Source: Eubacterium sp. An11 (GTDB lineage: Bacteria > Bacillota > Clostridia > Lachnospirales > Lachnospiraceae). From it: a DNA stretch of 51,671 nucleotides. The DNA lies in NCBI RefSeq assembly GCF_002161065.1, contig NZ_NFLV01000022.1:1-51671 (forward strand), read 5' to 3'. Within the stretch, counting starts at the first letter, position 1. Each line of letters starts with the position of its first letter. Positions 1 through 51,671 of this stretch are shown here, in pieces. Under the pieces are notes generated by a model. The model saw nothing but the letters and a program-made list of their open reading frames with translations, was not told where the DNA came from and ran no database searches. The position numbers were made by a program, and so were the translations under genes.

Positions 1-84
1 ACAGCCACGGACACCAAGCTCTTTGTGATCGAAATAATACTGGACTGCATCCAGTTTAAACTGTTTGTCATGTTGCTTTGCCAT
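1..84 (-). CDS. IS3-type transposase OrfA, N-terminal part
   Basis: The first 28 residues of a protein that runs off the left edge. They begin MAKQHDKQFKLDAVQYYFDH and continue with KELGVRGC, which is typical of the helix-turn-helix N-terminus of IS3-family OrfA. A strong ribosome binding site (GGAGGATCTC) precedes the ATG at 84. The rest of the element lies outside the window. To the right, the reversed strand of 125-153 carries AAATAGACAAT, a weak match to the inner part of the IS end seen near 51554-51580, so the terminal repeat may lie there. I could not define its tip. Confidence 0.7.
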   Translation of the reverse strand, partial: MAKQHDKQFKLDAVQYYFDHKELGVRGC

Positions 85-343
85 AATGAGATCCTCCTTC
101 AGTACGATACTTCTATTATATCATGTATTGTCTATTTGGAATTTTCTCATTTTGACTTGCACTATTTATATACTAGCACCATGGAAATTATACGAGCGAT
201 TAAAAATGTAGAGTAGGATTATTGATTATTCGTATAGCAAGGTGAGCCGGCTATCTACTAGAATGCGCCTGTCTATCTTGGATGAATCGGCTCATCGTAA
301 TAGACTTGCCTTTTTTATAAAAATCCGCTACACTGTCAACCCT

Positions 344-371
344 ACACTTAAACACCAGACTTATAAAGTGT
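344..371. promoter_or_regulatory. Inverted repeat before the MerR gene
   Basis: ACACTT at 344-349 and AAGTGT at 366-371 form an inverted repeat just upstream of the MerR-family gene, overlapping its likely promoter (TATAAC at 374-379). MerR proteins usually bind such dyads within their own promoter. The operator role is inference. Confidence 0.35.
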
Positions 372-398
372 GGTATAACAGAATGGGAGGTGTATACA

Positions 399-1148
399 AT
401 GAAGCAGTATAAAACCATCGACGTTGCCAGACAGATTGGCATCCATGTGAATACCGTCCGGCTATATGAAAAATGCGCTCTTATTCCTAAGCCGGAACGC
501 TTACCAAATGGATACAGAGTGTTTACCGACCTACATATAGAGCAATTCAAGCTGGCGCGTGCGGCCCTTCGGGTGGAGGTGCTTCAAAACGGTCTCAGAA
601 AGCAAGCGGTGAATATCATAAAGGTTTCCGCTGCCGGAAATTATGAAGAAGCTGCCGTATTGACACGCCGCTATATCCAGCAGGTGGATCAGGAGCGAAA
701 AAATGCGGAGGAAGCAATTCAGATTACCCGGAAAATACTTGCCGGGTTGGATGAAAGAGAACATACAGGCACTTACTTCACACGAAAAGAAGCTGCGGAT
801 TTTCTCGGCGTTACCATAGACACGCTGCGGAACTGGGAATTGAATGGACTCTTTACAATCAAGCGCATAGAGAACGGTTATCGTGTCTATTCGGAGAAGG
901 ATATACAACGTTTGAAGATCATCCGTTCTCTTCGCTGCGCGAATTACTCACTGGCTGCTATTTTACGGATGCTGCGGGCAGTTGGCGACGATCCCGCCGC
1001 AAATATACGTACAGTCATTGATACACCTAATGAGGATGACGATATTATTAAGGCGTGCGACAAGCTGCTTACTTCTCTGGCCGAGGCCCGGAAAAATGCG
1101 GTCTATGTGGCCGGACAAATTGAAAAAATGCAGAAAATGACAAAATAA
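399..1148 (+). CDS. MerR-family regulator with two DNA-binding domains
   Basis: A transcription factor with two MerR-type winged helix-turn-helix modules in one chain of about 249 residues. The first covers roughly residues 1-75 (YKTIDVARQIGIHVNTVRLY) and the second roughly 125-195 (FTRKEAADFLGVTIDTLRNW). They are separated by a helical linker. MerR proteins normally have one such domain and dimerise, so this may act as a pseudo-dimer. No metal-binding cysteine set is visible at the C-terminus, which argues against a metal sensor. The ATG at 399 is preferred over the GTG at 390 because GGGAGG (385-390) lies eight bases before it. The gene lies 71 bases before an ABC exporter that it probably controls. 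Confidence 0.88.
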   Translation: MKQYKTIDVARQIGIHVNTVRLYEKCALIPKPERLPNGYRVFTDLHIEQFKLARAALRVEVLQNGLRKQAVNIIKVSAAGNYEEAAVLTRRYIQQVDQERKNAEEAIQITRKILAGLDEREHTGTYFTRKEAADFLGVTIDTLRNWELNGLFTIKRIENGYRVYSEKDIQRLKIIRSLRCANYSLAAILRMLRAVGDDPAANIRTVIDTPNEDDDIIKACDKLLTSLAEARKNAVYVAGQIEKMQKMTK

Positions 1149-1219
1149 AAGCCTACATTGACCCACCATACCACCGAACCATGCTAACCTTTATTCATCA
1201 AAACAGGAGGTATAAAGGC

Positions 1220-1948
1220 ATGAATGAAACCATCAAAGTAACCGGTTTGAGTAAATCTTACGCCGGAAACAAAATAATCAGCAACATTGAGTTTTCGATT
1301 GGAACAGGTCAGGTGTTCGGCCTGCTCGGAGCAAATGGCGCAGGCAAAACTACCACGATAGAGTGTATCTTAGGCACCCGGAAGGCAGACGCGGGATCTG
1401 TTTCTATTTTGGGATTAGACCCTCAAAAAGACAGAAAACAACTCTTTGAGCAGGTTGGCGTACAATTTCAGGAAGCCAGCTACTCAGAAAAAATTAAGGT
1501 TTGGGAGCTGTGCGAAGAAACCGCCTGCCTTTACCGGAAAGCTGCAAATTACGAGGAGCTTTTGAAGCAGTTTGGCCTGTGGGAGAAACGAGGAGCTTTT
1601 GTAAATGAACTATCGGGCGGACAAAAACAGCGGCTATTTATTGTTTTAGCGCTCCTGCCTGATCCGAAGGTCGTCTTTCTGGACGAGCTTACAACGGGTC
1701 TTGATACAAAAGCGCGCAGGAGTGTTTGGAAAAGTCTGGATGCACTGAAACAAAAGGGTCTGACCATCTTTCTTTCCTCGCATTTTATGGACGAGGTGGA
1801 AGTCCTGTGCGATACAATCGCCATTTTGAAGGACGGAAATTTCATTTTCACAGGAACCGTTCAGGAGGCAATTCACCAAAGCCCGTATGATAATTTGGAA
1901 GAAGCCTATTTGTGGTTTACCGGAGAGGAGGAAACGGACGATGAATAA
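1220..1948 (+). CDS. ABC transporter ATP-binding protein (ABC-2 exporter)
   Basis: The ATPase subunit of a small exporter. It shows Walker A (GANGAGKTT), a signature motif LSGGQKQR, Walker B with the unusual VVFLDELTTGLD (Leu-Thr where Pro-Thr is usual), and the switch histidine in LSSHFMDEVE. The start at 1220 is set by AGGAGG (1205-1210); the longer reading from 1181 has no ribosome binding site. The gene overlaps the permease start by eight bases (ATGAATAA), which indicates translational coupling. Together with the MerR gene it forms a regulator-exporter module of the kind used for drug or peptide efflux. The substrate is unknown. Confidence 0.92.
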   Translation: MNETIKVTGLSKSYAGNKIISNIEFSIGTGQVFGLLGANGAGKTTTIECILGTRKADAGSVSILGLDPQKDRKQLFEQVGVQFQEASYSEKIKVWELCEETACLYRKAANYEELLKQFGLWEKRGAFVNELSGGQKQRLFIVLALLPDPKVVFLDELTTGLDTKARRSVWKSLDALKQKGLTIFLSSHFMDEVEVLCDTIAILKDGNFIFTGTVQEAIHQSPYDNLEEAYLWFTGEEETDDE

Positions 1949-2684
1949 ATATGTTACAATGCTGAAAACAGAAATCAAGCTGTCTTTTCGAGGTATGGAC
2001 ATGGTGATCTTCGCACTTTTCCTGCCGGTCGTGGTGGTGGTACTACTCGGCATCATTTATGGAAATCAGCCCGCTTTCGAGGGAGCAAGTTATTCCTTTT
2101 TAGAGCAGTCCTTTGGTGCAATTTCCACGATTGCGATCTGTGCCGGTGGCGTTATGGGACTCCCGTTGGTGATTTCTGACTATCGGCAGAAGAAAATACT
2201 AAAACGGTATAAGGTAACGCCAACCAGTCCCATTTTGCTTTTGACAGTACAGGTTTCTATTTACGCCATTTACTCGCTGCTTTCTTTAATATTGGTCTAT
2301 CTGGTAGGAAGTCTGTTTTTCGGCGTGCGGTTGTCCGGCTCTGTAGGAATCTTTCTGGCCTCCTATCTTCTGGTGATGCTTTCCACATTCAGTATTGGAG
2401 TGATGGTGGGCGGAGTCACTCCGAACATAAAGGTCGCCAGTATTACTGCCAGCGTTTTGTATTTTCCCATGTTAATCTTCTCCGGGGCAACTCTCCCATA
2501 CGAGGTAATGCCGACGGCATTGCAGAGGATTGCAGATATTTTACCGCTGACACAGGGGATTAAATTACTAAAAGCAGCTTCGCTGGGCTTACCGATAGAA
2601 GTTGCCTGGTTCCCTCTGGTTGTTATGGTGGCTCTGATTATTATTTGCGGAGGAATTGCGGTGAGATTCTTCAAGTGGGAATAA
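1941..2684 (+). CDS. ABC-2 type permease
   Basis: The membrane subunit of the exporter encoded just upstream, about 247 residues with six predicted membrane segments in the ABC-2 layout. These include VIFALFLPVVVVVLLGIIYG near the N-terminus, a central block around GVMVGGVTPNIKVAS, and a final LVVMVALIIICGGIAVRFF. The start is the ATG at 1941 inside the end of the ATPase gene. A reading from 1887 would only add out-of-frame sequence of that gene. No clear terminator follows; the next 180 bases are non-coding. Confidence 0.9.
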   Translation: MNKYVTMLKTEIKLSFRGMDMVIFALFLPVVVVVLLGIIYGNQPAFEGASYSFLEQSFGAISTIAICAGGVMGLPLVISDYRQKKILKRYKVTPTSPILLLTVQVSIYAIYSLLSLILVYLVGSLFFGVRLSGSVGIFLASYLLVMLSTFSIGVMVGGVTPNIKVASITASVLYFPMLIFSGATLPYEVMPTALQRIADILPLTQGIKLLKAASLGLPIEVAWFPLVVMVALIIICGGIAVRFFKWE

Positions 2685-2865
2685 GGTAATAAAAATCCAA
2701 AGAATTTTCAACACCCCCTTTTGGACATTCCCTCCTCCCCGTCCCCAAAAGTAACGTTTTTCGCTCCGCGTGAGAATTTGAGACGCGCTGTTATTGGTGT
2801 CCAATGATTTTTTATGTATTTGTTCATATAATAGGATACATAATAAAACGACAGGAGGTTTTGCA

Positions 2866-3199
2866 ATGACAGTACATCATGAAGATATTCAAGACGTTGC
2901 GCGGGGCTTCAATCGGACCTGGAACATGGTTTGAATGACCATTTTACAGGAGAGTAAGGCGGAGAAGACCGGAACTCTCACCCAGAACCGTATGACTTTA
3001 GACAAAGCTTGGACCGACGGCATAAAATGTGATGACCGCTTCTGACATTGAAAAAAACTGGACGGCCCTTATTTCTATTACTTTGGCTTTTCTGGCATTC
3101 TTTATATCTTTCTCCACACTGTTTGGCATGATCCGGCTTTTTCCTTTACAGAATATTCCTCCGGGATTCTTTCCTAAAATGATTGGAACTCTTTTTTAA
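2866..3199 (+). pseudogene. Relic of a P-type ATPase
   Basis: The segment opens with a good ribosome binding site (CAGGAGG) and ATG at 2866, but that frame stops after 22 codons. An overlapping frame from 2933 encodes EKTGTLTQNRMT, which matches the P-type ATPase phosphorylation loop (DKTGTLTQN) except that the phosphorylated Asp is Glu. A third segment (about 3049-3199) encodes a hydrophobic stretch ending FPLQNIPPGFF, resembling the last membrane helices of MgtA/Ca-type pumps. The remainder of the pump is missing. I read this as a pump gene reduced by internal deletions. The phosphorylation-loop match is clear, while the flanking parts are tentative. The bases 2685-2865 hold no recognisable gene. 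Confidence 0.6.
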
Positions 3200-3206
3200 T
3201 ATATGC

Positions 3207-3310
3207 TATACTTCAGTATACTGTAATAGAGCGCGGCGGGTAAGAAAATAACGTTCTTTCGGCGCGCAGTTTAGATAAAGTTTAGGTTCCTGTTGTCTAA
3301 TGGGCAGGAA
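3207..3310. other. Inverted repeats in the leader of the phosphatase gene
   Basis: TATACTTCAGTATA (3207-3220) is a 14-base dyad. GTTCCTG (3285-3291) pairs with CAGGAAC (3304-3310) to give a hairpin just before the ribosome binding site of the phosphatase gene. Roles are unknown. Confidence 0.3.
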
Positions 3311-3338
3311 CAATTGCTATCGGGAGGAATATTTATAT

Positions 3339-3791
3339 ATGATTAGAGTATTAGCGATCTGCCACGGCAATATCTGCAGATCACCAATGTGCGAATTCAT
3401 TTTAAAAGATATGATCAGGCAGAAGAGCCTGGAAGATGAGTTTTATATTGAATCCTGCGCCACCAGCACGGAGGAAATCGGCCGCTCCCTGCACCCGGGC
3501 GCCAAGCGAAAGCTGGATGAAATGGGGATTCCCAATGAGCGGCGCCGGGCAAGACAGCTGACAAGAGAGGATTACGATGCGTTTGATTATCTGATCTGCA
3601 TGGATGAGTGGAATGTGCGCAATATCATGAGGATTATCAGACGGGATCCGGAGAATAAGGTTCATATGCTTCTGGAATACGCCGGAGAGCGGCGGGAGAT
3701 CGCAGATCCGTGGTATACCGGTAATTTTGACGAGACGTATGAGGATCTGATCCGGGGATGCACCGGTTTTCTGCAGTATCTGGGTTTTTAG
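3339..3791 (+). CDS. Low-molecular-weight protein-tyrosine phosphatase
   Basis: A 150-residue cytoplasmic phosphatase of the arsenate-reductase-like fold. The N-terminal loop CHGNICRS (about residues 8-15) is the CX5R phosphate-binding loop, and the general acid Asp lies in the C-terminal DPWYTGNF. The length is normal for the family. The start at 3339 follows GGGAGG by a suitable distance; the longer frame from 3300 lacks one. Such enzymes act on phosphotyrosine proteins, often in capsule control, but no capsule genes are adjacent. Confidence 0.93.
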   Translation: MIRVLAICHGNICRSPMCEFILKDMIRQKSLEDEFYIESCATSTEEIGRSLHPGAKRKLDEMGIPNERRRARQLTREDYDAFDYLICMDEWNVRNIMRIIRRDPENKVHMLLEYAGERREIADPWYTGNFDETYEDLIRGCTGFLQYLGF

Positions 3792-3917
3792 GGTGTCAGC
3801 GGGAAGAAATGTATTTTTTCCGGAGAGCTCGAATATATATGGAATGTTTGTTTTCCTGAAAGGGATTGTGATCCGATAACAGAAAATGTAAAGACAGAAA
3901 GAGGGGAATTAAGCAGA

Positions 3918-6900
3918 ATGCTTCAAGTCAGACAGCTCTGTAAAGAGTACAGGACGGGAGATCTGGTCCAGAAGGCACTGGATCATGTGGATTTAAATCT
4001 CCGGGATAATGAGTTTGTGGCAATCCTGGGTCCCAGCGGCTCCGGTAAGACGACACTTCTTAATATCATTGGCGGTCTTGACCGGTACGACAGCGGTGAT
4101 CTGATTATTAATGGGATTTCCACAAAAAAATATAAGGACAGAGACTGGGATTCCTATCGGAATCATACCATTGGTTTTGTGTTTCAAAGTTATAATCTGA
4201 TACCACATCAGACAATTCTTTCCAATGTGGAACTGGCATTGACTATCTCCGGTGTGGGAAAAAGCGAGAGAAGAGAGAGGGCCATTCAGGCTCTCACAAA
4301 AGTAGGACTTGGAGAGCAGGTACATAAGAAGCCTAATCAACTTTCCGGCGGGCAGATGCAGCGTGTGGCAATCGCGAGGGCGCTGGTCAATGATCCTGAT
4401 ATTTTGCTGGCCGACGAGCCGACAGGCGCGCTGGACAGCAATACCAGTGTGCAGGTGATGGATCTGCTTCAGGAGGTGGCCAAAGACCGTCTGGTGGTCA
4501 TGGTCACTCATAATCCGGAGCTGGCGGAGCAGTACGCCACCCGTATTGTGAATCTGAGGGATGGAAAAATCCGTTCTGACAGTAATCCATTTATAATAGA
4601 AGAAACAAAACAGGAAGAGCTGAAGCATAAAAACATGGGGAAGTCGTCCATGTCTTTGTTGACGGCATTGTCCCTGAGTTTTAATAATCTTCGGACCAAA
4701 AAGGCCCGGACATTGCTGACCTCTTTTGCCGGTTCCATCGGAATTATAGGCATCTCCCTGATACTTGCTCTTTCTACCGGTGTCAATGATTATATTAAAA
4801 GCGTGGAGACGGATACGTTATCGCAGTATCCGCTGCAGATTCAGAGCACGGGTTTTGATCTTTCCTCGATGATGATGACCGGAGCAGATTCCGGGCAGAA
4901 AGATGAGGAACAGGGAGAGGTCAATGTCATTGAGATGGTGTCAGATATGTTTTCAACCATGGATTCCAACGACTTAAAATCTTTGAAAACTTATCTGGAC
5001 AGCGGAGAAAGTGGCATAGAGGATTATACCAGTGCGGTGGAATATTCTTATAATGTGGCGCCGCAGATTTTCCGTCAGGAGGAGAAAGACGGAAAGACAA
5101 AGATCCGTCAGGTGAATCCGGATAAGTCTTTTGAGGCGCTGGGGTTTGGATCCTCTATGGGCTCCAACAGTATGATGTCTTCCATGATGGGAACCGATGT
5201 ATTTTATGAGATGCCGGAAAATACCAGCCTTTATGAGAATCAGTATGAGGTAAAGGCGGGGCGATGGCCGGAAAATTATAATGAATGTGTTGTAGTTCTG
5301 ACTTCCGATGGAAGTATCAGCGATTTTATGCTTTATACACTGGGACTTCGTGATGCAGTGGAGCTTGACGATATGATTCAGCAATTTATTGATGAGGAAA
5401 CCGTGGAGACGCCGGGAGATATGGGTTCCTATTCCTACAAGGATATTCTGGGGACAACGTTTAAACTGGTCAACAGTGCGGACTTTTATGAATATGATGA
5501 AGATTACGAAGTCTGGACAGATAAATCAGACAATAAAAAATATATGAAAAAGTTGGTGGCGGACGGAGAAGATATCCAGGTGGTCGGCATTGTGCAGCCG
5601 GCGGAGGACGCCAAAGGTCTGCTTCTCAATGCAGGCATCGCCTACCCGCCGTCTCTTACAAAGCATGTGGTGGAAAATGCTGCCGGCAGCGAGATTGTAA
5701 AGGAACAGCTTGCACATAAAAAGAAAAACATATTTACTGGAAAGAAATTTGGAAAAACCGGAAAAAACAAAGATTTTAATATGGATTCCATGTTCACGGT
5801 CAATGAAGATGCATTTAAAGATATTTTCAATTTTGATATGGATTCCATGTTTGGAGGCGCCGGAGAATTTGATATGTCCGACATGTTCGGAAGCAGCGGA
5901 GGCTCCATTGACCTGACAAAGATGCTGGATCCGAATAAGATGAATTTCAAACTGCCTGAGATGAAAGACCTGGATCTGGACGGTTTGTTTGACGGTGTGG
6001 ATATGAAGGTTTCTACAGATGAATTCAATGGTCTGGCGTCCAGGCTCCTGGAGGGTTATCTGGAGTACATTTCTTCCCATCCGGAAGCTGATTACGCCAA
6101 TCTGGGACAATATTTCATGAATTACCTGAGTACGGACAGCGCCAGAGAGATCATTAATGAGAATTTGATGAATATACTGGCACAAAATGGTACATTTTCC
6201 GTGTCAGATGAAGATATGAAAAACTTATTTAGAGAGGTGCTGGCCGGTTATCAGAAATATGCTGCGGACAAAGGCTATACGGACCCTGATAAGTTTGACG
6301 AATATTTACTGGAGTATCTGCAGACGGATGCCGGCAGCAGGATATTGAGCGACTGGGGCAGTGAGGTCATTGATAAAAACGGAAATATCACAGTTTCACA
6401 GGAACAGCTCCGAGTACTGGCAGAAGATCTTTCAGCCGGATATGAAGCATATGCTTCACAAAATGGAATGCCGAATCCGGCGGATATCGGTAAATATTTT
6501 AAAGATTATCTGGGGACGGACAATGCACAGCAGCAGTTAAATTCCGGGCTTCTTGATATGATTGATACCGGAAAGCTGCAGAAGAATCTGACCAGGGCAG
6601 TAAAAAAAGCGACGAATGACCTGACAGACGAATATTCCGATGATATTCAGACACTGATGAACGCCGTTATGACTCAGATTATGAATCAGATTGGCGCTAA
6701 TATGGGCAATGCCATGCAGCAGATGATGTCACAGCTTGGAAGTGGTATGGGAGATATGATGAATATTGACGGCGACGCTTTTGCCAATGCTTTTTCCATG
6801 AATATGGATTTTGATGAATTATCTGAACTGATGACATCCATGAGCGCGGCACAGAGCGCTACATATGAAAATAATCTCCGGACTCTTGGTTATGCGGATT

Positions 6901-7484
6901 TTGCCGAGCCGAGCGGTATAGATATTTATCCGGTGGATTTTGAAAGTAAAGAACATGTGGTGGATATTCTGGACAATTATAACAGTCAGATGGAATCGGA
7001 AGGAAAGGATGAACAGGTCATCACCTATACGGATATGGTCGGCACGCTCATGTCTTCGGTGACGGATATCGTGGATATCATCAGCTATGTGCTCATTGCC
7101 TTTGTGGCGATTTCCCTGATCGTGTCTTCCATCATGATCGGCGTCATCACCTATATCAGTGTGCTGGAACGAAAAAAAGAGATTGGTATACTGCGGGCTA
7201 TCGGTGCTTCCAAAAGAAATATTTCGCAGGTATTTAATGCGGAGACATTTATTATCGGGCTGTGCGCCGGTTTAATGGGCATTGGACTTACGCTGCTCAT
7301 TCTGATTCCGGGAAATGCGCTTATCCATCAATTGGCAGGCAGCAACGATATTAATGCCGTTTTGTCACCGGTTCCTGCCGTTATTCTGATTCTTTTAAGT
7401 GTTGGTCTGACTCTTCTCGGCGGACTGATCCCGTCAAAGAAGGCGGCGAAGAGCGATCCGGTACTGGCGCTGCGGACCGAATAA
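3918..7484 (+). CDS. MacB-like ABC transporter, ATPase-permease fusion with a large ectodomain
   Basis: A 1188-residue fusion. Residues 1-225 are the ATPase: Walker A GPSGSGKTT (38-46), signature LSGGQ (143-147) and Walker B ILLADEP (163-169). One membrane helix (about 266-290) leads to an external domain of roughly 750 residues. Three more helices (about 1055-1080, 1110-1135, 1151-1173) complete the FtsX/MacB topology, with the typical GILRAIGASKRNI loop between. The ectodomain is far larger than the usual 200-250 residues. It contains Met/Asp/Gly-rich stretches (MDSMFGGAGEFDMSDMFGSS) and three tandem 64-residue repeats. MacB-type proteins move substrates from the membrane or outer face, or transmit mechanical signals to cell-wall enzymes. 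The substrate is unknown. The start follows AGAGGGG. Confidence 0.9.
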   Translation: MLQVRQLCKEYRTGDLVQKALDHVDLNLRDNEFVAILGPSGSGKTTLLNIIGGLDRYDSGDLIINGISTKKYKDRDWDSYRNHTIGFVFQSYNLIPHQTILSNVELALTISGVGKSERRERAIQALTKVGLGEQVHKKPNQLSGGQMQRVAIARALVNDPDILLADEPTGALDSNTSVQVMDLLQEVAKDRLVVMVTHNPELAEQYATRIVNLRDGKIRSDSNPFIIEETKQEELKHKNMGKSSMSLLTALSLSFNNLRTKKARTLLTSFAGSIGIIGISLILALSTGVNDYIKSVETDTLSQYPLQIQSTGFDLSSMMMTGADSGQKDEEQGEVNVIEMVSDMFSTMDSNDLKSLKTYLDSGESGIEDYTSAVEYSYNVAPQIFRQEEKDGKTKIRQVNPDKSFEALGFGSSMGSNSMMSSMMGTDVFYEMPENTSLYENQYEVKAGRWPENYNECVVVLTSDGSISDFMLYTLGLRDAVELDDMIQQFIDEETVETPGDMGSYSYKDILGTTFKLVNSADFYEYDEDYEVWTDKSDNKKYMKKLVADGEDIQVVGIVQPAEDAKGLLLNAGIAYPPSLTKHVVENAAGSEIVKEQLAHKKKNIFTGKKFGKTGKNKDFNMDSMFTVNEDAFKDIFNFDMDSMFGGAGEFDMSDMFGSSGGSIDLTKMLDPNKMNFKLPEMKDLDLDGLFDGVDMKVSTDEFNGLASRLLEGYLEYISSHPEADYANLGQYFMNYLSTDSAREIINENLMNILAQNGTFSVSDEDMKNLFREVLAGYQKYAADKGYTDPDKFDEYLLEYLQTDAGSRILSDWGSEVIDKNGNITVSQEQLRVLAEDLSAGYEAYASQNGMPNPADIGKYFKDYLGTDNAQQQLNSGLLDMIDTGKLQKNLTRAVKKATNDLTDEYSDDIQTLMNAVMTQIMNQIGANMGNAMQQMMSQLGSGMGDMMNIDGDAFANAFSMNMDFDELSELMTSMSAAQSATYENNLRTLGYADFAEPSGIDIYPVDFESKEHVVDILDNYNSQMESEGKDEQVITYTDMVGTLMSSVTDIVDIISYVLIAFVAISLIVSSIMIGVITYISVLERKKEIGILRAIGASKRNISQVFNAETFIIGLCAGLMGIGLTLLILIPGNALIHQLAGSNDINAVLSPVPAVILILLSVGLTLLGGLIPSKKAAKSDPVLALRTE
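6024..6599 (+). repeat. Three tandem 64-codon repeats inside the MacB-like gene
   Basis: The motif G-Y-x-x-Y occurs at residues 713 (GYLEY), 777 (GYQKY) and 841 (GYEAY), exactly 64 residues apart. Each is followed at equal distance by similar sequence: YFMNYLSTDSA, YLLEYLQTDAG, YFKDYLGTDNA. The repeats are diverged at DNA level, so this is an old duplication under constraint rather than a recent expansion. Confidence 0.85.
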
Positions 7485-7523
7485 AGGATATAGTAAAAAA
7501 TAGAAAGGAAGAAGGAAAGACAT

Positions 7524-8633
7524 ATGATGAACAGTTTTTTTGGCGGCCTTGGCGCGCTTCCTCTGGCGAAACATATGAAAAGCCGCGCCATCAATGCGGA
7601 AAATCCAACTGGAGAAAAGGGAAAGGGCGGCAGAGCGGCAAGCCCGCTGGGCCCTTCCAGGAAAGGCAGCCCGTGTCTGAAGGATATTCCTTCCGGGGCG
7701 ACGGTCACCTTGGCGGACATTGACGGCCCGGGTGTAATTCAACACATCTGGATTACGGTGGATAACAAAACCAGCGATGCGGACTGCTTTGTGCTGAGAG
7801 ATCTGGTGCTTCGGATGTACTGGGACGGGGAAGAAGAGCCTTCGGTGGAAACGCCTCTGGGCGATTTCTTCTGCTGTGGCTTTGGAAGGGAATGCATCGT
7901 CAATTCCCTTCCTGTGGCCGTAGCTCCCAACCGGGGATTCAATTGTTATTTTCCAATGCCTTTCAGAAAGAAAGCAAAGATCACACTGGAAAATCAGCAT
8001 GCCAACGCCATTCCTGCTTTTTTCTATCAGATTGATTACGGTCTCTGCGAAGAACTTCCGGAGGATATCTGCTATTTTCATGCCCAGTGGCGGCGGCAGG
8101 AAATCACAAAAAAAGCGGAGGATTATGTGATTCTCGACGGCGTCCGTGGCAGCGGACATTATGTGGGTACCTATCTGGCGCTCACCACTCTGGAGAGATA
8201 CTGGTGGGGAGAAGGCGAGGTAAAGTTCTATCTGGACGGTGATGAAGAGTATCCGACCATCTGTGGTACGGGAACAGAGGATTATTTCGGCGGTTCCTGG
8301 AGTTTTGCCCGCCAGATCAACGGTAAAACGGTAGAACAGAATTATTCCATGCCGTATATGGGCTATCCTTACTATTCCAGACAGGATGATCTGATTCACA
8401 ATGATTACCACAATGATGACTGTATGCCGATGCGCGGTCTGTACCGCTGGCACATCCTGGATCCGATCTGCTTTGAGGAAGAACTCAAAGTAACTCTGCA
8501 GCAGATTGGCGTTGGTCACGGCGGACTTTTTGAGCGGCAGGATGATGTGGCGACGGTGGCTTACTGGTATCAGACGGAACCCCATGAGCCATTTGCTGAG
8601 TTTCCTGTGGCCAGGGATCGCTGGCCGCGGTAA
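7524..8633 (+). CDS. GH172 / DUF2961 glycoside hydrolase-like protein
   Basis: A 369-residue protein with the DUF2961 hallmarks: LADIDGPGVIQHIWITV (about residues 68-84), a central CGTGTEDYFGGSW segment and YRWHILDPICFEE. This family was assigned to glycoside hydrolase family 172, whose characterised members act on difructose dianhydrides or arabinofuranosides. The length matches the catalytic core. There is no signal peptide, so it should act inside the cell on an imported oligosaccharide. The start follows GAAGGAAAGA. It lies 39 bases after the exporter gene and may share its transcript. The substrate is not predictable. Confidence 0.85.
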   Translation: MMNSFFGGLGALPLAKHMKSRAINAENPTGEKGKGGRAASPLGPSRKGSPCLKDIPSGATVTLADIDGPGVIQHIWITVDNKTSDADCFVLRDLVLRMYWDGEEEPSVETPLGDFFCCGFGRECIVNSLPVAVAPNRGFNCYFPMPFRKKAKITLENQHANAIPAFFYQIDYGLCEELPEDICYFHAQWRRQEITKKAEDYVILDGVRGSGHYVGTYLALTTLERYWWGEGEVKFYLDGDEEYPTICGTGTEDYFGGSWSFARQINGKTVEQNYSMPYMGYPYYSRQDDLIHNDYHNDDCMPMRGLYRWHILDPICFEEELKVTLQQIGVGHGGLFERQDDVATVAYWYQTEPHEPFAEFPVARDRWPR

Positions 8634-8650
8634 TAAGCTGAATATATTTC

Positions 8651-9970
8651 TCATGTGTCTGGTAGCATGATCGAGAATACGGCTCCTTGTGGAACGTTGT
8701 TGGTCACCTGAATGCGCCCGCCGTGGGCTTCGACAATTTCTCTGGCGATGCATAGCCCCAGACCGAAATGTTCTTTGCCGGTCCGGGAGTCCTCGGCCCG
8801 GTAGAATCGCTCAAAGACTTTTTCTTTATTGTCGTCAGGGATGCCGGGACCGTTGTCGCTGACTTTCAGCGGAAACCGGTGTTCGGATGCAGACAGAGAA
8901 AGGGTGATACGGCTGTCCTCCGGCGTGTAGGATAGGGCGTTATCAATAAGTATAGATAGTACCTGCGTGATTCTTTGTGGATCGCACAGACAGGGCGGCA
9001 GCTCCTGTTCCGGAAGACGGACGGTGAGCTGCCGTTTTGTTTTTGCAGCCGCAGTCTCATACTTTTCAAATACGTCAAGGATAAGAGTATCAAGTTCAGT
9101 TTCCTCCATGGAGAATCTCCAGGATCTGGCGTCAGAACCGGCAAGAAACAGCATATCCTCAATGAGACGTGACATTCGTTTGCCTTCCGACTGCATCATG
9201 GCAATAAATCTTTGCCTGTCGTTTCCTGATGCCGTCTCGAGGGCTGACAGAGCGGACATGATCACTGTCAGAGGCGCCCGAAGCTCGTGGGAAGCGGCGG
9301 AGATAAACCGGGTTTGTCTCGCCCGGCTTTCCATGAGCGGCCGGATCAGCCGTCCGGTAAAAAACCAGAAAAAGAGAAAAAGAACCGTCACAGCGCCCAA
9401 ATCAGCCAGCAGGAAAATCAGGCGTTGTTTCTGCATGTCTTTCTGAAGATTTTCCGTGGAATGGAGAAGAAGAATCCCAAGATATCCCTTTTCCATGGGA
9501 AGAGTGGCGGCGCTGGCATAATAGGTGACGCCGGCATCTTCCATGGCGTATTCCACGTGATGCAGCAGTTTATCGGAAGAAGGCGCGGCAAAAATATCCA
9601 TACCATGTTCTTCTCTTGCCAGCGCAGAAGCTTTTTCCATCACAGAAAGCTCTCCTCCGGAATGGTGCAGCTGCTGATAATAAAGGGGAGTACCGTTATC
9701 ATAAATCTGAATCATAAACTGACAGCTGGCTTCCAGACGGGACAGCCACTGGTGGCTGACGACTGCCTGATTTTCCATGTGGGACAAGGTGGTATTGACA
9801 TTATTTAAGAAAGAAATGTATTGATTTCTTTCCAGTTCCCGCTCAGAAAGAGACAGGCAGAGAAGGGTGGCGCCCACGAGGATACAGCCGGTCACCACCG
9901 TGGCAAAAAGCGTCAGTTTCCAGTGAAATTTCTGATAAATATTTTTCTTTCTGTCCTTATTCTGTTTCAT
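8651..9970 (-). CDS. Sensor histidine kinase
   Basis: A membrane sensor of about 439 residues. Helix 1 is near residues 13-38, followed by an external sensing region of about 130 residues and a second helix (LADLGAVTVLFLFFWFF). The phosphoacceptor box is SHELRAPLTV, and the ATP-binding domain shows N (DNALSYTP), G1 (DNGPGIP), F (FERFYRAED) and G2 (GLGLCIA) boxes. ATG at 9970 is chosen because GAGGAGA precedes it; an ATG 18 bases earlier has none. The partner regulator gene lies directly upstream on the same strand but is frameshifted, so the phosphorelay may be broken unless the shift is a sequencing error. Confidence 0.92.
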   Translation of the reverse strand: MKQNKDRKKNIYQKFHWKLTLFATVVTGCILVGATLLCLSLSERELERNQYISFLNNVNTTLSHMENQAVVSHQWLSRLEASCQFMIQIYDNGTPLYYQQLHHSGGELSVMEKASALAREEHGMDIFAAPSSDKLLHHVEYAMEDAGVTYYASAATLPMEKGYLGILLLHSTENLQKDMQKQRLIFLLADLGAVTVLFLFFWFFTGRLIRPLMESRARQTRFISAASHELRAPLTVIMSALSALETASGNDRQRFIAMMQSEGKRMSRLIEDMLFLAGSDARSWRFSMEETELDTLILDVFEKYETAAAKTKRQLTVRLPEQELPPCLCDPQRITQVLSILIDNALSYTPEDSRITLSLSASEHRFPLKVSDNGPGIPDDNKEKVFERFYRAEDSRTGKEHFGLGLCIAREIVEAHGGRIQVTNNVPQGAVFSIMLPDT

Positions 9971-10005
9971 GGATTCTCCTCTTTTCATTCCAGAATATAT
10001 CTGAT

Positions 10006-10673
10006 TTATTCCAGCACATAACCGACGCCCCGCACGGTGATCAAGGATACTTCACTGTTTACAGTTTTTAACCGGCGGCGGAGAAAATGTACATAATTAT
10101 CGAGATTGCCGTCTTCCACCTCTGCGTCCGGTCCCCATACCCGGGAGAGCAGCAGGCTGCGTGGCAGAGTCTGTCCGGCGTTGCGGATAAAAAATTCCAG
10201 CAGTGAGCCTTCTCTCCGGGAAAGAAGAATCTGCTGCCGTCCCTTTTGCAGCTTGCGGAGCACTGCATCATAACTGATATCTTTATAAGAGAGACAATCG
10301 CCGGCTTCCCACTGGCCGCTGCGGCGGGAAAGAGAGTGAATTCGGGCGAGAAGTTCCGGAAATTCAAAGGGCTTTACGATATAATCGTCCGCTCCGCTGT
10401 CCAGCCCCTCCACTTTATCATAAAGCTCTCCCAGAGCGGTGATCATGATGACCGGTGTTTTATCTGCGCTTCCCTGGCCCGCCTCAGTACCTGCAGGCCG
10501 TTCATGGTGGGAAGCATCCGATCCAGAAGCACCATGTCATGAGCGTCTTCTTTCATATAGTGCAGCCCATCCAGCCCGTCGGTGCAGGCATCTACCAGGA
10601 TGCCTTCCTGTTCCAGCTGATATTTCAATGTGTCACAGAGATTTTTATCATCTTCAATTAACAGAATTCTCAT
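10006..10673 (-). pseudogene. OmpR-family response regulator, frameshifted
   Basis: Two overlapping frames together make one OmpR-type regulator. The first (10673 down to 10443) begins MRILLIEDDKNLCDTL and includes the phospho-acceptor region DMVLLDRMLPTMNG, then derails after LRRAREAQI. The second resumes with TPVIMITALGELYDKVEGLD, the conserved lysine region (KPFEF) and a full winged-helix domain ending LITVRGVGYVLE. The break is at the run AAAA near 10458-10461; one more A would restore the frame. This is either an inactivating one-base deletion or a sequencing error in the A-run. It is the partner of the adjacent kinase and the likely controller of the divergent transporter operon. Confidence 0.85.
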
Positions 10674-10728
10674 AGCTTTTCCCTTTCTGTTTTTATTTCA
10701 CAAAACATTGGTATGATACCACATTTTT

Positions 10729-10803
10729 CTCTAAACTATCTCTAAAACCTGACAATAATTAGAGACTCTTTTAGAGAAAAAATAGAGACTGCTGTGCTAA
10801 GAT
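10729..10803 (+). promoter_or_regulatory. Phased repeats and -10 element before the transporter operon
   Basis: Two CTCTAAA copies (10729, 10740; 11 bases apart) are followed by three TAGAGA copies in the opposite sense (10760, 10772, 10783; 12 and 11 apart). An extended -10 (TGCTAAGAT, with TAAGAT at 10798-10803) follows, and no good -35 is present. This is the layout expected for activation by an OmpR-type regulator binding direct repeats one helical turn apart. The repeats are read directly; the regulator assignment is inference from the neighbouring genes. Confidence 0.6.
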
Positions 10804-10834
10804 AACGGCATAACATTTCAGGAGGTGCTTATAC

Positions 10835-13099
10835 ATGCAGGTAACCAGTAGATTTTCGGGACATAGATTGCTTTTATGGCTGCTATGTCTGCTTCTTCTT
10901 ATAATATCCCTGACAGGCTGCGGAAATGCCGCGCCAGAGGGAAGTACTTCAGCAGGTGAAACAGCGAAAGGCCGTTTTCTGGAAGAGGAACTGACGCTGC
11001 CGGAGGATATCACCATGGTCGAGACCATCGGGTGTCTTTCGGACGGTTCTCTGGAGATGATGGCTCTCACAGGAGATGGAGCAGAGAGAAAACTTTTCTC
11101 TTCCAAAAATAACGGAGGCTCCTGGGAAGAAATTGCTCTTCCAAAAGAGCTTGATGCCGCAAACTGCCCGTTTACTTATGCTGCCGCCATCTCCGCCGAC
11201 GGAAAGATTTTTGTCAACGGAGGCTTTGGAGCGGACGGTTCCTCTATGGAAAACTGGCTTTTTGCCGCCGACGGTCAGGGCAGAAAACTGGACATTCCTC
11301 TGAAGGACACCGAATCGTCCGGGGATGGATCCGTTGGTAATTTTGTCTCAGAAGGAGAGTTCACGGAGGACGGCAGCCTGTTTGCGCTGGATTTACAGCA
11401 AAATATTTATCGGATCAATGGAGAAACCGGAGAAGTTTCCGGTACGGCCGGAACATCTGACGATGCCAGGATATTTAATGCTTCCGGAAACCGTCTGTTC
11501 TATTTTTCCGAAGGAGAAATACATGTTTTGCGGACGGACGCCGAAGAAAACGGAGCGGACAGCGTGCTGCCGGACGCCGTTGTAGAAGAAAATACGGACA
11601 ATTCCTATGTACAAGGAGATAAGACCATGGTCTTCGATTCTGATGGCGATGATATTTTTTATGCCAGTCATCAGGGTATTTATCACTATAATACCGGCGG
11701 AAGCGTCAGTGAGCAGATGGTCAACGGAGAACTTAATTCCCTTGGCAATCCAAATACGAGTTTCCGGAAACTGTTCCATATCAATGAGGATACATTTCTT
11801 CTGTGGGCGAAGGACGAATCAGACAGAGACGTGCTTTTAAAATACGCCTATTCCGCCGACGCCTCCACGGTGCCGGATAAAGAGCTGACCGTCTATGCGC
11901 TGGAAGATTCTTCCGAAATCCGCCAGGCTATCTCTGCTTTTCAGAAAGAGCACGCCGATATTTATGTCAATCTGAAAATCGGCCGCAGCGGCGATAATGC
12001 TGTGACTGCCGATGATGCTCTGCGAACCCTGAATTCCGATATCATGGCGGGAGAGGGGCCGGATGTGATCATTCTGGACGGCATGCCGGTGGACAATTAC
12101 ATTGAGAAGGGCCTGCTCATGGATATCAGCGATGTGGCGGAAGAGATAAAAAAAGACAGCAGTCTCTTCGAAAATCTCTGTGAAGTTTATAAAAAGGATG
12201 AAAAATATTACGGACTGCCTTCCCGTTTCCTTCTGCCATTTGTAGAGGGAGAGAAACAGGCAGTGGACGCCGCCGGAACAGTTGAGGGTCTCGCTTCTCA
12301 TATACAATCTCTGGCGCAAAACGGGAACGATAACCCGGTCATTAATCTTTCGGCGAAGACATTACTGGGCTATTTGTTCGATGCGGACAGCGCCGGGTGG
12401 ATTGACGGGGCAAAAGTAGATCAGGCGGGTCTTCAGAAATTTTTTGAAGCGGCGAAGACCATTTACGACGCGGACAGCGACAAAGAAAATGCTCTGGATC
12501 TGGAAACACAGGGGATTGCCAATGTGGGCAGCAGCGGCACTCTGGATTTGTTCATCGGGGATATAGACGTAAATCTTGGAACCATAGGTTCAGATGCCGA
12601 TCTGATGGCTATTTTGTCAGTCAACCAGCAGACAAAAGGAAAGACGTTTTCTTATGGTCTTTTCAATAATCAGGAGCAGAAGATTTTTATTCCGTATTTA
12701 TCAGCCGGAATCAGCAGTAAAAGCACACATGCTGAGGAGGCGAAAGCCTTTATTAAGACCATATTTTCTGAGGAAGTGGGCTCTGTATCTGGAAACGGTC
12801 TCCCTGTAAACCGCACCGCTTTTGAGGCGCTCATGCAGCAGGAGGAAGGAGCCAGCGGCGCTATGGCTTTCTCCAATGAGGATGGAGAGATGATCAGTCT
12901 GGATATGACCGTACCGACAGAGGAAGATGTCAAAGCCCTCTCCGGTATCATTGACTCGCTGGAAACGGCTGCGGTCACTGATACAGTGGTTCGGGAACAG
13001 ATCATCGAACAAGGCGAAGCTTATCTGAATGGTAATCAGAGTCTTGAGGATACGGTGCAGACTGCCATGCAGAAAATACAGCTGTATCTGTCCGAATGA
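10835..13099 (+). CDS. Two-part lipoprotein: propeller-like N-half and family 1 solute-binding C-half
   Basis: A secreted lipoprotein of 754 residues. The signal peptide ends in lipobox LTGC with the lipid-bearing Cys at 29. Residues about 40-340 contain repeated strand-turn units rich in Gly, Asp and Ser (such as AAISADGKIFVNGG and ALDLQQNIYRINGETGE), like a beta-propeller. From about 349 (ELTVYALEDSSEIRQAISAF) the sequence is a family 1 extracellular solute-binding protein, with GPDVIILDGMPVDNYIEKG and a late GISSKSTHAEEAKAF typical of sugar-binding proteins. It should capture a saccharide outside the membrane and hand it to the permeases that follow. The start follows CAGGAGG. It overlaps the next gene by four bases. 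Confidence 0.85.
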   Translation: MQVTSRFSGHRLLLWLLCLLLLIISLTGCGNAAPEGSTSAGETAKGRFLEEELTLPEDITMVETIGCLSDGSLEMMALTGDGAERKLFSSKNNGGSWEEIALPKELDAANCPFTYAAAISADGKIFVNGGFGADGSSMENWLFAADGQGRKLDIPLKDTESSGDGSVGNFVSEGEFTEDGSLFALDLQQNIYRINGETGEVSGTAGTSDDARIFNASGNRLFYFSEGEIHVLRTDAEENGADSVLPDAVVEENTDNSYVQGDKTMVFDSDGDDIFYASHQGIYHYNTGGSVSEQMVNGELNSLGNPNTSFRKLFHINEDTFLLWAKDESDRDVLLKYAYSADASTVPDKELTVYALEDSSEIRQAISAFQKEHADIYVNLKIGRSGDNAVTADDALRTLNSDIMAGEGPDVIILDGMPVDNYIEKGLLMDISDVAEEIKKDSSLFENLCEVYKKDEKYYGLPSRFLLPFVEGEKQAVDAAGTVEGLASHIQSLAQNGNDNPVINLSAKTLLGYLFDADSAGWIDGAKVDQAGLQKFFEAAKTIYDADSDKENALDLETQGIANVGSSGTLDLFIGDIDVNLGTIGSDADLMAILSVNQQTKGKTFSYGLFNNQEQKIFIPYLSAGISSKSTHAEEAKAFIKTIFSEEVGSVSGNGLPVNRTAFEALMQQEEGASGAMAFSNEDGEMISLDMTVPTEEDVKALSGIIDSLETAAVTDTVVREQIIEQGEAYLNGNQSLEDTVQTAMQKIQLYLSE

Positions 13100-13945
13100 T
13101 GAAAAAAAATGTATGGAAGGGCGTTTTCTTCCTGCTGCCCAGCATGGCGGGAGTCAGCATATTTGTACTGCTTCCTTTTCTGGATGTTTTGCGGCGGGCG
13201 TTTACTTCCGCCATCGGCGGTCAGTTTGTCGGGATTTCCAATTTTCAGTCGGTCCTGACAAACGACGCTTTCCGGCAGGCCGCCGGCAATTCCATCCGAT
13301 TTACAGTTATCTGTATTCCCTCTGCTCCTGCTGTCCTCGCTGGCCTTAAGTCTCTGGATTCGGCGCATAGGAAAAAGAGGGGGATTCTTTAAAAGTATTT
13401 ACCTGATCCCCATGGCGATTCCCGTATCATCCATTGTGCTTTTATGGAAATATTTTTTCCATGGACAAGGTCTGCTCAACGGTTTTCTTCATCTTTTTGG
13501 AATCTCCGGAGCAGACTGGATGAATACAAAGTATTCTTTTTGGATTCTTGTATTTACCTATCTGTGGAAAAACATCGGATATGATGTCATATTGTGGCTG
13601 GCAGGACTTTCCGCCATTCCGGAGAGTATTTATGAGGCTGCCCGTGTGGATGGGGCGGGTGAGCGGGAATGTCTGTTTTATATCACCCTGCCTAATCTGC
13701 TGCCGTCCTTTTTTACCATCACGGTGCTTTCTCTGCTGAATTCTTTCAAGGTATTCCGGGAGGCATATCTCATCGGCGGCAGCTACCCGGAAGAGCACAT
13801 GTATCTTTTGCAGCATGTTTTTCAAAACTGGTTCCGGGATTTATCCCTGGACAAACTGTCCGCAGCGGCGGTTCTGGTATTTTTCATTATTTTCGTACTG
13901 ATTTTGTTGCTGAAAAACAGACTGCAGAAGGAAGACAATATATGA
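13096..13945 (+). pseudogene. Sugar ABC transporter permease (MalF-type), frameshifted
   Basis: The first frame (13096-13392) encodes the MalF-type N-terminus (GVFFLLPSMAGVSIFVLLPF) and breaks after RFTVICIP. The second frame continues from about 13319 with LLLLSSLALSLWIRRIGKRG and FKSIYLIPMAIP, then the cytoplasmic EAA loop YEAARVDGAGERECLFYITL. Removing one base near 13319-13322 (CCCT) would give a normal permease of about 282 residues. The break is therefore a one-base insertion or a sequencing error. The tail overlaps the next gene region by four bases. Confidence 0.87.
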
Positions 13946-13959
13946 AGGAGGCTATTGCC

Positions 13960-14811
13960 ATGGGAAATTGGATTCGCAGCCATATGCTTTTATTTTTTCT
14001 TGGAATCTTTGCTTTGCTCACCTGTTATCCGATTCTTTTTTTGTTCGGCGCTTCGCTCATGGGAAACCCGGAGATCGGACAGGTACTGGGGGCGATTCTC
14101 GGGGAGCGCACCGGCTTTGTCCGTCTGGTTCTGATTCCTTTATATCCGACTTTGCGGTCATATGTTGAAATTCTTCTGGATACGCCGGAATTTTTCATCA
14201 TGTTCTGGAATTCCGTGAAAATTACCGGAGGGATTCTTTTGGGACAGCTGCTGGTAGGAGTTCCGGCGGCCTGGGCCTTTGCCCGCTACCGGTTTCCATG
14301 CCATAATCTGCTCTTTACCCTGTATATGGTGCTGATGCTGATGCCCTTTCAGGTTACCATGCTGTCCAATTACCTGGTTCTGAACGGAATGGGTCTCATG
14401 GATACGCAGCTTTCCATCATTCTGCCGGGTATTTTTTCCACATTTCCGGTATTTCTTCTTTACCGTTTTTTCTCCTCCATTCCGGTGGAAATTCTGGAAT
14501 CTGCGAGGATCGACGGAGCGGGGGAGTTGCAGATTTTTTTGCAGTTCGGTCTTCCCCTGGGCAGCGCCGGTATTATCTCCCAGGCGGTGCTCGGTTTTCT
14601 GGAATACTGGAATCTGGTGGAACAGCCGCTGACATTCTTAAAAGATCAGCGGCTGTGGCCGTTGTCTTTATTTCTGCCGGATATTACCCTGTCCAATGCC
14701 GGTATGGCGGTGACGGCGTCTGTCATCACACTGCTTCCGGCTCTGCTGGTCTTTCTAGCGGGACAGAATCATCTGGAACAGGGCATTGCCGCTTCCGGTC
14801 TGAAAGGATGA
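13960..14811 (+). CDS. Sugar ABC transporter permease (MalG-type)
   Basis: The second permease of the uptake system, about 283 residues and six membrane helices. It has the EAA loop LESARIDGAGELQIFLQFGL that contacts the ATPase and the usual segment PAAWAFARYRFP. ATG at 13960 is chosen because AAGGAGG lies eight bases before it; ATG at 13942, overlapping the upstream stop, is the alternative. The C-terminal EQGIAASGLKG is the standard ending for this family. No ATPase gene is present in the operon, so a shared MsmX-type ATPase from elsewhere would be needed. Confidence 0.9.
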   Translation: MGNWIRSHMLLFFLGIFALLTCYPILFLFGASLMGNPEIGQVLGAILGERTGFVRLVLIPLYPTLRSYVEILLDTPEFFIMFWNSVKITGGILLGQLLVGVPAAWAFARYRFPCHNLLFTLYMVLMLMPFQVTMLSNYLVLNGMGLMDTQLSIILPGIFSTFPVFLLYRFFSSIPVEILESARIDGAGELQIFLQFGLPLGSAGIISQAVLGFLEYWNLVEQPLTFLKDQRLWPLSLFLPDITLSNAGMAVTASVITLLPALLVFLAGQNHLEQGIAASGLKG

Positions 14812-14815
14812 AATT

Positions 14816-16351
14816 ATGACAGAACATAGAAGAGGGGGATTTCTAAAGATCATGAAAAAGAACCGGAATATCCAAAAAAGCCGCGATCTCCGAACATCTT
14901 TATCCGGCATACAGCATCGTCTCAAAGCGATTCTGGAATTTCAGTGGCAGACCGAGCAGTCCCTGCGCAGCCGTGCTATCCGGCTGCTGGCAGTTTTCCT
15001 TGCCGTTATGGTATTATTTACATTTTTATCCCGCTGGGCGGACAGTGTCACGGTGCCGAGGGTACAGGTGGACGCGCCGGCGGCCCGGGTCATCGAACAT
15101 AGAATTTCCGCCGCCGGGACCGCCATACAGAACCGGGAAACTGCTGTGTCGGTGGAGTCCGGATTGCAGGTGGAATCTGTATATGTCAATGTGGGAGATA
15201 CTGTAAAAAAAGATGACGTGCTGTTAAAAATTAATCTGGAACAGCTCCAGGAGAAGATTGACGAGGTGGAAAAGGAGATAAAATCTCTGCAGCTCAGCAA
15301 TGACGCTCTGGATTATAACAGAAATCTGCAGGAAGACAGCAGAAGCAAATCCATTCGTCAGGCAGAGAAAAACTATGTTGACGCCAAGAGCGCCGGCTCC
15401 GACACTGTATCGGCGGCAAAGAAAGAACTGGAAAAAGCCAGAAAGGATTTGCGGCAGGCTAAAAAAGATAAGAAAAAAGCAAATAGAAAAGGAAAACAAT
15501 CGGATACCGACAACATTGAGAGCCTGAAAAGCCTGGTGGAACAAAAAGAACAAGCTTATGAGGACGCCAAAAATAGTCAGAAAAGCGCGCTCAGTGAAGC
15601 GCAGCAGGCCATCGACGAGGCAAAAAAGCCGCTGGAAAAGGATAACACTGGCGCCATCAACGATCTGTCCATAGACACTTATGAAAAAAATCTTAGCAAG
15701 TTGAATAAAATAAAGGAGGCAAAAGGGCAGATCAAAGCGGACAATGACGGAGTCATCACCAATGTGGCGGTGACAGCCGGCAGTATGACTACAGAGGAAG
15801 CAGTCATGCGCATGGCGGATCTGAGTGCCGGTATACGGTTTACAGCTCAGTTTTCCAAAGAAGATGAAAAATATCTGACGGACAATGCGGAAATCTCCCT
15901 GTCTTTAGATGGAGAGACTCCGGTAGCAGAGGGGCTGTCCCTGGAATCCGTGACGGAAAGCGGAGCGGATGGGGAAACCACGGCGGGTACTGATTCTCTG
16001 GACGCTTCAGTACTGCTCACCGGCGACGCTCTCACGAACAGCGGATTATCCATCGGGCAGACGGCCATCATGATTGTCACCCAGAAGTCAGAAAAATATG
16101 CCTCCACCATTCCTCTTTCCGCTTTGCGGGAAGAAAATAATAAAGAATATATTCTGACGGTGGAGAAAAGAGAATCTGTTCTGGGAGAGGAATGGTTTGC
16201 CCAGCGGACAGAAGTCACCGTCCTTGATAAAAATGAAACTTACGCAGCCATAAAGGAAGGGGTCATCAATGCAGACAGTACCATCATCATTTCTTCCAGC
16301 AGATCCGTCGAGGACGGCGACCGGGTCAGGGAGGAAGAAGAGACTTCGTAG
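14816..16351 (+). CDS. HlyD/MacA-type membrane-fusion adaptor
   Basis: A 511-residue periplasmic-adaptor-like protein. It has one N-terminal membrane anchor (about residues 58-76), a biotinyl-lipoyl half motif (VESGLQVESVYVNVGDTVKK), a long charged coiled coil (about 140-300) and the returning lipoyl half (GVITNVAVTAGSM). A beta-barrel region follows with a C-terminal GVINADSTIIISSSRSVEDG. In Gram-positives such adaptors work with MacB-type exporters. It is placed between sugar permeases and an FtsX/MacB-like protein, which is unusual. The start follows AAAGGATG, four bases after the previous stop. Confidence 0.88.
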   Translation: MTEHRRGGFLKIMKKNRNIQKSRDLRTSLSGIQHRLKAILEFQWQTEQSLRSRAIRLLAVFLAVMVLFTFLSRWADSVTVPRVQVDAPAARVIEHRISAAGTAIQNRETAVSVESGLQVESVYVNVGDTVKKDDVLLKINLEQLQEKIDEVEKEIKSLQLSNDALDYNRNLQEDSRSKSIRQAEKNYVDAKSAGSDTVSAAKKELEKARKDLRQAKKDKKKANRKGKQSDTDNIESLKSLVEQKEQAYEDAKNSQKSALSEAQQAIDEAKKPLEKDNTGAINDLSIDTYEKNLSKLNKIKEAKGQIKADNDGVITNVAVTAGSMTTEEAVMRMADLSAGIRFTAQFSKEDEKYLTDNAEISLSLDGETPVAEGLSLESVTESGADGETTAGTDSLDASVLLTGDALTNSGLSIGQTAIMIVTQKSEKYASTIPLSALREENNKEYILTVEKRESVLGEEWFAQRTEVTVLDKNETYAAIKEGVINADSTIIISSSRSVEDGDRVREEEETS

Positions 16352-17447
16352 TATGTTTATGACAGCGCTGTCCATCGTCTTATTTGTCCTGGCAAGAATT
16401 GCCGCCGCCGGACTGTCTCCGACCGCCGATGCAGAGATTCTCCTGGCGGGAGACACTGTCACGGGAGACGCCGCCGAAGAGATGCGGATGCTGGAAAAGC
16501 AGCAGGACTCGCCGCTTCTTTTCACTCTCTGGGAGGAAGAAAAAGACGCACTGGTGGAAAATACAGCGTGGGACCGGCAGGAAAATGTATCCGTTCTTTT
16601 GCTGAATGGAGATTCAGATCTGCTTTTTGACGGACCGGTGCTGAAAAAGGACGATACCGGCGGCTGCCTCATTGACGCTCTCACAGCGGAAACCCTGTTC
16701 GGGAGCCGGAACGTTGTCAACAGTGAACTTCAGTACAATGGAGAGACTTTCACCATCCGCGGAATTCTTCCGGAGGATACGCCGGTACTTGTGGTGCAGG
16801 AGGCTGTTTTTGACCATGACTCCGCTGGAAACGGAGTATCTTTTGAAAATGGAGTCGCTGGAGGCGGCAGCAGCGCCGTCGCCTTTCATCATATTTCCCT
16901 GCGGTTTCCATCGGAAGGAAGCAACGGTAAAAAGCAGCAGGGCAGCTCCAGTCAAATAGAGGAATTTATGGTCCGACATGGGATTACGGGAGAGATCAGT
17001 CGCCAGAAAGGGATATCCGATCTGGCAGCGGCATTCAGTTTTTTGCTGCCGGTGGTGCTATGGAGCAGCCTGCTGGGACAAACGTTTTCTCTGATGAGAA
17101 AAAACCGGCGATATCCGGTCCGGGTTCTGCTGGCTGCGCTGCTGTTGTTGTGCCTTGTGTGGCTGTTTTTCTTTCTGACGGGAATTCATCCGCAGATTCC
17201 GGAAGATATGATCCCCACCCGCTGGTCGGACTTTTCCTTCTGGAGCCGCTGGGCGGAGAAACAGACGGAGGACTTCACTACATTTCTGTCAGGAGAAAAA
17301 AGCCCTATGGCTCTGCATCGACTCAGGCTCATGGGAACTGCCGCGGCTGCCGGAAGCGGGGCTGTCATTTGTTATTTTTTCAGCAGTTTGAGATGTGCTT
17401 TGTTTTTTAAAATAACTGAAAAAAGTACAAAAAATAAAAAGAAATAG
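16269..17447 (+). CDS. FtsX/MacB-like membrane protein without ATPase
   Basis: A protein of up to 392 residues with one N-terminal helix (about 30-48), a periplasmic-type domain of about 200 residues and three C-terminal helices (about 247-270, 280-303, 357-380), the topology of MacB/FtsX permeases. The segment CLIDALTAETLFGSRNVVNS with YNGETFTIRGILPED resembles the MacB periplasmic core domain. The start is uncertain. ATG at 16269 overlaps the adaptor gene by 83 bases but has AAGGAAGGGG before it and supplies the positive RKKRLR expected before the first helix. ATG at 16353 lies just after the upstream stop. It probably works with the HlyD-like protein. Specific function is unknown. Confidence 0.72.
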   Translation: MQTVPSSFLPADPSRTATGSGRKKRLRSMFMTALSIVLFVLARIAAAGLSPTADAEILLAGDTVTGDAAEEMRMLEKQQDSPLLFTLWEEEKDALVENTAWDRQENVSVLLLNGDSDLLFDGPVLKKDDTGGCLIDALTAETLFGSRNVVNSELQYNGETFTIRGILPEDTPVLVVQEAVFDHDSAGNGVSFENGVAGGGSSAVAFHHISLRFPSEGSNGKKQQGSSSQIEEFMVRHGITGEISRQKGISDLAAAFSFLLPVVLWSSLLGQTFSLMRKNRRYPVRVLLAALLLLCLVWLFFFLTGIHPQIPEDMIPTRWSDFSFWSRWAEKQTEDFTTFLSGEKSPMALHRLRLMGTAAAAGSGAVICYFFSSLRCALFFKITEKSTKNKKK

Positions 17448-17562
17448 CCCAAATCAGGAAGTAAAATTGTGTTACTAATTTGTTACTAAATGGTATCATT
17501 TTGGGCAATCTTGCTTCGCTTTATATACTGAATTTTCCGCATAAATACGTGTTTTTTAGATG

Positions 17563-17591
17563 TGCACAAACTGTCTAATTTGTGGTATAAT
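17563..17591 (+). promoter_or_regulatory. Promoter of the dgkA-phasin-UbiB operon
   Basis: TGCACA (17563-17568), a 17-base spacer and an extended -10, TGGTATAAT (TATAAT at 17586-17591). Confidence 0.6.
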
Positions 17592-17617
17592 ATACAATAT
17601 AATAATTAAAAAATTGT

Positions 17618-17664
17618 GCGGTTTTCTCAAAGACCCGGTCAGATTACACTGATTTGAAAACCGC
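17618..17664 (+). other. Leader hairpin before dgkA
   Basis: GCGGTTTTC (17618-17626) pairs with GAAAACCGC (17656-17664), giving a nine-base-pair stem in the predicted 5' leader, about 20 bases before the start codon. There is no T-tract, so it is not a terminator. It may affect mRNA stability or translation. Confidence 0.5.
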
Positions 17665-17683
17665 GCCAAAGCAGGTGATTCAT

Positions 17684-18064
17684 ATGTCAGACAGAAAAAA
17701 GGCTCCGCTCTATAAAAGCTTTTCTTATGCATTTGAGGGAATATTTACATGTATAAGAAAAGAAAGAAATATCAAGATACATTGTGTCTTCATGTTTCTT
17801 GTCATAGCAGCGGGGCTTGTTTTACATTTATCCGTGACGGAATGGTGCATCTGTCTCGTTCTGTTCGGATTGATCCTGTCTTTGGAACTTGTCAATACAG
17901 CGGTGGAATCTGTGGTGGATCTGGTCACAGAGGAGAGAAAGCCTCTGGCCAAGGTCGCCAAAGATACGGCGGCAGGGGCGGTTCTCATATCCGCCATCAT
18001 GGCGGCTATCATCGGATGTGTGATTTTTGTTCCAAAGATTCTTGATTTTATCGGTATTTTTTAA
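17684..18064 (+). CDS. dgkA: Diacylglycerol/undecaprenol kinase
   Basis: A 126-residue integral membrane kinase. It has three helices and the family motif ELVNTAVESVVDLV, with the catalytic and metal-binding glutamates, followed by AKDTAAGAVLISA. In Firmicutes this small family phosphorylates undecaprenol, feeding cell-wall lipid carrier recycling. ATG at 17684 follows GCAGGTGAT; a TTG at 17654 would place the start inside the leader hairpin and is rejected. It heads an apparent operon with the phasin-like and UbiB-like genes. Confidence 0.92.
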   Translation: MSDRKKAPLYKSFSYAFEGIFTCIRKERNIKIHCVFMFLVIAAGLVLHLSVTEWCICLVLFGLILSLELVNTAVESVVDLVTEERKPLAKVAKDTAAGAVLISAIMAAIIGCVIFVPKILDFIGIF

Positions 18065-18092
18065 GTTCATTTTATAATAAGGAGGAGTCACT

Positions 18093-18455
18093 ATGGAATT
18101 AGGCGAAAACATCAGAAAATTATTACTGGCAGGTATCGGTTCTGCAGCGATGACCGCGGAAAAATCAAAAGAGATTCTTGACGATTTGGTAAAAAAGGGA
18201 GAGCTTACCGTGGAGCAGGGAAAGGTTCTCAATCAGGAGCTGCGCCACGATATTCGCGAAAAAATGAAATCTAATGTCAATGTTTCTGTAAAACCTTCTT
18301 CTCCTGAAGAATTAAAGGATTTGATCGATAAAATGACGCCGGAACAGCTGGCTGCGCTAAAAGAACAGATTGCCAGGGCGGAGGGAGAAGAGATGGATGA
18401 GGATTCTTCTGACGGCTGTAATACCTCATCCAGTGAGGATGTGGTGGAAGAGTAG
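18093..18455 (+). CDS. Phasin-like small coiled-coil protein
   Basis: A 120-residue acidic, helical protein beginning MELGENIRKLLLAGIGSAAM and containing VKKGELTVEQGKVLNQEL, the pattern of the PhaF/phasin-related family found next to ABC1/UbiB kinases in many Clostridia. The C-terminus is Glu/Ser-rich. It ends one base before the UbiB-like ATG, so the two are probably translated together. The biochemical role is unknown; no polyhydroxyalkanoate genes are present here. Confidence 0.8.
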   Translation: MELGENIRKLLLAGIGSAAMTAEKSKEILDDLVKKGELTVEQGKVLNQELRHDIREKMKSNVNVSVKPSSPEELKDLIDKMTPEQLAALKEQIARAEGEEMDEDSSDGCNTSSSEDVVEE

Positions 18456-20078
18456 ATGCAGGAGAATACAGCAGATCCTATGGAAAACAATGCCTCAGAC
18501 AACAGTACTTCTGACAATTACCGGGGAAGACTGAAAGAGATGACAGCGGTGCTTAGGAAGAATTCAATCACCCGGGGTATTACTCCGGAAAAGCTGCGGC
18601 AGATACTGGAAGATCTGGGACCGACTTATATTAAGCTGGGGCAGATTATGTCCAGCCGTTCCGATATTCTTCCACAGAAGTACTGTGACGAACTGATGAG
18701 ACTTCGTTCTGAAGTTCCTCCTATGCCGTTTTCACAGGTAGAAGAGGTCATCAACGCCTCTTTCGGCTATTCCTGGCGTCAGATTTTTTCAGATATTGAG
18801 ATGACGCCTCTGGGTTCCGCTTCCATCGCGCAGGTGCACCGTGCCACGTTAAAGAACGGAGATGAGGTTGTCATAAAGGTACAGCGACAGGGCATTTATG
18901 AAACTATGTCCAGAGATATCGGACTTTTACGGCGGGCAGTCAAACTTCTGCCTCCGGTAGCCATTAAAGATCTGGTGGATCTGGATTTAGTCCTCACGGA
19001 ACTTTGGCGGGTAACCCAGGAAGAGATGAATTTTCTCATGGAAGCCGCCAATATGGAAGAATTCGCGGATAAAAATGACGACGTGGTTTTTGTGGAGGTT
19101 CCCCGCCTTTACAGGGAATATACCACTACTCAGGTTCTTGTGATGGAATATGTGAATGGCTTTGCCATTGATGATAAAGCTAATCTGCTGGCAAACGGAT
19201 ATGATTTAAACGAAGTGGGAACTAAGTTTGTCGATAATTTTGTCAAACAGGTCATTGACGATGGCTTTTTTCACGCAGATCCTCATCCGGGGAATGTGAT
19301 GGTCCGCGGCGGGAAAATTGTCTGGATGGACATGGGCATGATGGGACGCCTTACAGACCGCGACCGTGAATTCATCAGCCGGGCTGTGGAAGGTGTCGCC
19401 TTAAACGATATCGGCATGATTCAGGACTGTGTCCTTGCTATCGGAGATTTTCGGGGCAAACCGGATCAGAGTCAGCTTTATGACGATCTGCAGGCACTGA
19501 TGGCAAAATACGGCACCGCTGACATGGGAAGTATTGATATCGCAGATCTGGTAAAAAGTCTCATGGAAACCATGAAAAATAATCAGATTGTCATGCCTCA
19601 CGGTTTGACGCTGCTTGCCAGAGGTCTTACCCACGTGGAGGGTATCCTTGCCTCCATCAGCCCCGATATTAATATGGTACAGATTGCTTCTGCGCGCATA
19701 AAAGACCAGTTTTTTCAGGAAGAGAATCTGAAAAAAGAAGTGAAGGGAACTGTAAGGAGTATTGTCCGTTCCCTGCGCCGCGCCATAGATATTCCTTCCC
19801 TGGCCGCCGATATCCTTCAGGGGCACATGAAGGGACAGACAAAGGTTAATCTGGAATTGCATGTGTCGGATGATCTGTCACAACTTTTACGGCGGCTGAT
19901 CCGCAATATCGTCATGGGGCTTTGGGTCATGGCGCTGCTGATCAGTTCCAGTATTATCTGTACGACAGACATGACCCCCAAAATATTGGGGATACCGGCC
20001 CTTGGCGCTTTGGGATATCTGATTGCTTTTGTGATTGTCATGTATGTTTTTCTCAAACATTTTTTCTCAAGAAAATAG
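18456..20078 (+). CDS. ABC1/UbiB-family atypical kinase
   Basis: A membrane-anchored protein-kinase-like ATPase of 540 residues. It has the family-defining KxGQ element (YIKLGQIMSSR, about residues 52-62), the loop PLGSASIAQVHRA where kinases have a Gly-rich loop, the lysine in VVIKVQRQG, the catalytic HADPHPGN and the metal-binding Asp in WMDMGMMG. Two hydrophobic helices end the protein. In other bacteria the family supports quinone synthesis. Clostridia of this type usually lack quinones, so another lipid-related role is likely, in keeping with the neighbouring dgkA. Confidence 0.92.
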   Translation: MQENTADPMENNASDNSTSDNYRGRLKEMTAVLRKNSITRGITPEKLRQILEDLGPTYIKLGQIMSSRSDILPQKYCDELMRLRSEVPPMPFSQVEEVINASFGYSWRQIFSDIEMTPLGSASIAQVHRATLKNGDEVVIKVQRQGIYETMSRDIGLLRRAVKLLPPVAIKDLVDLDLVLTELWRVTQEEMNFLMEAANMEEFADKNDDVVFVEVPRLYREYTTTQVLVMEYVNGFAIDDKANLLANGYDLNEVGTKFVDNFVKQVIDDGFFHADPHPGNVMVRGGKIVWMDMGMMGRLTDRDREFISRAVEGVALNDIGMIQDCVLAIGDFRGKPDQSQLYDDLQALMAKYGTADMGSIDIADLVKSLMETMKNNQIVMPHGLTLLARGLTHVEGILASISPDINMVQIASARIKDQFFQEENLKKEVKGTVRSIVRSLRRAIDIPSLAADILQGHMKGQTKVNLELHVSDDLSQLLRRLIRNIVMGLWVMALLISSSIICTTDMTPKILGIPALGALGYLIAFVIVMYVFLKHFFSRK

Positions 20079-20098
20079 ATACCTGCACTTCTTTGTGC

Positions 20099-20104
20099 TA
20101 TAAT
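20099..20104 (+). promoter_or_regulatory. -10 element of the nitroreductase gene
   Basis: Extended -10 TGCTATAAT about 60 bases before the start codon. Confidence 0.5.
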
Positions 20105-20166
20105 AGGGAAGAATATCAAAACGCTATATGCTATGACAATTAAAAAGAAAGAGGAGGAATCTGTAA

Positions 20167-21033
20167 ATGGATTACAAAAATATTATTTTAAATAAATATT
20201 CTGTGAGGGATTATAAGGAAAAGAAAGTAGATGCGAAGATTATCAAAGAACTTTCGCAGTATGCAAACACCTGCCCGAAATTGGTCGATGATATCGAGAT
20301 GGATATTCGCATCATGGACAATGATGTGGTTTACCGTCAGCTTGACGGTTTTGCCGGTTATCATGGCATTTTGATCAATGCGCCGCATTATATTATTTTA
20401 TTATCCGAAAATAAGGAGCACTATCTGGAAAATGCAGGATATGTTGGAGAGAGCATTTCCATGAAGGCGTCAGAGCTGGGCGTCGATTCCTGCTGGATTA
20501 CTTTTACAAGCAGCGAAAAAGTGATACACCGGCTGAATATAGTCACAAATAAAGAGGTTGTGGGTATCCTGACTATCGGATACGGCAAGAAAAAGGCGCC
20601 GATCACCCTGGGAGCCTTGAAGACCGGCGACAATTATTCCCAGGCAGATATGCGCAAAAAAGAAAGCAGTCAGTCAAAAGTTCTGCCTCTGCAGGAAATG
20701 GTCTACATCGACAAATGGGGAGAAGGCGCCGATGTAAATACATTATTGGAACGAGCGTTGTATGAACCGATGGACTGTGTAAGAAAAGCGCCGTCTACCA
20801 TGAACCGTCAGCCGTGGAGATTTTTGATAGACGGTGGAAAAATTGTCCTGCTCATGCGCAAAGACAACGATGTCAGTGAATATGAAGAACGGATAGACGC
20901 AGGTATAGCAATGCTGTACTTTGAAGATGTCATTGGGCAAACCCTCTGTAAAATCCAGTGGAAACTGGGACCGGTAGATAATATTTACGGAATTCCGGAT
21001 GAATATGTAATCGTAGCTTCCTGTGAAGCTTAA
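20167..21033 (+). CDS. Nitroreductase-family protein (TM1586-type)
   Basis: A 288-residue flavoprotein-like protein. It opens YSVRDYKEKKV, the FMN-phosphate-binding start of nitroreductases, and contains a second half with APSTMNRQPWRFLID, the same motif of a duplicated fold. This two-domain arrangement matches the putative TM-nitroreductase family. The C-terminal AGIAMLYFEDV and GKIQ-like WKLG segments fit. FMN binding is inferred from family; the substrate is unknown. The start follows GAGGAGGAA. The gene stands alone between its own promoter and terminator. Confidence 0.85.
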   Translation: MDYKNIILNKYSVRDYKEKKVDAKIIKELSQYANTCPKLVDDIEMDIRIMDNDVVYRQLDGFAGYHGILINAPHYIILLSENKEHYLENAGYVGESISMKASELGVDSCWITFTSSEKVIHRLNIVTNKEVVGILTIGYGKKKAPITLGALKTGDNYSQADMRKKESSQSKVLPLQEMVYIDKWGEGADVNTLLERALYEPMDCVRKAPSTMNRQPWRFLIDGGKIVLLMRKDNDVSEYEERIDAGIAMLYFEDVIGQTLCKIQWKLGPVDNIYGIPDEYVIVASCEA

Positions 21034-21050
21034 GTTTTAGAATATAAAAA

Positions 21051-21090
21051 GGAACATCTGCACAGAAGGGTGGATGTTTCTTTTTATTTA
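21051..21090 (+). terminator. Terminator after the nitroreductase gene
   Basis: GGAACATC (21051-21058) pairs with GATGTTTC (21073-21080), followed by TTTTTATTTA. Confidence 0.8.
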
Positions 21091-21281
21091 ATATGAAAGA
21101 GAGCCCGGCTCAACTATTCGCAAAACACAACTTTAACGCAGAGTTGCGTCTGTTTTCCAGAATTTTATCATTATATCTGTTAATCTGGGTCAAATCTGAT
21201 TTGATTCTGGATCATACACATTTTTTGTTATAGATGGTTCTTTTTTCATGTTTTCTTTTGTGTTTCATATTCTTCTGTTTT

Positions 21282-22676
21282 TCAATTCTCTGCTGTTTTA
21301 TGTATATTCTTCAACTCTCCGGCAATCTCTTTCAGAATTTTTTTTCGGCTTGCGGCGAATTCATTGGAATCAAAATCATAGATCTTATTGTCCACATCCA
21401 GATACTGATAGCTGAAAAAACAATATCCACTGACGGCTTTCTCTTTTTGAAGCTGTGTCAGCTCTTTTGCGATCAATCCGGCATCCTGGAGCTCCTCATA
21501 ATCGCTCTGCCCGTCATCGCCGGTGCCCATGCGGTACAGCTGCAGCCCCGCCATCAATTTTACGCTGGAATCTTCTGTGAGCGCTATCCATTCTTTCAGA
21601 GTTTTGTCAAATGGCGCCTCCTCATTGGTATAACCCCAGTATATCTGCGGCATCAGATAATCCACATATCCTTCACTCTTCACCCAGGTGTCTACATCTA
21701 CGTAGTATTGCAAGTCGCTTCTCAGGTTAGAAAGATTACCCGCAGGACTGATGCCAAAAGAAACATCAGGATCGATACTCTTTATAGTCTGGTATAAAGC
21801 AGATACTAAAGTATTCACATTCTTCCGTCGCCAATCGGCCAGAGATGTATTTTTTTCAATGGTGCCATCGGAAAGTCCTTTCTGATATTCCAGAGAATCA
21901 AAAGCCGAATCCACATTGGCCTCGTTGAATGTCGGATAAAAATAATCGTCCATGTGGATCCCGTCCACCTCATAATTTTCCACGATTTCTTTCACGCCAT
22001 TTATGATAAGTTCCTGTGCTTCCTCTGAGGACGGATTATAGTAAAGGGCATCGTCGTAGCTTAACACATTGCGGGTTTTATCGCTGGAAAGTGCCCATAT
22101 TTTCGCTGGATTATCCTCGGACAGTTCATCGAGATCATTTCCCGATGACACCCGGTAAGGATTGATCCACGCTTCAATACGGAATCCTTTTTTATGGGCC
22201 AGCTCTACCATCACAGACAACGGATCATATCCGGGATCCTCTCCCTGGGTCCCCGAGATGCAGGCTGCCCACGGAAAATACCCGGATCTATACAGAGCAT
22301 CCCCGAAGGGACGAACCTGTACGATAATCCGGTTAAAACCACATTTTTTGCTGCGGTATAAAATATGGCGAAAGAACTTGCGAAAGCTTTTTTCAGTAGG
22401 ATCTGTCACAGAACGGCGGTAGGCATTAAATTCCAGATAGCTGAGCCAGACTGCCCGATATGTATTGTTCTCTCCGTCTTTCGCCTGCTGGCTCTCTTCC
22501 TCTCCCGCCCCATTTTTCGCTGCGTTCTCCTGCTGTCCCGATGGGTGTTCAAAAAGAAACTGATAGAATTCTGACAGGCCAAAATTTTCAGTTTTTTTCT
22601 GCAGAAACGCATAGGAAAACAGCAGCAGAATGGTCAGGATGATGACAAGAATCAGATTCTGTACAAAATGTTTCAT
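21282..22676 (-). CDS. GHL10/DUF187 family glycoside-hydrolase-like protein
   Basis: A membrane-anchored extracytoplasmic protein of 464 residues. An N-terminal helix (NLILVIILTILLLFSYAFL) is followed by a Glu/Gln-rich linker and a TIM-barrel domain starting YRAVWLSYLEFNAY. Hallmarks are IIVQVRPFGDALY, IEAWINPYRVS, YEVDGIHMDDYFYP with acidic residues at the expected catalytic site, and YLMPQIYWGYTN. The family is related to GH10-like hydrolases, and some members act in cell-envelope polysaccharide processing. The start at 22676 follows AAAGGAGG; the frame open to 22706 has no ribosome binding site. Confidence 0.88.
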   Translation of the reverse strand: MKHFVQNLILVIILTILLLFSYAFLQKKTENFGLSEFYQFLFEHPSGQQENAAKNGAGEEESQQAKDGENNTYRAVWLSYLEFNAYRRSVTDPTEKSFRKFFRHILYRSKKCGFNRIIVQVRPFGDALYRSGYFPWAACISGTQGEDPGYDPLSVMVELAHKKGFRIEAWINPYRVSSGNDLDELSEDNPAKIWALSSDKTRNVLSYDDALYYNPSSEEAQELIINGVKEIVENYEVDGIHMDDYFYPTFNEANVDSAFDSLEYQKGLSDGTIEKNTSLADWRRKNVNTLVSALYQTIKSIDPDVSFGISPAGNLSNLRSDLQYYVDVDTWVKSEGYVDYLMPQIYWGYTNEEAPFDKTLKEWIALTEDSSVKLMAGLQLYRMGTGDDGQSDYEELQDAGLIAKELTQLQKEKAVSGYCFFSYQYLDVDNKIYDFDSNEFAASRKKILKEIAGELKNIHKTAEN

Positions 22677-22820
22677 GTTGCCTCCTTTTTGCTGATTCTT
22701 CTGCATATTATAGCATGATTTCTATACAAAAACAAAAATGAAATGTGGGAAAACGTCCACATATTGTTTATGAGGATACCGGAATTTCTCCTTAAATTTC
22801 TTTTCAGAAAATCTTATGTA

Positions 22821-22849
22821 TTGAATTTAAAAATAATACATGCTATCAT
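22821..22849 (+). promoter_or_regulatory. Promoter of the candidate RNA/TtcA-like unit
   Basis: TTGAAT (22821-22826), a 17-base spacer and TATCAT (22844-22849) with an extended TGC before it. Transcription would begin near 22856. Confidence 0.55.
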
Positions 22850-22855
22850 CTTAAC

Positions 22856-22948
22856 AGTTTCGCCATGAAGCTTTCTGCAGCAGGTATCCGGTGTTTGATC
22901 CGGATGTTTCTCGTTCTTAATCAGGCAGTGCTTTCATGGTATATTTTT
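22856..22948 (+). ncRNA. Candidate structured RNA with terminator-like end
   Basis: CCATGAAGC (22863-22871) pairs with GCTTTCATGG (22930-22939, one bulge), enclosing ATCCGG (22885-22890) paired with CCGGAT (22899-22904) and a possible CTGC/GCAG helix. The closing strand is followed by TATATTTTTT, as in an intrinsic terminator. With the promoter just upstream this would make an RNA of about 90 bases ending some 40 bases before the TtcA-like gene. It may be an attenuator or riboswitch-like leader, or an independent small RNA. I do not recognise it as a known class. Confidence 0.5.
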
Positions 22949-22989
22949 TGACTGTCATGGATGAAAGGAAGAAAGGAATTGATATAAGA

Positions 22990-23727
22990 ATGAAATTACA
23001 GCAATTATTAAGTTATACAAGAAAAGCCATTGATGAATATGGAATGATTGAAGAAAATGATAAAATCGCTGTGGGAATCTCCGGCGGTAAGGACAGCCTG
23101 ACTCTCCTCTACGCTCTCGCCCATCTTCGTTATTTTTACCCGAAAAAGTTCGATATTGTTGCTGTCACAGTGGATCTGGGATTTAAGAATCTGAATTTAG
23201 AGAAAATCCAGGAACTCTGCGATCAGCTGAAGGTAGAATATCAGATCATCAAAACGGATATCGCGGAGATTGTGTTCGATGTGAGGGAGGAAAGCAATCC
23301 ATGTTCTCTCTGTGCTAAAATGCGCAAAGGAGCTCTGAATGAGACAGTGAAAAAAATGGGATGCAACAAGGTAGCTTATGCCCATCACAAAGATGATATC
23401 ATCGAAACTATGATGATGTCTCTCATTTATGAAGGACGGCTTCACACCTTCTCTCCTGTCACTTACCTGGACCGCACCGGTCTCACATTGATCCGTCCGC
23501 TGATGTTTCTTTATGAGGGAGATGTGAAAGGCTTTGTGGAAGCCAATGAACTTCCCGTGGTAAAGAGTCCCTGCCCGGTGGACGGCATTACCAAAAGGGA
23601 ATACGCCAAGAATCTGATCAATCAGATTAATCATGAGAACCCGGGAGCGAAGGCACGTATGTTCCGCGCTATTATAAATGGTTTAATCAATCCGAAATGT
23701 CCACCGGTTTCCGGGAAAGATAAATAA
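22990..23727 (+). CDS. TtcA-family tRNA thiolation-like PP-loop ATPase
   Basis: A 245-residue cytoplasmic enzyme of the tRNA 2-thiocytidine biosynthesis family. The PP-loop SGGKDS (about 30-35) binds ATP. NPCSLC supplies a CxxC pair, and a third conserved Cys lies in KSPCPVDG, which together can hold an iron-sulfur cluster. KVAYAHHKDDIIETMMM is the usual downstream motif. ATG at 22990 is preferred, since family alignment starts at LQQLLSYTRKAIDEYGMI; the longer frame begins inside the terminator of the candidate RNA. The exact tRNA target (C32 in characterised members) is inferred only. Confidence 0.88.
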   Translation: MKLQQLLSYTRKAIDEYGMIEENDKIAVGISGGKDSLTLLYALAHLRYFYPKKFDIVAVTVDLGFKNLNLEKIQELCDQLKVEYQIIKTDIAEIVFDVREESNPCSLCAKMRKGALNETVKKMGCNKVAYAHHKDDIIETMMMSLIYEGRLHTFSPVTYLDRTGLTLIRPLMFLYEGDVKGFVEANELPVVKSPCPVDGITKREYAKNLINQINHENPGAKARMFRAIINGLINPKCPPVSGKDK

Positions 23728-23736
23728 TATTCCTTA

Positions 23737-23800
23737 AAATATCTGACATCATATTGTTGTTCATAGAGATAACAAATATTTGTCAGATATTTCTCTTTTT
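23737..23800 (+). terminator. Terminator after the TtcA-like gene
   Basis: A perfect 12-base stem, AAATATCTGACA (23737-23748) with TGTCAGATATTT (23781-23792), followed by CTCTTTTTA. Confidence 0.8.
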
Positions 23801-23900
23801 ATTTCCATAAACTGCTCACAATTTCATCAAAATAAATCTACAATTATATGATTCTTCTTCTTTTTTGCATAGAATTTATTATATTAGTAAATTTATTTTT

Positions 23901-23948
23901 GTTATTTATATAAATAACATTTACTTTTTCTTCCTAAAATGCTATACT
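23901..23948 (+). promoter_or_regulatory. Promoter and 18-base palindrome before the recombinase-Crp/Fnr operon
   Basis: GTTATTTATATAAATAAC (23901-23918) is a perfect palindrome. It lies directly before TTTACT (23920-23925) and an extended -10 TGCTATACT (TATACT at 23943-23948). Its centre is near -45 relative to the predicted start. It could be the binding site of the Crp/Fnr protein encoded in the same operon. Confidence 0.55.
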
Positions 23949-23993
23949 AATGAAAATAAACCTTATGTTACAGACCGTTAAGGAGGTGAAAAA

Positions 23994-25085
23994 ATGCAGG
24001 GAGCTACGTATTCTGATCAGATTAATATTGAAAATGAAAAACGGCTGCGTAAGCTCTGCCGGGAGCTTCCTGACTTCTGCCGGGAATTTTTCCGGGGAAT
24101 TGAACCGACCACCTCTTCCCGGACCAGGATTGCTTACGGCTATGATCTTCGTATCTTCTTTCGTTTTCTGGAAGAAGAATATCCGGATCTGGAGGACGGT
24201 CCTGTGAAGTCCTGGCCGGTGACCGTTCTTGATAAGATTACCCTCACACAACTGGAGGAATATCTGGATTATATAAAGCTTTACGAAGATCCCGACAACA
24301 AAATCCACACCAACGAAGAACGGGGAAGAATGCGAAAGGCAGCCAGCATCCGTTCTTTTTATAAATTTTTTTATCGTAAACAGAAAATAAAAAATAACCC
24401 TGCCAGTCTTCTCAATCTGCCGAAAAAGCATGAACAGGCTATTATCCGTCTGGAAGTGGACGAGATTGCCAAGCTCCTGGATTCTGTGGAAAACGGGGAC
24501 AAGCTTACAAAAACGCAGCAGAAATATCACAACAAAACAAAATCCAGAGATCTTGCCATGCTCACTCTCCTGCTGGGCACCGGGATCCGTGTCTCTGAGT
24601 GCGTCGGTCTGGATATTCAGGATTTGGATTTTGAGACCAACGGTATGAAGATACACCGCAAAGGCGGTGCTGAAGTGATTTTATATTTCGGCGATGAAGT
24701 TCGGGAAGCACTCCTCGATTATCTCGATGAACGGGAATTGATCACAGCCAAAGAAGGCTCTGAAGACGCCCTCTTTTTATCCATGCAGAGAAACCGGATC
24801 AGCGTTCGTGCTGTGGAAAATCTGGTAAAAAAATATTCCCGTACGGTAACCACTTTGAAAAACATCACACCGCATAAGCTGCGAAGCACCTATGGTACGC
24901 AGCTTTACAAAGAAACCGGTGATATCTATCTGGTGGCGGATGTTCTGGGGCATAAAGATGTCAATACAACCAGAAAACATTACGCAGCCATCGAGGATGA
25001 ACGCCGACGCCGGGCGGCGGGTAAAGTGAAACTGCGGGAAACCGGAAACAGTGCAAAGGATCATCATTTGGGAGAAGGAATATGA
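23994..25085 (+). CDS. Tyrosine recombinase (XerC/D-like)
   Basis: A 363-residue site-specific recombinase. An N-terminal SAM-like DNA-binding domain (about 1-155) precedes the catalytic domain with Arg in GTGIRVSEC, His-x-x-Arg in TPHKLRST, His in LGHKDVNTT and the nucleophile Tyr in KHYAAI. It is longer than XerC/XerD (about 300 residues), with extra N-terminal sequence. No prophage or integron cassette is adjacent, so a chromosome-dimer or phase-variation role is possible. The start follows AAGGAGGTGA. It overlaps the regulator gene by four bases. Confidence 0.9.
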   Translation: MQGATYSDQINIENEKRLRKLCRELPDFCREFFRGIEPTTSSRTRIAYGYDLRIFFRFLEEEYPDLEDGPVKSWPVTVLDKITLTQLEEYLDYIKLYEDPDNKIHTNEERGRMRKAASIRSFYKFFYRKQKIKNNPASLLNLPKKHEQAIIRLEVDEIAKLLDSVENGDKLTKTQQKYHNKTKSRDLAMLTLLLGTGIRVSECVGLDIQDLDFETNGMKIHRKGGAEVILYFGDEVREALLDYLDERELITAKEGSEDALFLSMQRNRISVRAVENLVKKYSRTVTTLKNITPHKLRSTYGTQLYKETGDIYLVADVLGHKDVNTTRKHYAAIEDERRRRAAGKVKLRETGNSAKDHHLGEGI

Positions 25086-25741
25086 ATATTTCAGAATTTT
25101 TTCCTTTCTGGAAGGAGCTGACATCTAAGCAGCAGCAGATGCTGACGGATTCCGCCAGAAACCGGGAAGTAAAAAAAGGAACTGTAGTCTATAATGGTTC
25201 CAGCGATTGTCTGGGACTTCTGCTGGTTTCCTCCGGCCAGCTGAGGGCTTACATCCTCTCAGAGGAAGGCAGAGAAATAACCATCTACCGGCTTTTTGAC
25301 CGGGACACCTGTATGTTTTCAGCATCTTGTATGCTGCAGAATCTTCAATTTGATCTTACCATTGAGGCGGAAAAAGACAGTAGTCTGTGGGTGATCCCGC
25401 CTGATGTATTTCAGACTCTGATGAACGAATCCCTCCCCGTTTCAAATTTTGTGAATCAGGTGATTGCCGGTCGATTTTCTGAAGTTATGTGGCTCATAGA
25501 ACAGATTCTGTGGAAAAGTTTTGACAAGAGACTGGCTGCTTTTCTTCTGGAGGAAAGCAATATTGAAGAAAGTGATACCATAAAAATGACCCATGAGAAA
25601 ATTGCCAACCATCTGGGAACTGCCAGAGAGGTAGTCACCCGCATGCTGCGGTATTTTCAGAACGAAAATATACTTTCGTTAAGCAGAGGGACCATAGAGA
25701 TTCTGGACAGGAAACGTCTGCTTGCTATGGCAGAAAAATAA
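25082..25741 (+). CDS. Crp/Fnr-family regulator
   Basis: A 219-residue regulator with a cyclic-nucleotide-binding-like beta-barrel (about 15-125) and a C-terminal winged helix: MTHEKIANHLGTAREVVTRM is the recognition-helix region. Several cysteines lie in the sensor part (SDCLGL, CMFSASCM), compatible with redox sensing, but they do not match the classic Fnr iron-sulfur pattern. It is convergent with the thioredoxin-rhodanese-CoA-disulfide-reductase-like operon, whose promoter holds a Crp/Fnr-type palindrome, so it is a likely controller of that operon. Confidence 0.92.
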   Translation: MNISEFFPFWKELTSKQQQMLTDSARNREVKKGTVVYNGSSDCLGLLLVSSGQLRAYILSEEGREITIYRLFDRDTCMFSASCMLQNLQFDLTIEAEKDSSLWVIPPDVFQTLMNESLPVSNFVNQVIAGRFSEVMWLIEQILWKSFDKRLAAFLLEESNIEESDTIKMTHEKIANHLGTAREVVTRMLRYFQNENILSLSRGTIEILDRKRLLAMAEK

Positions 25742-25744
25742 TAT

Positions 25745-25797
25745 AAACCCCGTCAGTCTGATTATTCTATAAAAGAAATCACACTGATGGGGTTTTG
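25745..25797. terminator. Bidirectional terminator between the regulator and reductase genes
   Basis: AAACCCCGTCAGT (25745-25757) pairs with ACTGATGGGGTTT (25783-25795, one mismatch). It ends in T's on the plus strand and presents A-rich sequence for the opposing operon. Confidence 0.75.
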
Positions 25798-25816
25798 TAA
25801 TTATCGATAAAATACT

Positions 25817-27514
25817 TTATTTATCCATGCCGCATGGATAGGATTGTTTTGCCACACAGCAATCTTTATAAATGGTCTCATAAAGACGATATCCGCCGGA
25901 GAAATTATAACAGTCAAAACCATTCTGCATTAAAATTCGGCAGGCAAGATAGCTGCGCAGGCCGCTCTGACACATCACATAAACCGGAAGCCCTTTTCTG
26001 ATCTCTGATATCCGGTCTCTGAGTTCATCCAACGGGATGTTAACAAAACCGTTGATATGGCCTCGCTCGTATTCTTCCGGCGTCCGGGCATCCAGAAGAA
26101 CCACGCTGTCGTCATCCGGAAGTTCTCCCACTTCATTCCAGAAGAACTGTTTTAATGTTCCCTTTTCAATATTGTCGATCATGAATCCTGCCATATTCAC
26201 CGGATCCTTTGCGGAAGAATACGGCGGTGCATAGGCCAGATCCAGATCTTTGAGTTCCAGAGCGGACATGCCGGCATTCATTGCCGTTGCAAGAACATCG
26301 ATGCGTTTATCCACACCATCATAGCCGATGATCTGTGCTCCCAGCAGTCTGTAAGAACCTTTCTCAAACAAAACTTTCATGGTCATCATGGTACCGCCCG
26401 GATAATAGGATGCATGGCTGGACGGGGATAAATATACTTTGTCACAGTCAATACCGGATTTTTTCGCAGCTTGTTCATTAAGACCCGTGGTTGCCACTGT
26501 CATATCAAATATTTTGATGACGGAAGATCCCTGGGAGCCTTTATAAGCGCTGTCCCCGCCACAGATATTATCCGCGGCAATTCTGCCCTGTTTGTTGGCA
26601 GGACCTGCCAGGGAAATCAGGGCCTGCTGTCCGGTCACCATATGATGCACTTCCACGGCATCGCCCACGGCATAGATATCCGGCACAGAAGTCTCCATGT
26701 GGTCATTGACCACAATACTGTTCTTAATTCCAAGTTTCAGACCGACATCTTTGGCCAGATGAGTATCCGGAGCCACTCCAATGGCCAGGATGACCATATC
26801 TGCCTTCAGCGGATCGACATCTTTTAAGAGCACCTTGAGACTGTCGCTGTCTTTTTCAAATCCTTCTACGGAATGCCCCAGCATCAGATGGATCCCTTTT
26901 TCCCTGAGCTTCGCATGGACAAAGGTCGCCATTTCATAATCCAGCGGATTCAGAACCTGATTCGGCCGCTGCACGATTGTCACATCCATACCCAGTTCCC
27001 GCAGATTCTCCGCCACCTCAAGGCCGATATATCCACCTCCGGCAAGAACTGCGGACTTCGGTTTCTCCTTAACGACAAAATCCCGGATCTTAAGCGTATC
27101 TTCAACAGTTCGAAGCGTAAAAAGATGTTCCATGCCGGCACCTGGCAGATTCGGCTGCACCGGTCTTGCTCCCGGAGACAGGAGAAGCTTGTCATAGCTC
27201 TCCTCAAAACTCTCGCCGGTTTCCAGATTCTTTACTGTTACGGTTTTTTTATCAGGATGAATCGCCGTCACCTCATGGTGTACACGGACATCGATCCGAA
27301 AACGTTCCCGGAAATGTTCCGGAGTCTGAAGCGTCAGCTCTTCTTTATCCTCAATGATTCCTCCAATATAATAAGGAAGACCGCAGTTAGCGTAGGAAAC
27401 AAATCCCGACCGCTCAAAAATAATGACTTCTGCCTGCTCATTCAGTCTTCGGATACGGGCTGCAGCTGTGGCTCCTCCAGCCACCCCACCGACAATAAGA
27501 ACCTTTTTACTCAT
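25817..27514 (-). CDS. CoA-disulfide reductase-like flavoprotein with C-terminal rhodanese domain
   Basis: A 565-residue FAD/NAD(P)H-dependent oxidoreductase fused to a rhodanese domain. The N-terminal Rossmann motif VGGVAGGATAAARIRRLN binds FAD. The single active Cys44 in YANCGLPYYIGG is that of CoA-disulfide reductases. A second nucleotide-binding site is AGGGYIGLEVAENL, and the dimer domain ends near residue 450. The C-terminal domain (about 460-565) has DARTPEEYERGHI and active Cys515 in VMCQSGLRS. Fused enzymes of this type reduce CoA persulfide or polysulfide. A Cys-rich tail (KDCCVAKQSYPC) is present. It forms an operon with the rhodanese and thioredoxin genes. Confidence 0.92.
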   Translation of the reverse strand: MSKKVLIVGGVAGGATAAARIRRLNEQAEVIIFERSGFVSYANCGLPYYIGGIIEDKEELTLQTPEHFRERFRIDVRVHHEVTAIHPDKKTVTVKNLETGESFEESYDKLLLSPGARPVQPNLPGAGMEHLFTLRTVEDTLKIRDFVVKEKPKSAVLAGGGYIGLEVAENLRELGMDVTIVQRPNQVLNPLDYEMATFVHAKLREKGIHLMLGHSVEGFEKDSDSLKVLLKDVDPLKADMVILAIGVAPDTHLAKDVGLKLGIKNSIVVNDHMETSVPDIYAVGDAVEVHHMVTGQQALISLAGPANKQGRIAADNICGGDSAYKGSQGSSVIKIFDMTVATTGLNEQAAKKSGIDCDKVYLSPSSHASYYPGGTMMTMKVLFEKGSYRLLGAQIIGYDGVDKRIDVLATAMNAGMSALELKDLDLAYAPPYSSAKDPVNMAGFMIDNIEKGTLKQFFWNEVGELPDDDSVVLLDARTPEEYERGHINGFVNIPLDELRDRISEIRKGLPVYVMCQSGLRSYLACRILMQNGFDCYNFSGGYRLYETIYKDCCVAKQSYPCGMDK

Positions 27515-27515
27515 A

Positions 27516-27836
27516 TTACTTCTCCACCTTTCCTCGATAGTTACTTATTCCACCTATATTTTTAACCTCGGTATATCCCATCCGGGAGAGAGCATCCACC
27601 GCCTGGCTGCTTCTGGCTCCGCTCTGACAGTAAACAAACAACGGAATGTCATGATTGGAGATACTCTCCGCCACTGCATGAATCTCATGAAGTGGGATAT
27701 TAATGCTTTTAGGAATATGTCCGGCCTGATACTCTTCTACAGTCCTCACATCCAGAAGAACAGCTCCATCCGTGTGTTCGAACTGTGCAATGCCCTCGTT
27801 GATATCTTCTGTTTTAAAAAAATCAAATATGCCCAT
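27516..27836 (-). CDS. Single-domain rhodanese
   Basis: A 106-residue sulfurtransferase domain with LLDVRTVEEYQAGHI and the active-site loop YCQSGARS (Cys70). It would carry sulfane sulfur as an enzyme persulfide. It ends one base before the flavoprotein start region and follows the thioredoxin gene by about 30 bases. The three together suggest a persulfide relay: rhodanese, CoA-persulfide reductase and thioredoxin. Confidence 0.92.
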   Translation of the reverse strand: MGIFDFFKTEDINEGIAQFEHTDGAVLLDVRTVEEYQAGHIPKSINIPLHEIHAVAESISNHDIPLFVYCQSGARSSQAVDALSRMGYTEVKNIGGISNYRGKVEK

Positions 27837-27867
27837 GATCTTTCCTTTCGTATATGATCTATATCAG

Positions 27868-28173
27868 TTACAGTAGACTAAGGATCTGCGCCTTCGGTCT
27901 GGCTCCCACAGACTGATTGACAATCTGTCCATGCTCCATGACCACCAGCGCCGGAATGCTCATGATCTGGAACTGCGCCGCCAGTTCCGGTTGTTCATCC
28001 ACGTTGACTTTGCACACCTTGATATCCGGACGCTCATCGGCAATCTCTTCAATGACCGGTGAAACTCTCCGGCACGGTCCGCACCATGCTGCCCAGAAAT
28101 CAATCAACACCTTTTTGTCGCTGTGAAGTACCTCCTGTTCAAAATTCTGTTTTGTTATATTTAATGCTGCCAT
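27868..28173 (-). CDS. trxA: Thioredoxin
   Basis: A 101-residue cytoplasmic thioredoxin with the active site WCGPC (Cys31, Cys34), the usual cis-Pro in MSIPALVV and normal length. It is the first gene of the three-gene operon. The start is preceded by CAGGAGGAATTT. The operon's Crp/Fnr-type site lies about 75 bases upstream. Confidence 0.95.
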   Translation of the reverse strand: MAALNITKQNFEQEVLHSDKKVLIDFWAAWCGPCRRVSPVIEEIADERPDIKVCKVNVDEQPELAAQFQIMSIPALVVMEHGQIVNQSVGARPKAQILSLL

Positions 28174-28220
28174 ATAAATTCCTCCTGTCTGCAGTTTGTT
28201 GTTTTCTCTTTGTTGGTGTT

Positions 28221-28262
28221 ATCTTACCACGAAGAGGAACTCTTTTCTGTGATTTTATCACA
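28221..28262 (-). promoter_or_regulatory. Crp/Fnr-type site and promoter of the trx operon
   Basis: TGTGATTTTATCACA (28248-28262) is a perfect dyad around a single central base, close to Crp/Fnr consensus sites but with an odd spacer. On the minus strand, TAAGAT (28226-28221) follows 21 bases later and no good -35 exists. This puts the dyad centre near -41 of the predicted start, the class II activator position. Confidence 0.6.
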
Positions 28263-28316
28263 AAGAGACATTTCAGCACAAGGTCATCCTATAGGATGGA
28301 GTACATAAAAAGAAAG

Positions 28317-28363
28317 GGACAGCTTCCTAAAAAGAAGGTTATTTACCATTTAGGAAGTTGTCC
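28317..28363. terminator. Terminator hairpin between the trx operon and the relic cluster
   Basis: GGACAGCTTCCTAAA (28317-28331) pairs with TTTAGGAAGTTGTCC (28349-28363), 15 pairs including one G-T. It is followed on the minus strand by CTTTCTTTTT. It would end transcripts coming from the relic cluster. Confidence 0.75.
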
Positions 28364-28377
28364 TGCTCTTTTCCTGA

Positions 28378-28754
28378 CTATTGGAGAAGTCCGGTTATAA
28401 TTTCTACCGTGGAATCTATCCCGTAATACGAACTGCAGATACAAAAATCATAATTTTCGGCCATTCCCCACGTTTTACCAGTTATACTTTTATAATAATT
28501 CCTTCGGTTTCTGTCATTTTTGTTGATCATCTTTACAGCCTCAGCTTCTGTAACACTATATTTATCCTTAATTCTCGCAATTTTTTTCTTTTCATCAGCT
28601 GTAATAAAAAAGGAAATCCGGTTTTTGTGATCTTTTAATATATAGTCAGCGCATCTGCCTACAATGATACACGGCTCTTTTTCCGCCAGATTTGTTATCC
28701 AATCTCATGTCCTCCACTGCCGAATTCTCTTCCTATTGTAATAATCTTTTTCAC
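28378..28754 (-). pseudogene. Cytidylate-kinase-like (AAA_26) relic
   Basis: A GTG at 28754 after AGGAGG opens VKKIITIGREFGSGGHEIG, the P-loop start of the cytidylate-kinase-like family, then hits a stop. Sequence resumes in another frame with AEKEPCIIVGRCADYILKDH and, after a further frame change, ITADEKKKIARIKDKYSV, NKNDRNRRNYYK and a C-terminal YDFCICSSYYGIDSTVEIIT. The order is right, but about 50 residues after the P-loop are missing. It is clearly non-functional. Confidence 0.8.
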
Positions 28755-28757
28755 AGC

Positions 28758-29165
28758 TTATGCCTCCTTTGTCTTCAATACCTTCATTTCATATATAATG
28801 ATGACTGCCGCCAATATAAATGCAAGGGCATCCGCCGCCGGTCCGGCCCAGAGTACTCCATCTACACCCAAAAACACTGGAAGCAGTATAGCCAGCGGAA
28901 TCAGAAAAACAATTTGTCTCGGCAAAGACAATATCAGGGCTTTTACAGGCTTTTCAATCTGCTGCACAAAGATACTGGCCACTGTCTGGAACCCGTTTAA
29001 GAAACACAACAGCAGAAAAATCCTGAAACATTTTATTGCAAACTCATTATAAAGATCACTCTCTGCACCGAATAGATTTACGATCCACATAGGCTTAAAC
29101 TGGAACAGCAAAAAGCCAATCACTGAGACCACCGTGGCCCACGTAATGCAGAATCGGAATCCCAC
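28758..29165 (-). pseudogene. C-terminal fragment of a MATE efflux protein
   Basis: About 135 residues of the last four helices of a MATE-family exporter (FRFCITWATVVSVIGFLLFQ, then FRIFLLLCFLNGFQTVASIF, and KALILSLPRQIVFLIPLAIL). It ends with a normal short charged tail. The first eight helices are absent: at about 29163 the sequence switches to a dehydrogenase gene. The ribosome binding site of the following kinase relic lies inside its end, so these were once an operon-like pair. Confidence 0.85.
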
Positions 29166-29725
29166 ATCAGATTTCCTTTTGCCTGCATATCGTCTATATT
29201 TCCAAGCAGCCGTTTCATGTTCACCACTGTATTTTTCATAATAGCAAGTGCTACATCATCGGAAACATTATCCTGATCCGAATTGCCAAAGTAGGTCTCC
29301 ATGGCATAGCTTAGTGTATCAAAAGCTCCGGAGATTACCTGCATTCTTGGAACAGACGCTGTATAGGATGGATCAAGAATAGCAAATCGTGGGGCTGCTG
29401 CCGCCATACCTGCCTTGATCACTTTCTCTTCATTTGTGATGACTGCGCCGCCGTTCATCTCAGCCCCCGTACCGGAAGCTGTGACAATGGCTCCCATGGG
29501 CAGGACGTCTGTCGGGAACTGGTGCTCTGTCATCTCCATTTCCCACAGATCTTTGTCTGTCTTCGCCTGGGCGGCCACGATCTTGCAGCAGTCAATAACG
29601 GAACCGCCGCCATAGGCCAGAATCACATTTTCACCGTATTCTGAGACAGCATCCGCAAGATGTTCTTTTGCCGAACCTTCTCCGAAATAAACTTTTGTTG
29701 CATACTGATAAACAAACTTCTGCAT
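29120..29725 (-). pseudogene. Iron-containing alcohol (butanol) dehydrogenase, deleted and truncated
   Basis: It starts normally (GGAGAG then MQKFVYQYATKVYFGEGSAK) and shows the family segments AIVTASGTGAEMNGGAVITN and VISGAFDTLSYAMETYFG. Two lesions are visible. Residues normally lying between AYGGGS and the second GGGSVID (about 50) are missing, consistent with recombination between repeated GGGS codons. After NLMWDS the frame runs into MATE sequence and stops at 29120, removing the half with the metal-binding histidines. The protein would be inactive. Confidence 0.85.
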
Positions 29726-29777
29726 GACAAATCTCTCCTTTTTTCGTTGCTATTCACAGCTAACTTTTTCTGATATA

Positions 29778-29806
29778 ATTATAGAACTGCTTTTTCGCTT
29801 ATTGAA
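29778..29806 (-). promoter_or_regulatory. Promoter of the dehydrogenase relic
   Basis: On the minus strand TTCAAT (29806-29801), a 17-base spacer and a perfect TATAAT (29783-29778). The promoter outlives its gene. The remaining bases to 29936 show no gene. Confidence 0.5.
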
Positions 29807-29936
29807 GAAACAATAAGTTCCGGTGTTTATACCTCAAAGTTTAAACTCACTTCCATACAGTCCCACACTGTGCAGTACAGAAAAAACTGTAACTTATTAT
29901 TATGTTTGCAAAAAATCGGAACGGGATTGATATTAA

Positions 29937-30770
29937 TTATTCCTCTGGTTTCAGCGGTCCATAGAAATAAGATGCCGTAGCACCGCCATCGATTAAGAAA
30001 TCTGATCCAGTGATAAAGGCACCCTTATCGCTCATAAGAAGCTCCGCCACATTTGCGACCTCATCCGCAGTTCCCGGACGCCCTGCCGGGCATTTCGCGA
30101 ACATGTTTTTATAAAAATCGCCGCGCGGTCCGCTAAATTCATCGATTGCCAGAGGTGTCACAATAATTCCCGGAGAGATCGAATTGATCCGGGCGCCTTT
30201 CTCACCCCACTTCACGGACTCCGCCATCACACGCTTCTCATTGCAGCGTTTTGCCATCTGATATGCATGCAGCGTATCTTTGATATTCTCCGGCTGAAGG
30301 ATATCCAGGCTCAGAAGTTCTTCTGTGGGAGTACATGCAAGCTGTTCATCTTCCTCCGGCGTCAGAGCCGGCATCCGGTGTCCGGACTGGCTGGAGATCG
30401 TCACCCCAACGCCGCCTTCCTTGATCACCTTTCCCACTTCTTCCAGAAGCACTGCTGTTCCATAGAGATCTACTTTCAGGATTGCTTCAATGGGCGCCTG
30501 GCTCGGCGAAACACCGGCCGCATTCACCAGCATGGCGATCTCCCCATACTCCTGCGCTTTTGCGATCAGATTTTTAATGGATTCTCTGGAAGAAAGATCC
30601 ATTTCCATTGCTTCCACGTCAAATCCTGCATCATTCATAATCTTCGCAATGGCCTGCGCATTCTCCGGTTTCTTATCTCCGATCACGATCTTTTTGCCAT
30701 ATCCCATACGGCGGGCGATAGCCATACCGATCTGACCTGCTCCTGTTAAAATCATTACATCTTTTTTCAT
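29937..30770 (-). CDS. Short-chain dehydrogenase/reductase
   Basis: A 277-residue Rossmann-fold oxidoreductase. The cofactor loop is TGAGQIGMAIA, close to the SDR TGxxxGxG motif. NAAG is present in LVNAAGVSP, the catalytic Ser is in ISSQSG, and Tyr-x-x-x-Lys is YQMAKR. The C-terminal ITGSDFLIDGG is standard. The central insert (about 130-160, EEDEQLACTPTEELLSLDIL) is longer than in typical members. It is the only intact gene in a stretch of decayed redox genes. The start follows AGAGGTG. The substrate is unknown. Confidence 0.9.
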   Translation of the reverse strand: MKKDVMILTGAGQIGMAIARRMGYGKKIVIGDKKPENAQAIAKIMNDAGFDVEAMEMDLSSRESIKNLIAKAQEYGEIAMLVNAAGVSPSQAPIEAILKVDLYGTAVLLEEVGKVIKEGGVGVTISSQSGHRMPALTPEEDEQLACTPTEELLSLDILQPENIKDTLHAYQMAKRCNEKRVMAESVKWGEKGARINSISPGIIVTPLAIDEFSGPRGDFYKNMFAKCPAGRPGTADEVANVAELLMSDKGAFITGSDFLIDGGATASYFYGPLKPEE

Positions 30771-30812
30771 GATCCATACACCTCTTTCTTTTTTATAACC
30801 GAATAGCAGTCT

Positions 30813-31444
<632 letters not shown>

Positions 31445-31484
31445 CATCCATTCCTCCATTTTTATACTGAAGCAGTTCCGTATA

Positions 31485-31595
31485 TTACATCATTTTTCTG
31501 ACCCATGCCTCAACTTTGGACCGGGACTGTGCTGCCTCGGCGCCATGGATGGAAAGCCCACTCTTCACATCTGTGCCTTGGCAGATCTTCTTCAA
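31485..31595 (-). pseudogene. Flavodoxin C-terminal relic
   Basis: An open stretch of 36 codons ending at 31485 reads KKICQGTDVKSGLSIHGAEA followed by AQSRSKVEAWVRKM, the C-terminus of the long-chain flavodoxins that accompany aldo/keto and alcohol dehydrogenases in gut Clostridia. No flavin-binding N-terminus is present upstream. Confidence 0.65.
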
Positions 31596-31664
31596 ATCTC
31601 TCTCACTTCCGCCCATTCCGCTTCCCCGTCTCCTGCCGTATCTTCTTCGCAATACACCTCACTA

Positions 31665-31745
31665 TTAATCTTTTTTATTTATGCGATTAACGATCACACC
31701 CGCCACTACTGCCACAACAGCTACAATAATAATCTTCACACGCAT
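31665..31745 (-). CDS. 26-residue hydrophobic peptide
   Basis: A short ORF with a strong ribosome binding site (AGGAGG, about eight bases before ATG at 31745). It encodes MRVKIIIVAVVAVVAGVIVN ending RINKKD: one membrane helix flanked by basic residues. This layout is seen in small membrane proteins and type I toxins, but no antisense RNA or family match can be shown. It lies just upstream of the flavodoxin relic and may simply be part of that old operon. Confidence 0.45.
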   Translation of the reverse strand: MRVKIIIVAVVAVVAGVIVNRINKKD

Positions 31746-31973
31746 AGTGTTTTCCTCCTGTTCTTCATGATATTTATTTCAACAGCAATACGAGATTTAT
31801 GGAAACAGTGAAGCTGCACGCTCACAGGTTTCATAAATTTTGTCATACTGCTAGTTAAGGATATACGTCCGATATTTGAAAAATGTTCCATTTGTGTTTT
31901 AGTAATATTAATTGTCTATGCTGATTCATAACCTTCTTTAATTTTTGTATTGAAAGCATATAAGGGAATTATT

Positions 31974-32005
31974 TTAGAATTGTCTTAGAATTGTTTTAAA
32001 AACAT
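31974..32005. promoter_or_regulatory. Three 11-base-phased repeats
   Basis: TTAGAATTGT at 31974 and 31985, and a weaker TTAAAAACAT at 31996, are exactly 11 bases apart. This is the spacing of OmpR-type regulator sites. They lie upstream of the small peptide and flavodoxin relic on the minus strand. The bases 31746-31973 show no gene. Confidence 0.45.
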
Positions 32006-32033
32006 TAAAAAAAGAACCCCGTCTAGGATTCTT
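32006..32033 (-). terminator. Terminator of the membrane protein gene
   Basis: On the minus strand GAATCC pairs with GGGTTC around the stop codon, followed by TTTTTTT. Confidence 0.65.
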
Positions 32034-32919
32034 TCTTATTTCTTTTATAAGAATAGTAAATCATGCTGATTCCCAGAAGTGATATCAGGATACATGCCGC
32101 CATCCCGGTCATAGCATTCATCTGATTTATGTTCATTGTACTTCTCCCCTGAAAAGATGCAAGCATGGTCATTTGAAGTGTCAATACAGATACCAATGCG
32201 TCAGCCACACTTATATTACGAATCGTGATTAAAATAGGCGACTGGAGCTTTCTTACCTTTATCATATTTATCACAGATGTAATTATTTTGTAAAACGTAT
32301 ATGCCGCTATGGTTATAACCATGATTTCCGAATATCTTTTCGCTGTATCCTGCACAATAGTCAGTAAAACAACGCCACTTAAAGCAAGATTTAATAATAA
32401 AAGCAAGATACCCTCCGTTTTTATGACCGAAAGTTCCTTTTTTTTGACCAGGCTTTGATCTTCCATCCGTGATATTTTTCTTCCTGTATGCACTGCGTGA
32501 TAACGCATGATCCCAAGAAGGCTGTAATAAACAGCCATTGTTATAAACCATTCCGATTGATGCATAACCCCAAGCACACCATTATACACTGTGTACGCCA
32601 CATTGATTATAAATGTCGGCATAGTGGACAGAATGATCCGAAAAGTATAATCATCGAAAAACTTTTCTCCCAGAGGATTCCTTGTTATTGTAGAAACTAT
32701 TTTTTCAATGACTCCGTTTTTGAGATCCTGAACTAAAAATATACATGCCGTAACCAAAAAAACACCTGCCAGAATATAAACTGCTATACCGGCTATTTGA
32801 GGCAGCAATCCACCTCTTGCCTGCACAATAGACAAAACAGAAGCGACCACGGCTCCCGGATAAATCAAAAACTTCTTTTTCTCTTTTTGTTCTTCCTTAT
32901 CTTTCTCAGGCTCCCTCAT
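32023..32919 (-). CDS. Polytopic membrane protein of unknown function
   Basis: About 298 residues with a highly charged N-terminus (EPEKDKEEQKEKKK) and about seven hydrophobic helices, including IAGIAVYILAGVFLVTACIF, a central GILLLLLNLALSGVVLLTIV and a C-terminal ACILISLLGISMIYYSY. I do not recognise the family with certainty. A GTG at 32940 would add seven residues, but the ATG at 32919 has AAAGGTGA at proper distance. It is monocistronic, with its own terminator. Confidence 0.7.
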   Translation of the reverse strand: MREPEKDKEEQKEKKKFLIYPGAVVASVLSIVQARGGLLPQIAGIAVYILAGVFLVTACIFLVQDLKNGVIEKIVSTITRNPLGEKFFDDYTFRIILSTMPTFIINVAYTVYNGVLGVMHQSEWFITMAVYYSLLGIMRYHAVHTGRKISRMEDQSLVKKKELSVIKTEGILLLLLNLALSGVVLLTIVQDTAKRYSEIMVITIAAYTFYKIITSVINMIKVRKLQSPILITIRNISVADALVSVLTLQMTMLASFQGRSTMNINQMNAMTGMAACILISLLGISMIYYSYKRNKKES

Positions 32920-32940
32920 CTTTTTCACCTTTCTTTTCAC

Positions 32941-33332
32941 TCTTTATAGCCAGAAAGATTATAAGAGGGGATTGTTTGATTATCGTTTCAAAATTGTTTC
33001 TATAATATTAATTTTTACATTAGTTTCCTCATAGCTGATTACCGCCAGGATTCCAAAAAATAAGGCGGATATTTCCACATTTAAAATCTTTATCGGTATT
33101 TTTATATATCTCCCTATCGATCCTGGGGTATGCAGACCGTGGTTACTTTTCTGTCATCCATCTCGTTCTTCCCTGCCTTCCTGATCCGGTTCACAACGGA
33201 TATGTATTTTCAGCGTCTGCGGTTTTTTTCAAAAAAACTCAACTATAGATTCGTAGATATAACTTCATCATTATATCTATCTGCATTTGCAGAGGAATCT
33301 TCTCTTTTTGAATATTAAAAATTTTAATAGTA
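32941..33332. other. Gene-free stretch
   Basis: No recognisable gene, repeat or RNA. An open frame at 33130-33318 on the plus strand lacks a ribosome binding site and has no family-like motif. Confidence 0.5.
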
Positions 33333-33378
33333 AAAGGGTATGTACTTCTACATTTTGGCCAGTGTACATACCCTTTTT
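33333..33378. terminator. Terminator of the LysM gene
   Basis: AAAGGGTATGTAC (33333-33345) pairs with GTACATACCCTTT (33364-33376), 13 pairs, flanked by A/T runs on both sides, so it can serve both strands. It lies downstream of the LysM gene. Confidence 0.75.
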
Positions 33379-33458
33379 TAACTATCTTTAATCAATAATC
33401 GAATAGTATTATAAAATCGTGCTATTTATATTTTCCATATATATTGAACCGGAACAGC

Positions 33459-33872
33459 TTACTCGTAGTAAGGAACCAACAAGTAATTCCCTGCTGTGAT
33501 CTTATCGGAACCGAGCTGATTGCACCGCTTTACTTCATGAATATAATCGTAAATATCGTCAAAACCAGGATTCATATTGGCCTTGGCGATACTCCAGAGA
33601 CTGTCTCCCTTCTCAATCTCAATGACCTTATACTGTATATCACCCAGCTGCTGGTTAGCCTCCACCACCGGAGCGCCTGACGGCACCATGCCGGAAAAGA
33701 ATCCAAATCCGATAAAGAGAAGCATCACTGAGACTAAAAGAAAAAGAATCAGGCTTCTGCTGCGGAAGCTGGTCTCCTCCCTGACCATCGCACTACCGAC
33801 TGGTCTTCTGCCCCTGATGTTAGTCTGTCTCTGCTGAATCTTTCTGTTATATGTTCTTGCTCTTCCTTCCAT
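33459..33872 (-). CDS. LysM-domain membrane protein, YneA-like SOS division inhibitor
   Basis: A 137-residue protein with one helix (about 41-62) and an external C-terminal LysM domain (YKVIEIEKGDSLWSIAKANM, then KITAGNYLLVPYYE). In Bacillus, YneA is a LysM membrane protein divergent from lexA and induced in the SOS response to stop division. Here the gene has the same partner, orientation and architecture, and LexA-like boxes in the shared region. The division-inhibitor role is inference from this context. Confidence 0.85.
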   Translation of the reverse strand: MEGRARTYNRKIQQRQTNIRGRRPVGSAMVREETSFRSRSLILFLLVSVMLLFIGFGFFSGMVPSGAPVVEANQQLGDIQYKVIEIEKGDSLWSIAKANMNPGFDDIYDYIHEVKRCNQLGSDKITAGNYLLVPYYE

Positions 33873-33926
33873 CTCTTATCCCTCCACATTTTTACAGTTG
33901 TATATGAACACATATACAAGCAAAAC

Positions 33927-34114
33927 CAAACATATGTTTCAAACATTTGTTTGTATTATATCGAACATACTTTCTATTGTCAACAGATTTCGATGATTTT
34001 TTCGAACATATTTTCTTTTTATGCATCAGCGCTAAAAAAAGCGAAAACAGATTCGAAAACACTTGTTTTCTTTTTTGCAAAGTGATAAAATGAAAAGAAC
34101 AAAACATACGTTTG
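33927..34114. promoter_or_regulatory. Cluster of LexA (SOS) boxes
   Basis: Six sites resemble the Firmicutes box CGAACNNNNGTTCG. Four have both half-sites: CAAACATATGTTTC (33927), CAAACATTTGTTTG (33940), AAAACACTTGTTTT (34056) and AAAACATACGTTTG (34101). Two are one-sided: CGAACATACTTTCT (33962) and CGAACATATTTTCT (34003). The first pair adjoins the LysM gene, and the last two flank the lexA promoter. Such density suggests tight, graded control of both genes. Confidence 0.8.
34063..34091 (+). promoter_or_regulatory. lexA promoter
   Basis: TTGTTT (34063-34068), a 17-base spacer and TAAAAT (34086-34091) with TGA before it. The -35 lies inside one LexA box, and a second box starts just after the predicted transcription start. 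Confidence 0.6.
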
Positions 34115-34133
34115 ACTGAAAAGGAGTTGTGAT

Positions 34134-34760
34134 ATGAGTTACGGTAAGATTACACCTAAGCAACAGGAGATTCTCGAATTTATCAAAGAATCTATTTTGA
34201 ACCGTGGTTATCCGCCTGCTGTGCGGGAGATCTGTGAGGCGGTACATCTGAAGTCCACTTCATCTGTCCACTCTCATCTGGAGACCATGGAAAAGAACGG
34301 CTACATCCGCCGCGACCCGACGAAGCCGAGGGCTATAGAGATCATTGACGATAATTTTAATCTGACCAGAAGGGAGCTTGTCAATGTGCCGATCGTGGGT
34401 ACAGTGACTGCCGGTGAACCTATTCTGGCCGTTGAGAATATTGAAGGATATTTTCCGATTTCTCCGGAATTTCTGAAAAATAAGCAGACCTTTATGCTGA
34501 AAGTCAAGGGCGAGAGCATGATCAACGCCGGTATTTTCTCCGGTGACTATATTCTGGTGGAGGAGACGCCGACGGCTTCCGATGGCGAGATTGTCGTTGC
34601 CCTTGTGGAAGATTCTGTTACGGTGAAGCGTTTTTATAAAGAAGACGACTGTTTTCGCCTGCAGCCGGAAAATGACGCCATGGACCCGATTATTGTCCCT
34701 CAGAACACTCCTTTTTCTATCGTAGGAAAGGTAATCGGACTTTTCCGCATATTTAAATAA
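34134..34760 (+). CDS. lexA: LexA repressor
   Basis: A 208-residue repressor of the SOS regulon. The N-terminal winged helix runs over residues 1-70 (TPKQQEILEFIKESILNRGY). The self-cleavage bond is Ala93-Gly94 in GTVTAGEPI, and the catalytic pair is Ser128 (GESMINAG) and Lys165 (SVTVKRF). All key residues are present and the length is normal. The start follows AAAAGGAG. LexA-like boxes in its own promoter indicate autoregulation. Confidence 0.97.
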   Translation: MSYGKITPKQQEILEFIKESILNRGYPPAVREICEAVHLKSTSSVHSHLETMEKNGYIRRDPTKPRAIEIIDDNFNLTRRELVNVPIVGTVTAGEPILAVENIEGYFPISPEFLKNKQTFMLKVKGESMINAGIFSGDYILVEETPTASDGEIVVALVEDSVTVKRFYKEDDCFRLQPENDAMDPIIVPQNTPFSIVGKVIGLFRIFK

Positions 34761-34782
34761 TTCAACAATATCATATCAAAGA

Positions 34783-34868
34783 GTCCCGCCGCAGGAATTT
34801 ATCTTATGAGAGCTTCCTTTTCCGGAAACAGTTTTTTCTCATTGGTTCCTGAGGCGGGACCTTTTTAT
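34783..34868 (+). terminator. lexA terminator
   Basis: GTCCCGCC (34783-34790) with the following CAGGAA pairs with TTCCTG and GGCGGGAC (34853-34860), enclosing a long loop. The T-tract CTTTTTATTT is shared with the palindromic repeat. Confidence 0.85.
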
Positions 34869-34910
34869 TTCATAGGAAATTGCATTCCTATGAAATAAAA
34901 AACGCTCCGC
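34864..34910 (+). repeat. 47-base palindromic repeat, copy 1
   Basis: Perfect 15-base arms TTTATTTCATAGGAA (34864-34878) and TTCCTATGAAATAAA (34885-34899) surround ATTGCA, then AAA and CGCTCCGC. A nearly identical copy (about 45 of 47 bases) lies inverted at 43401-43447. Its first arm overlaps the T-tract of the lexA terminator. Confidence 0.85.
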
Positions 34911-34967
34911 GAGGATTGCACTGCGGCGGATAGGAAGATGCCGCTTTCGCGACCCGCCGCAGGCGGA

Positions 34968-34994
34968 GAATCCTGCTTTGCAGGATTCTTTCTT
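34968..34994. terminator. Terminator-like hairpin
   Basis: GAATCCTGC (34968-34976) pairs with GCAGGATTC (34980-34988) followed by TTTCTT. It is preceded by a GC-rich dyad (TGCGGCGG with CCGCCGCA, 34922-34961). It lies downstream of the zinc-ribbon gene on the other strand. Confidence 0.6.
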
Positions 34995-35025
34995 ATGTTT
35001 ATTATTTCAGAGCTGACGATCTTAC

Positions 35026-35412
35026 TCAGGTCCGGTGAATGGCTTTCCGACCACAGATCGGGCAGGTTACCTCCACTTTTCCCTTCTTTCTTGGAACACG
35101 GATATGCTTTCCACATCCTTTACAGGTGAATATCCGGTATTCTTTTCGCATGGCGAATCTTTTTTTCTGCAGACTGAAAAACTGCAGAAACTGTTGGTTT
35201 TCTTTTTGGCGTGCCGGCACATTTTTTGAAAACATGCGGAACAGAGAATATATGATTCCGCACAGAGCCAGCAGATAAAGTAGTGAACTGTTCAATATCA
35301 CAGAGAGCACGTACACGATGATGGAGACGATAAAAGTTACTCTGCATAATTCATCATTGCCGTTTCTCTGCTGCATAAAATTGGATAATTTCCATCTTAA
35401 TTTATCTATAAT
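35026..35412 (-). CDS. Zinc-ribbon membrane protein, apparent ATT start
   Basis: About 128 residues. Two hydrophobic helices (VTFIVSIIVYVLSVILN, SLLYLLALCGIIYSLF) precede a basic tail with a zinc ribbon: CKGCG and CPICG, 14 residues apart. Related Lachnospiraceae proteins begin M-x-DKLRWKL-like. Here AGGAGG (35426-35421) lies seven bases before ATT ATA GAT (35412), with no ATG, GTG or TTG in frame at that point. The frame is open further upstream to an ATG at 35457, but that lies inside the Hsp70 gene. It would be the last gene of the chaperone operon. Confidence 0.7.
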   Translation of the reverse strand: MIDKLRWKLSNFMQQRNGNDELCRVTFIVSIIVYVLSVILNSSLLYLLALCGIIYSLFRMFSKNVPARQKENQQFLQFFSLQKKRFAMRKEYRIFTCKGCGKHIRVPRKKGKVEVTCPICGRKAIHRT

Positions 35413-35437
35413 TCCTGCACCTCCTGAATCTGTCGTA

Positions 35438-37204
35438 CTAATTTCCGTACTGAGCAATAATATTTCCTGCCGAACGTTCCAGATTCTCCTTTGCCTGGCG
35501 GATGGCGGTCATGTCCTCCTCCGTCATCCGGTCCAGACGGAACCTGCCCATAAGTTTGGACAGAGCGTTTATATCACTCTTTACCTGTTTTTTAACCGGA
35601 CGTTCAATCTGTTTTCCGCCGTTTTTCAAAGCACGCTGTGCCTGACTTAACACTTTCTGAGCATCTCCTGTCAGGGCGATTGCTTCTTTTCTTAAATTAT
35701 CCATACCGGCGTACTGCTGTGCATCCCGAATGGCCTGTTCGATTTCCGCATCGCTCATCCGGTCGTCGGCGGTGATGGTGATGGACTGTTCTTTGCCCGT
35801 ATCCAGATCTCTGGCGGAAACTTTCAGAATACCATTGGTATCGATATCAAAGGTTACTTCAATCTGCGGCACACCCGCAGGAGCCCGCCGGATGCCTTTC
35901 AGACGGAACTTTCCGATGGTCTTATTGTCCTTTGCCATAGGGCGTTCGCCCTGCAGCACATGAATTTCCACATCCCTCTGGTATGGAGCGGCCGTGGAGA
36001 ACACACGGGAATATTTGGTCGGCAGAGTGGTATTTCTCTCCACCAGACGAGTGGCCACACCTCCCACAGTCTCGATGGACAGGCTCATCGGCGTCACGTC
36101 AAGGAGAAGCAGATCGGAACCTGCCACAGCCAGGGAATTGCCCTCCAGAGTATTGCCGAGCACAGCGGCGCCCATGGCCACGCACTCGTCGGGATTGATG
36201 TTCCGGGATGGTTCTTTTCCTGTGAGCAGGCGCACCTTTTCCTGCACGGCAGGGATCCGGGTGGAACCGCCCACTAAAAGAACACGACCCAGCTCTGAGG
36301 CGGCAATGCCGGCGTCACTGAGCGCCTGCTGCACCGGAGCGGCGGTTCTCTCCACCAGATCCTGGATCAGTTCCTGAAACTTTGTTCTGGTGAGAGTGGT
36401 CTCCAGATGAACCGGCGTTCCTTTCGCCTGCATCAGATACGGAAGGACAATGCTGCTGCTCTGGGCGGTGGACAGTTCTTTCTTTGCCTGTTCCGCAGCC
36501 TCACGGATTCGCTGCATGGCTGTGAAATCTCCCGACGGATCCACATGATTCTGGTTCTTACATTCAGCAACCAGCCACCGGACGATTCTTTCATCAAAAT
36601 CATCGCCGCCCAAATGGTTATCGCCGGCCGTCGCCAGCACTTCAATGACGTCGTCGCCGATCTCAATGACAGAGACATCGAAGGTACCTCCGCCCAGGTC
36701 ATAGACCATAACTTTCTGAGCTTCTCCATGGTCAAGACCATATGAAAGAGCGGCGCTGGTCGGCTCGTTGATGATTCTCTTCACATCCAGCCCGGCGATT
36801 CTGCCCGCATCCTTGGTAGCCTGCCTCTGCACATCATTGAAATATGCCGGAACGGTAATGACCGCCGAAGTGACCGGCTCACCGAGAAATTCTTCCGCAT
36901 CTTTTTTCAGCTGCATGAGGATCATGGCGCTGATGGTCTGCGGTTTGTAATCCTTTCCATCAATACGGATACTCCAGTCTGTGCCCATTTCTCTCTTCAC
37001 AGAGCTTATAGTGCGGTCCGGATTTGTGGCCGCCTGTCTTCTTGCCACATCTCCCACCAGACGTTCTCCCTTTTTGGTAAATGCCACAACGCTGGGAGTG
37101 GTCCTTGCTCCGGAACTGTTCGGCACAATGACCGGCTGTCCGTTTTCCACCACAGCAACACAGCTGTTGGTGGTTCCCAGGTCAATTCCTATTGTTTTGC
37201 TCAT
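35438..37204 (-). CDS. Hsp70 chaperone (DnaK paralogue)
   Basis: A 588-residue Hsp70. The ATPase domain has [18 protein letters not shown], the phosphate-2 motif [17 protein letters not shown] and [13 protein letters not shown]. The substrate-binding beta domain ([20 protein letters not shown]) and a shortened helical lid follow. The C-terminal EEVD-like or acidic DnaK tail is absent, so it is slightly shorter than the housekeeping DnaK. No grpE or hrcA is next to it, which marks it as a second, dedicated Hsp70. The start at 37204 follows GGAGGAATAAAT. It is co-directional with a J-domain protein that probably serves it. Confidence 0.93.
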
Positions 37205-37257
37205 ATATTTATTCCTCCATCTATGTAAATGTGTCTCTGAACAAATGCATCTTTCTG

Positions 37258-38040
37258 TCAGCAACGGCAGAACAGGCAGCAGAACTGCATGATCATAAAT
37301 GCTGTACAGAAACGGCCCATACCTTCGGCATATTTCTGAAATTCCTGACCGGTCTCGTTATATGTACTGCCGGACTGGCTCATACTCTGCATGGCGTTTT
37401 GGTATACCGTATTTCCCGGCTCCATCTGTACCGCCCTCTGGATCTGCTCCATGGCAAGTATGGCATTTCCCTGCCCGTAATTGGCCAGGGCGCTCAGATA
37501 ATACCACCGGGCATTCCGTCCGCTGCTGACCACGGTATTTAATCCCTGGACAGCGTAAGCGTAACGTCCGGCGTTGATATTCTGCACAGCCTGACGGATC
37601 ACATCACTGTCTCCCGGCTGTACCGTCGGACCGGCCGGCCCGTAAGAGGCACGGCCGAAGCCGCCGAAAATATCGTCGAAATCAAAAGGCCCGTAACCGC
37701 CATAGCCCCCGTTTCCATTGCCGTAGCCGCCATTGCCATAATTTCCATAACCGCCGCCGTAGCTCTGCTGTCCCTGCCGGTTTCCATATGGACTGCCATA
37801 GGGATTGCCCTGACTGCCATAGGCATTTCTGCCGGCGTTTTGTGCCTGACGCTGATATTTCTCGGGATTGTTGATCATATCATAGGCCTCATTGATTTCA
37901 TTCATTTTCTCAGTGGCACCCGGATCATTGGGATGAAGATCCGGATGATACTTTTTCGCCATCTTCCGGTATGCCTTTTTTATCTCTTCCTTGCTGGCGT
38001 CCCTGGACACACCAAGGACTTTATACGGGTCATCAACCAT
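37258..38040 (-). CDS. J-domain protein with Gly/Tyr-rich linker
   Basis: A 260-residue co-chaperone. The J-domain covers about residues 1-70 ([20 protein letters not shown]) with the HPD tripeptide in [10 protein letters not shown] low-complexity Gly/Tyr/Asn linker (about 85-135) leads to a helical, TPR-like domain ([20 protein letters not shown]). The tail is Cys-rich (FCCLFCRC). The zinc fingers of classic DnaJ are absent. The start at 38040 follows AAAGGAGA and overlaps the end of the DUF5685 gene by eight bases. Confidence 0.9.
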
Positions 38041-38860
38041 GTCTGGTCTCCTTTCCTCTGAACTTTGCGTAATATTTCTGCCAAACGCCTCCGTAAAGAA
38101 CATTTCGGATCAAATGTTCATCGGTGACGATAGGCAGTTTTTCGAATTCATCAGCGGCCACGCTGATACAGGAGGTCAGAATCTCTTCTGTCTCCTCCGG
38201 CTTTTTTTTCATATAAAAAAGAGGATTATAATTCTGTTTTCTTCTGTCCTTCTTATAATCCATGGCGGCATCCATCAGGTAGATAAAACGCCCCAGAGAA
38301 AATCCAAATTTCCGTAAGCTGTCACTCCAGAAATCTTTCTCATCATAGACAAATACTTCTGACAGCATTTTTCCGGACAGATTGACCGCCTGATCCGTCT
38401 GCTCCGGGGCATGTTTTTCCACTTCAGCGAGGAGTTCCAGGCTCTCCCTGATATTTCTGCACTGCCTTTCGTAGCGTGCTTCCACCTCCCTGTACTTTTC
38501 TTCCAAAAGCTTACTGTAAGCGAGACGGGTGCGCTTTTTTTCATCCTCCCAGTCGTCAAGACATTTATAATACGCCAGAGCCACTGTCATATCCGCCGCA
38601 TAATCAATATATTTATTATGAAGAAATGTTCTGTCTTTCAAAGGGTGTACCGGGCAGCGGTACTGTGCCCGTTTTTCTTCCGGCTCATAGAGGGCAGTCA
38701 GAAACAGCGCCAGAAATGTCATATCAAAATTCAGGGAAAATCTGGACAGCTGTCCGTATCGGTTTCGCAGACTGTGACAAATTCCGCAGTACATCTGCTG
38801 GTATCGTTTCAGTTCCTCTTCCGACAGTCCTTTTTTATTACAGATGATATATCCAAACGT
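38033..38860 (-). CDS. DUF5685-family protein, apparent ACG start
   Basis: A protein of about 275 residues of the DUF5685 type found with J-domain/Hsp70 genes. Conserved features are the N-terminal [19 protein letters not shown], and the helical AKHAPE-like middle. The expected N-terminus [20 protein letters not shown] is present in frame, but its initiator position is ACG (38860-38858), eight bases after AAAGGAG. The first ATG in frame (38794) would cut off this conserved part. So either ACG is used, the start codon is mutated, or the base is misread. The cysteines may bind a metal. Function is unknown. Confidence 0.78.
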
Positions 38861-38908
38861 CGCAATCGCTCCTTTCTTTCCATTTCTCCATAATTAAACA
38901 ATATCAAC

Positions 38909-38989
38909 CTCAAATTTATCTCAACTAATCCTCAATTTCCATTGAGATTTTCTTACTTTTTTGTTACTCTTGCAATAAATACATATTTT
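38909..38989 (+). promoter_or_regulatory. Phased repeats and promoter of the second two-component system
   Basis: CTCAA occurs at 38909, 38920 and 38931, exactly 11 bases apart, with the reverse TTGAG at 38942. TTGTTA (38961-38966), a 17-base spacer and TATTTT (38984-38989) follow. This fits OmpR-type autoregulation. Confidence 0.6.
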
Positions 38990-39004
38990 GCATGGAGGAA
39001 TGAT

Positions 39005-39688
39005 ATGTTTAAAATACTCGTGGTGGAAGATGATAACAGTCTGAAACGCCTATTTTGTAAAACACTGGAAAAAAATAATTTTATTACTTTTCCGGCTGAG
39101 AGCGCCGCAGAGGCTCTGGATATTCTGGACGAGGAGTCCATCGACCTGATCATCACAGATATCATGATGCCGGGAATCGACGGTTTCGATTTTATCCGGC
39201 AGCTGAGAGACGCTAATATTGATCTTCCGGTCCTCATTATCACAGCCAAGAGCGATATTATGGACAAACAGACAGGATTTCAGGCCGGCGCTGACGACTA
39301 TATGGTCAAACCCATTGATATTCATGAGATGGTGCTGCGGGTCAACGCTCTCCTGCGCCGTGTAAAGAGCGTCAGCGAGCGGAGGCTTACCTTTGGCGGC
39401 ACCTGCATGGAATACGATACCTGGACAGTGACTGATAATACAGGGACAAAGATTCTCCCCCAGAAGGAATTTCAACTGCTCTACAAAATGCTCTCTTATC
39501 CGGGACAGATTTTTACCAGACAGCAGCTCCTTGATGATGTATGGGGGATGAATAATTACGAAGATTCCCATACTCTTGATGTGCATATCAGCCGTTTGAG
39601 AGAGAGATTCAAGGAAAATACAGATTTTAAGATCGTGACCATACGTGGTCTTGGATATCGGGTGATAAAAAATGAAGAAAAAAATTGA
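39005..39688 (+). CDS. OmpR-family response regulator
   Basis: A 227-residue regulator with an intact receiver domain (acidic pocket VVEDD, phospho-acceptor in LIITDIMMPGIDGF, conserved Lys in VKPIDIHEM) and a winged-helix output domain ending FKIVTIRGLGYRV. ATG at 39005 follows GGAGGAATGAT. The end overlaps the kinase gene by 17 bases. Confidence 0.95.
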   Translation: MFKILVVEDDNSLKRLFCKTLEKNNFITFPAESAAEALDILDEESIDLIITDIMMPGIDGFDFIRQLRDANIDLPVLIITAKSDIMDKQTGFQAGADDYMVKPIDIHEMVLRVNALLRRVKSVSERRLTFGGTCMEYDTWTVTDNTGTKILPQKEFQLLYKMLSYPGQIFTRQQLLDDVWGMNNYEDSHTLDVHISRLRERFKENTDFKIVTIRGLGYRVIKNEEKN

Positions 39689-40745
39689 AAAATGGAAAGC
39701 TTCTGATCTCTGGAAGCTCCGCAAACGTTTTACCCTGACTTTTTTTGTAATCATATTGCCGTTTTTCTTTCTGATACCGGGCATCTTCTATTTTCTGGCC
39801 CGAAATGGAATCTCTGTGGGAATCGTCAGCGTTCCCATCACTATCACCTTTGTGCTCATCGGTCTGTTATGTTTTCTTCTGGGATATGTGATTTCTTTTT
39901 TTCTGATGCGTCATGTATTCCATCCTCTGGAACAATTGAGTAACGCCTCCCGTCAGATTGCCCGGGGCGATTACAGCGCGCAGATTGAATATAAGGGCAA
40001 TATCGAAGAAATCCGGACAACCATCGATAATTTTAATTTTATGGCAAAGGAGCTGAACTCCGTGGAAATCATGCGCAATGACTTCATAGCAAATGTATCT
40101 CACGAATTTAAGACCCCATTGTCCTCCATTGCCGGATATGTCACCCTCCTGCAGGATTCCGATCTGTCAGAAAGTGAACGAAATGAATATATTCAGATGG
40201 TCTTTTTTAATATCGAAAAACTCAACGATCTGACCAGCAATATCCTGCAGCTTTCCCGCCTGGAGAATCAAAACGCATTAAAAAAACCGGTGCATTACCG
40301 GCTGGATGAACAAATCCGGGAGGCCATTGTGCTGCTGGAGCCCAAATGGAGCCAGAAGCGGATCACCATGGATGTAGATCTGCAGGAGCTTTCCTACACC
40401 GGACAGTCAGCCCTCTTATTCCAGGTCTGGACCAATCTCATCGGAAACGCTATCAAGTTCTCCAATCCGGATTCTTCCATTTCCATCACCCTGCGGCGGT
40501 ACCATGACGATCTCACCGTGACGGTAGCTGACCGCGGCATCGGCATGACGGAGGAAACCCGCAAACACATTTTTGAGAAATTCTATCAGGGCGATTCCTC
40601 CAGAAAGGAACAAGGAAACGGCCTGGGACTCGCCATCTGCAAAATCATCCTCGATCTGTGCGGCGGAGATATCCATGTGGCCAGCGAGCCTGGAAAAGGC
40701 AGTGTCTTTACTGTTCGGCTGCCGGCTGCCGAATCAGAAGAATAA
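39672..40745 (+). CDS. Sensor histidine kinase
   Basis: A 357-residue kinase with two helices near residues 20-45 and 52-78 and almost no external loop between them, so it senses within the membrane or through a partner. A HAMP domain, the phospho-acceptor box SHEFKTPLSS and a full ATP-binding domain (NAIKFSNP, DRGIGM, FEKFYQGD, GLGLAI) follow. Short-loop kinases of this kind often sense cell-envelope stress. It pairs with the regulator just upstream. Confidence 0.94.
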   Translation: MKKKIEKWKASDLWKLRKRFTLTFFVIILPFFFLIPGIFYFLARNGISVGIVSVPITITFVLIGLLCFLLGYVISFFLMRHVFHPLEQLSNASRQIARGDYSAQIEYKGNIEEIRTTIDNFNFMAKELNSVEIMRNDFIANVSHEFKTPLSSIAGYVTLLQDSDLSESERNEYIQMVFFNIEKLNDLTSNILQLSRLENQNALKKPVHYRLDEQIREAIVLLEPKWSQKRITMDVDLQELSYTGQSALLFQVWTNLIGNAIKFSNPDSSISITLRRYHDDLTVTVADRGIGMTEETRKHIFEKFYQGDSSRKEQGNGLGLAICKIILDLCGGDIHVASEPGKGSVFTVRLPAAESEE

Positions 40746-40811
40746 ATGACACAAAAAAGCATACAGAGAACGGCTCCGGACGAACAGAAATATGTCGTAT
40801 AATCCAGATAA

Positions 40812-40844
40812 ACCCGGATGTCGTTATTCTGACGATATCCGGGT
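40812..40844. terminator. Hairpin between the kinase and ftsH
   Basis: ACCCGGAT (40812-40819) pairs with ATCCGGGT (40837-40844), with an extra inner TCGT/ACGA pairing. T-tracts are weak. It probably separates the two convergent units. Confidence 0.6.
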
Positions 40845-40863
40845 CTGTCTGATCGGTCTGTTG

Positions 40864-42678
40864 TTATGCATTCAAAATATTCATAAACTGTTCGCCGGTG
40901 ATGGTCTCTTCCTTATACAGGAAGGATGCCAGCTCATCCAGCTTCTGACGATTATCTGACAGGATTCCGAATGCTTTTTCATGCTGCTTTTTCACCAGTT
41001 CCACTACTTTTTTGTCAATTTCTCTCTGAGTTTCCGCAGAACAGGTCATGCTGGTATCATCCCCCAGATATGGGTTGGTCTGGGTCTCCATAGCCACCAT
41101 GTCAAACTCTTCGCTCATACCGTAGCGGGTGATCATAGCCCGGGCGAGCTTCGTTGCCTGTTCAATATCGTTGGAAGCGCCGGTAGTCACTGACCCAAAG
41201 ATCAGTTCCTCTGCAGCACGTCCGCCGGTCAGGGTGGCTATTTTGTTCTCCATCTCTTCTTTACTCATGAGATAATGATTTCCTTCTTCCACCTGCATGG
41301 TATATCCCAGAGCACCGGATGTCCTTGGTACAATGGTAATCTTCTGCACCGGAGCAGAATTGGTCTGTCTGGCTGCCACCAGAGCATGACCCACCTCATG
41401 ATAAGCGACAATCTTCTTTTCTTTATCGGTGAGAATGGCGTTCTTCTTCTGATAACCTGCAATGACAACTTCAATGCTTTCCTCCAGATCCGCCTGGGTG
41501 ACAAACTGTCTGCCGTCACGGACTGCCCGCAGTGCAGCCTCATTGACAATATTGGCAAGTTCCGCGCCGGAAGCACCGGAAGCCATGCGCGCCACCTTAT
41601 TATAATCAATGTTGTCGGCCACTTTAACCTTTTTGGCGTGTACCTTTAAGATATCTTCCCGTCCTTTCAGATCCGGGAGCTCCACCGGAACACGGCGGTC
41701 AAACCGTCCCGGACGAAGAAGCGCCGGGTCCAGAGATTCCGGACGGTTGGTGGCCGCCAGGATGATGACGCCGGTATTCTCCTCAAATCCGTCCATCTCT
41801 GTGAGCAGCTGATTCAAGGTCTGTTCCCGCTCATCATTGCCGCCGTACTGCCCGTTTCGCTTCTTTCCAATGGCGTCGATCTCATCAATGAAAACGATAC
41901 ACGGGGCTTTTTCTTTGGCCTGTCTGAATAAGTCTCGTACTTTGGAAGCGCCCATGCCCACGAACATCTCCACAAATTCCGAACCGGACATGGAGAAAAA
42001 CGGCACGTTGGCTTCGCCGGCCACAGCCTTTGCCAGCATGGTCTTACCGGTTCCGGGAGGGCCCACCAGCAGGATTCCTTTCGGCATGGATGCGCCGATA
42101 TCTTTGTATCTGTCAGGATTATGCAGATACTCCACAATCTCCGTGAGATTCTCCTTGGCCTCGTCTTCGCCGGCCACATCGGAAAAACGGATACCCTCCG
42201 AGGATTTGACATAAATCTTGGCGTTGCTTTTTCCCATACCAAAAGTCATGAAATTATCTCCGCCGGCCCGGTTCATCATCTTCTTGGACATATACTGACC
42301 GATGAGCACAAAGATAAGGATCGGCAGGATCCAGCTTAAAAGAATGGTCAGGATCGGAGAAGACTGCCGTATTTCCTGTCCGGAAAAAGAAATGCCTGCG
42401 TCATGAAGACGCTGGGTAAGCCCATTGTCTTCCACCATAGCCGTCTTATAAATCTTATCATCTTTATCTGTAAAATAGATCAGATTTTCCTGGGCATCAA
42501 TCTCCACCTCATCGATCTGTTTGTTATCTGTCATGGTCATAAAAGTGCCATAATCCACTTCTTTAATCTGCCGTTCCATAATCAATGGACGGGCAAGGGC
42601 ATTGAAAAGAATCAGGCAGATTACCACGATACAATAGTAAAAAATCAGGGGTACTTTCGGTTTTTTTACTTCTTTCAT
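40864..42678 (-). CDS. ftsH: ATP-dependent zinc metalloprotease FtsH
   Basis: A 604-residue membrane protease. Two helices (about 10-32 and 107-130) flank a short external domain. The AAA module has Walker A GPPGTGKT, Walker [13 protein letters not shown] and the SRH region [19 protein letters not shown]. The zinc site is HEVGH. The start at 42678 follows GGAGGTAATGTGC. The position next to the kinase and not near the usual hpt/tilS genes suggests that it may be one of two FtsH copies. Confidence 0.95.
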
Positions 42679-42701
42679 GCACATTACCTCCATTTTTGCA
42701 T

Positions 42702-42730
42702 ATCATAATAACTTTAGCAAAAAACAACAA
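42702..42730 (-). promoter_or_regulatory. ftsH promoter
   Basis: On the minus strand TTGTTG (42730-42725), a 17-base spacer and TATGAT (42707-42702). Confidence 0.55.
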
Positions 42731-42761
42731 AAGATATCATTTATAAATTTACAAATATGTC

Positions 42762-42790
42762 TTGACAAAAATTGAATTTTGTCATAAAAC
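42762..42790 (+). promoter_or_regulatory. TetR gene promoter with overlapping operator
   Basis: A consensus -35 TTGACA (42762-42767), a 17-base spacer and TAAAAC (42785-42790). TGACAAAA and TTTTGTCA form an inverted repeat (42763-42784) filling the space between the two elements, the typical position of a TetR autoregulatory operator. Confidence 0.7.
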
Positions 42791-42813
42791 ACCAGTATAG
42801 GAGAGTGAGAACA

Positions 42814-43344
42814 ATGACAGAATCTTTAAAAGACCGGATTGCAGAAGCGTTTCTTACCTTAATCAGACAGAAAAACATAGACAAAATTTCAGTAAAAGAT
42901 CTGGCGGATCACTGCCATATTTCCAGACAAAGTTTTTATTATCATTACCGGGATATCCTGGAAGTGATTGAATGGATCTTAAACCGGCGTCTGGAAAAAC
43001 TTCTGACCAGAAACCTCCAGTGTCAGACCCAGGAAGAAGCGGTGGAGGTATTTCTGGAATTTTCCCAGATGAACCGGACCTTTATCCATAAACTTCTGGC
43101 GTCAAAATATCACGATATCCTCGCCCCCATGCTCATCAAATCTCTGAAAAGATATCTGCAGGAATTTTTTCGTCTGCGGCTCAGTGATTCTGCCATGAGC
43201 TACGCGGATACGAATATCACTCTGAATTTCTGCGCTTACGGCCTCTTAGGGCTGCTCCTCGAGAATTCCTGCGGAGACAACAAAGAAAATAAAAAGAACG
43301 CCGTTCAACAAATATGCAGGGTTTTATCTAAACTTTTCGATTAA
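42814..43344 (+). CDS. TetR-family regulator
   Basis: A 176-residue repressor with the N-terminal helix-turn-helix (KISVKDLADHCHISRQSFYY, then HYRDILEVIEWIL) and a helical ligand domain of normal length. ATG at 42814 follows AGGAGAG. It is divergent from ftsH, and the shared 135-base region holds both promoters. It may also affect ftsH. No efflux gene is adjacent. The effector is unknown. Confidence 0.9.
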   Translation: MTESLKDRIAEAFLTLIRQKNIDKISVKDLADHCHISRQSFYYHYRDILEVIEWILNRRLEKLLTRNLQCQTQEEAVEVFLEFSQMNRTFIHKLLASKYHDILAPMLIKSLKRYLQEFFRLRLSDSAMSYADTNITLNFCAYGLLGLLLENSCGDNKENKKNAVQQICRVLSKLFD

Positions 43345-43400
43345 GACCGGTTTCATGGAAGATTTTCATCAAAAATTTTCCCATGAAAATGTCCGGAATA

Positions 43401-43447
43401 GCGGAGCGTTATTTATTTCATAGGAATGCAGTTTCCTATGAAATAAA
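43401..43447 (-). repeat. 47-base palindromic repeat, copy 2
   Basis: The inverted counterpart of the element at 34864-34910: GCGGAGCG, TTA, then arms TTTATTTCATAGGAA (43412-43426) and TTCCTATGAAATAAA (43433-43447) around TGCAGT. On the minus strand it directly follows the T-tract of the rsfS terminator. Confidence 0.85.
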
Positions 43448-43454
43448 TAAAAAA

Positions 43455-43482
43455 GGCCTGCAGCGCTTAGTGCTGCAGGTCC
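43455..43482 (-). terminator. rsfS terminator
   Basis: GGCCTGCAGC (43455-43464) pairs with GCTGCAGGTCC (43472-43482). On the minus strand it is followed by TTTTTTATTTATT. Part of the stem encodes the last codons of rsfS. Confidence 0.85.
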
Positions 43483-43823
43483 TCTTTTGTAACCGGCTTT
43501 CCATCTCTCCAGATTCGTTCCAGATCATAGAATCCACGGTCTTCTTTACTGAATACATGGACGATCACATCTTTGTAATCCATCAAGATCCAGTTGGCTG
43601 TCTGATATCCTTCAATCTGCTTTGGCTCATATCCGGCTCTGCCCAGCGCTTCCTCCACGCTGTCTGCCATGGCCTGAACCTGATTTCGGTTATTTCCATC
43701 AGCAATGACAAAATAATCAGCCAGCACAGAAATCTCACTGATATCCAGGATTGTGATATCTTCTGCCTTCTTATCTTCCAGGGCGTCAATGACAATCTGT
43801 GTCATCTTTTTTGATTCTTCCAC
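43467..43823 (-). CDS. rsfS: Ribosomal silencing factor RsfS
   Basis: A 118-residue protein of the Iojap family that binds L14 and blocks subunit joining in slow growth. Conserved parts are DITILDISEISVLADYFVIA, the NRNQVQAMADSVEEAL helix and NWILMDYKDVIVHVF. The length is normal. It is the last gene of the ribosome/NAD cluster, three bases after yqeK. Confidence 0.95.
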   Translation of the reverse strand: MEESKKMTQIVIDALEDKKAEDITILDISEISVLADYFVIADGNNRNQVQAMADSVEEALGRAGYEPKQIEGYQTANWILMDYKDVIVHVFSKEDRGFYDLERIWRDGKPVTKEDLQH

Positions 43824-43825
43824 GG

Positions 43826-44410
43826 TTACACCTCCTGATTCCTCATTCTGTATATTCTGTAGTACTCCCAGGTCCGTCGGGTCATCGGATCGGTGGTACT
43901 TTTTTTGTTGGATAAATATTTTATGCTGTCCTCAAGAATCTGACAGAGACATTCGTCCAAATCCTTAAAGGCCAGCTCCCTCACTTCCGCAAGATTCGGC
44001 GCCTGATTCCGGTTTGGCTCCAGATAATCCGCCACATACACGATTTTATCTAACAGCGACATATCCGGTTTGCCGGTGGTATGCCAGGTAATAGCTGAGA
44101 GAATCTCCGGATCAGCAATGCCGTATTTGACGTTGGCAAAGCAGGCGCCCAGTTTGGCGTGGAGAAGTTCGGGGTTCTTCTTCTCATATTTGGAAATCGG
44201 CATACCATATCGCTTGCTGTATGCGATCTTATCTTCCGCTGAGAGATATTTGGCGCAGTCATGGAGCAGCCCTGCCATTCTGGCCTTTTCCATATCGGCG
44301 CCGTAACGCATGGCAAGACAAGCGGACGTATATTCCACTCCCAGCGTGTGTTCAAATCGTTTTTCTGATAAAAGGTTTTTTAAATCTTTTCTGATTTCCT
44401 CTCTGGTCAT
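43826..44410 (-). CDS. yqeK: HD-domain hydrolase YqeK
   Basis: A 194-residue HD-domain protein. Metal ligands are visible as His in FEHTLGVEYTS, the HD pair in LLHDCAKYL, and a later His in ITWHTTGKP. Characterised YqeK proteins hydrolyse diadenosine tetraphosphate. It lies between nadD and rsfS, the standard order in Firmicutes. Confidence 0.95.
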   Translation of the reverse strand: MTREEIRKDLKNLLSEKRFEHTLGVEYTSACLAMRYGADMEKARMAGLLHDCAKYLSAEDKIAYSKRYGMPISKYEKKNPELLHAKLGACFANVKYGIADPEILSAITWHTTGKPDMSLLDKIVYVADYLEPNRNQAPNLAEVRELAFKDLDECLCQILEDSIKYLSNKKSTTDPMTRRTWEYYRIYRMRNQEV

Positions 44411-44424
44411 TGGTACGCTCCCAT

Positions 44425-45036
44425 CTACATGACATAAAGCTTGTGTTCATAAATATAATCTGCCACCTCCCGGGGAAGCAGATAACGGATGCTCTCGCCT
44501 GCCTGCACCCGCCGTCGGATATCATTGGATGAAATCTCCAGGCTGGGCGAGTTCAGGAAATGGATGGAGGCATCGTATTTATTTTCGATATATTCAATCT
44601 GACTGTTTAGGGAACTGGACAGGTCTCCGCGGCCGGCCACCAGAATGACCGCCATTCGGAGAACATCCGCCGTGTCTTTCCAGGATTCAATATGGTAAAG
44701 CGAATCTGCCCCCATGATAAAATAATAGTCACAGTCAGGATTTTTACGGGTCAGATTTTTAAGAGTTTCCACTGTATAAGTGGTCCCTTCCCGGTTTAAT
44801 TCTTCTCCGGAAAAAGTAAAATGAGCGTTATCTCTGATGGCAAGCTTCACCATCTGCACCCGGTCTTCCTCCGTCACACTGTTGCCAAGCTTTTTATAAT
44901 AAGGATTCTTGGTTGGCATGAAAAGAACTTCATCCAGGGAGAACTGATGATACGCTGTCTCCGCCAGAAGAAGATGACCGAAATGGATGGGATTAAATGT
45001 ACCGCCCATGATACCGATCTTTTTTTGTCTGCTCAT
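44425..45036 (-). CDS. nadD: Nicotinate-nucleotide adenylyltransferase
   Basis: A 203-residue enzyme that adenylylates nicotinate mononucleotide in NAD synthesis. Motifs are GGTFNPIHFGH (nucleotidyl-transfer HxGH), YYFIMGADSLYHIESW and the C-terminal ISSNDIRRR. Length and neighbours are standard. Confidence 0.96.
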   Translation of the reverse strand: MSRQKKIGIMGGTFNPIHFGHLLLAETAYHQFSLDEVLFMPTKNPYYKKLGNSVTEEDRVQMVKLAIRDNAHFTFSGEELNREGTTYTVETLKNLTRKNPDCDYYFIMGADSLYHIESWKDTADVLRMAVILVAGRGDLSSSLNSQIEYIENKYDASIHFLNSPSLEISSNDIRRRVQAGESIRYLLPREVADYIYEHKLYVM

Positions 45037-45053
45037 ATCAGCCTTCTCCCGTT

Positions 45054-45341
45054 TTACGGCAGTGTAATTTTACTGTCTTCCTTTGCCTGTTTAAATAACA
45101 CGATTTTCTTTCCGATGACCTGCACCACCTCAGAACGGGTTCTCTCCGCCAGGATCTGTGCCAGCTCCTTCGGATCATCGAAACAGTTTTTGAGAACCGA
45201 TATTTTGATCAGCTCTCTTTTATCAATGGCCTCCCGTACCGCATCGATGATCTCCGGTGTCAGGGATGCCTTGCCGATCTGAAAAATCGGGTCCATTGTC
45301 ATGGCAAGACCTTTTAAATAGGCTCTCTGCTTACTTGTCAT
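45054..45341 (-). CDS. yhbY: YhbY-type CRM RNA-binding protein
   Basis: A 95-residue CRM-domain protein that associates with pre-50S ribosomes. It starts MTSKQRAYLKGLAMTMDPIF and has the GKASLTPEIIDAVREAI and VQVIGKKIVLFK segments of the family; the GxxG loop is VIGK. It lies between obgE and nadD. Confidence 0.94.
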   Translation of the reverse strand: MTSKQRAYLKGLAMTMDPIFQIGKASLTPEIIDAVREAIDKRELIKISVLKNCFDDPKELAQILAERTRSEVVQVIGKKIVLFKQAKEDSKITLP

Positions 45342-45421
45342 TTCTTTCTCCTTTTATATTTTTACAGCAAATGTATGAATCTATGCAGGCGTTCCCCGGT
45401 TACGGTCCGCTGTACCTGCTT

Positions 45422-46711
45422 TTATTTATAGTAGTCAAACTCCAGATTATATAAGCGCACGGTGTCGCCTTCCTCGATGCCGAGCTCCTCCAGACGTGCA
45501 AGGACACCATTTTCCTTCATAAACTTCTGGAAAAACTCAAAGCCCTTCTCAGATTCCAGGTTGGTGTAGCCAAGCATTCGTTCCACCTTCGGGCCTTCCA
45601 CCGTAAATACGCCCGGTTCTGCCATGGCAACCACGATGGACTCCGCCGGTTCTTCCTGCTGCATCTCAAAGAAGTATTCCTGTTCAAACTCCACCGGCTC
45701 TTCCGGAAGTTCTTTGAGAAGCGTATTGACATGCCACAAAAGCTCCTTTAATCCCTTGCCGCTGACTGCGGATATCGGGAAAACCTTAATACCCTGTGGT
45801 CCGAATTCCTCTTCCAGCATCTCCACGATCAGCTGGCAGTCTTCCTCGCTCATGGCGTCGATCTTGTTGGCGGCAATCACCTGCGGCCGTTTCGCCAGCT
45901 CCGGATTGTAAGAAGCCAGTTCCTGGTTGATGGCCTTGATATCTGCAATGGGATCTCTTCCCTCCACAGAAGCCGCATCCACCATATGGATCATCACTTT
46001 GGTCCGCTCAATGTGCCGCAGGAACTCCAGTCCAAGGCCCACGCCTTCAGATGCCCCTTCGATGATTCCAGGAATGTCGGCGATGACAAATCCATTGCCT
46101 TCCGCCAGATCCACCACGCCAAGATTTGGATTCAAAGTGGTGAAATGATAGTTGGCGATCTTTGGTTTTGCGTTGGTGACACGGGAAAGAAGTGTGGATT
46201 TACCCACGTTCGGGAATCCAACCAGTCCCACATCGGCAATGACCTTAAGCTCCAGGTCCACCCAGAGCTCCTTGGCTTCCTGTCCCGGCTGGGCGTACTT
46301 TGGCGCCTGCATGGTGGCTGTGGCATAATGCTGATTGCCTTTGCCGCCACGGCCGCCCTTCAATAACACCACCGGTTCTGTCCGGTTAGCCATATCAAGA
46401 ATGACCTTTCCGGTCTCCGCATCCTTGATAACAGTTCCGGCCGGAACTTTCAGAATCATATCCTCTCCGCTTGCGCCGGTACAGCGGCGCTTGGAGCCTT
46501 CCTTGCCGTCGCCGGCACAATATTTCCTTTTATGACGAAAATCCACGAGAGTATTGAGTCCCGGGTCCACGACGAATATCAAATCGCCGCCCTTGCCGCC
46601 GTCCCCTCCATCAGGACCGCCGTCCGGAACGTAAAGCTCTCTTCGAAAGCTGACATGCCCGTCCCCGCCCTTGCCAGAACGGATAAAAATGCGCGCACGG
46701 TCTGCAAACAT
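45422..46711 (-). CDS. obgE: GTPase ObgE
   Basis: A 429-residue ribosome-assembly and stress GTPase. The Gly-rich Obg fold (GGDGGKGGDLIFVVDPGLNT) is followed by the G domain (G1 GFPNVGKSTL, G3 DIPGIIEGA, G4 ANKID) and a C-terminal OCT domain (ERMLGYTNLESEKGFEFFQK). Length and order relative to rpmA are standard. Confidence 0.97.
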   Translation of the reverse strand: MFADRARIFIRSGKGGDGHVSFRRELYVPDGGPDGGDGGKGGDLIFVVDPGLNTLVDFRHKRKYCAGDGKEGSKRRCTGASGEDMILKVPAGTVIKDAETGKVILDMANRTEPVVLLKGGRGGKGNQHYATATMQAPKYAQPGQEAKELWVDLELKVIADVGLVGFPNVGKSTLLSRVTNAKPKIANYHFTTLNPNLGVVDLAEGNGFVIADIPGIIEGASEGVGLGLEFLRHIERTKVMIHMVDAASVEGRDPIADIKAINQELASYNPELAKRPQVIAANKIDAMSEEDCQLIVEMLEEEFGPQGIKVFPISAVSGKGLKELLWHVNTLLKELPEEPVEFEQEYFFEMQQEEPAESIVVAMAEPGVFTVEGPKVERMLGYTNLESEKGFEFFQKFMKENGVLARLEELGIEEGDTVRLYNLEFDYYK

Positions 46712-46827
46712 CGATGATACACTTCCTTTCTGTCTGTTACTTATGTTTTTGGTGAGCAGCCCCTGTTATTATTATGAGACGGCCGTCACCTTTTCATCTG
46801 ATCTATAACGATTTATTTCATAAAGAA

Positions 46828-46859
46828 AGCGGCTTCAAACCGTTACTTTTGAAGCCGCT
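46828..46859. terminator. Hairpin between rpmA and obgE
   Basis: AGCGGCTTCAAA (46828-46839) pairs with TTTGAAGCCGCT (46848-46859). The minus strand then reads TTCTTTATGAAATAAA, which contains 11 bases identical to an arm of the 47-base palindromic repeat. It may partly separate ribosomal-protein and obgE transcription. Confidence 0.75.
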
Positions 46860-46875
46860 GATAAACAAGAGTTCC

Positions 46876-47157
46876 CTATGCTACTGGGTATACAGAGCAC
46901 TGTTTTTTGTCTCTGCCTTTTCTTTCAAAACGAACAACACCATCTACTAATGCAAATAATGTGTCATCACCACCGCGTCCTACGTTAACGCCTGGATGAA
47001 TCTTTGTACCGCGCTGTCTGTAAAGAATATTACCAGCTTTTACAAACTGTCCGTCTGCTCTCTTCGCACCCAGTCTCTTAGACTCGGAGTCACGTCCGTT
47101 CTTTGTGGAACCAACACCCTTTTTGTGTGCAAAAAACTGAAGGTTCATTTTCATCAT
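46876..47157 (-). CDS. rpmA: 50S ribosomal protein L27
   Basis: A 93-residue L27 with the Firmicutes N-terminal extension [11 protein letters not shown], which is cut after the two Phe by the Prp protease encoded next to it. The core [20 protein letters not shown] and [20 protein letters not shown] is typical. The initiator may be the first, second or fourth codon (MMKM); GGAGGTG precedes. Confidence 0.97.
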
Positions 47158-47162
47158 GGTCG

Positions 47163-47492
47163 TTACACCTCCTTCGTTATAACTTTTAACCAGGTATCAT
47201 ACTCTTCGGCAACAGAATGTACTCCCAGATCGAAGGACTGCATCAGCAGTGCCGCCCTCTCGCTGATCTCCGCCTTTTTAAAGGTAAGCTGCACCAGACC
47301 AAGTTCTTCCTGCTCGATGAGCTCAAACTCGTCATCGGTGAAACTCTCCAGGCTGTTTACGAGATTAATGGTAAGTACGGAAACGGAACAGCATACAAGA
47401 TCTGCTCCCTCTTCTGTGCTTCCGGCATGTCCAATCACCTGAAATCCTCTGAACTGGTTCTCAGGCTTTCTGTAAATTGTAACAGTAATCAT
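47163..47492 (-). CDS. prp: Ribosomal-processing cysteine protease Prp
   Basis: A 109-residue protease that removes the L27 N-terminal extension. The catalytic His22 is in VIGHAG and Cys34 in DLVCCSVS; an extra Cys35 follows. It sits between rplU and rpmA as in other Firmicutes, two bases after rplU. Confidence 0.94.
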
Positions 47493-47494
47493 GA

Positions 47495-47803
47495 TTACGC
47501 GTTGATCTTTTCGATCTTAACCTTTGTATATGGCTGTCTGTGACCCTGTTTCTTGTGGTAGCCTGTTTTTCTCTTATACTTGTAAACGATAATCTTCTTC
47601 TCTTTACCGTCTTCCAGTACAGAAGCTTCCACAGTTGCACCAGCAACTAAAGGTTCTCCAACCTTTACTTCGTCACCGCCAACCATCAACACCTGGTCAA
47701 ATGTATAAGCAGAGCCGGCCTCAACGCCCAGTTTCTCAACTCTGATCACGTCGCCTTCGCTTACTTTATACTGTTTACCACCTGTTGCAATAATAGCGTA
47801 CAT
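47495..47803 (-). CDS. rplU: 50S ribosomal protein L21
   Basis: A 102-residue L21 with the family start [20 protein letters not shown] and C-terminal [20 protein letters not shown]. It is the first gene of the eight-gene cluster and follows AGGAGGTG. Confidence 0.97.
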
Positions 47804-47877
47804 ATGGCACCTCCTAAAACATTACTCGCCAGTTTTGGTGTCCGAACGGAACTTTCAACCTAACTGTGCGGCATACA
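47804..47877 (-). ncRNA. Probable L21 leader RNA
   Basis: About 75 transcribed bases precede rplU, containing GTTCCGTTCGGACACC and ACTGGCGAGT. The position and sequence flavour agree with the Firmicutes L21 leader, a cis-acting structure thought to bind L21. I could not check it against a covariance model. Confidence 0.5.
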
Positions 47878-47883
47878 TCTGCC

Positions 47884-47912
47884 ATGTTAGCATACGGAAG
47901 AATGAAAGTCAA
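47884..47912 (-). promoter_or_regulatory. rplU promoter
   Basis: On the minus strand TTGACT (47912-47907), a 17-base spacer and TAACAT (47889-47884). Confidence 0.6.
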
Positions 47913-47940
47913 GCAAAAAATCAGTCAATCAGAACATTTT

Positions 47941-48627
47941 TTATTTAAACCAGCTTTTGACCATGGTCTTAAACATCAGAAGAATGATTACCTTCTTATT
48001 ATAATAACGGCTCAGATAATCGGACAGATTATAAATAACCATGGCCGCAGTCGTCTCGCTCATGGTATTGTTCAAATTGAAGAATATTGAGCACTGCTGT
48101 GCCGCTGGCGCTGTTCTGGGCGATATTGCCATAGTAAAGCACATTGTCGTTGCTGCCGCAGAGCAGGGCGGAGAATTATATCATAATTTTCCGAATTGAC
48201 GGCATTTGCCCCTGAGCGGATTCATGGGGCATGATCATTGAGATTTTTTATTTTCACCGTTGACCACCATACATTCTTTCTCATAAAATGCTATTCCGTA
48301 TGTTATGATTCTCTCCATACCCCTTCGCCTGAGGCCGACGGCATATTTTTTCTCTCTGATCTGCTGTAATGCTTTTGCACAGGCTTTTTCCAGGTTTCCA
48401 TCATGGGCATATTTTAGCTCAATTACGATGCCGATATGTTCCGGCGTATAGATGGATATATCACGGTATCCCTCTCCCGTCTCGGCATTGGACTGAATCA
48501 GCCAGTTCTCCTGGCTTCGCAGCAGCCCCAGTATCATACCATGATAAAAGTTTTCTTTTCTGTCCACTCGGACCGCTGTGTCCCGAACGCAACAAGAAGG
48601 AAGCCGTATCGAGTATTTTAAAAGCAT
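47941..48627 (-). pseudogene. Rearranged relics of AAA-ATPase/PD-(D/E)XK proteins
   Basis: Two pieces of the same family lie in reversed order. The upstream piece (48627-48235) is a C-terminal PD-(D/E)XK nuclease-like domain: ENFYHGMILGLL, the active-site region VIELKYAHDGNLEKACAKAL and EKKYAVGLRRRGMERIITYG. The downstream piece (48144-47941) is an N-terminal AAA fragment, SDYLSRYYNKKVIILL, cut just before the expected DEYD Walker B. This order suggests deletion between two tandem copies. Neither piece can make a full protein, though the nuclease-like domain is still open. Confidence 0.75.
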
Positions 48628-48821
48628 TCGAATTCTTCGAGAGCCTTTATTTATGCGGTTCTCAGAGCATATACTAAGAAATCGCCGACGATTACTGTTA
48701 CTTATTGCAAAACATTTTTGTTAGAACACTGTTAGAACAGAGAGGCACACTACTATATAATTTATTGAATATGTTTTATGAATTCAGAAGATGTTTGACT
48801 TATAGTATTTTATTTGAATTC

Positions 48822-49217
48822 TCATAGATTATTCTTTTCCTGTATTTTCAAAAAAGCTTCATTTAGACTCAAATAAATGTTATGGACTCTTTGTACTGTC
48901 TGGACGGATACTCGGATTCCTTTACCATAGCGGCTTCCCTGTTCCCAATTCGTAATGGTATCAGCCAATAAATCTAAAGAATCTTGTTTATCAAATTCAA
49001 ATCCGGTTTCTATTAATAGATTTAACAGATATCGAATGTCATGTGTTCTATTATAAGGGATACCGTACTCCATTAAAATGGCTTTCATTAAAAATTCAAT
49101 TGCCTGTTGTGCTTCAAAACAGGCCACGTCCAGATAAGCGTCATCATCCGCTATTTTTCCCAATGCATTTTTTGATTGTTCAAACATAACCAGAGAACGG
49201 CTATATATTGTGCTCAT
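48822..49217 (-). CDS. HEPN-domain protein
   Basis: A 131-residue helical protein of the HEPN class: ACFEAQQAIEFLMKAILMEY and RTHDIRYLLNLL are typical. ATG at 49217 follows AAAGGAG and lies inside the end of the nucleotidyltransferase gene (17-base overlap). In such pairs the HEPN protein is usually an RNase-type toxin and the nucleotidyltransferase its antitoxin, but the RX4-6H motif is not clear here. A toxin role is uncertain. Confidence 0.82.
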   Translation of the reverse strand: MSTIYSRSLVMFEQSKNALGKIADDDAYLDVACFEAQQAIEFLMKAILMEYGIPYNRTHDIRYLLNLLIETGFEFDKQDSLDLLADTITNWEQGSRYGKGIRVSVQTVQRVHNIYLSLNEAFLKIQEKNNL

Positions 49218-49614
49218 AAACAAGGACTCCTTTCTCCACAGAATCTTTAAGGACAGTACCATCCAAATATGCATAATCGACTACATCTGCATTTCCTTTA
49301 GTAACAGAAGAAATCGTCTGTCTCATGTTTTTAGTAAAAGGTTTTAATACTCCTTCTTTATCATAGCAGTCCTGATTCCAGTCAATACAAATATCTAAGT
49401 CGCTGGTGATATCGCAGTCATACCTTGTGGAACTGCCAAAAATGATGATACGGCGAACAGCCTGGTCTTTTTTCGCCTGGTCTACAATTTGAGCTACCAT
49501 TTTTTGCTTTAATGGATGAATCCTGTTTACATTTTTAAAAGCATTATTACTGACCACCCGGTTAAATTTCCAGTCTTTTGATTTCCTTGCCATCAAATAT
49601 TCTTGTGTTGTCAT
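49201..49614 (-). CDS. Minimal nucleotidyltransferase paired with HEPN
   Basis: A 137-residue nucleotidyltransferase with IIIFGSSTRYDCDITSDLDI, giving the GS-x10-DxD catalytic pattern, and a third acidic residue in ADVVDYAYLD. An N-terminal extension of about 40 basic residues (ARKSKDWKFNRVVS) is unusual for the class. It is translationally coupled to the HEPN gene. Known partners modify HEPN toxins by AMP transfer. Confidence 0.85.
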   Translation of the reverse strand: MTTQEYLMARKSKDWKFNRVVSNNAFKNVNRIHPLKQKMVAQIVDQAKKDQAVRRIIIFGSSTRYDCDITSDLDICIDWNQDCYDKEGVLKPFTKNMRQTISSVTKGNADVVDYAYLDGTVLKDSVEKGVLVYEHNI

Positions 49615-49694
49615 GCTATCACCTGCCTTCTGAATATTGTTGTATCTATTTTTAAAATACCTGTTTTAATTTTTAATATTATTGACAATTTTAA

Positions 49695-50042
49695 CTATTT
49701 AGAGTCCGCCAGATATAAGTAGATTCCTTCTTTTTCTATATTACTATAAAAAGGATACACAGGCAGCCATTTTTTAAAATGTTCTTCACTTTTTGCCAGA
49801 GGTTTGATATCCAAATCATAATCCATGTTAAAATCGTAAGTCATGCCAGATAACTGATGTCGGTATTTCTTTATCTCTATATCAGAAATATCCAACAAAA
49901 TCATTATATCAATATCAGAATCCTCGGTATAATCGCCCCGTGCATAAGAACCGTAGAGTGTGATTGATTTTATGTGGGAGCCATATATTTCTATCAATTT
50001 TGTTATATATTTTTTTAATAATAAATGGATGGTTGTTGTCAT
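49695..50042 (-). CDS. Orphan minimal nucleotidyltransferase
   Basis: A 115-residue protein with LYGSYARGDYTEDSDIDIMI, the intact GS-x10-DxD motif of MNT proteins, and a third acid in YDLDIKPLAK. Such genes normally sit next to a HEPN gene. Here the next gene is another nucleotidyltransferase, 80 bases away. Either its partner was lost or the single HEPN serves both. The ribosome binding site (AGGTG) is weak. Confidence 0.82.
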   Translation of the reverse strand: MTTTIHLLLKKYITKLIEIYGSHIKSITLYGSYARGDYTEDSDIDIMILLDISDIEIKKYRHQLSGMTYDFNMDYDLDIKPLAKSEEHFKKWLPVYPFYSNIEKEGIYLYLADSK

Positions 50043-50300
50043 GATGACACCTATTTAAAAAAAGAAAATCTTTAATCAAATTTATCTTAACACACTATGT
50101 TAGGATTTACTATATGGTTTTATCATGCTTATTATAAAGACTTTTTGCAATCGAATAGAATAATATTAACAGAAAATGAAGAAAAAATTATAACATAAAC
50201 AGCGATAATTCTTAACAGATTTCAAATATAGAAGATGATGAAGAATATGGACATATTTTTCCAAAAAAATAGATTCAATTAATACATATTAGAGATATGG
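50043..50300. other. Gene-free AT-rich stretch
   Basis: Very AT-rich, with no open frame of note and no recognisable repeat. Confidence 0.5.
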
Positions 50301-50355
50301 AAGAAAGACTGATAAACTAAGATTTTGATTTACCACGGCCCTATCAGTCTTTCTT
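50301..50355. terminator. Long hairpin in the AT-rich spacer
   Basis: AAGAAAGACTGATA (50301-50314) pairs perfectly with TATCAGTCTTTCTT (50342-50355), 14 pairs around a 27-base loop. T-rich sequence on both strands allows a bidirectional terminator between two accessory units. A second dyad (AAGATGG with CCATCTT) lies near 50411-50432. Confidence 0.6.
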
Positions 50356-50461
50356 TACATATCAACTATTGAAAAAGTCGTATATGAAGACCATATCTGC
50401 GACTCTGTAAAAAGATGGAGCTCACCATCTTCTTCCACTCAATTATACCAAATTGATATAT

Positions 50462-50683
50462 TTATTTATTTTTTTTACCGTTTAGATCATCTGCTAATTT
50501 TTTTAATCCTAGCACTCCATTAAAGAACGTTTCAGCACCAAGTTTGCCAAATTTTTTTAAAGGAGATGTCCGTTTTACAATAGAATTTGGAGAAGAATAA
50601 TCAGCACTAAAATTATTACCATTATCGCCAGCAGAAAATCTATTTTTAGAATCCTGCTGGCACAAGATTTTTTTTCGTAACAA
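50462..50683 (-). CDS. Doubtful small basic ORF
   Basis: A frame of up to 73 codons from a TTG at 50683, overlapping the end of the next gene by 109 bases. Its C-terminal part (KKFGKLGAETFFNGVLGLKK) reads like real protein, but no start codon with a ribosome binding site is visible where the overlap ends. It may be a small downstream gene or the tail of a longer protein displaced by a frameshift. Confidence 0.3.
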   Translation of the reverse strand: MLRKKILCQQDSKNRFSAGDNGNNFSADYSSPNSIVKRTSPLKKFGKLGAETFFNGVLGLKKLADDLNGKKNK

Positions 50684-51300
50684 ACCATTATCCCCGATTC
50701 TGTTTCTATATGACCAAATCCTTTTTCTTTTGATGTAAGTCCTAGAGAATCTTTTAAAATACTTAAATCTGACATTTTTTGAGATAATGTCAAGTACATA
50801 ACATCATTTTCTTGTATATGTTTTATCCAATTACTATTTGTTATGTTACATACATTTTTGAAGGATAGCGTGGTAATTTCATGTAACATAGAAATATCAA
50901 TATCATATCCAAAAAAACATTCTTTATTTATTATAATACTCTTACTAATCTTAGAAGCCAGTTCTTCTTCAGATAAATCCCCACTAACTAATTTATAAAA
51001 TTCTTCCCATTTCCAACTAATAATGGCAATATTCATATAATATTTGCAATCATTTATAATATTTACTAATTTTTTCTTTAAGACAAAATAAGCTGGCGTT
51101 TCATCACTACTAGTTTTTGGAATTCTTCCAAAACCACTACGCACCAATCCACTCTCTAAACAATTAGATATAAATCGACTATGCTTGTATTTTTTTTCTG
51201 ACAATTTTTGCAATTTATTTTGTTTTATAGAGTCGTCAATAACACCTATATGAAAACCCGTCGGAGATCCATCATAAGAACAATAATAAAATATTAACAT
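50575..51300 (-). CDS. Tail-anchored protein of unknown function, GAP1-N-like start
   Basis: A 241-residue protein with a single C-terminal helix (FLLAIMVIILVLIILL), so it is probably a tail-anchored cytoplasmic domain. The start at 51300 follows AGAGGAGAAATTT. The N-terminus MLIFYYCSYDGSPTGFHIGV resembles the opening of GTPase-associated GAP1-N proteins from predicted conflict systems, but this is a weak, memory-based likeness. No enzyme motif is visible. It is very AT-rich compared with the core genes. Its upstream partner is truncated by an IS element. Confidence 0.6.
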   Translation of the reverse strand: MLIFYYCSYDGSPTGFHIGVIDDSIKQNKLQKLSEKKYKHSRFISNCLESGLVRSGFGRIPKTSSDETPAYFVLKKKLVNIINDCKYYMNIAIISWKWEEFYKLVSGDLSEEELASKISKSIIINKECFFGYDIDISMLHEITTLSFKNVCNITNSNWIKHIQENDVMYLTLSQKMSDLSILKDSLGLTSKEKGFGHIETESGIMVCYEKKSCASRILKIDFLLAIMVIILVLIILLQILL

Positions 51301-51316
51301 AAATTTCTCCTCTCTG

Positions 51317-51553
51317 TTAAAATCCCATTGGATTTTGTATAATGTGGTATCCATCTCCTTCTTTTTTAATGCGCTGTTTAATTAATTCCTTATATTCTAA
51401 ATAATCATTAATAGATGCAATATCAAAAAATTTTTCTCCTATTTTTATGCCAAGTTTACCAAAAATATTTGCACCATTATATTCATTTCTTTTTCTTTCT
51501 TCAATCATTTCTGCAATATAACGCATCAAATAAACAATTGGTTGCTCACAATA
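51317..51553 (-). pseudogene. 3' end of a gene cut by an IS element
   Basis: 79 codons ending DGYHIIQNPMGF, with a helical, charged composition (AEMIEERKRNEYNGANIFGK). The frame continues only six codons into the IS end, to a TTG at 51571. There is no ribosome binding site, so the true start was removed by the insertion. It would have preceded the membrane-anchored gene by 16 bases in one operon. I do not recognise its family. Confidence 0.6.
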
Positions 51554-51671
51554 TGAACTGCTCCCCGTCAAGTAGACAATGAAAAAAATATAAATTTTTC
51601 CTGCCAGTAGATTAAAACTACTGGCAGATTTTATGCTGCCTGCAAATAAATTTCATGTTTTTCCATAGGAG
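51554..51671 (-). mobile_element. IS3-type element, right-hand part outside the window
   Basis: The element begins TGAACTGCTCCCCGTCAAGT followed by AGACAATG, like terminal repeats of the IS150 group of IS3 elements. A ten-base-pair hairpin, CTGCCAGTAG with CTACTGGCAG (51601-51627), and then the end of a transposase gene follow. It interrupts the gene at 51317. Confidence 0.7.
51631..51671 (-). CDS. Transposase OrfB, C-terminal end
   Basis: The last 13 codons visible end PMEKHEIYLQAA and a stop at 51631. This fits the C-terminus of an IS3-family integrase-type OrfB, judged mainly by the adjacent IS end. Confidence 0.5.
   Translation of the reverse strand, partial: PMEKHEIYLQAA

What the first reader, a model, noticed from the sequence alone, without database searches (positions are those of the whole stretch)
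34864..43447. A 47-base palindromic element present twice, each time fused to a terminator
Copies at 34864-34910 and 43401-43447 (inverted) share perfect 15-base arms, a near-identical six-base loop and an outside CGCTCCGC block (about 45 of 47 bases). In both, the first arm begins in the T-tract of a strong terminator, that of lexA on the plus strand and that of rsfS on the minus strand. An 11-base half (TTTATTTCATA, 46812-46822) also lies beside the rpmA hairpin. This looks like a dispersed REP/MITE-like family that targets or extends terminators.
Basis: partly seen in the sequence, partly recalled or inferred. Interest (0 to 1): 0.72.

Follow-up and report, generated by a model that had tools for sequence, protein, structure and literature searches.

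The report
Mobile repeat seated behind transcription terminators
The pair of palindromes is the visible tip of an unnamed family of small mobile DNA repeats in gut bacteria that sits right behind the T-run of transcription stop signals, apparently because a run of A's inside each repeat matches that T-run.

Summary
The second copy is cut off after CGCTCCGC. The host genome holds at least 45 places (E<1e-6), and Lachnospiraceae relatives carry subfamilies with other palindrome arms. The Rfam scans gave no match in the element. Its fold covaries: 197 double-change cells against 42 in shuffles. In 36 of 42 host copies it abuts a strong stem plus T-run, against 63 of 300 control T-runs; the right end never does (0 of 22). 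Orthologous terminators lacking the element already have T-runs; at glyA and an HPr-like gene one relative carries a different subfamily at the same terminator. The new finding is a length rule: the number of conserved T's left of the element equals the number of A's behind its palindrome (2, 3, 5 or 6), and only A5-6 kinds sit mostly at terminators. I read it as a non-autonomous mobile element that finds targets by A-run/T-run pairing. The enzyme is unknown; neither Y1 transposases nor group II maturases clearly track the copies. New variant of a known kind.

The parts
34844..34866 (+). lexA terminator: stem 34844-34861 and T-run TTTTT (target site of copy 1)
   Evidence: scan; sequence; lexA identity
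34861..34996 (+). full-length element, copy 1 (about 135 nt, T-run included)
   Evidence: covariance model R1, 144.7 bits; flank comparison of 30 host loci
34867..34896 (+). P1 inner palindrome ATTTCATAGGAA-loop-TTCCTATGAAAT; arms differ between species but stay complementary
34897..34902 (+). A6 run, complementary to the terminator T-run; proposed target guide
34903..34911 (+). P2 hairpin CGC-TCC-GCG; loop could pair with GGA of AGGAA downstream
   Evidence: loop pairing 84.7% of cells, no double changes, so unproven
34917..34965 (+). P3/P4 stem with internal AGGAA loop (GCAC-TGCGGCG...GCCGC/GCGAC...CGCCGCA-GGCG)
34966..34994 (+). P5 hairpin AGAATCCTGC/GCAGGATTCT followed by TTTCTT; itself terminator-like
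   Evidence: tandem second palindrome right behind it in L021 and L048
43401..43450 (-). truncated copy 2: P1 plus CGCTCCGC; run is AAATAA facing TTATTT (a paired change on both sides)
43449..43479 (-). rsfS terminator stem and T-run in front of copy 2
   Evidence: rsfS identity
46812..46822 (-). possible remnant: half arm behind the L27 (rpmA) terminator stem
   Evidence: not provable

Best explanation
A family of small, non-coding, non-autonomous mobile elements. Each copy lies immediately 3' of a T-run, in one orientation, without doubling it. The element carries a palindrome followed by an A-run; the A-run is complementary to the T-run on the other side of the palindrome, so element and target together close one long hairpin. 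I infer that this pairing selects the target: subfamilies with A5-6 need T5-6 and therefore land behind intrinsic terminators, while subfamilies with A2-3 land at short T-runs elsewhere. Pairing looks maintained at DNA level, which suggests single-stranded DNA handled in trans by an unidentified enzyme. SHOWN: dispersal, juxtaposition and orientation in most copies, covariation, the length rule, orthologous sites without the element that already have T-runs, and different subfamilies at the same orthologous terminators. INFERRED: that the T-run belongs to the target rather than to the element, that the pairing acts during insertion, that the intermediate is ssDNA, and that the enzyme acts in trans.
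For: Copies: 45 distinct places at E<1e-6 in the host genome (46 rows less one mirror row; 150 of 1405 candidates were scored, so a lower bound). Terminators: stem of -8 kcal/mol or better abutting the T-run in 36 of 42 host copies, median -17.1, against 63 of 300 control T5+ runs, median -4.4; right flank read on the other strand: 0 of 22 with stem and T4+. By run length: 11 of 12 A5-6 copies from the named-genome scan, but 3 of 20 type B, 2 of 9 type C and 2 of 16 type D. Length rule (122 elements): T fraction falls from 0.87 at position 2 to 0.40 at position 3 for A2 (n=15), from 0.93 at 3 to 0.37 at 4 for A3 (n=41), and for A6 (n=30) stays at 0.87 or more to position 6, then 0.70 and 0.20. 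Sites without the element: lexA in G022, G020 and G013 and others, several with the T-run present. glyA: G002 carries its own arm type at the same terminator, 5 other genomes nothing; HPr-like gene: G020 a different subfamily, 5 others nothing (gene names). T's can be absent: one of 16 near-identical type D copies has AAA there. No T-run doubling: 2-8 T in 26 copies. Covariation. DNA-level pairing: G-T 46 against A-C 54 after setting aside one consensus G-T column of 39.
Against: No enzyme found: no element at 30 of the 41 listed Y1 places that were examined, and copy number does not follow Y1 genes (Spearman -0.21, p 0.32). The length rule alone would also hold if the T's were carried by the element as the other strand of the palindrome. 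T positions depart from T in 10 of 198 cells, A positions from A in 4 of 198, p 0.17, so target origin rests mainly on the sites without the element. Window copy 2 has a paired change on both sides (TTATTT/AAATAA), which fits T's carried by the element, or template-switch correction. No site without the element is close enough to fix the junction to the base. Six of 42 host copies lack a stem of -8 kcal/mol. Type D shows no replication-strand bias (8 against 8, or 7 against 9 if the terminus lies right of the copy at 1,517,934; strands, skew), unlike what lagging-strand transposition predicts.
Confidence: 0.58

Rival explanations
1. An IS200/IS605-type (Y1/HUH) passenger: the ends are subterminal hairpins cut and joined as single strands by a resident or past TnpA, with target choice by base pairing as in IS608.
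For: IS608 inserts 3' of a short target that it recognises by base pairing, keeps it as left flank, and its target was lengthened by design by pairing sequence 3' of the left hairpin with sequence 5' of the target (passages of PMC5934647): the same geometry as here. Hairpins at both ends. Equal G-T and A-C departures. Weak: a 17-nt likeness (E 0.18) of the type D left part to an IS605 left end in G017.
Against: No element at the 30 Y1 loci examined of 41 listed; 8 of 20 genomes with copies have no Y1 hit, 7 of these 8 being under 90% complete; only partial Y1 matches in the host; no R1 match better than E 0.3 at the IS605 stretches examined; no strand bias.
Confidence: 0.3
2. RNA-guided retro-insertion, working like a group IIC intron: the A-run acts like an exon-binding sequence on the T-run behind a terminator and a reverse transcriptase copies the element.
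For: Group IIC introns insert after intrinsic terminators and pair with the 5' exon (passages of PMC4424553). The host, with the most copies, has 3 maturase-domain hits and G020 has 2. One host copy directly follows a group II intron 3' end (L230). Truncated copies mostly keep the T-run side (by eye).
Against: No group II RNA match in the element; 136 nt is too short for the known catalytic core (recalled); maturase-domain hits in only 4 of 24 genomes, 2 of them below the cut-off, none in G005 with 21 copies or G018 with 14; no G-U excess that RNA folding would leave.
Confidence: 0.14
3. Not guided: any insertion survives best just behind a terminator, and palindrome arms are kept matched by template switching or by selection for bidirectional termination.
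For: Space behind terminators is safe (inference); P5 plus TTTCTT is itself terminator-like; copy 2 has a matched change on both sides.
Against: Subfamilies with A2-3 are mostly not at terminators in the same bacterial family; exact juxtaposition and single orientation; copies directly behind T-box leaders (L222, L223, L054), which normally control a following gene (recalled; those genes not checked); mismatched T-runs were not corrected (9 of 33 copies have a non-T, 8 of them with A6 intact).
Confidence: 0.15
4. A structured noncoding RNA gene or 3'-UTR regulator spread by duplication, with termination or RNA stability as its job.
For: Conserved multi-hairpin fold with a possible TCC/GGA loop contact; many copies behind terminators, three next to the Rfam RNA Clostridiales-1.
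Against: No G-U preference on either strand; orthologous sites without the element; near-identical copies with unrelated flanks.
Confidence: 0.1

Closest known systems
IS608 and the IS200/IS605 family
   Same: Insertion 3' of a short target kept as left flank, hairpins near both ends, target chosen by base pairing with element DNA (PMC5934647, passages)
   Different: No gene inside, no Y1 gene linked at the loci examined; the guide-like run lies 3' of the left palindrome (an engineered feature in IS608); no strand bias in G005
Group IIC introns
   Same: Sit immediately after intrinsic terminators and pair with the left flank (PMC4424553, passages)
   Different: No catalytic intron RNA found, no maturase hit in 20 of 24 genomes, pairing looks DNA-level
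bcr1-type repeats of the Bacillus cereus group
   Same: Small dispersed repeats in tens of copies per genome with a T-rich motif TTTAT (PMC6542083, passages)
   Different: Other bacteria; no terminator bond or guide-length rule in the passages seen; sequences not compared here; the original bcr1 paper is not held
Clostridiales-1 RNA (RF01699)
   Same: Structured repeat with 10 matches (9 over cut-off) in the same genome, directly behind the element in three places
   Different: Different sequence; the element itself does not match the model

Membership tests
MITE (non-autonomous DNA transposon) | Short, non-coding, many dispersed copies | tested here: met
   135 nt, 45 places, unrelated flanks
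MITE (non-autonomous DNA transposon) | Terminal inverted repeats | tested here: not met
   Left end ATTTCATAGG and right end GGATTCTTTCTT are not inverted repeats (by eye); type C may differ
MITE (non-autonomous DNA transposon) | Target-site duplication | tested here: inconclusive
   None seen by eye in sites with and without a copy; orthologs too diverged to exclude a short one
REP/BIME with RAYT | 20-40 nt palindrome with GTAG or CGTC tag | tested here: not met
   Unit of 135 nt; no such tag at the palindrome foot (by eye); tag definition from title and abstract of PMC3733652 in a search listing and recall
REP/BIME with RAYT | RAYT gene flanked by the repeats | tested here: not met
   No R1 match at the 30 Y1-family loci examined, of 41 listed in the genus
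IS200/IS605-derived element | Hairpins near both ends; insertion 3' of a fixed motif in one orientation | tested here: met
IS200/IS605-derived element | Same ends as an autonomous Y1 element | tested here: not met
   only a weak left-end likeness of type D to one IS605
IS200/IS605-derived element | Lagging-strand orientation bias | tested here: not met
   8 against 8 (or 7 against 9) in G005 type D, small sample; bias as a family trait is recalled
Group IIC intron | Insertion after terminators with 5' flank pairing | tested here: met
Group IIC intron | Catalytic intron RNA (domain V) and maturase | tested here: not met
   No Rfam match in the element; maturase-domain hit in 4 of 24 genomes, the host among them
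Any Rfam RNA family | Match to a curated covariance model | tested here: not met
   No match above gathering score in the element; two chance-level hits on the palindrome of L054 below the cut-off

The most novel reading that the evidence does not exclude
A family-wide class of minimal guided mobile elements: an A-run in the element is the guide, the target's T-run is the address, and changing the run length (2, 3, 5-6) moves the subfamily from ordinary T-runs to transcription terminators. The enzyme would be of a kind not recognised here, since neither Y1 transposases nor group II maturases clearly follow the copies.
Probability: 0.3. Interest if true: 0.85.

Novelty: new variant of a known kind. 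Interest (0 to 1): 0.66.

Why it matters
It explains a dispersed structured repeat that is widespread in a major gut family yet not found in Rfam, and it gives a natural, quantitative sign that a mobile element chooses targets by base pairing whose length sets the niche. If true, terminators (including those of T-box leaders) are a recurrent landing place for DNA, and the guide can be tested by changing six bases. It also warns that 'structured RNA' calls by covariation in these genomes can be DNA elements.

Tried and rejected
Rfam scans (window 30000-47500; fetched loci): no match in the element above a gathering score. IS605 right ends or omega-RNA as ancestor of the core: a look-alike GCGAGGAT stretch gave no model match, dropped. 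Y1 linkage and Y1 correlation: negative. Group II maturase: 4 of 24 genomes, the host included. Composite transposon between the two window copies: rejected, because G022, G020 and G013 share the lexA neighbour but lack the element. Agreement of the purine after the left and right junctions: none seen by eye. Target-primed retro-insertion from truncation: truncated copies mostly keep the T-run side (by eye), suggestive only. A first T-versus-A count mixed both orientations of the palindrome; I replaced it. The type C rows include two mirror rows (9 real of 11); one search is the cleaner table. Literature: the listings of searches showed no report of this family (titles and abstract starts seen); (PATE and IS200/IS605 terms) failed and was not repeated in that form. 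No preprints and few subscription journals are held, so absence from print is not shown.

Dropped rows: one search used 42 of 47 host places at hand (29 of 30 loci, 12 of 16 places, and window copy 2; left out: L041, L232, L233 and the second place of L226, which lack the palindrome, and L235, which has it). One search kept only elements with a recognisable core and at least 10 of 11 matched arm bases. One search used 48 chosen sequences.
Full report
What is there. The two 47-base palindromes exist as described. Searching the host genome for the exact palindrome gave 16 places, each found on both strands, and their flanks share much more than 47 bases. With a 135-nt consensus, BLAST listed 80 pieces, many of them the palindrome seen on both strands; the first look scored 40 of 67 candidates. 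Thirty loci printed side by side show one unit: host stem, T-run, palindrome, A-run, a TCC-loop hairpin, a GC-rich branched stem with an AGGAA internal loop, and a last hairpin followed by TTTCTT and a purine; several copies are truncated. A covariance model finds 45 distinct places at E<1e-6 (46 rows less one mirror row; 150 of 1405 candidates scored). In the window it finds 34861-34996 (144.7 bits) and the truncated copy at 43316-43450 (50.9 bits), plus the mirror images.

Distribution. With the consensus, 23 of 61 genomes match: the host, 14 of 23 others of the genus, 8 of 13 of the rest of the family, and 0 of 24 of other families of the order. With the model, 20 of 24 genomes of the genus have copies at E<=1e-8. 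Among phage records 32 of 50,697 match; the 20 rows listed come from human faecal samples, and the five fetched are marked unverified. One of 72,556 plasmids matches, from Roseburia.

Structure. In 48 aligned copies of the terminator-bound kind, 25 of 30 predicted pairs show changes on both sides with the pair kept. For the structure I named, 93.4% of cells pair, with 197 double-change cells against 41.9 in shuffles and 14-64 when slid. Arm sequences differ from species to species. The loop contact TCC/GGA pairs in 84.7% of cells without double changes, so it stays a guess. Departures G-T (85, of which 39 are one consensus column) and A-C (54) are about equal: no sign that the RNA of one strand is what is kept. 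Both strands fold far better than shuffles as DNA (z -8.1 and -9.6).

Terminators. For 42 host copies the best stem ending at the T-run has median -17.1 kcal/mol and is -8 or better in 36 (-6 or better in 40); for 300 of 380 T5+ runs of the window the median is -4.4 and 63 reach -8 (107 reach -6) (the controls include true terminators). The right flank of 22 full-length copies, read on the other strand, has a stem of -8 with T4+ in none, so the orientation to terminators is one-sided. Some are ends of T-box leaders (L222 and L223, L054), some end tRNA clusters (L029; L036, L221).

Sites without the element. Downstream of lexA, G022, G020 and G013 have the same neighbour gene and a terminator-like stem but no element; G022 and G020 have a T5 run there. 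Six further sites were compared in up to six relatives (read by eye; gene names). The nitroreductase site has an unoccupied terminator with T5 in G020. The RNase Y gene (rny) is unoccupied in four orthologs, and in G002 has an arm-like remnant behind its T-run. The pseudouridine-synthase site (L033) is unoccupied in all six. glyA (serine hydroxymethyltransferase) is unoccupied in five and filled in G002 by an element with G002's own arms. The HPr-like site is filled in G020 by a different subfamily and unoccupied in the other five, with the same terminator recognisable in G022 and G007. The L017 site holds decayed copies in G022 and G020. The T-run left of 26 host copies is 2-8 T long, so it is not doubled. 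No target duplication was seen, but divergence prevents proof.

The length rule. Other Lachnospiraceae carry relatives with the same core but other palindromes: type B (AACTCAGTCGG, A3), type C (ATAGTAAGCGC, A2), type D (ATCTCAGTCGAG, A3, 16 near-identical copies in G005). Over 122 elements the fraction of T at positions left of the palindrome stays high up to the number of A's right of it and then falls: A2 0.93, 0.87, then 0.40; A3 0.95, 0.98, 0.93, then 0.37; A5 at least 0.88 to position 5, then 0.64 and 0.44; A6 at least 0.87 to position 6, then 0.70 and 0.20 (A1, A4 and A7 have 4, 5 and 2 members; the A3 class takes in the type D copies of G005, which are near-identical). Terminator stems of -8 or better abut 11 of 12 A5-6 copies of the named-genome scan, but 3 of 20 B, 2 of 9 C and 2 of 16 D, close to or below the control rate of 63 in 300. 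So the niche follows the run length.

Are the T's target or element? The length rule alone cannot tell, since T's carried by the element as one strand of the palindrome would also match. For target: orthologous sites without the element that have T-runs, no doubling, and one of 16 type D copies with AAA instead. Against or open: among 33 host copies the T positions depart 10 times in 198 and the A positions 4 times in 198, p 0.17, and window copy 2 has TTATTT facing AAATAA, a matched pair of changes. I weigh this as favouring target, not as proof.

Mechanism. IS608 offers the closest working model: insertion 3' of a short target found by base pairing, and an engineered extension in which bases 3' of the left hairpin pair with bases 5' of the target (PMC5934647, passages). 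Group IIC introns offer the closest target: intrinsic terminators (PMC4424553, passages). Neither enzyme is clearly tied to the element: no copy at the 30 Y1 loci examined of 41 listed, no correlation with Y1 genes over 24 genomes (rho -0.21), maturase-domain hits in 4 of 24, though the copy-rich host is one of them. Type D in the single-contig genome G005 lies 8 to 8 on leading and lagging strand (strands, skew sampled; 7 to 9 if the terminus lies right of the copy at 1,517,934). I therefore commit to 'guided by A-run/T-run pairing, DNA-level, enzyme in trans unknown'.

Judgement. As a kind it is a small palindromic mobile repeat, as many bacteria have (recalled); the guide-length rule and terminator niche are what is new, as far as the searches listed under Tried and rejected show.

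Noticed in passing
window 34134-43823: In many relatives lexA and rsfS are convergent neighbours (by eye); in the window they are 8.7 kb apart and each is followed by a copy of the element. G022, G020 and G013 share the new lexA neighbour without the element, so the rearrangement need not involve it.
   Followed up: partly
L222 813-975, L226 835-950 and 1064-1179: Rfam's Clostridiales-1 RNA abuts the element directly downstream three times, has 10 matches (9 over cut-off) in the host genome, sometimes in tandem, and some have matching ends (TAACCACC/GGTGGTTA): it looks like a dispersed repeat too.
   Followed up: partly
L222, L223, L054: Element directly behind the terminator of a T-box leader, where read-through would be needed to express a following gene (the genes were not checked).
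   Followed up: no
L230 1114-1179: A group II intron 3' end directly abuts the element's left end, at the T-run junction; the contig ends there.
   Followed up: no
L060, L112: Two type A palindromes have a longer apical loop with its own small hairpin and shared AGACCTTG motif, perhaps an older or larger form.
   Followed up: no
L021 about 1634-1665, L048 about 1634-1670: A second palindrome begins right behind the element's own last hairpin and TTTCTT, as if that hairpin also served as a target.
   Followed up: no
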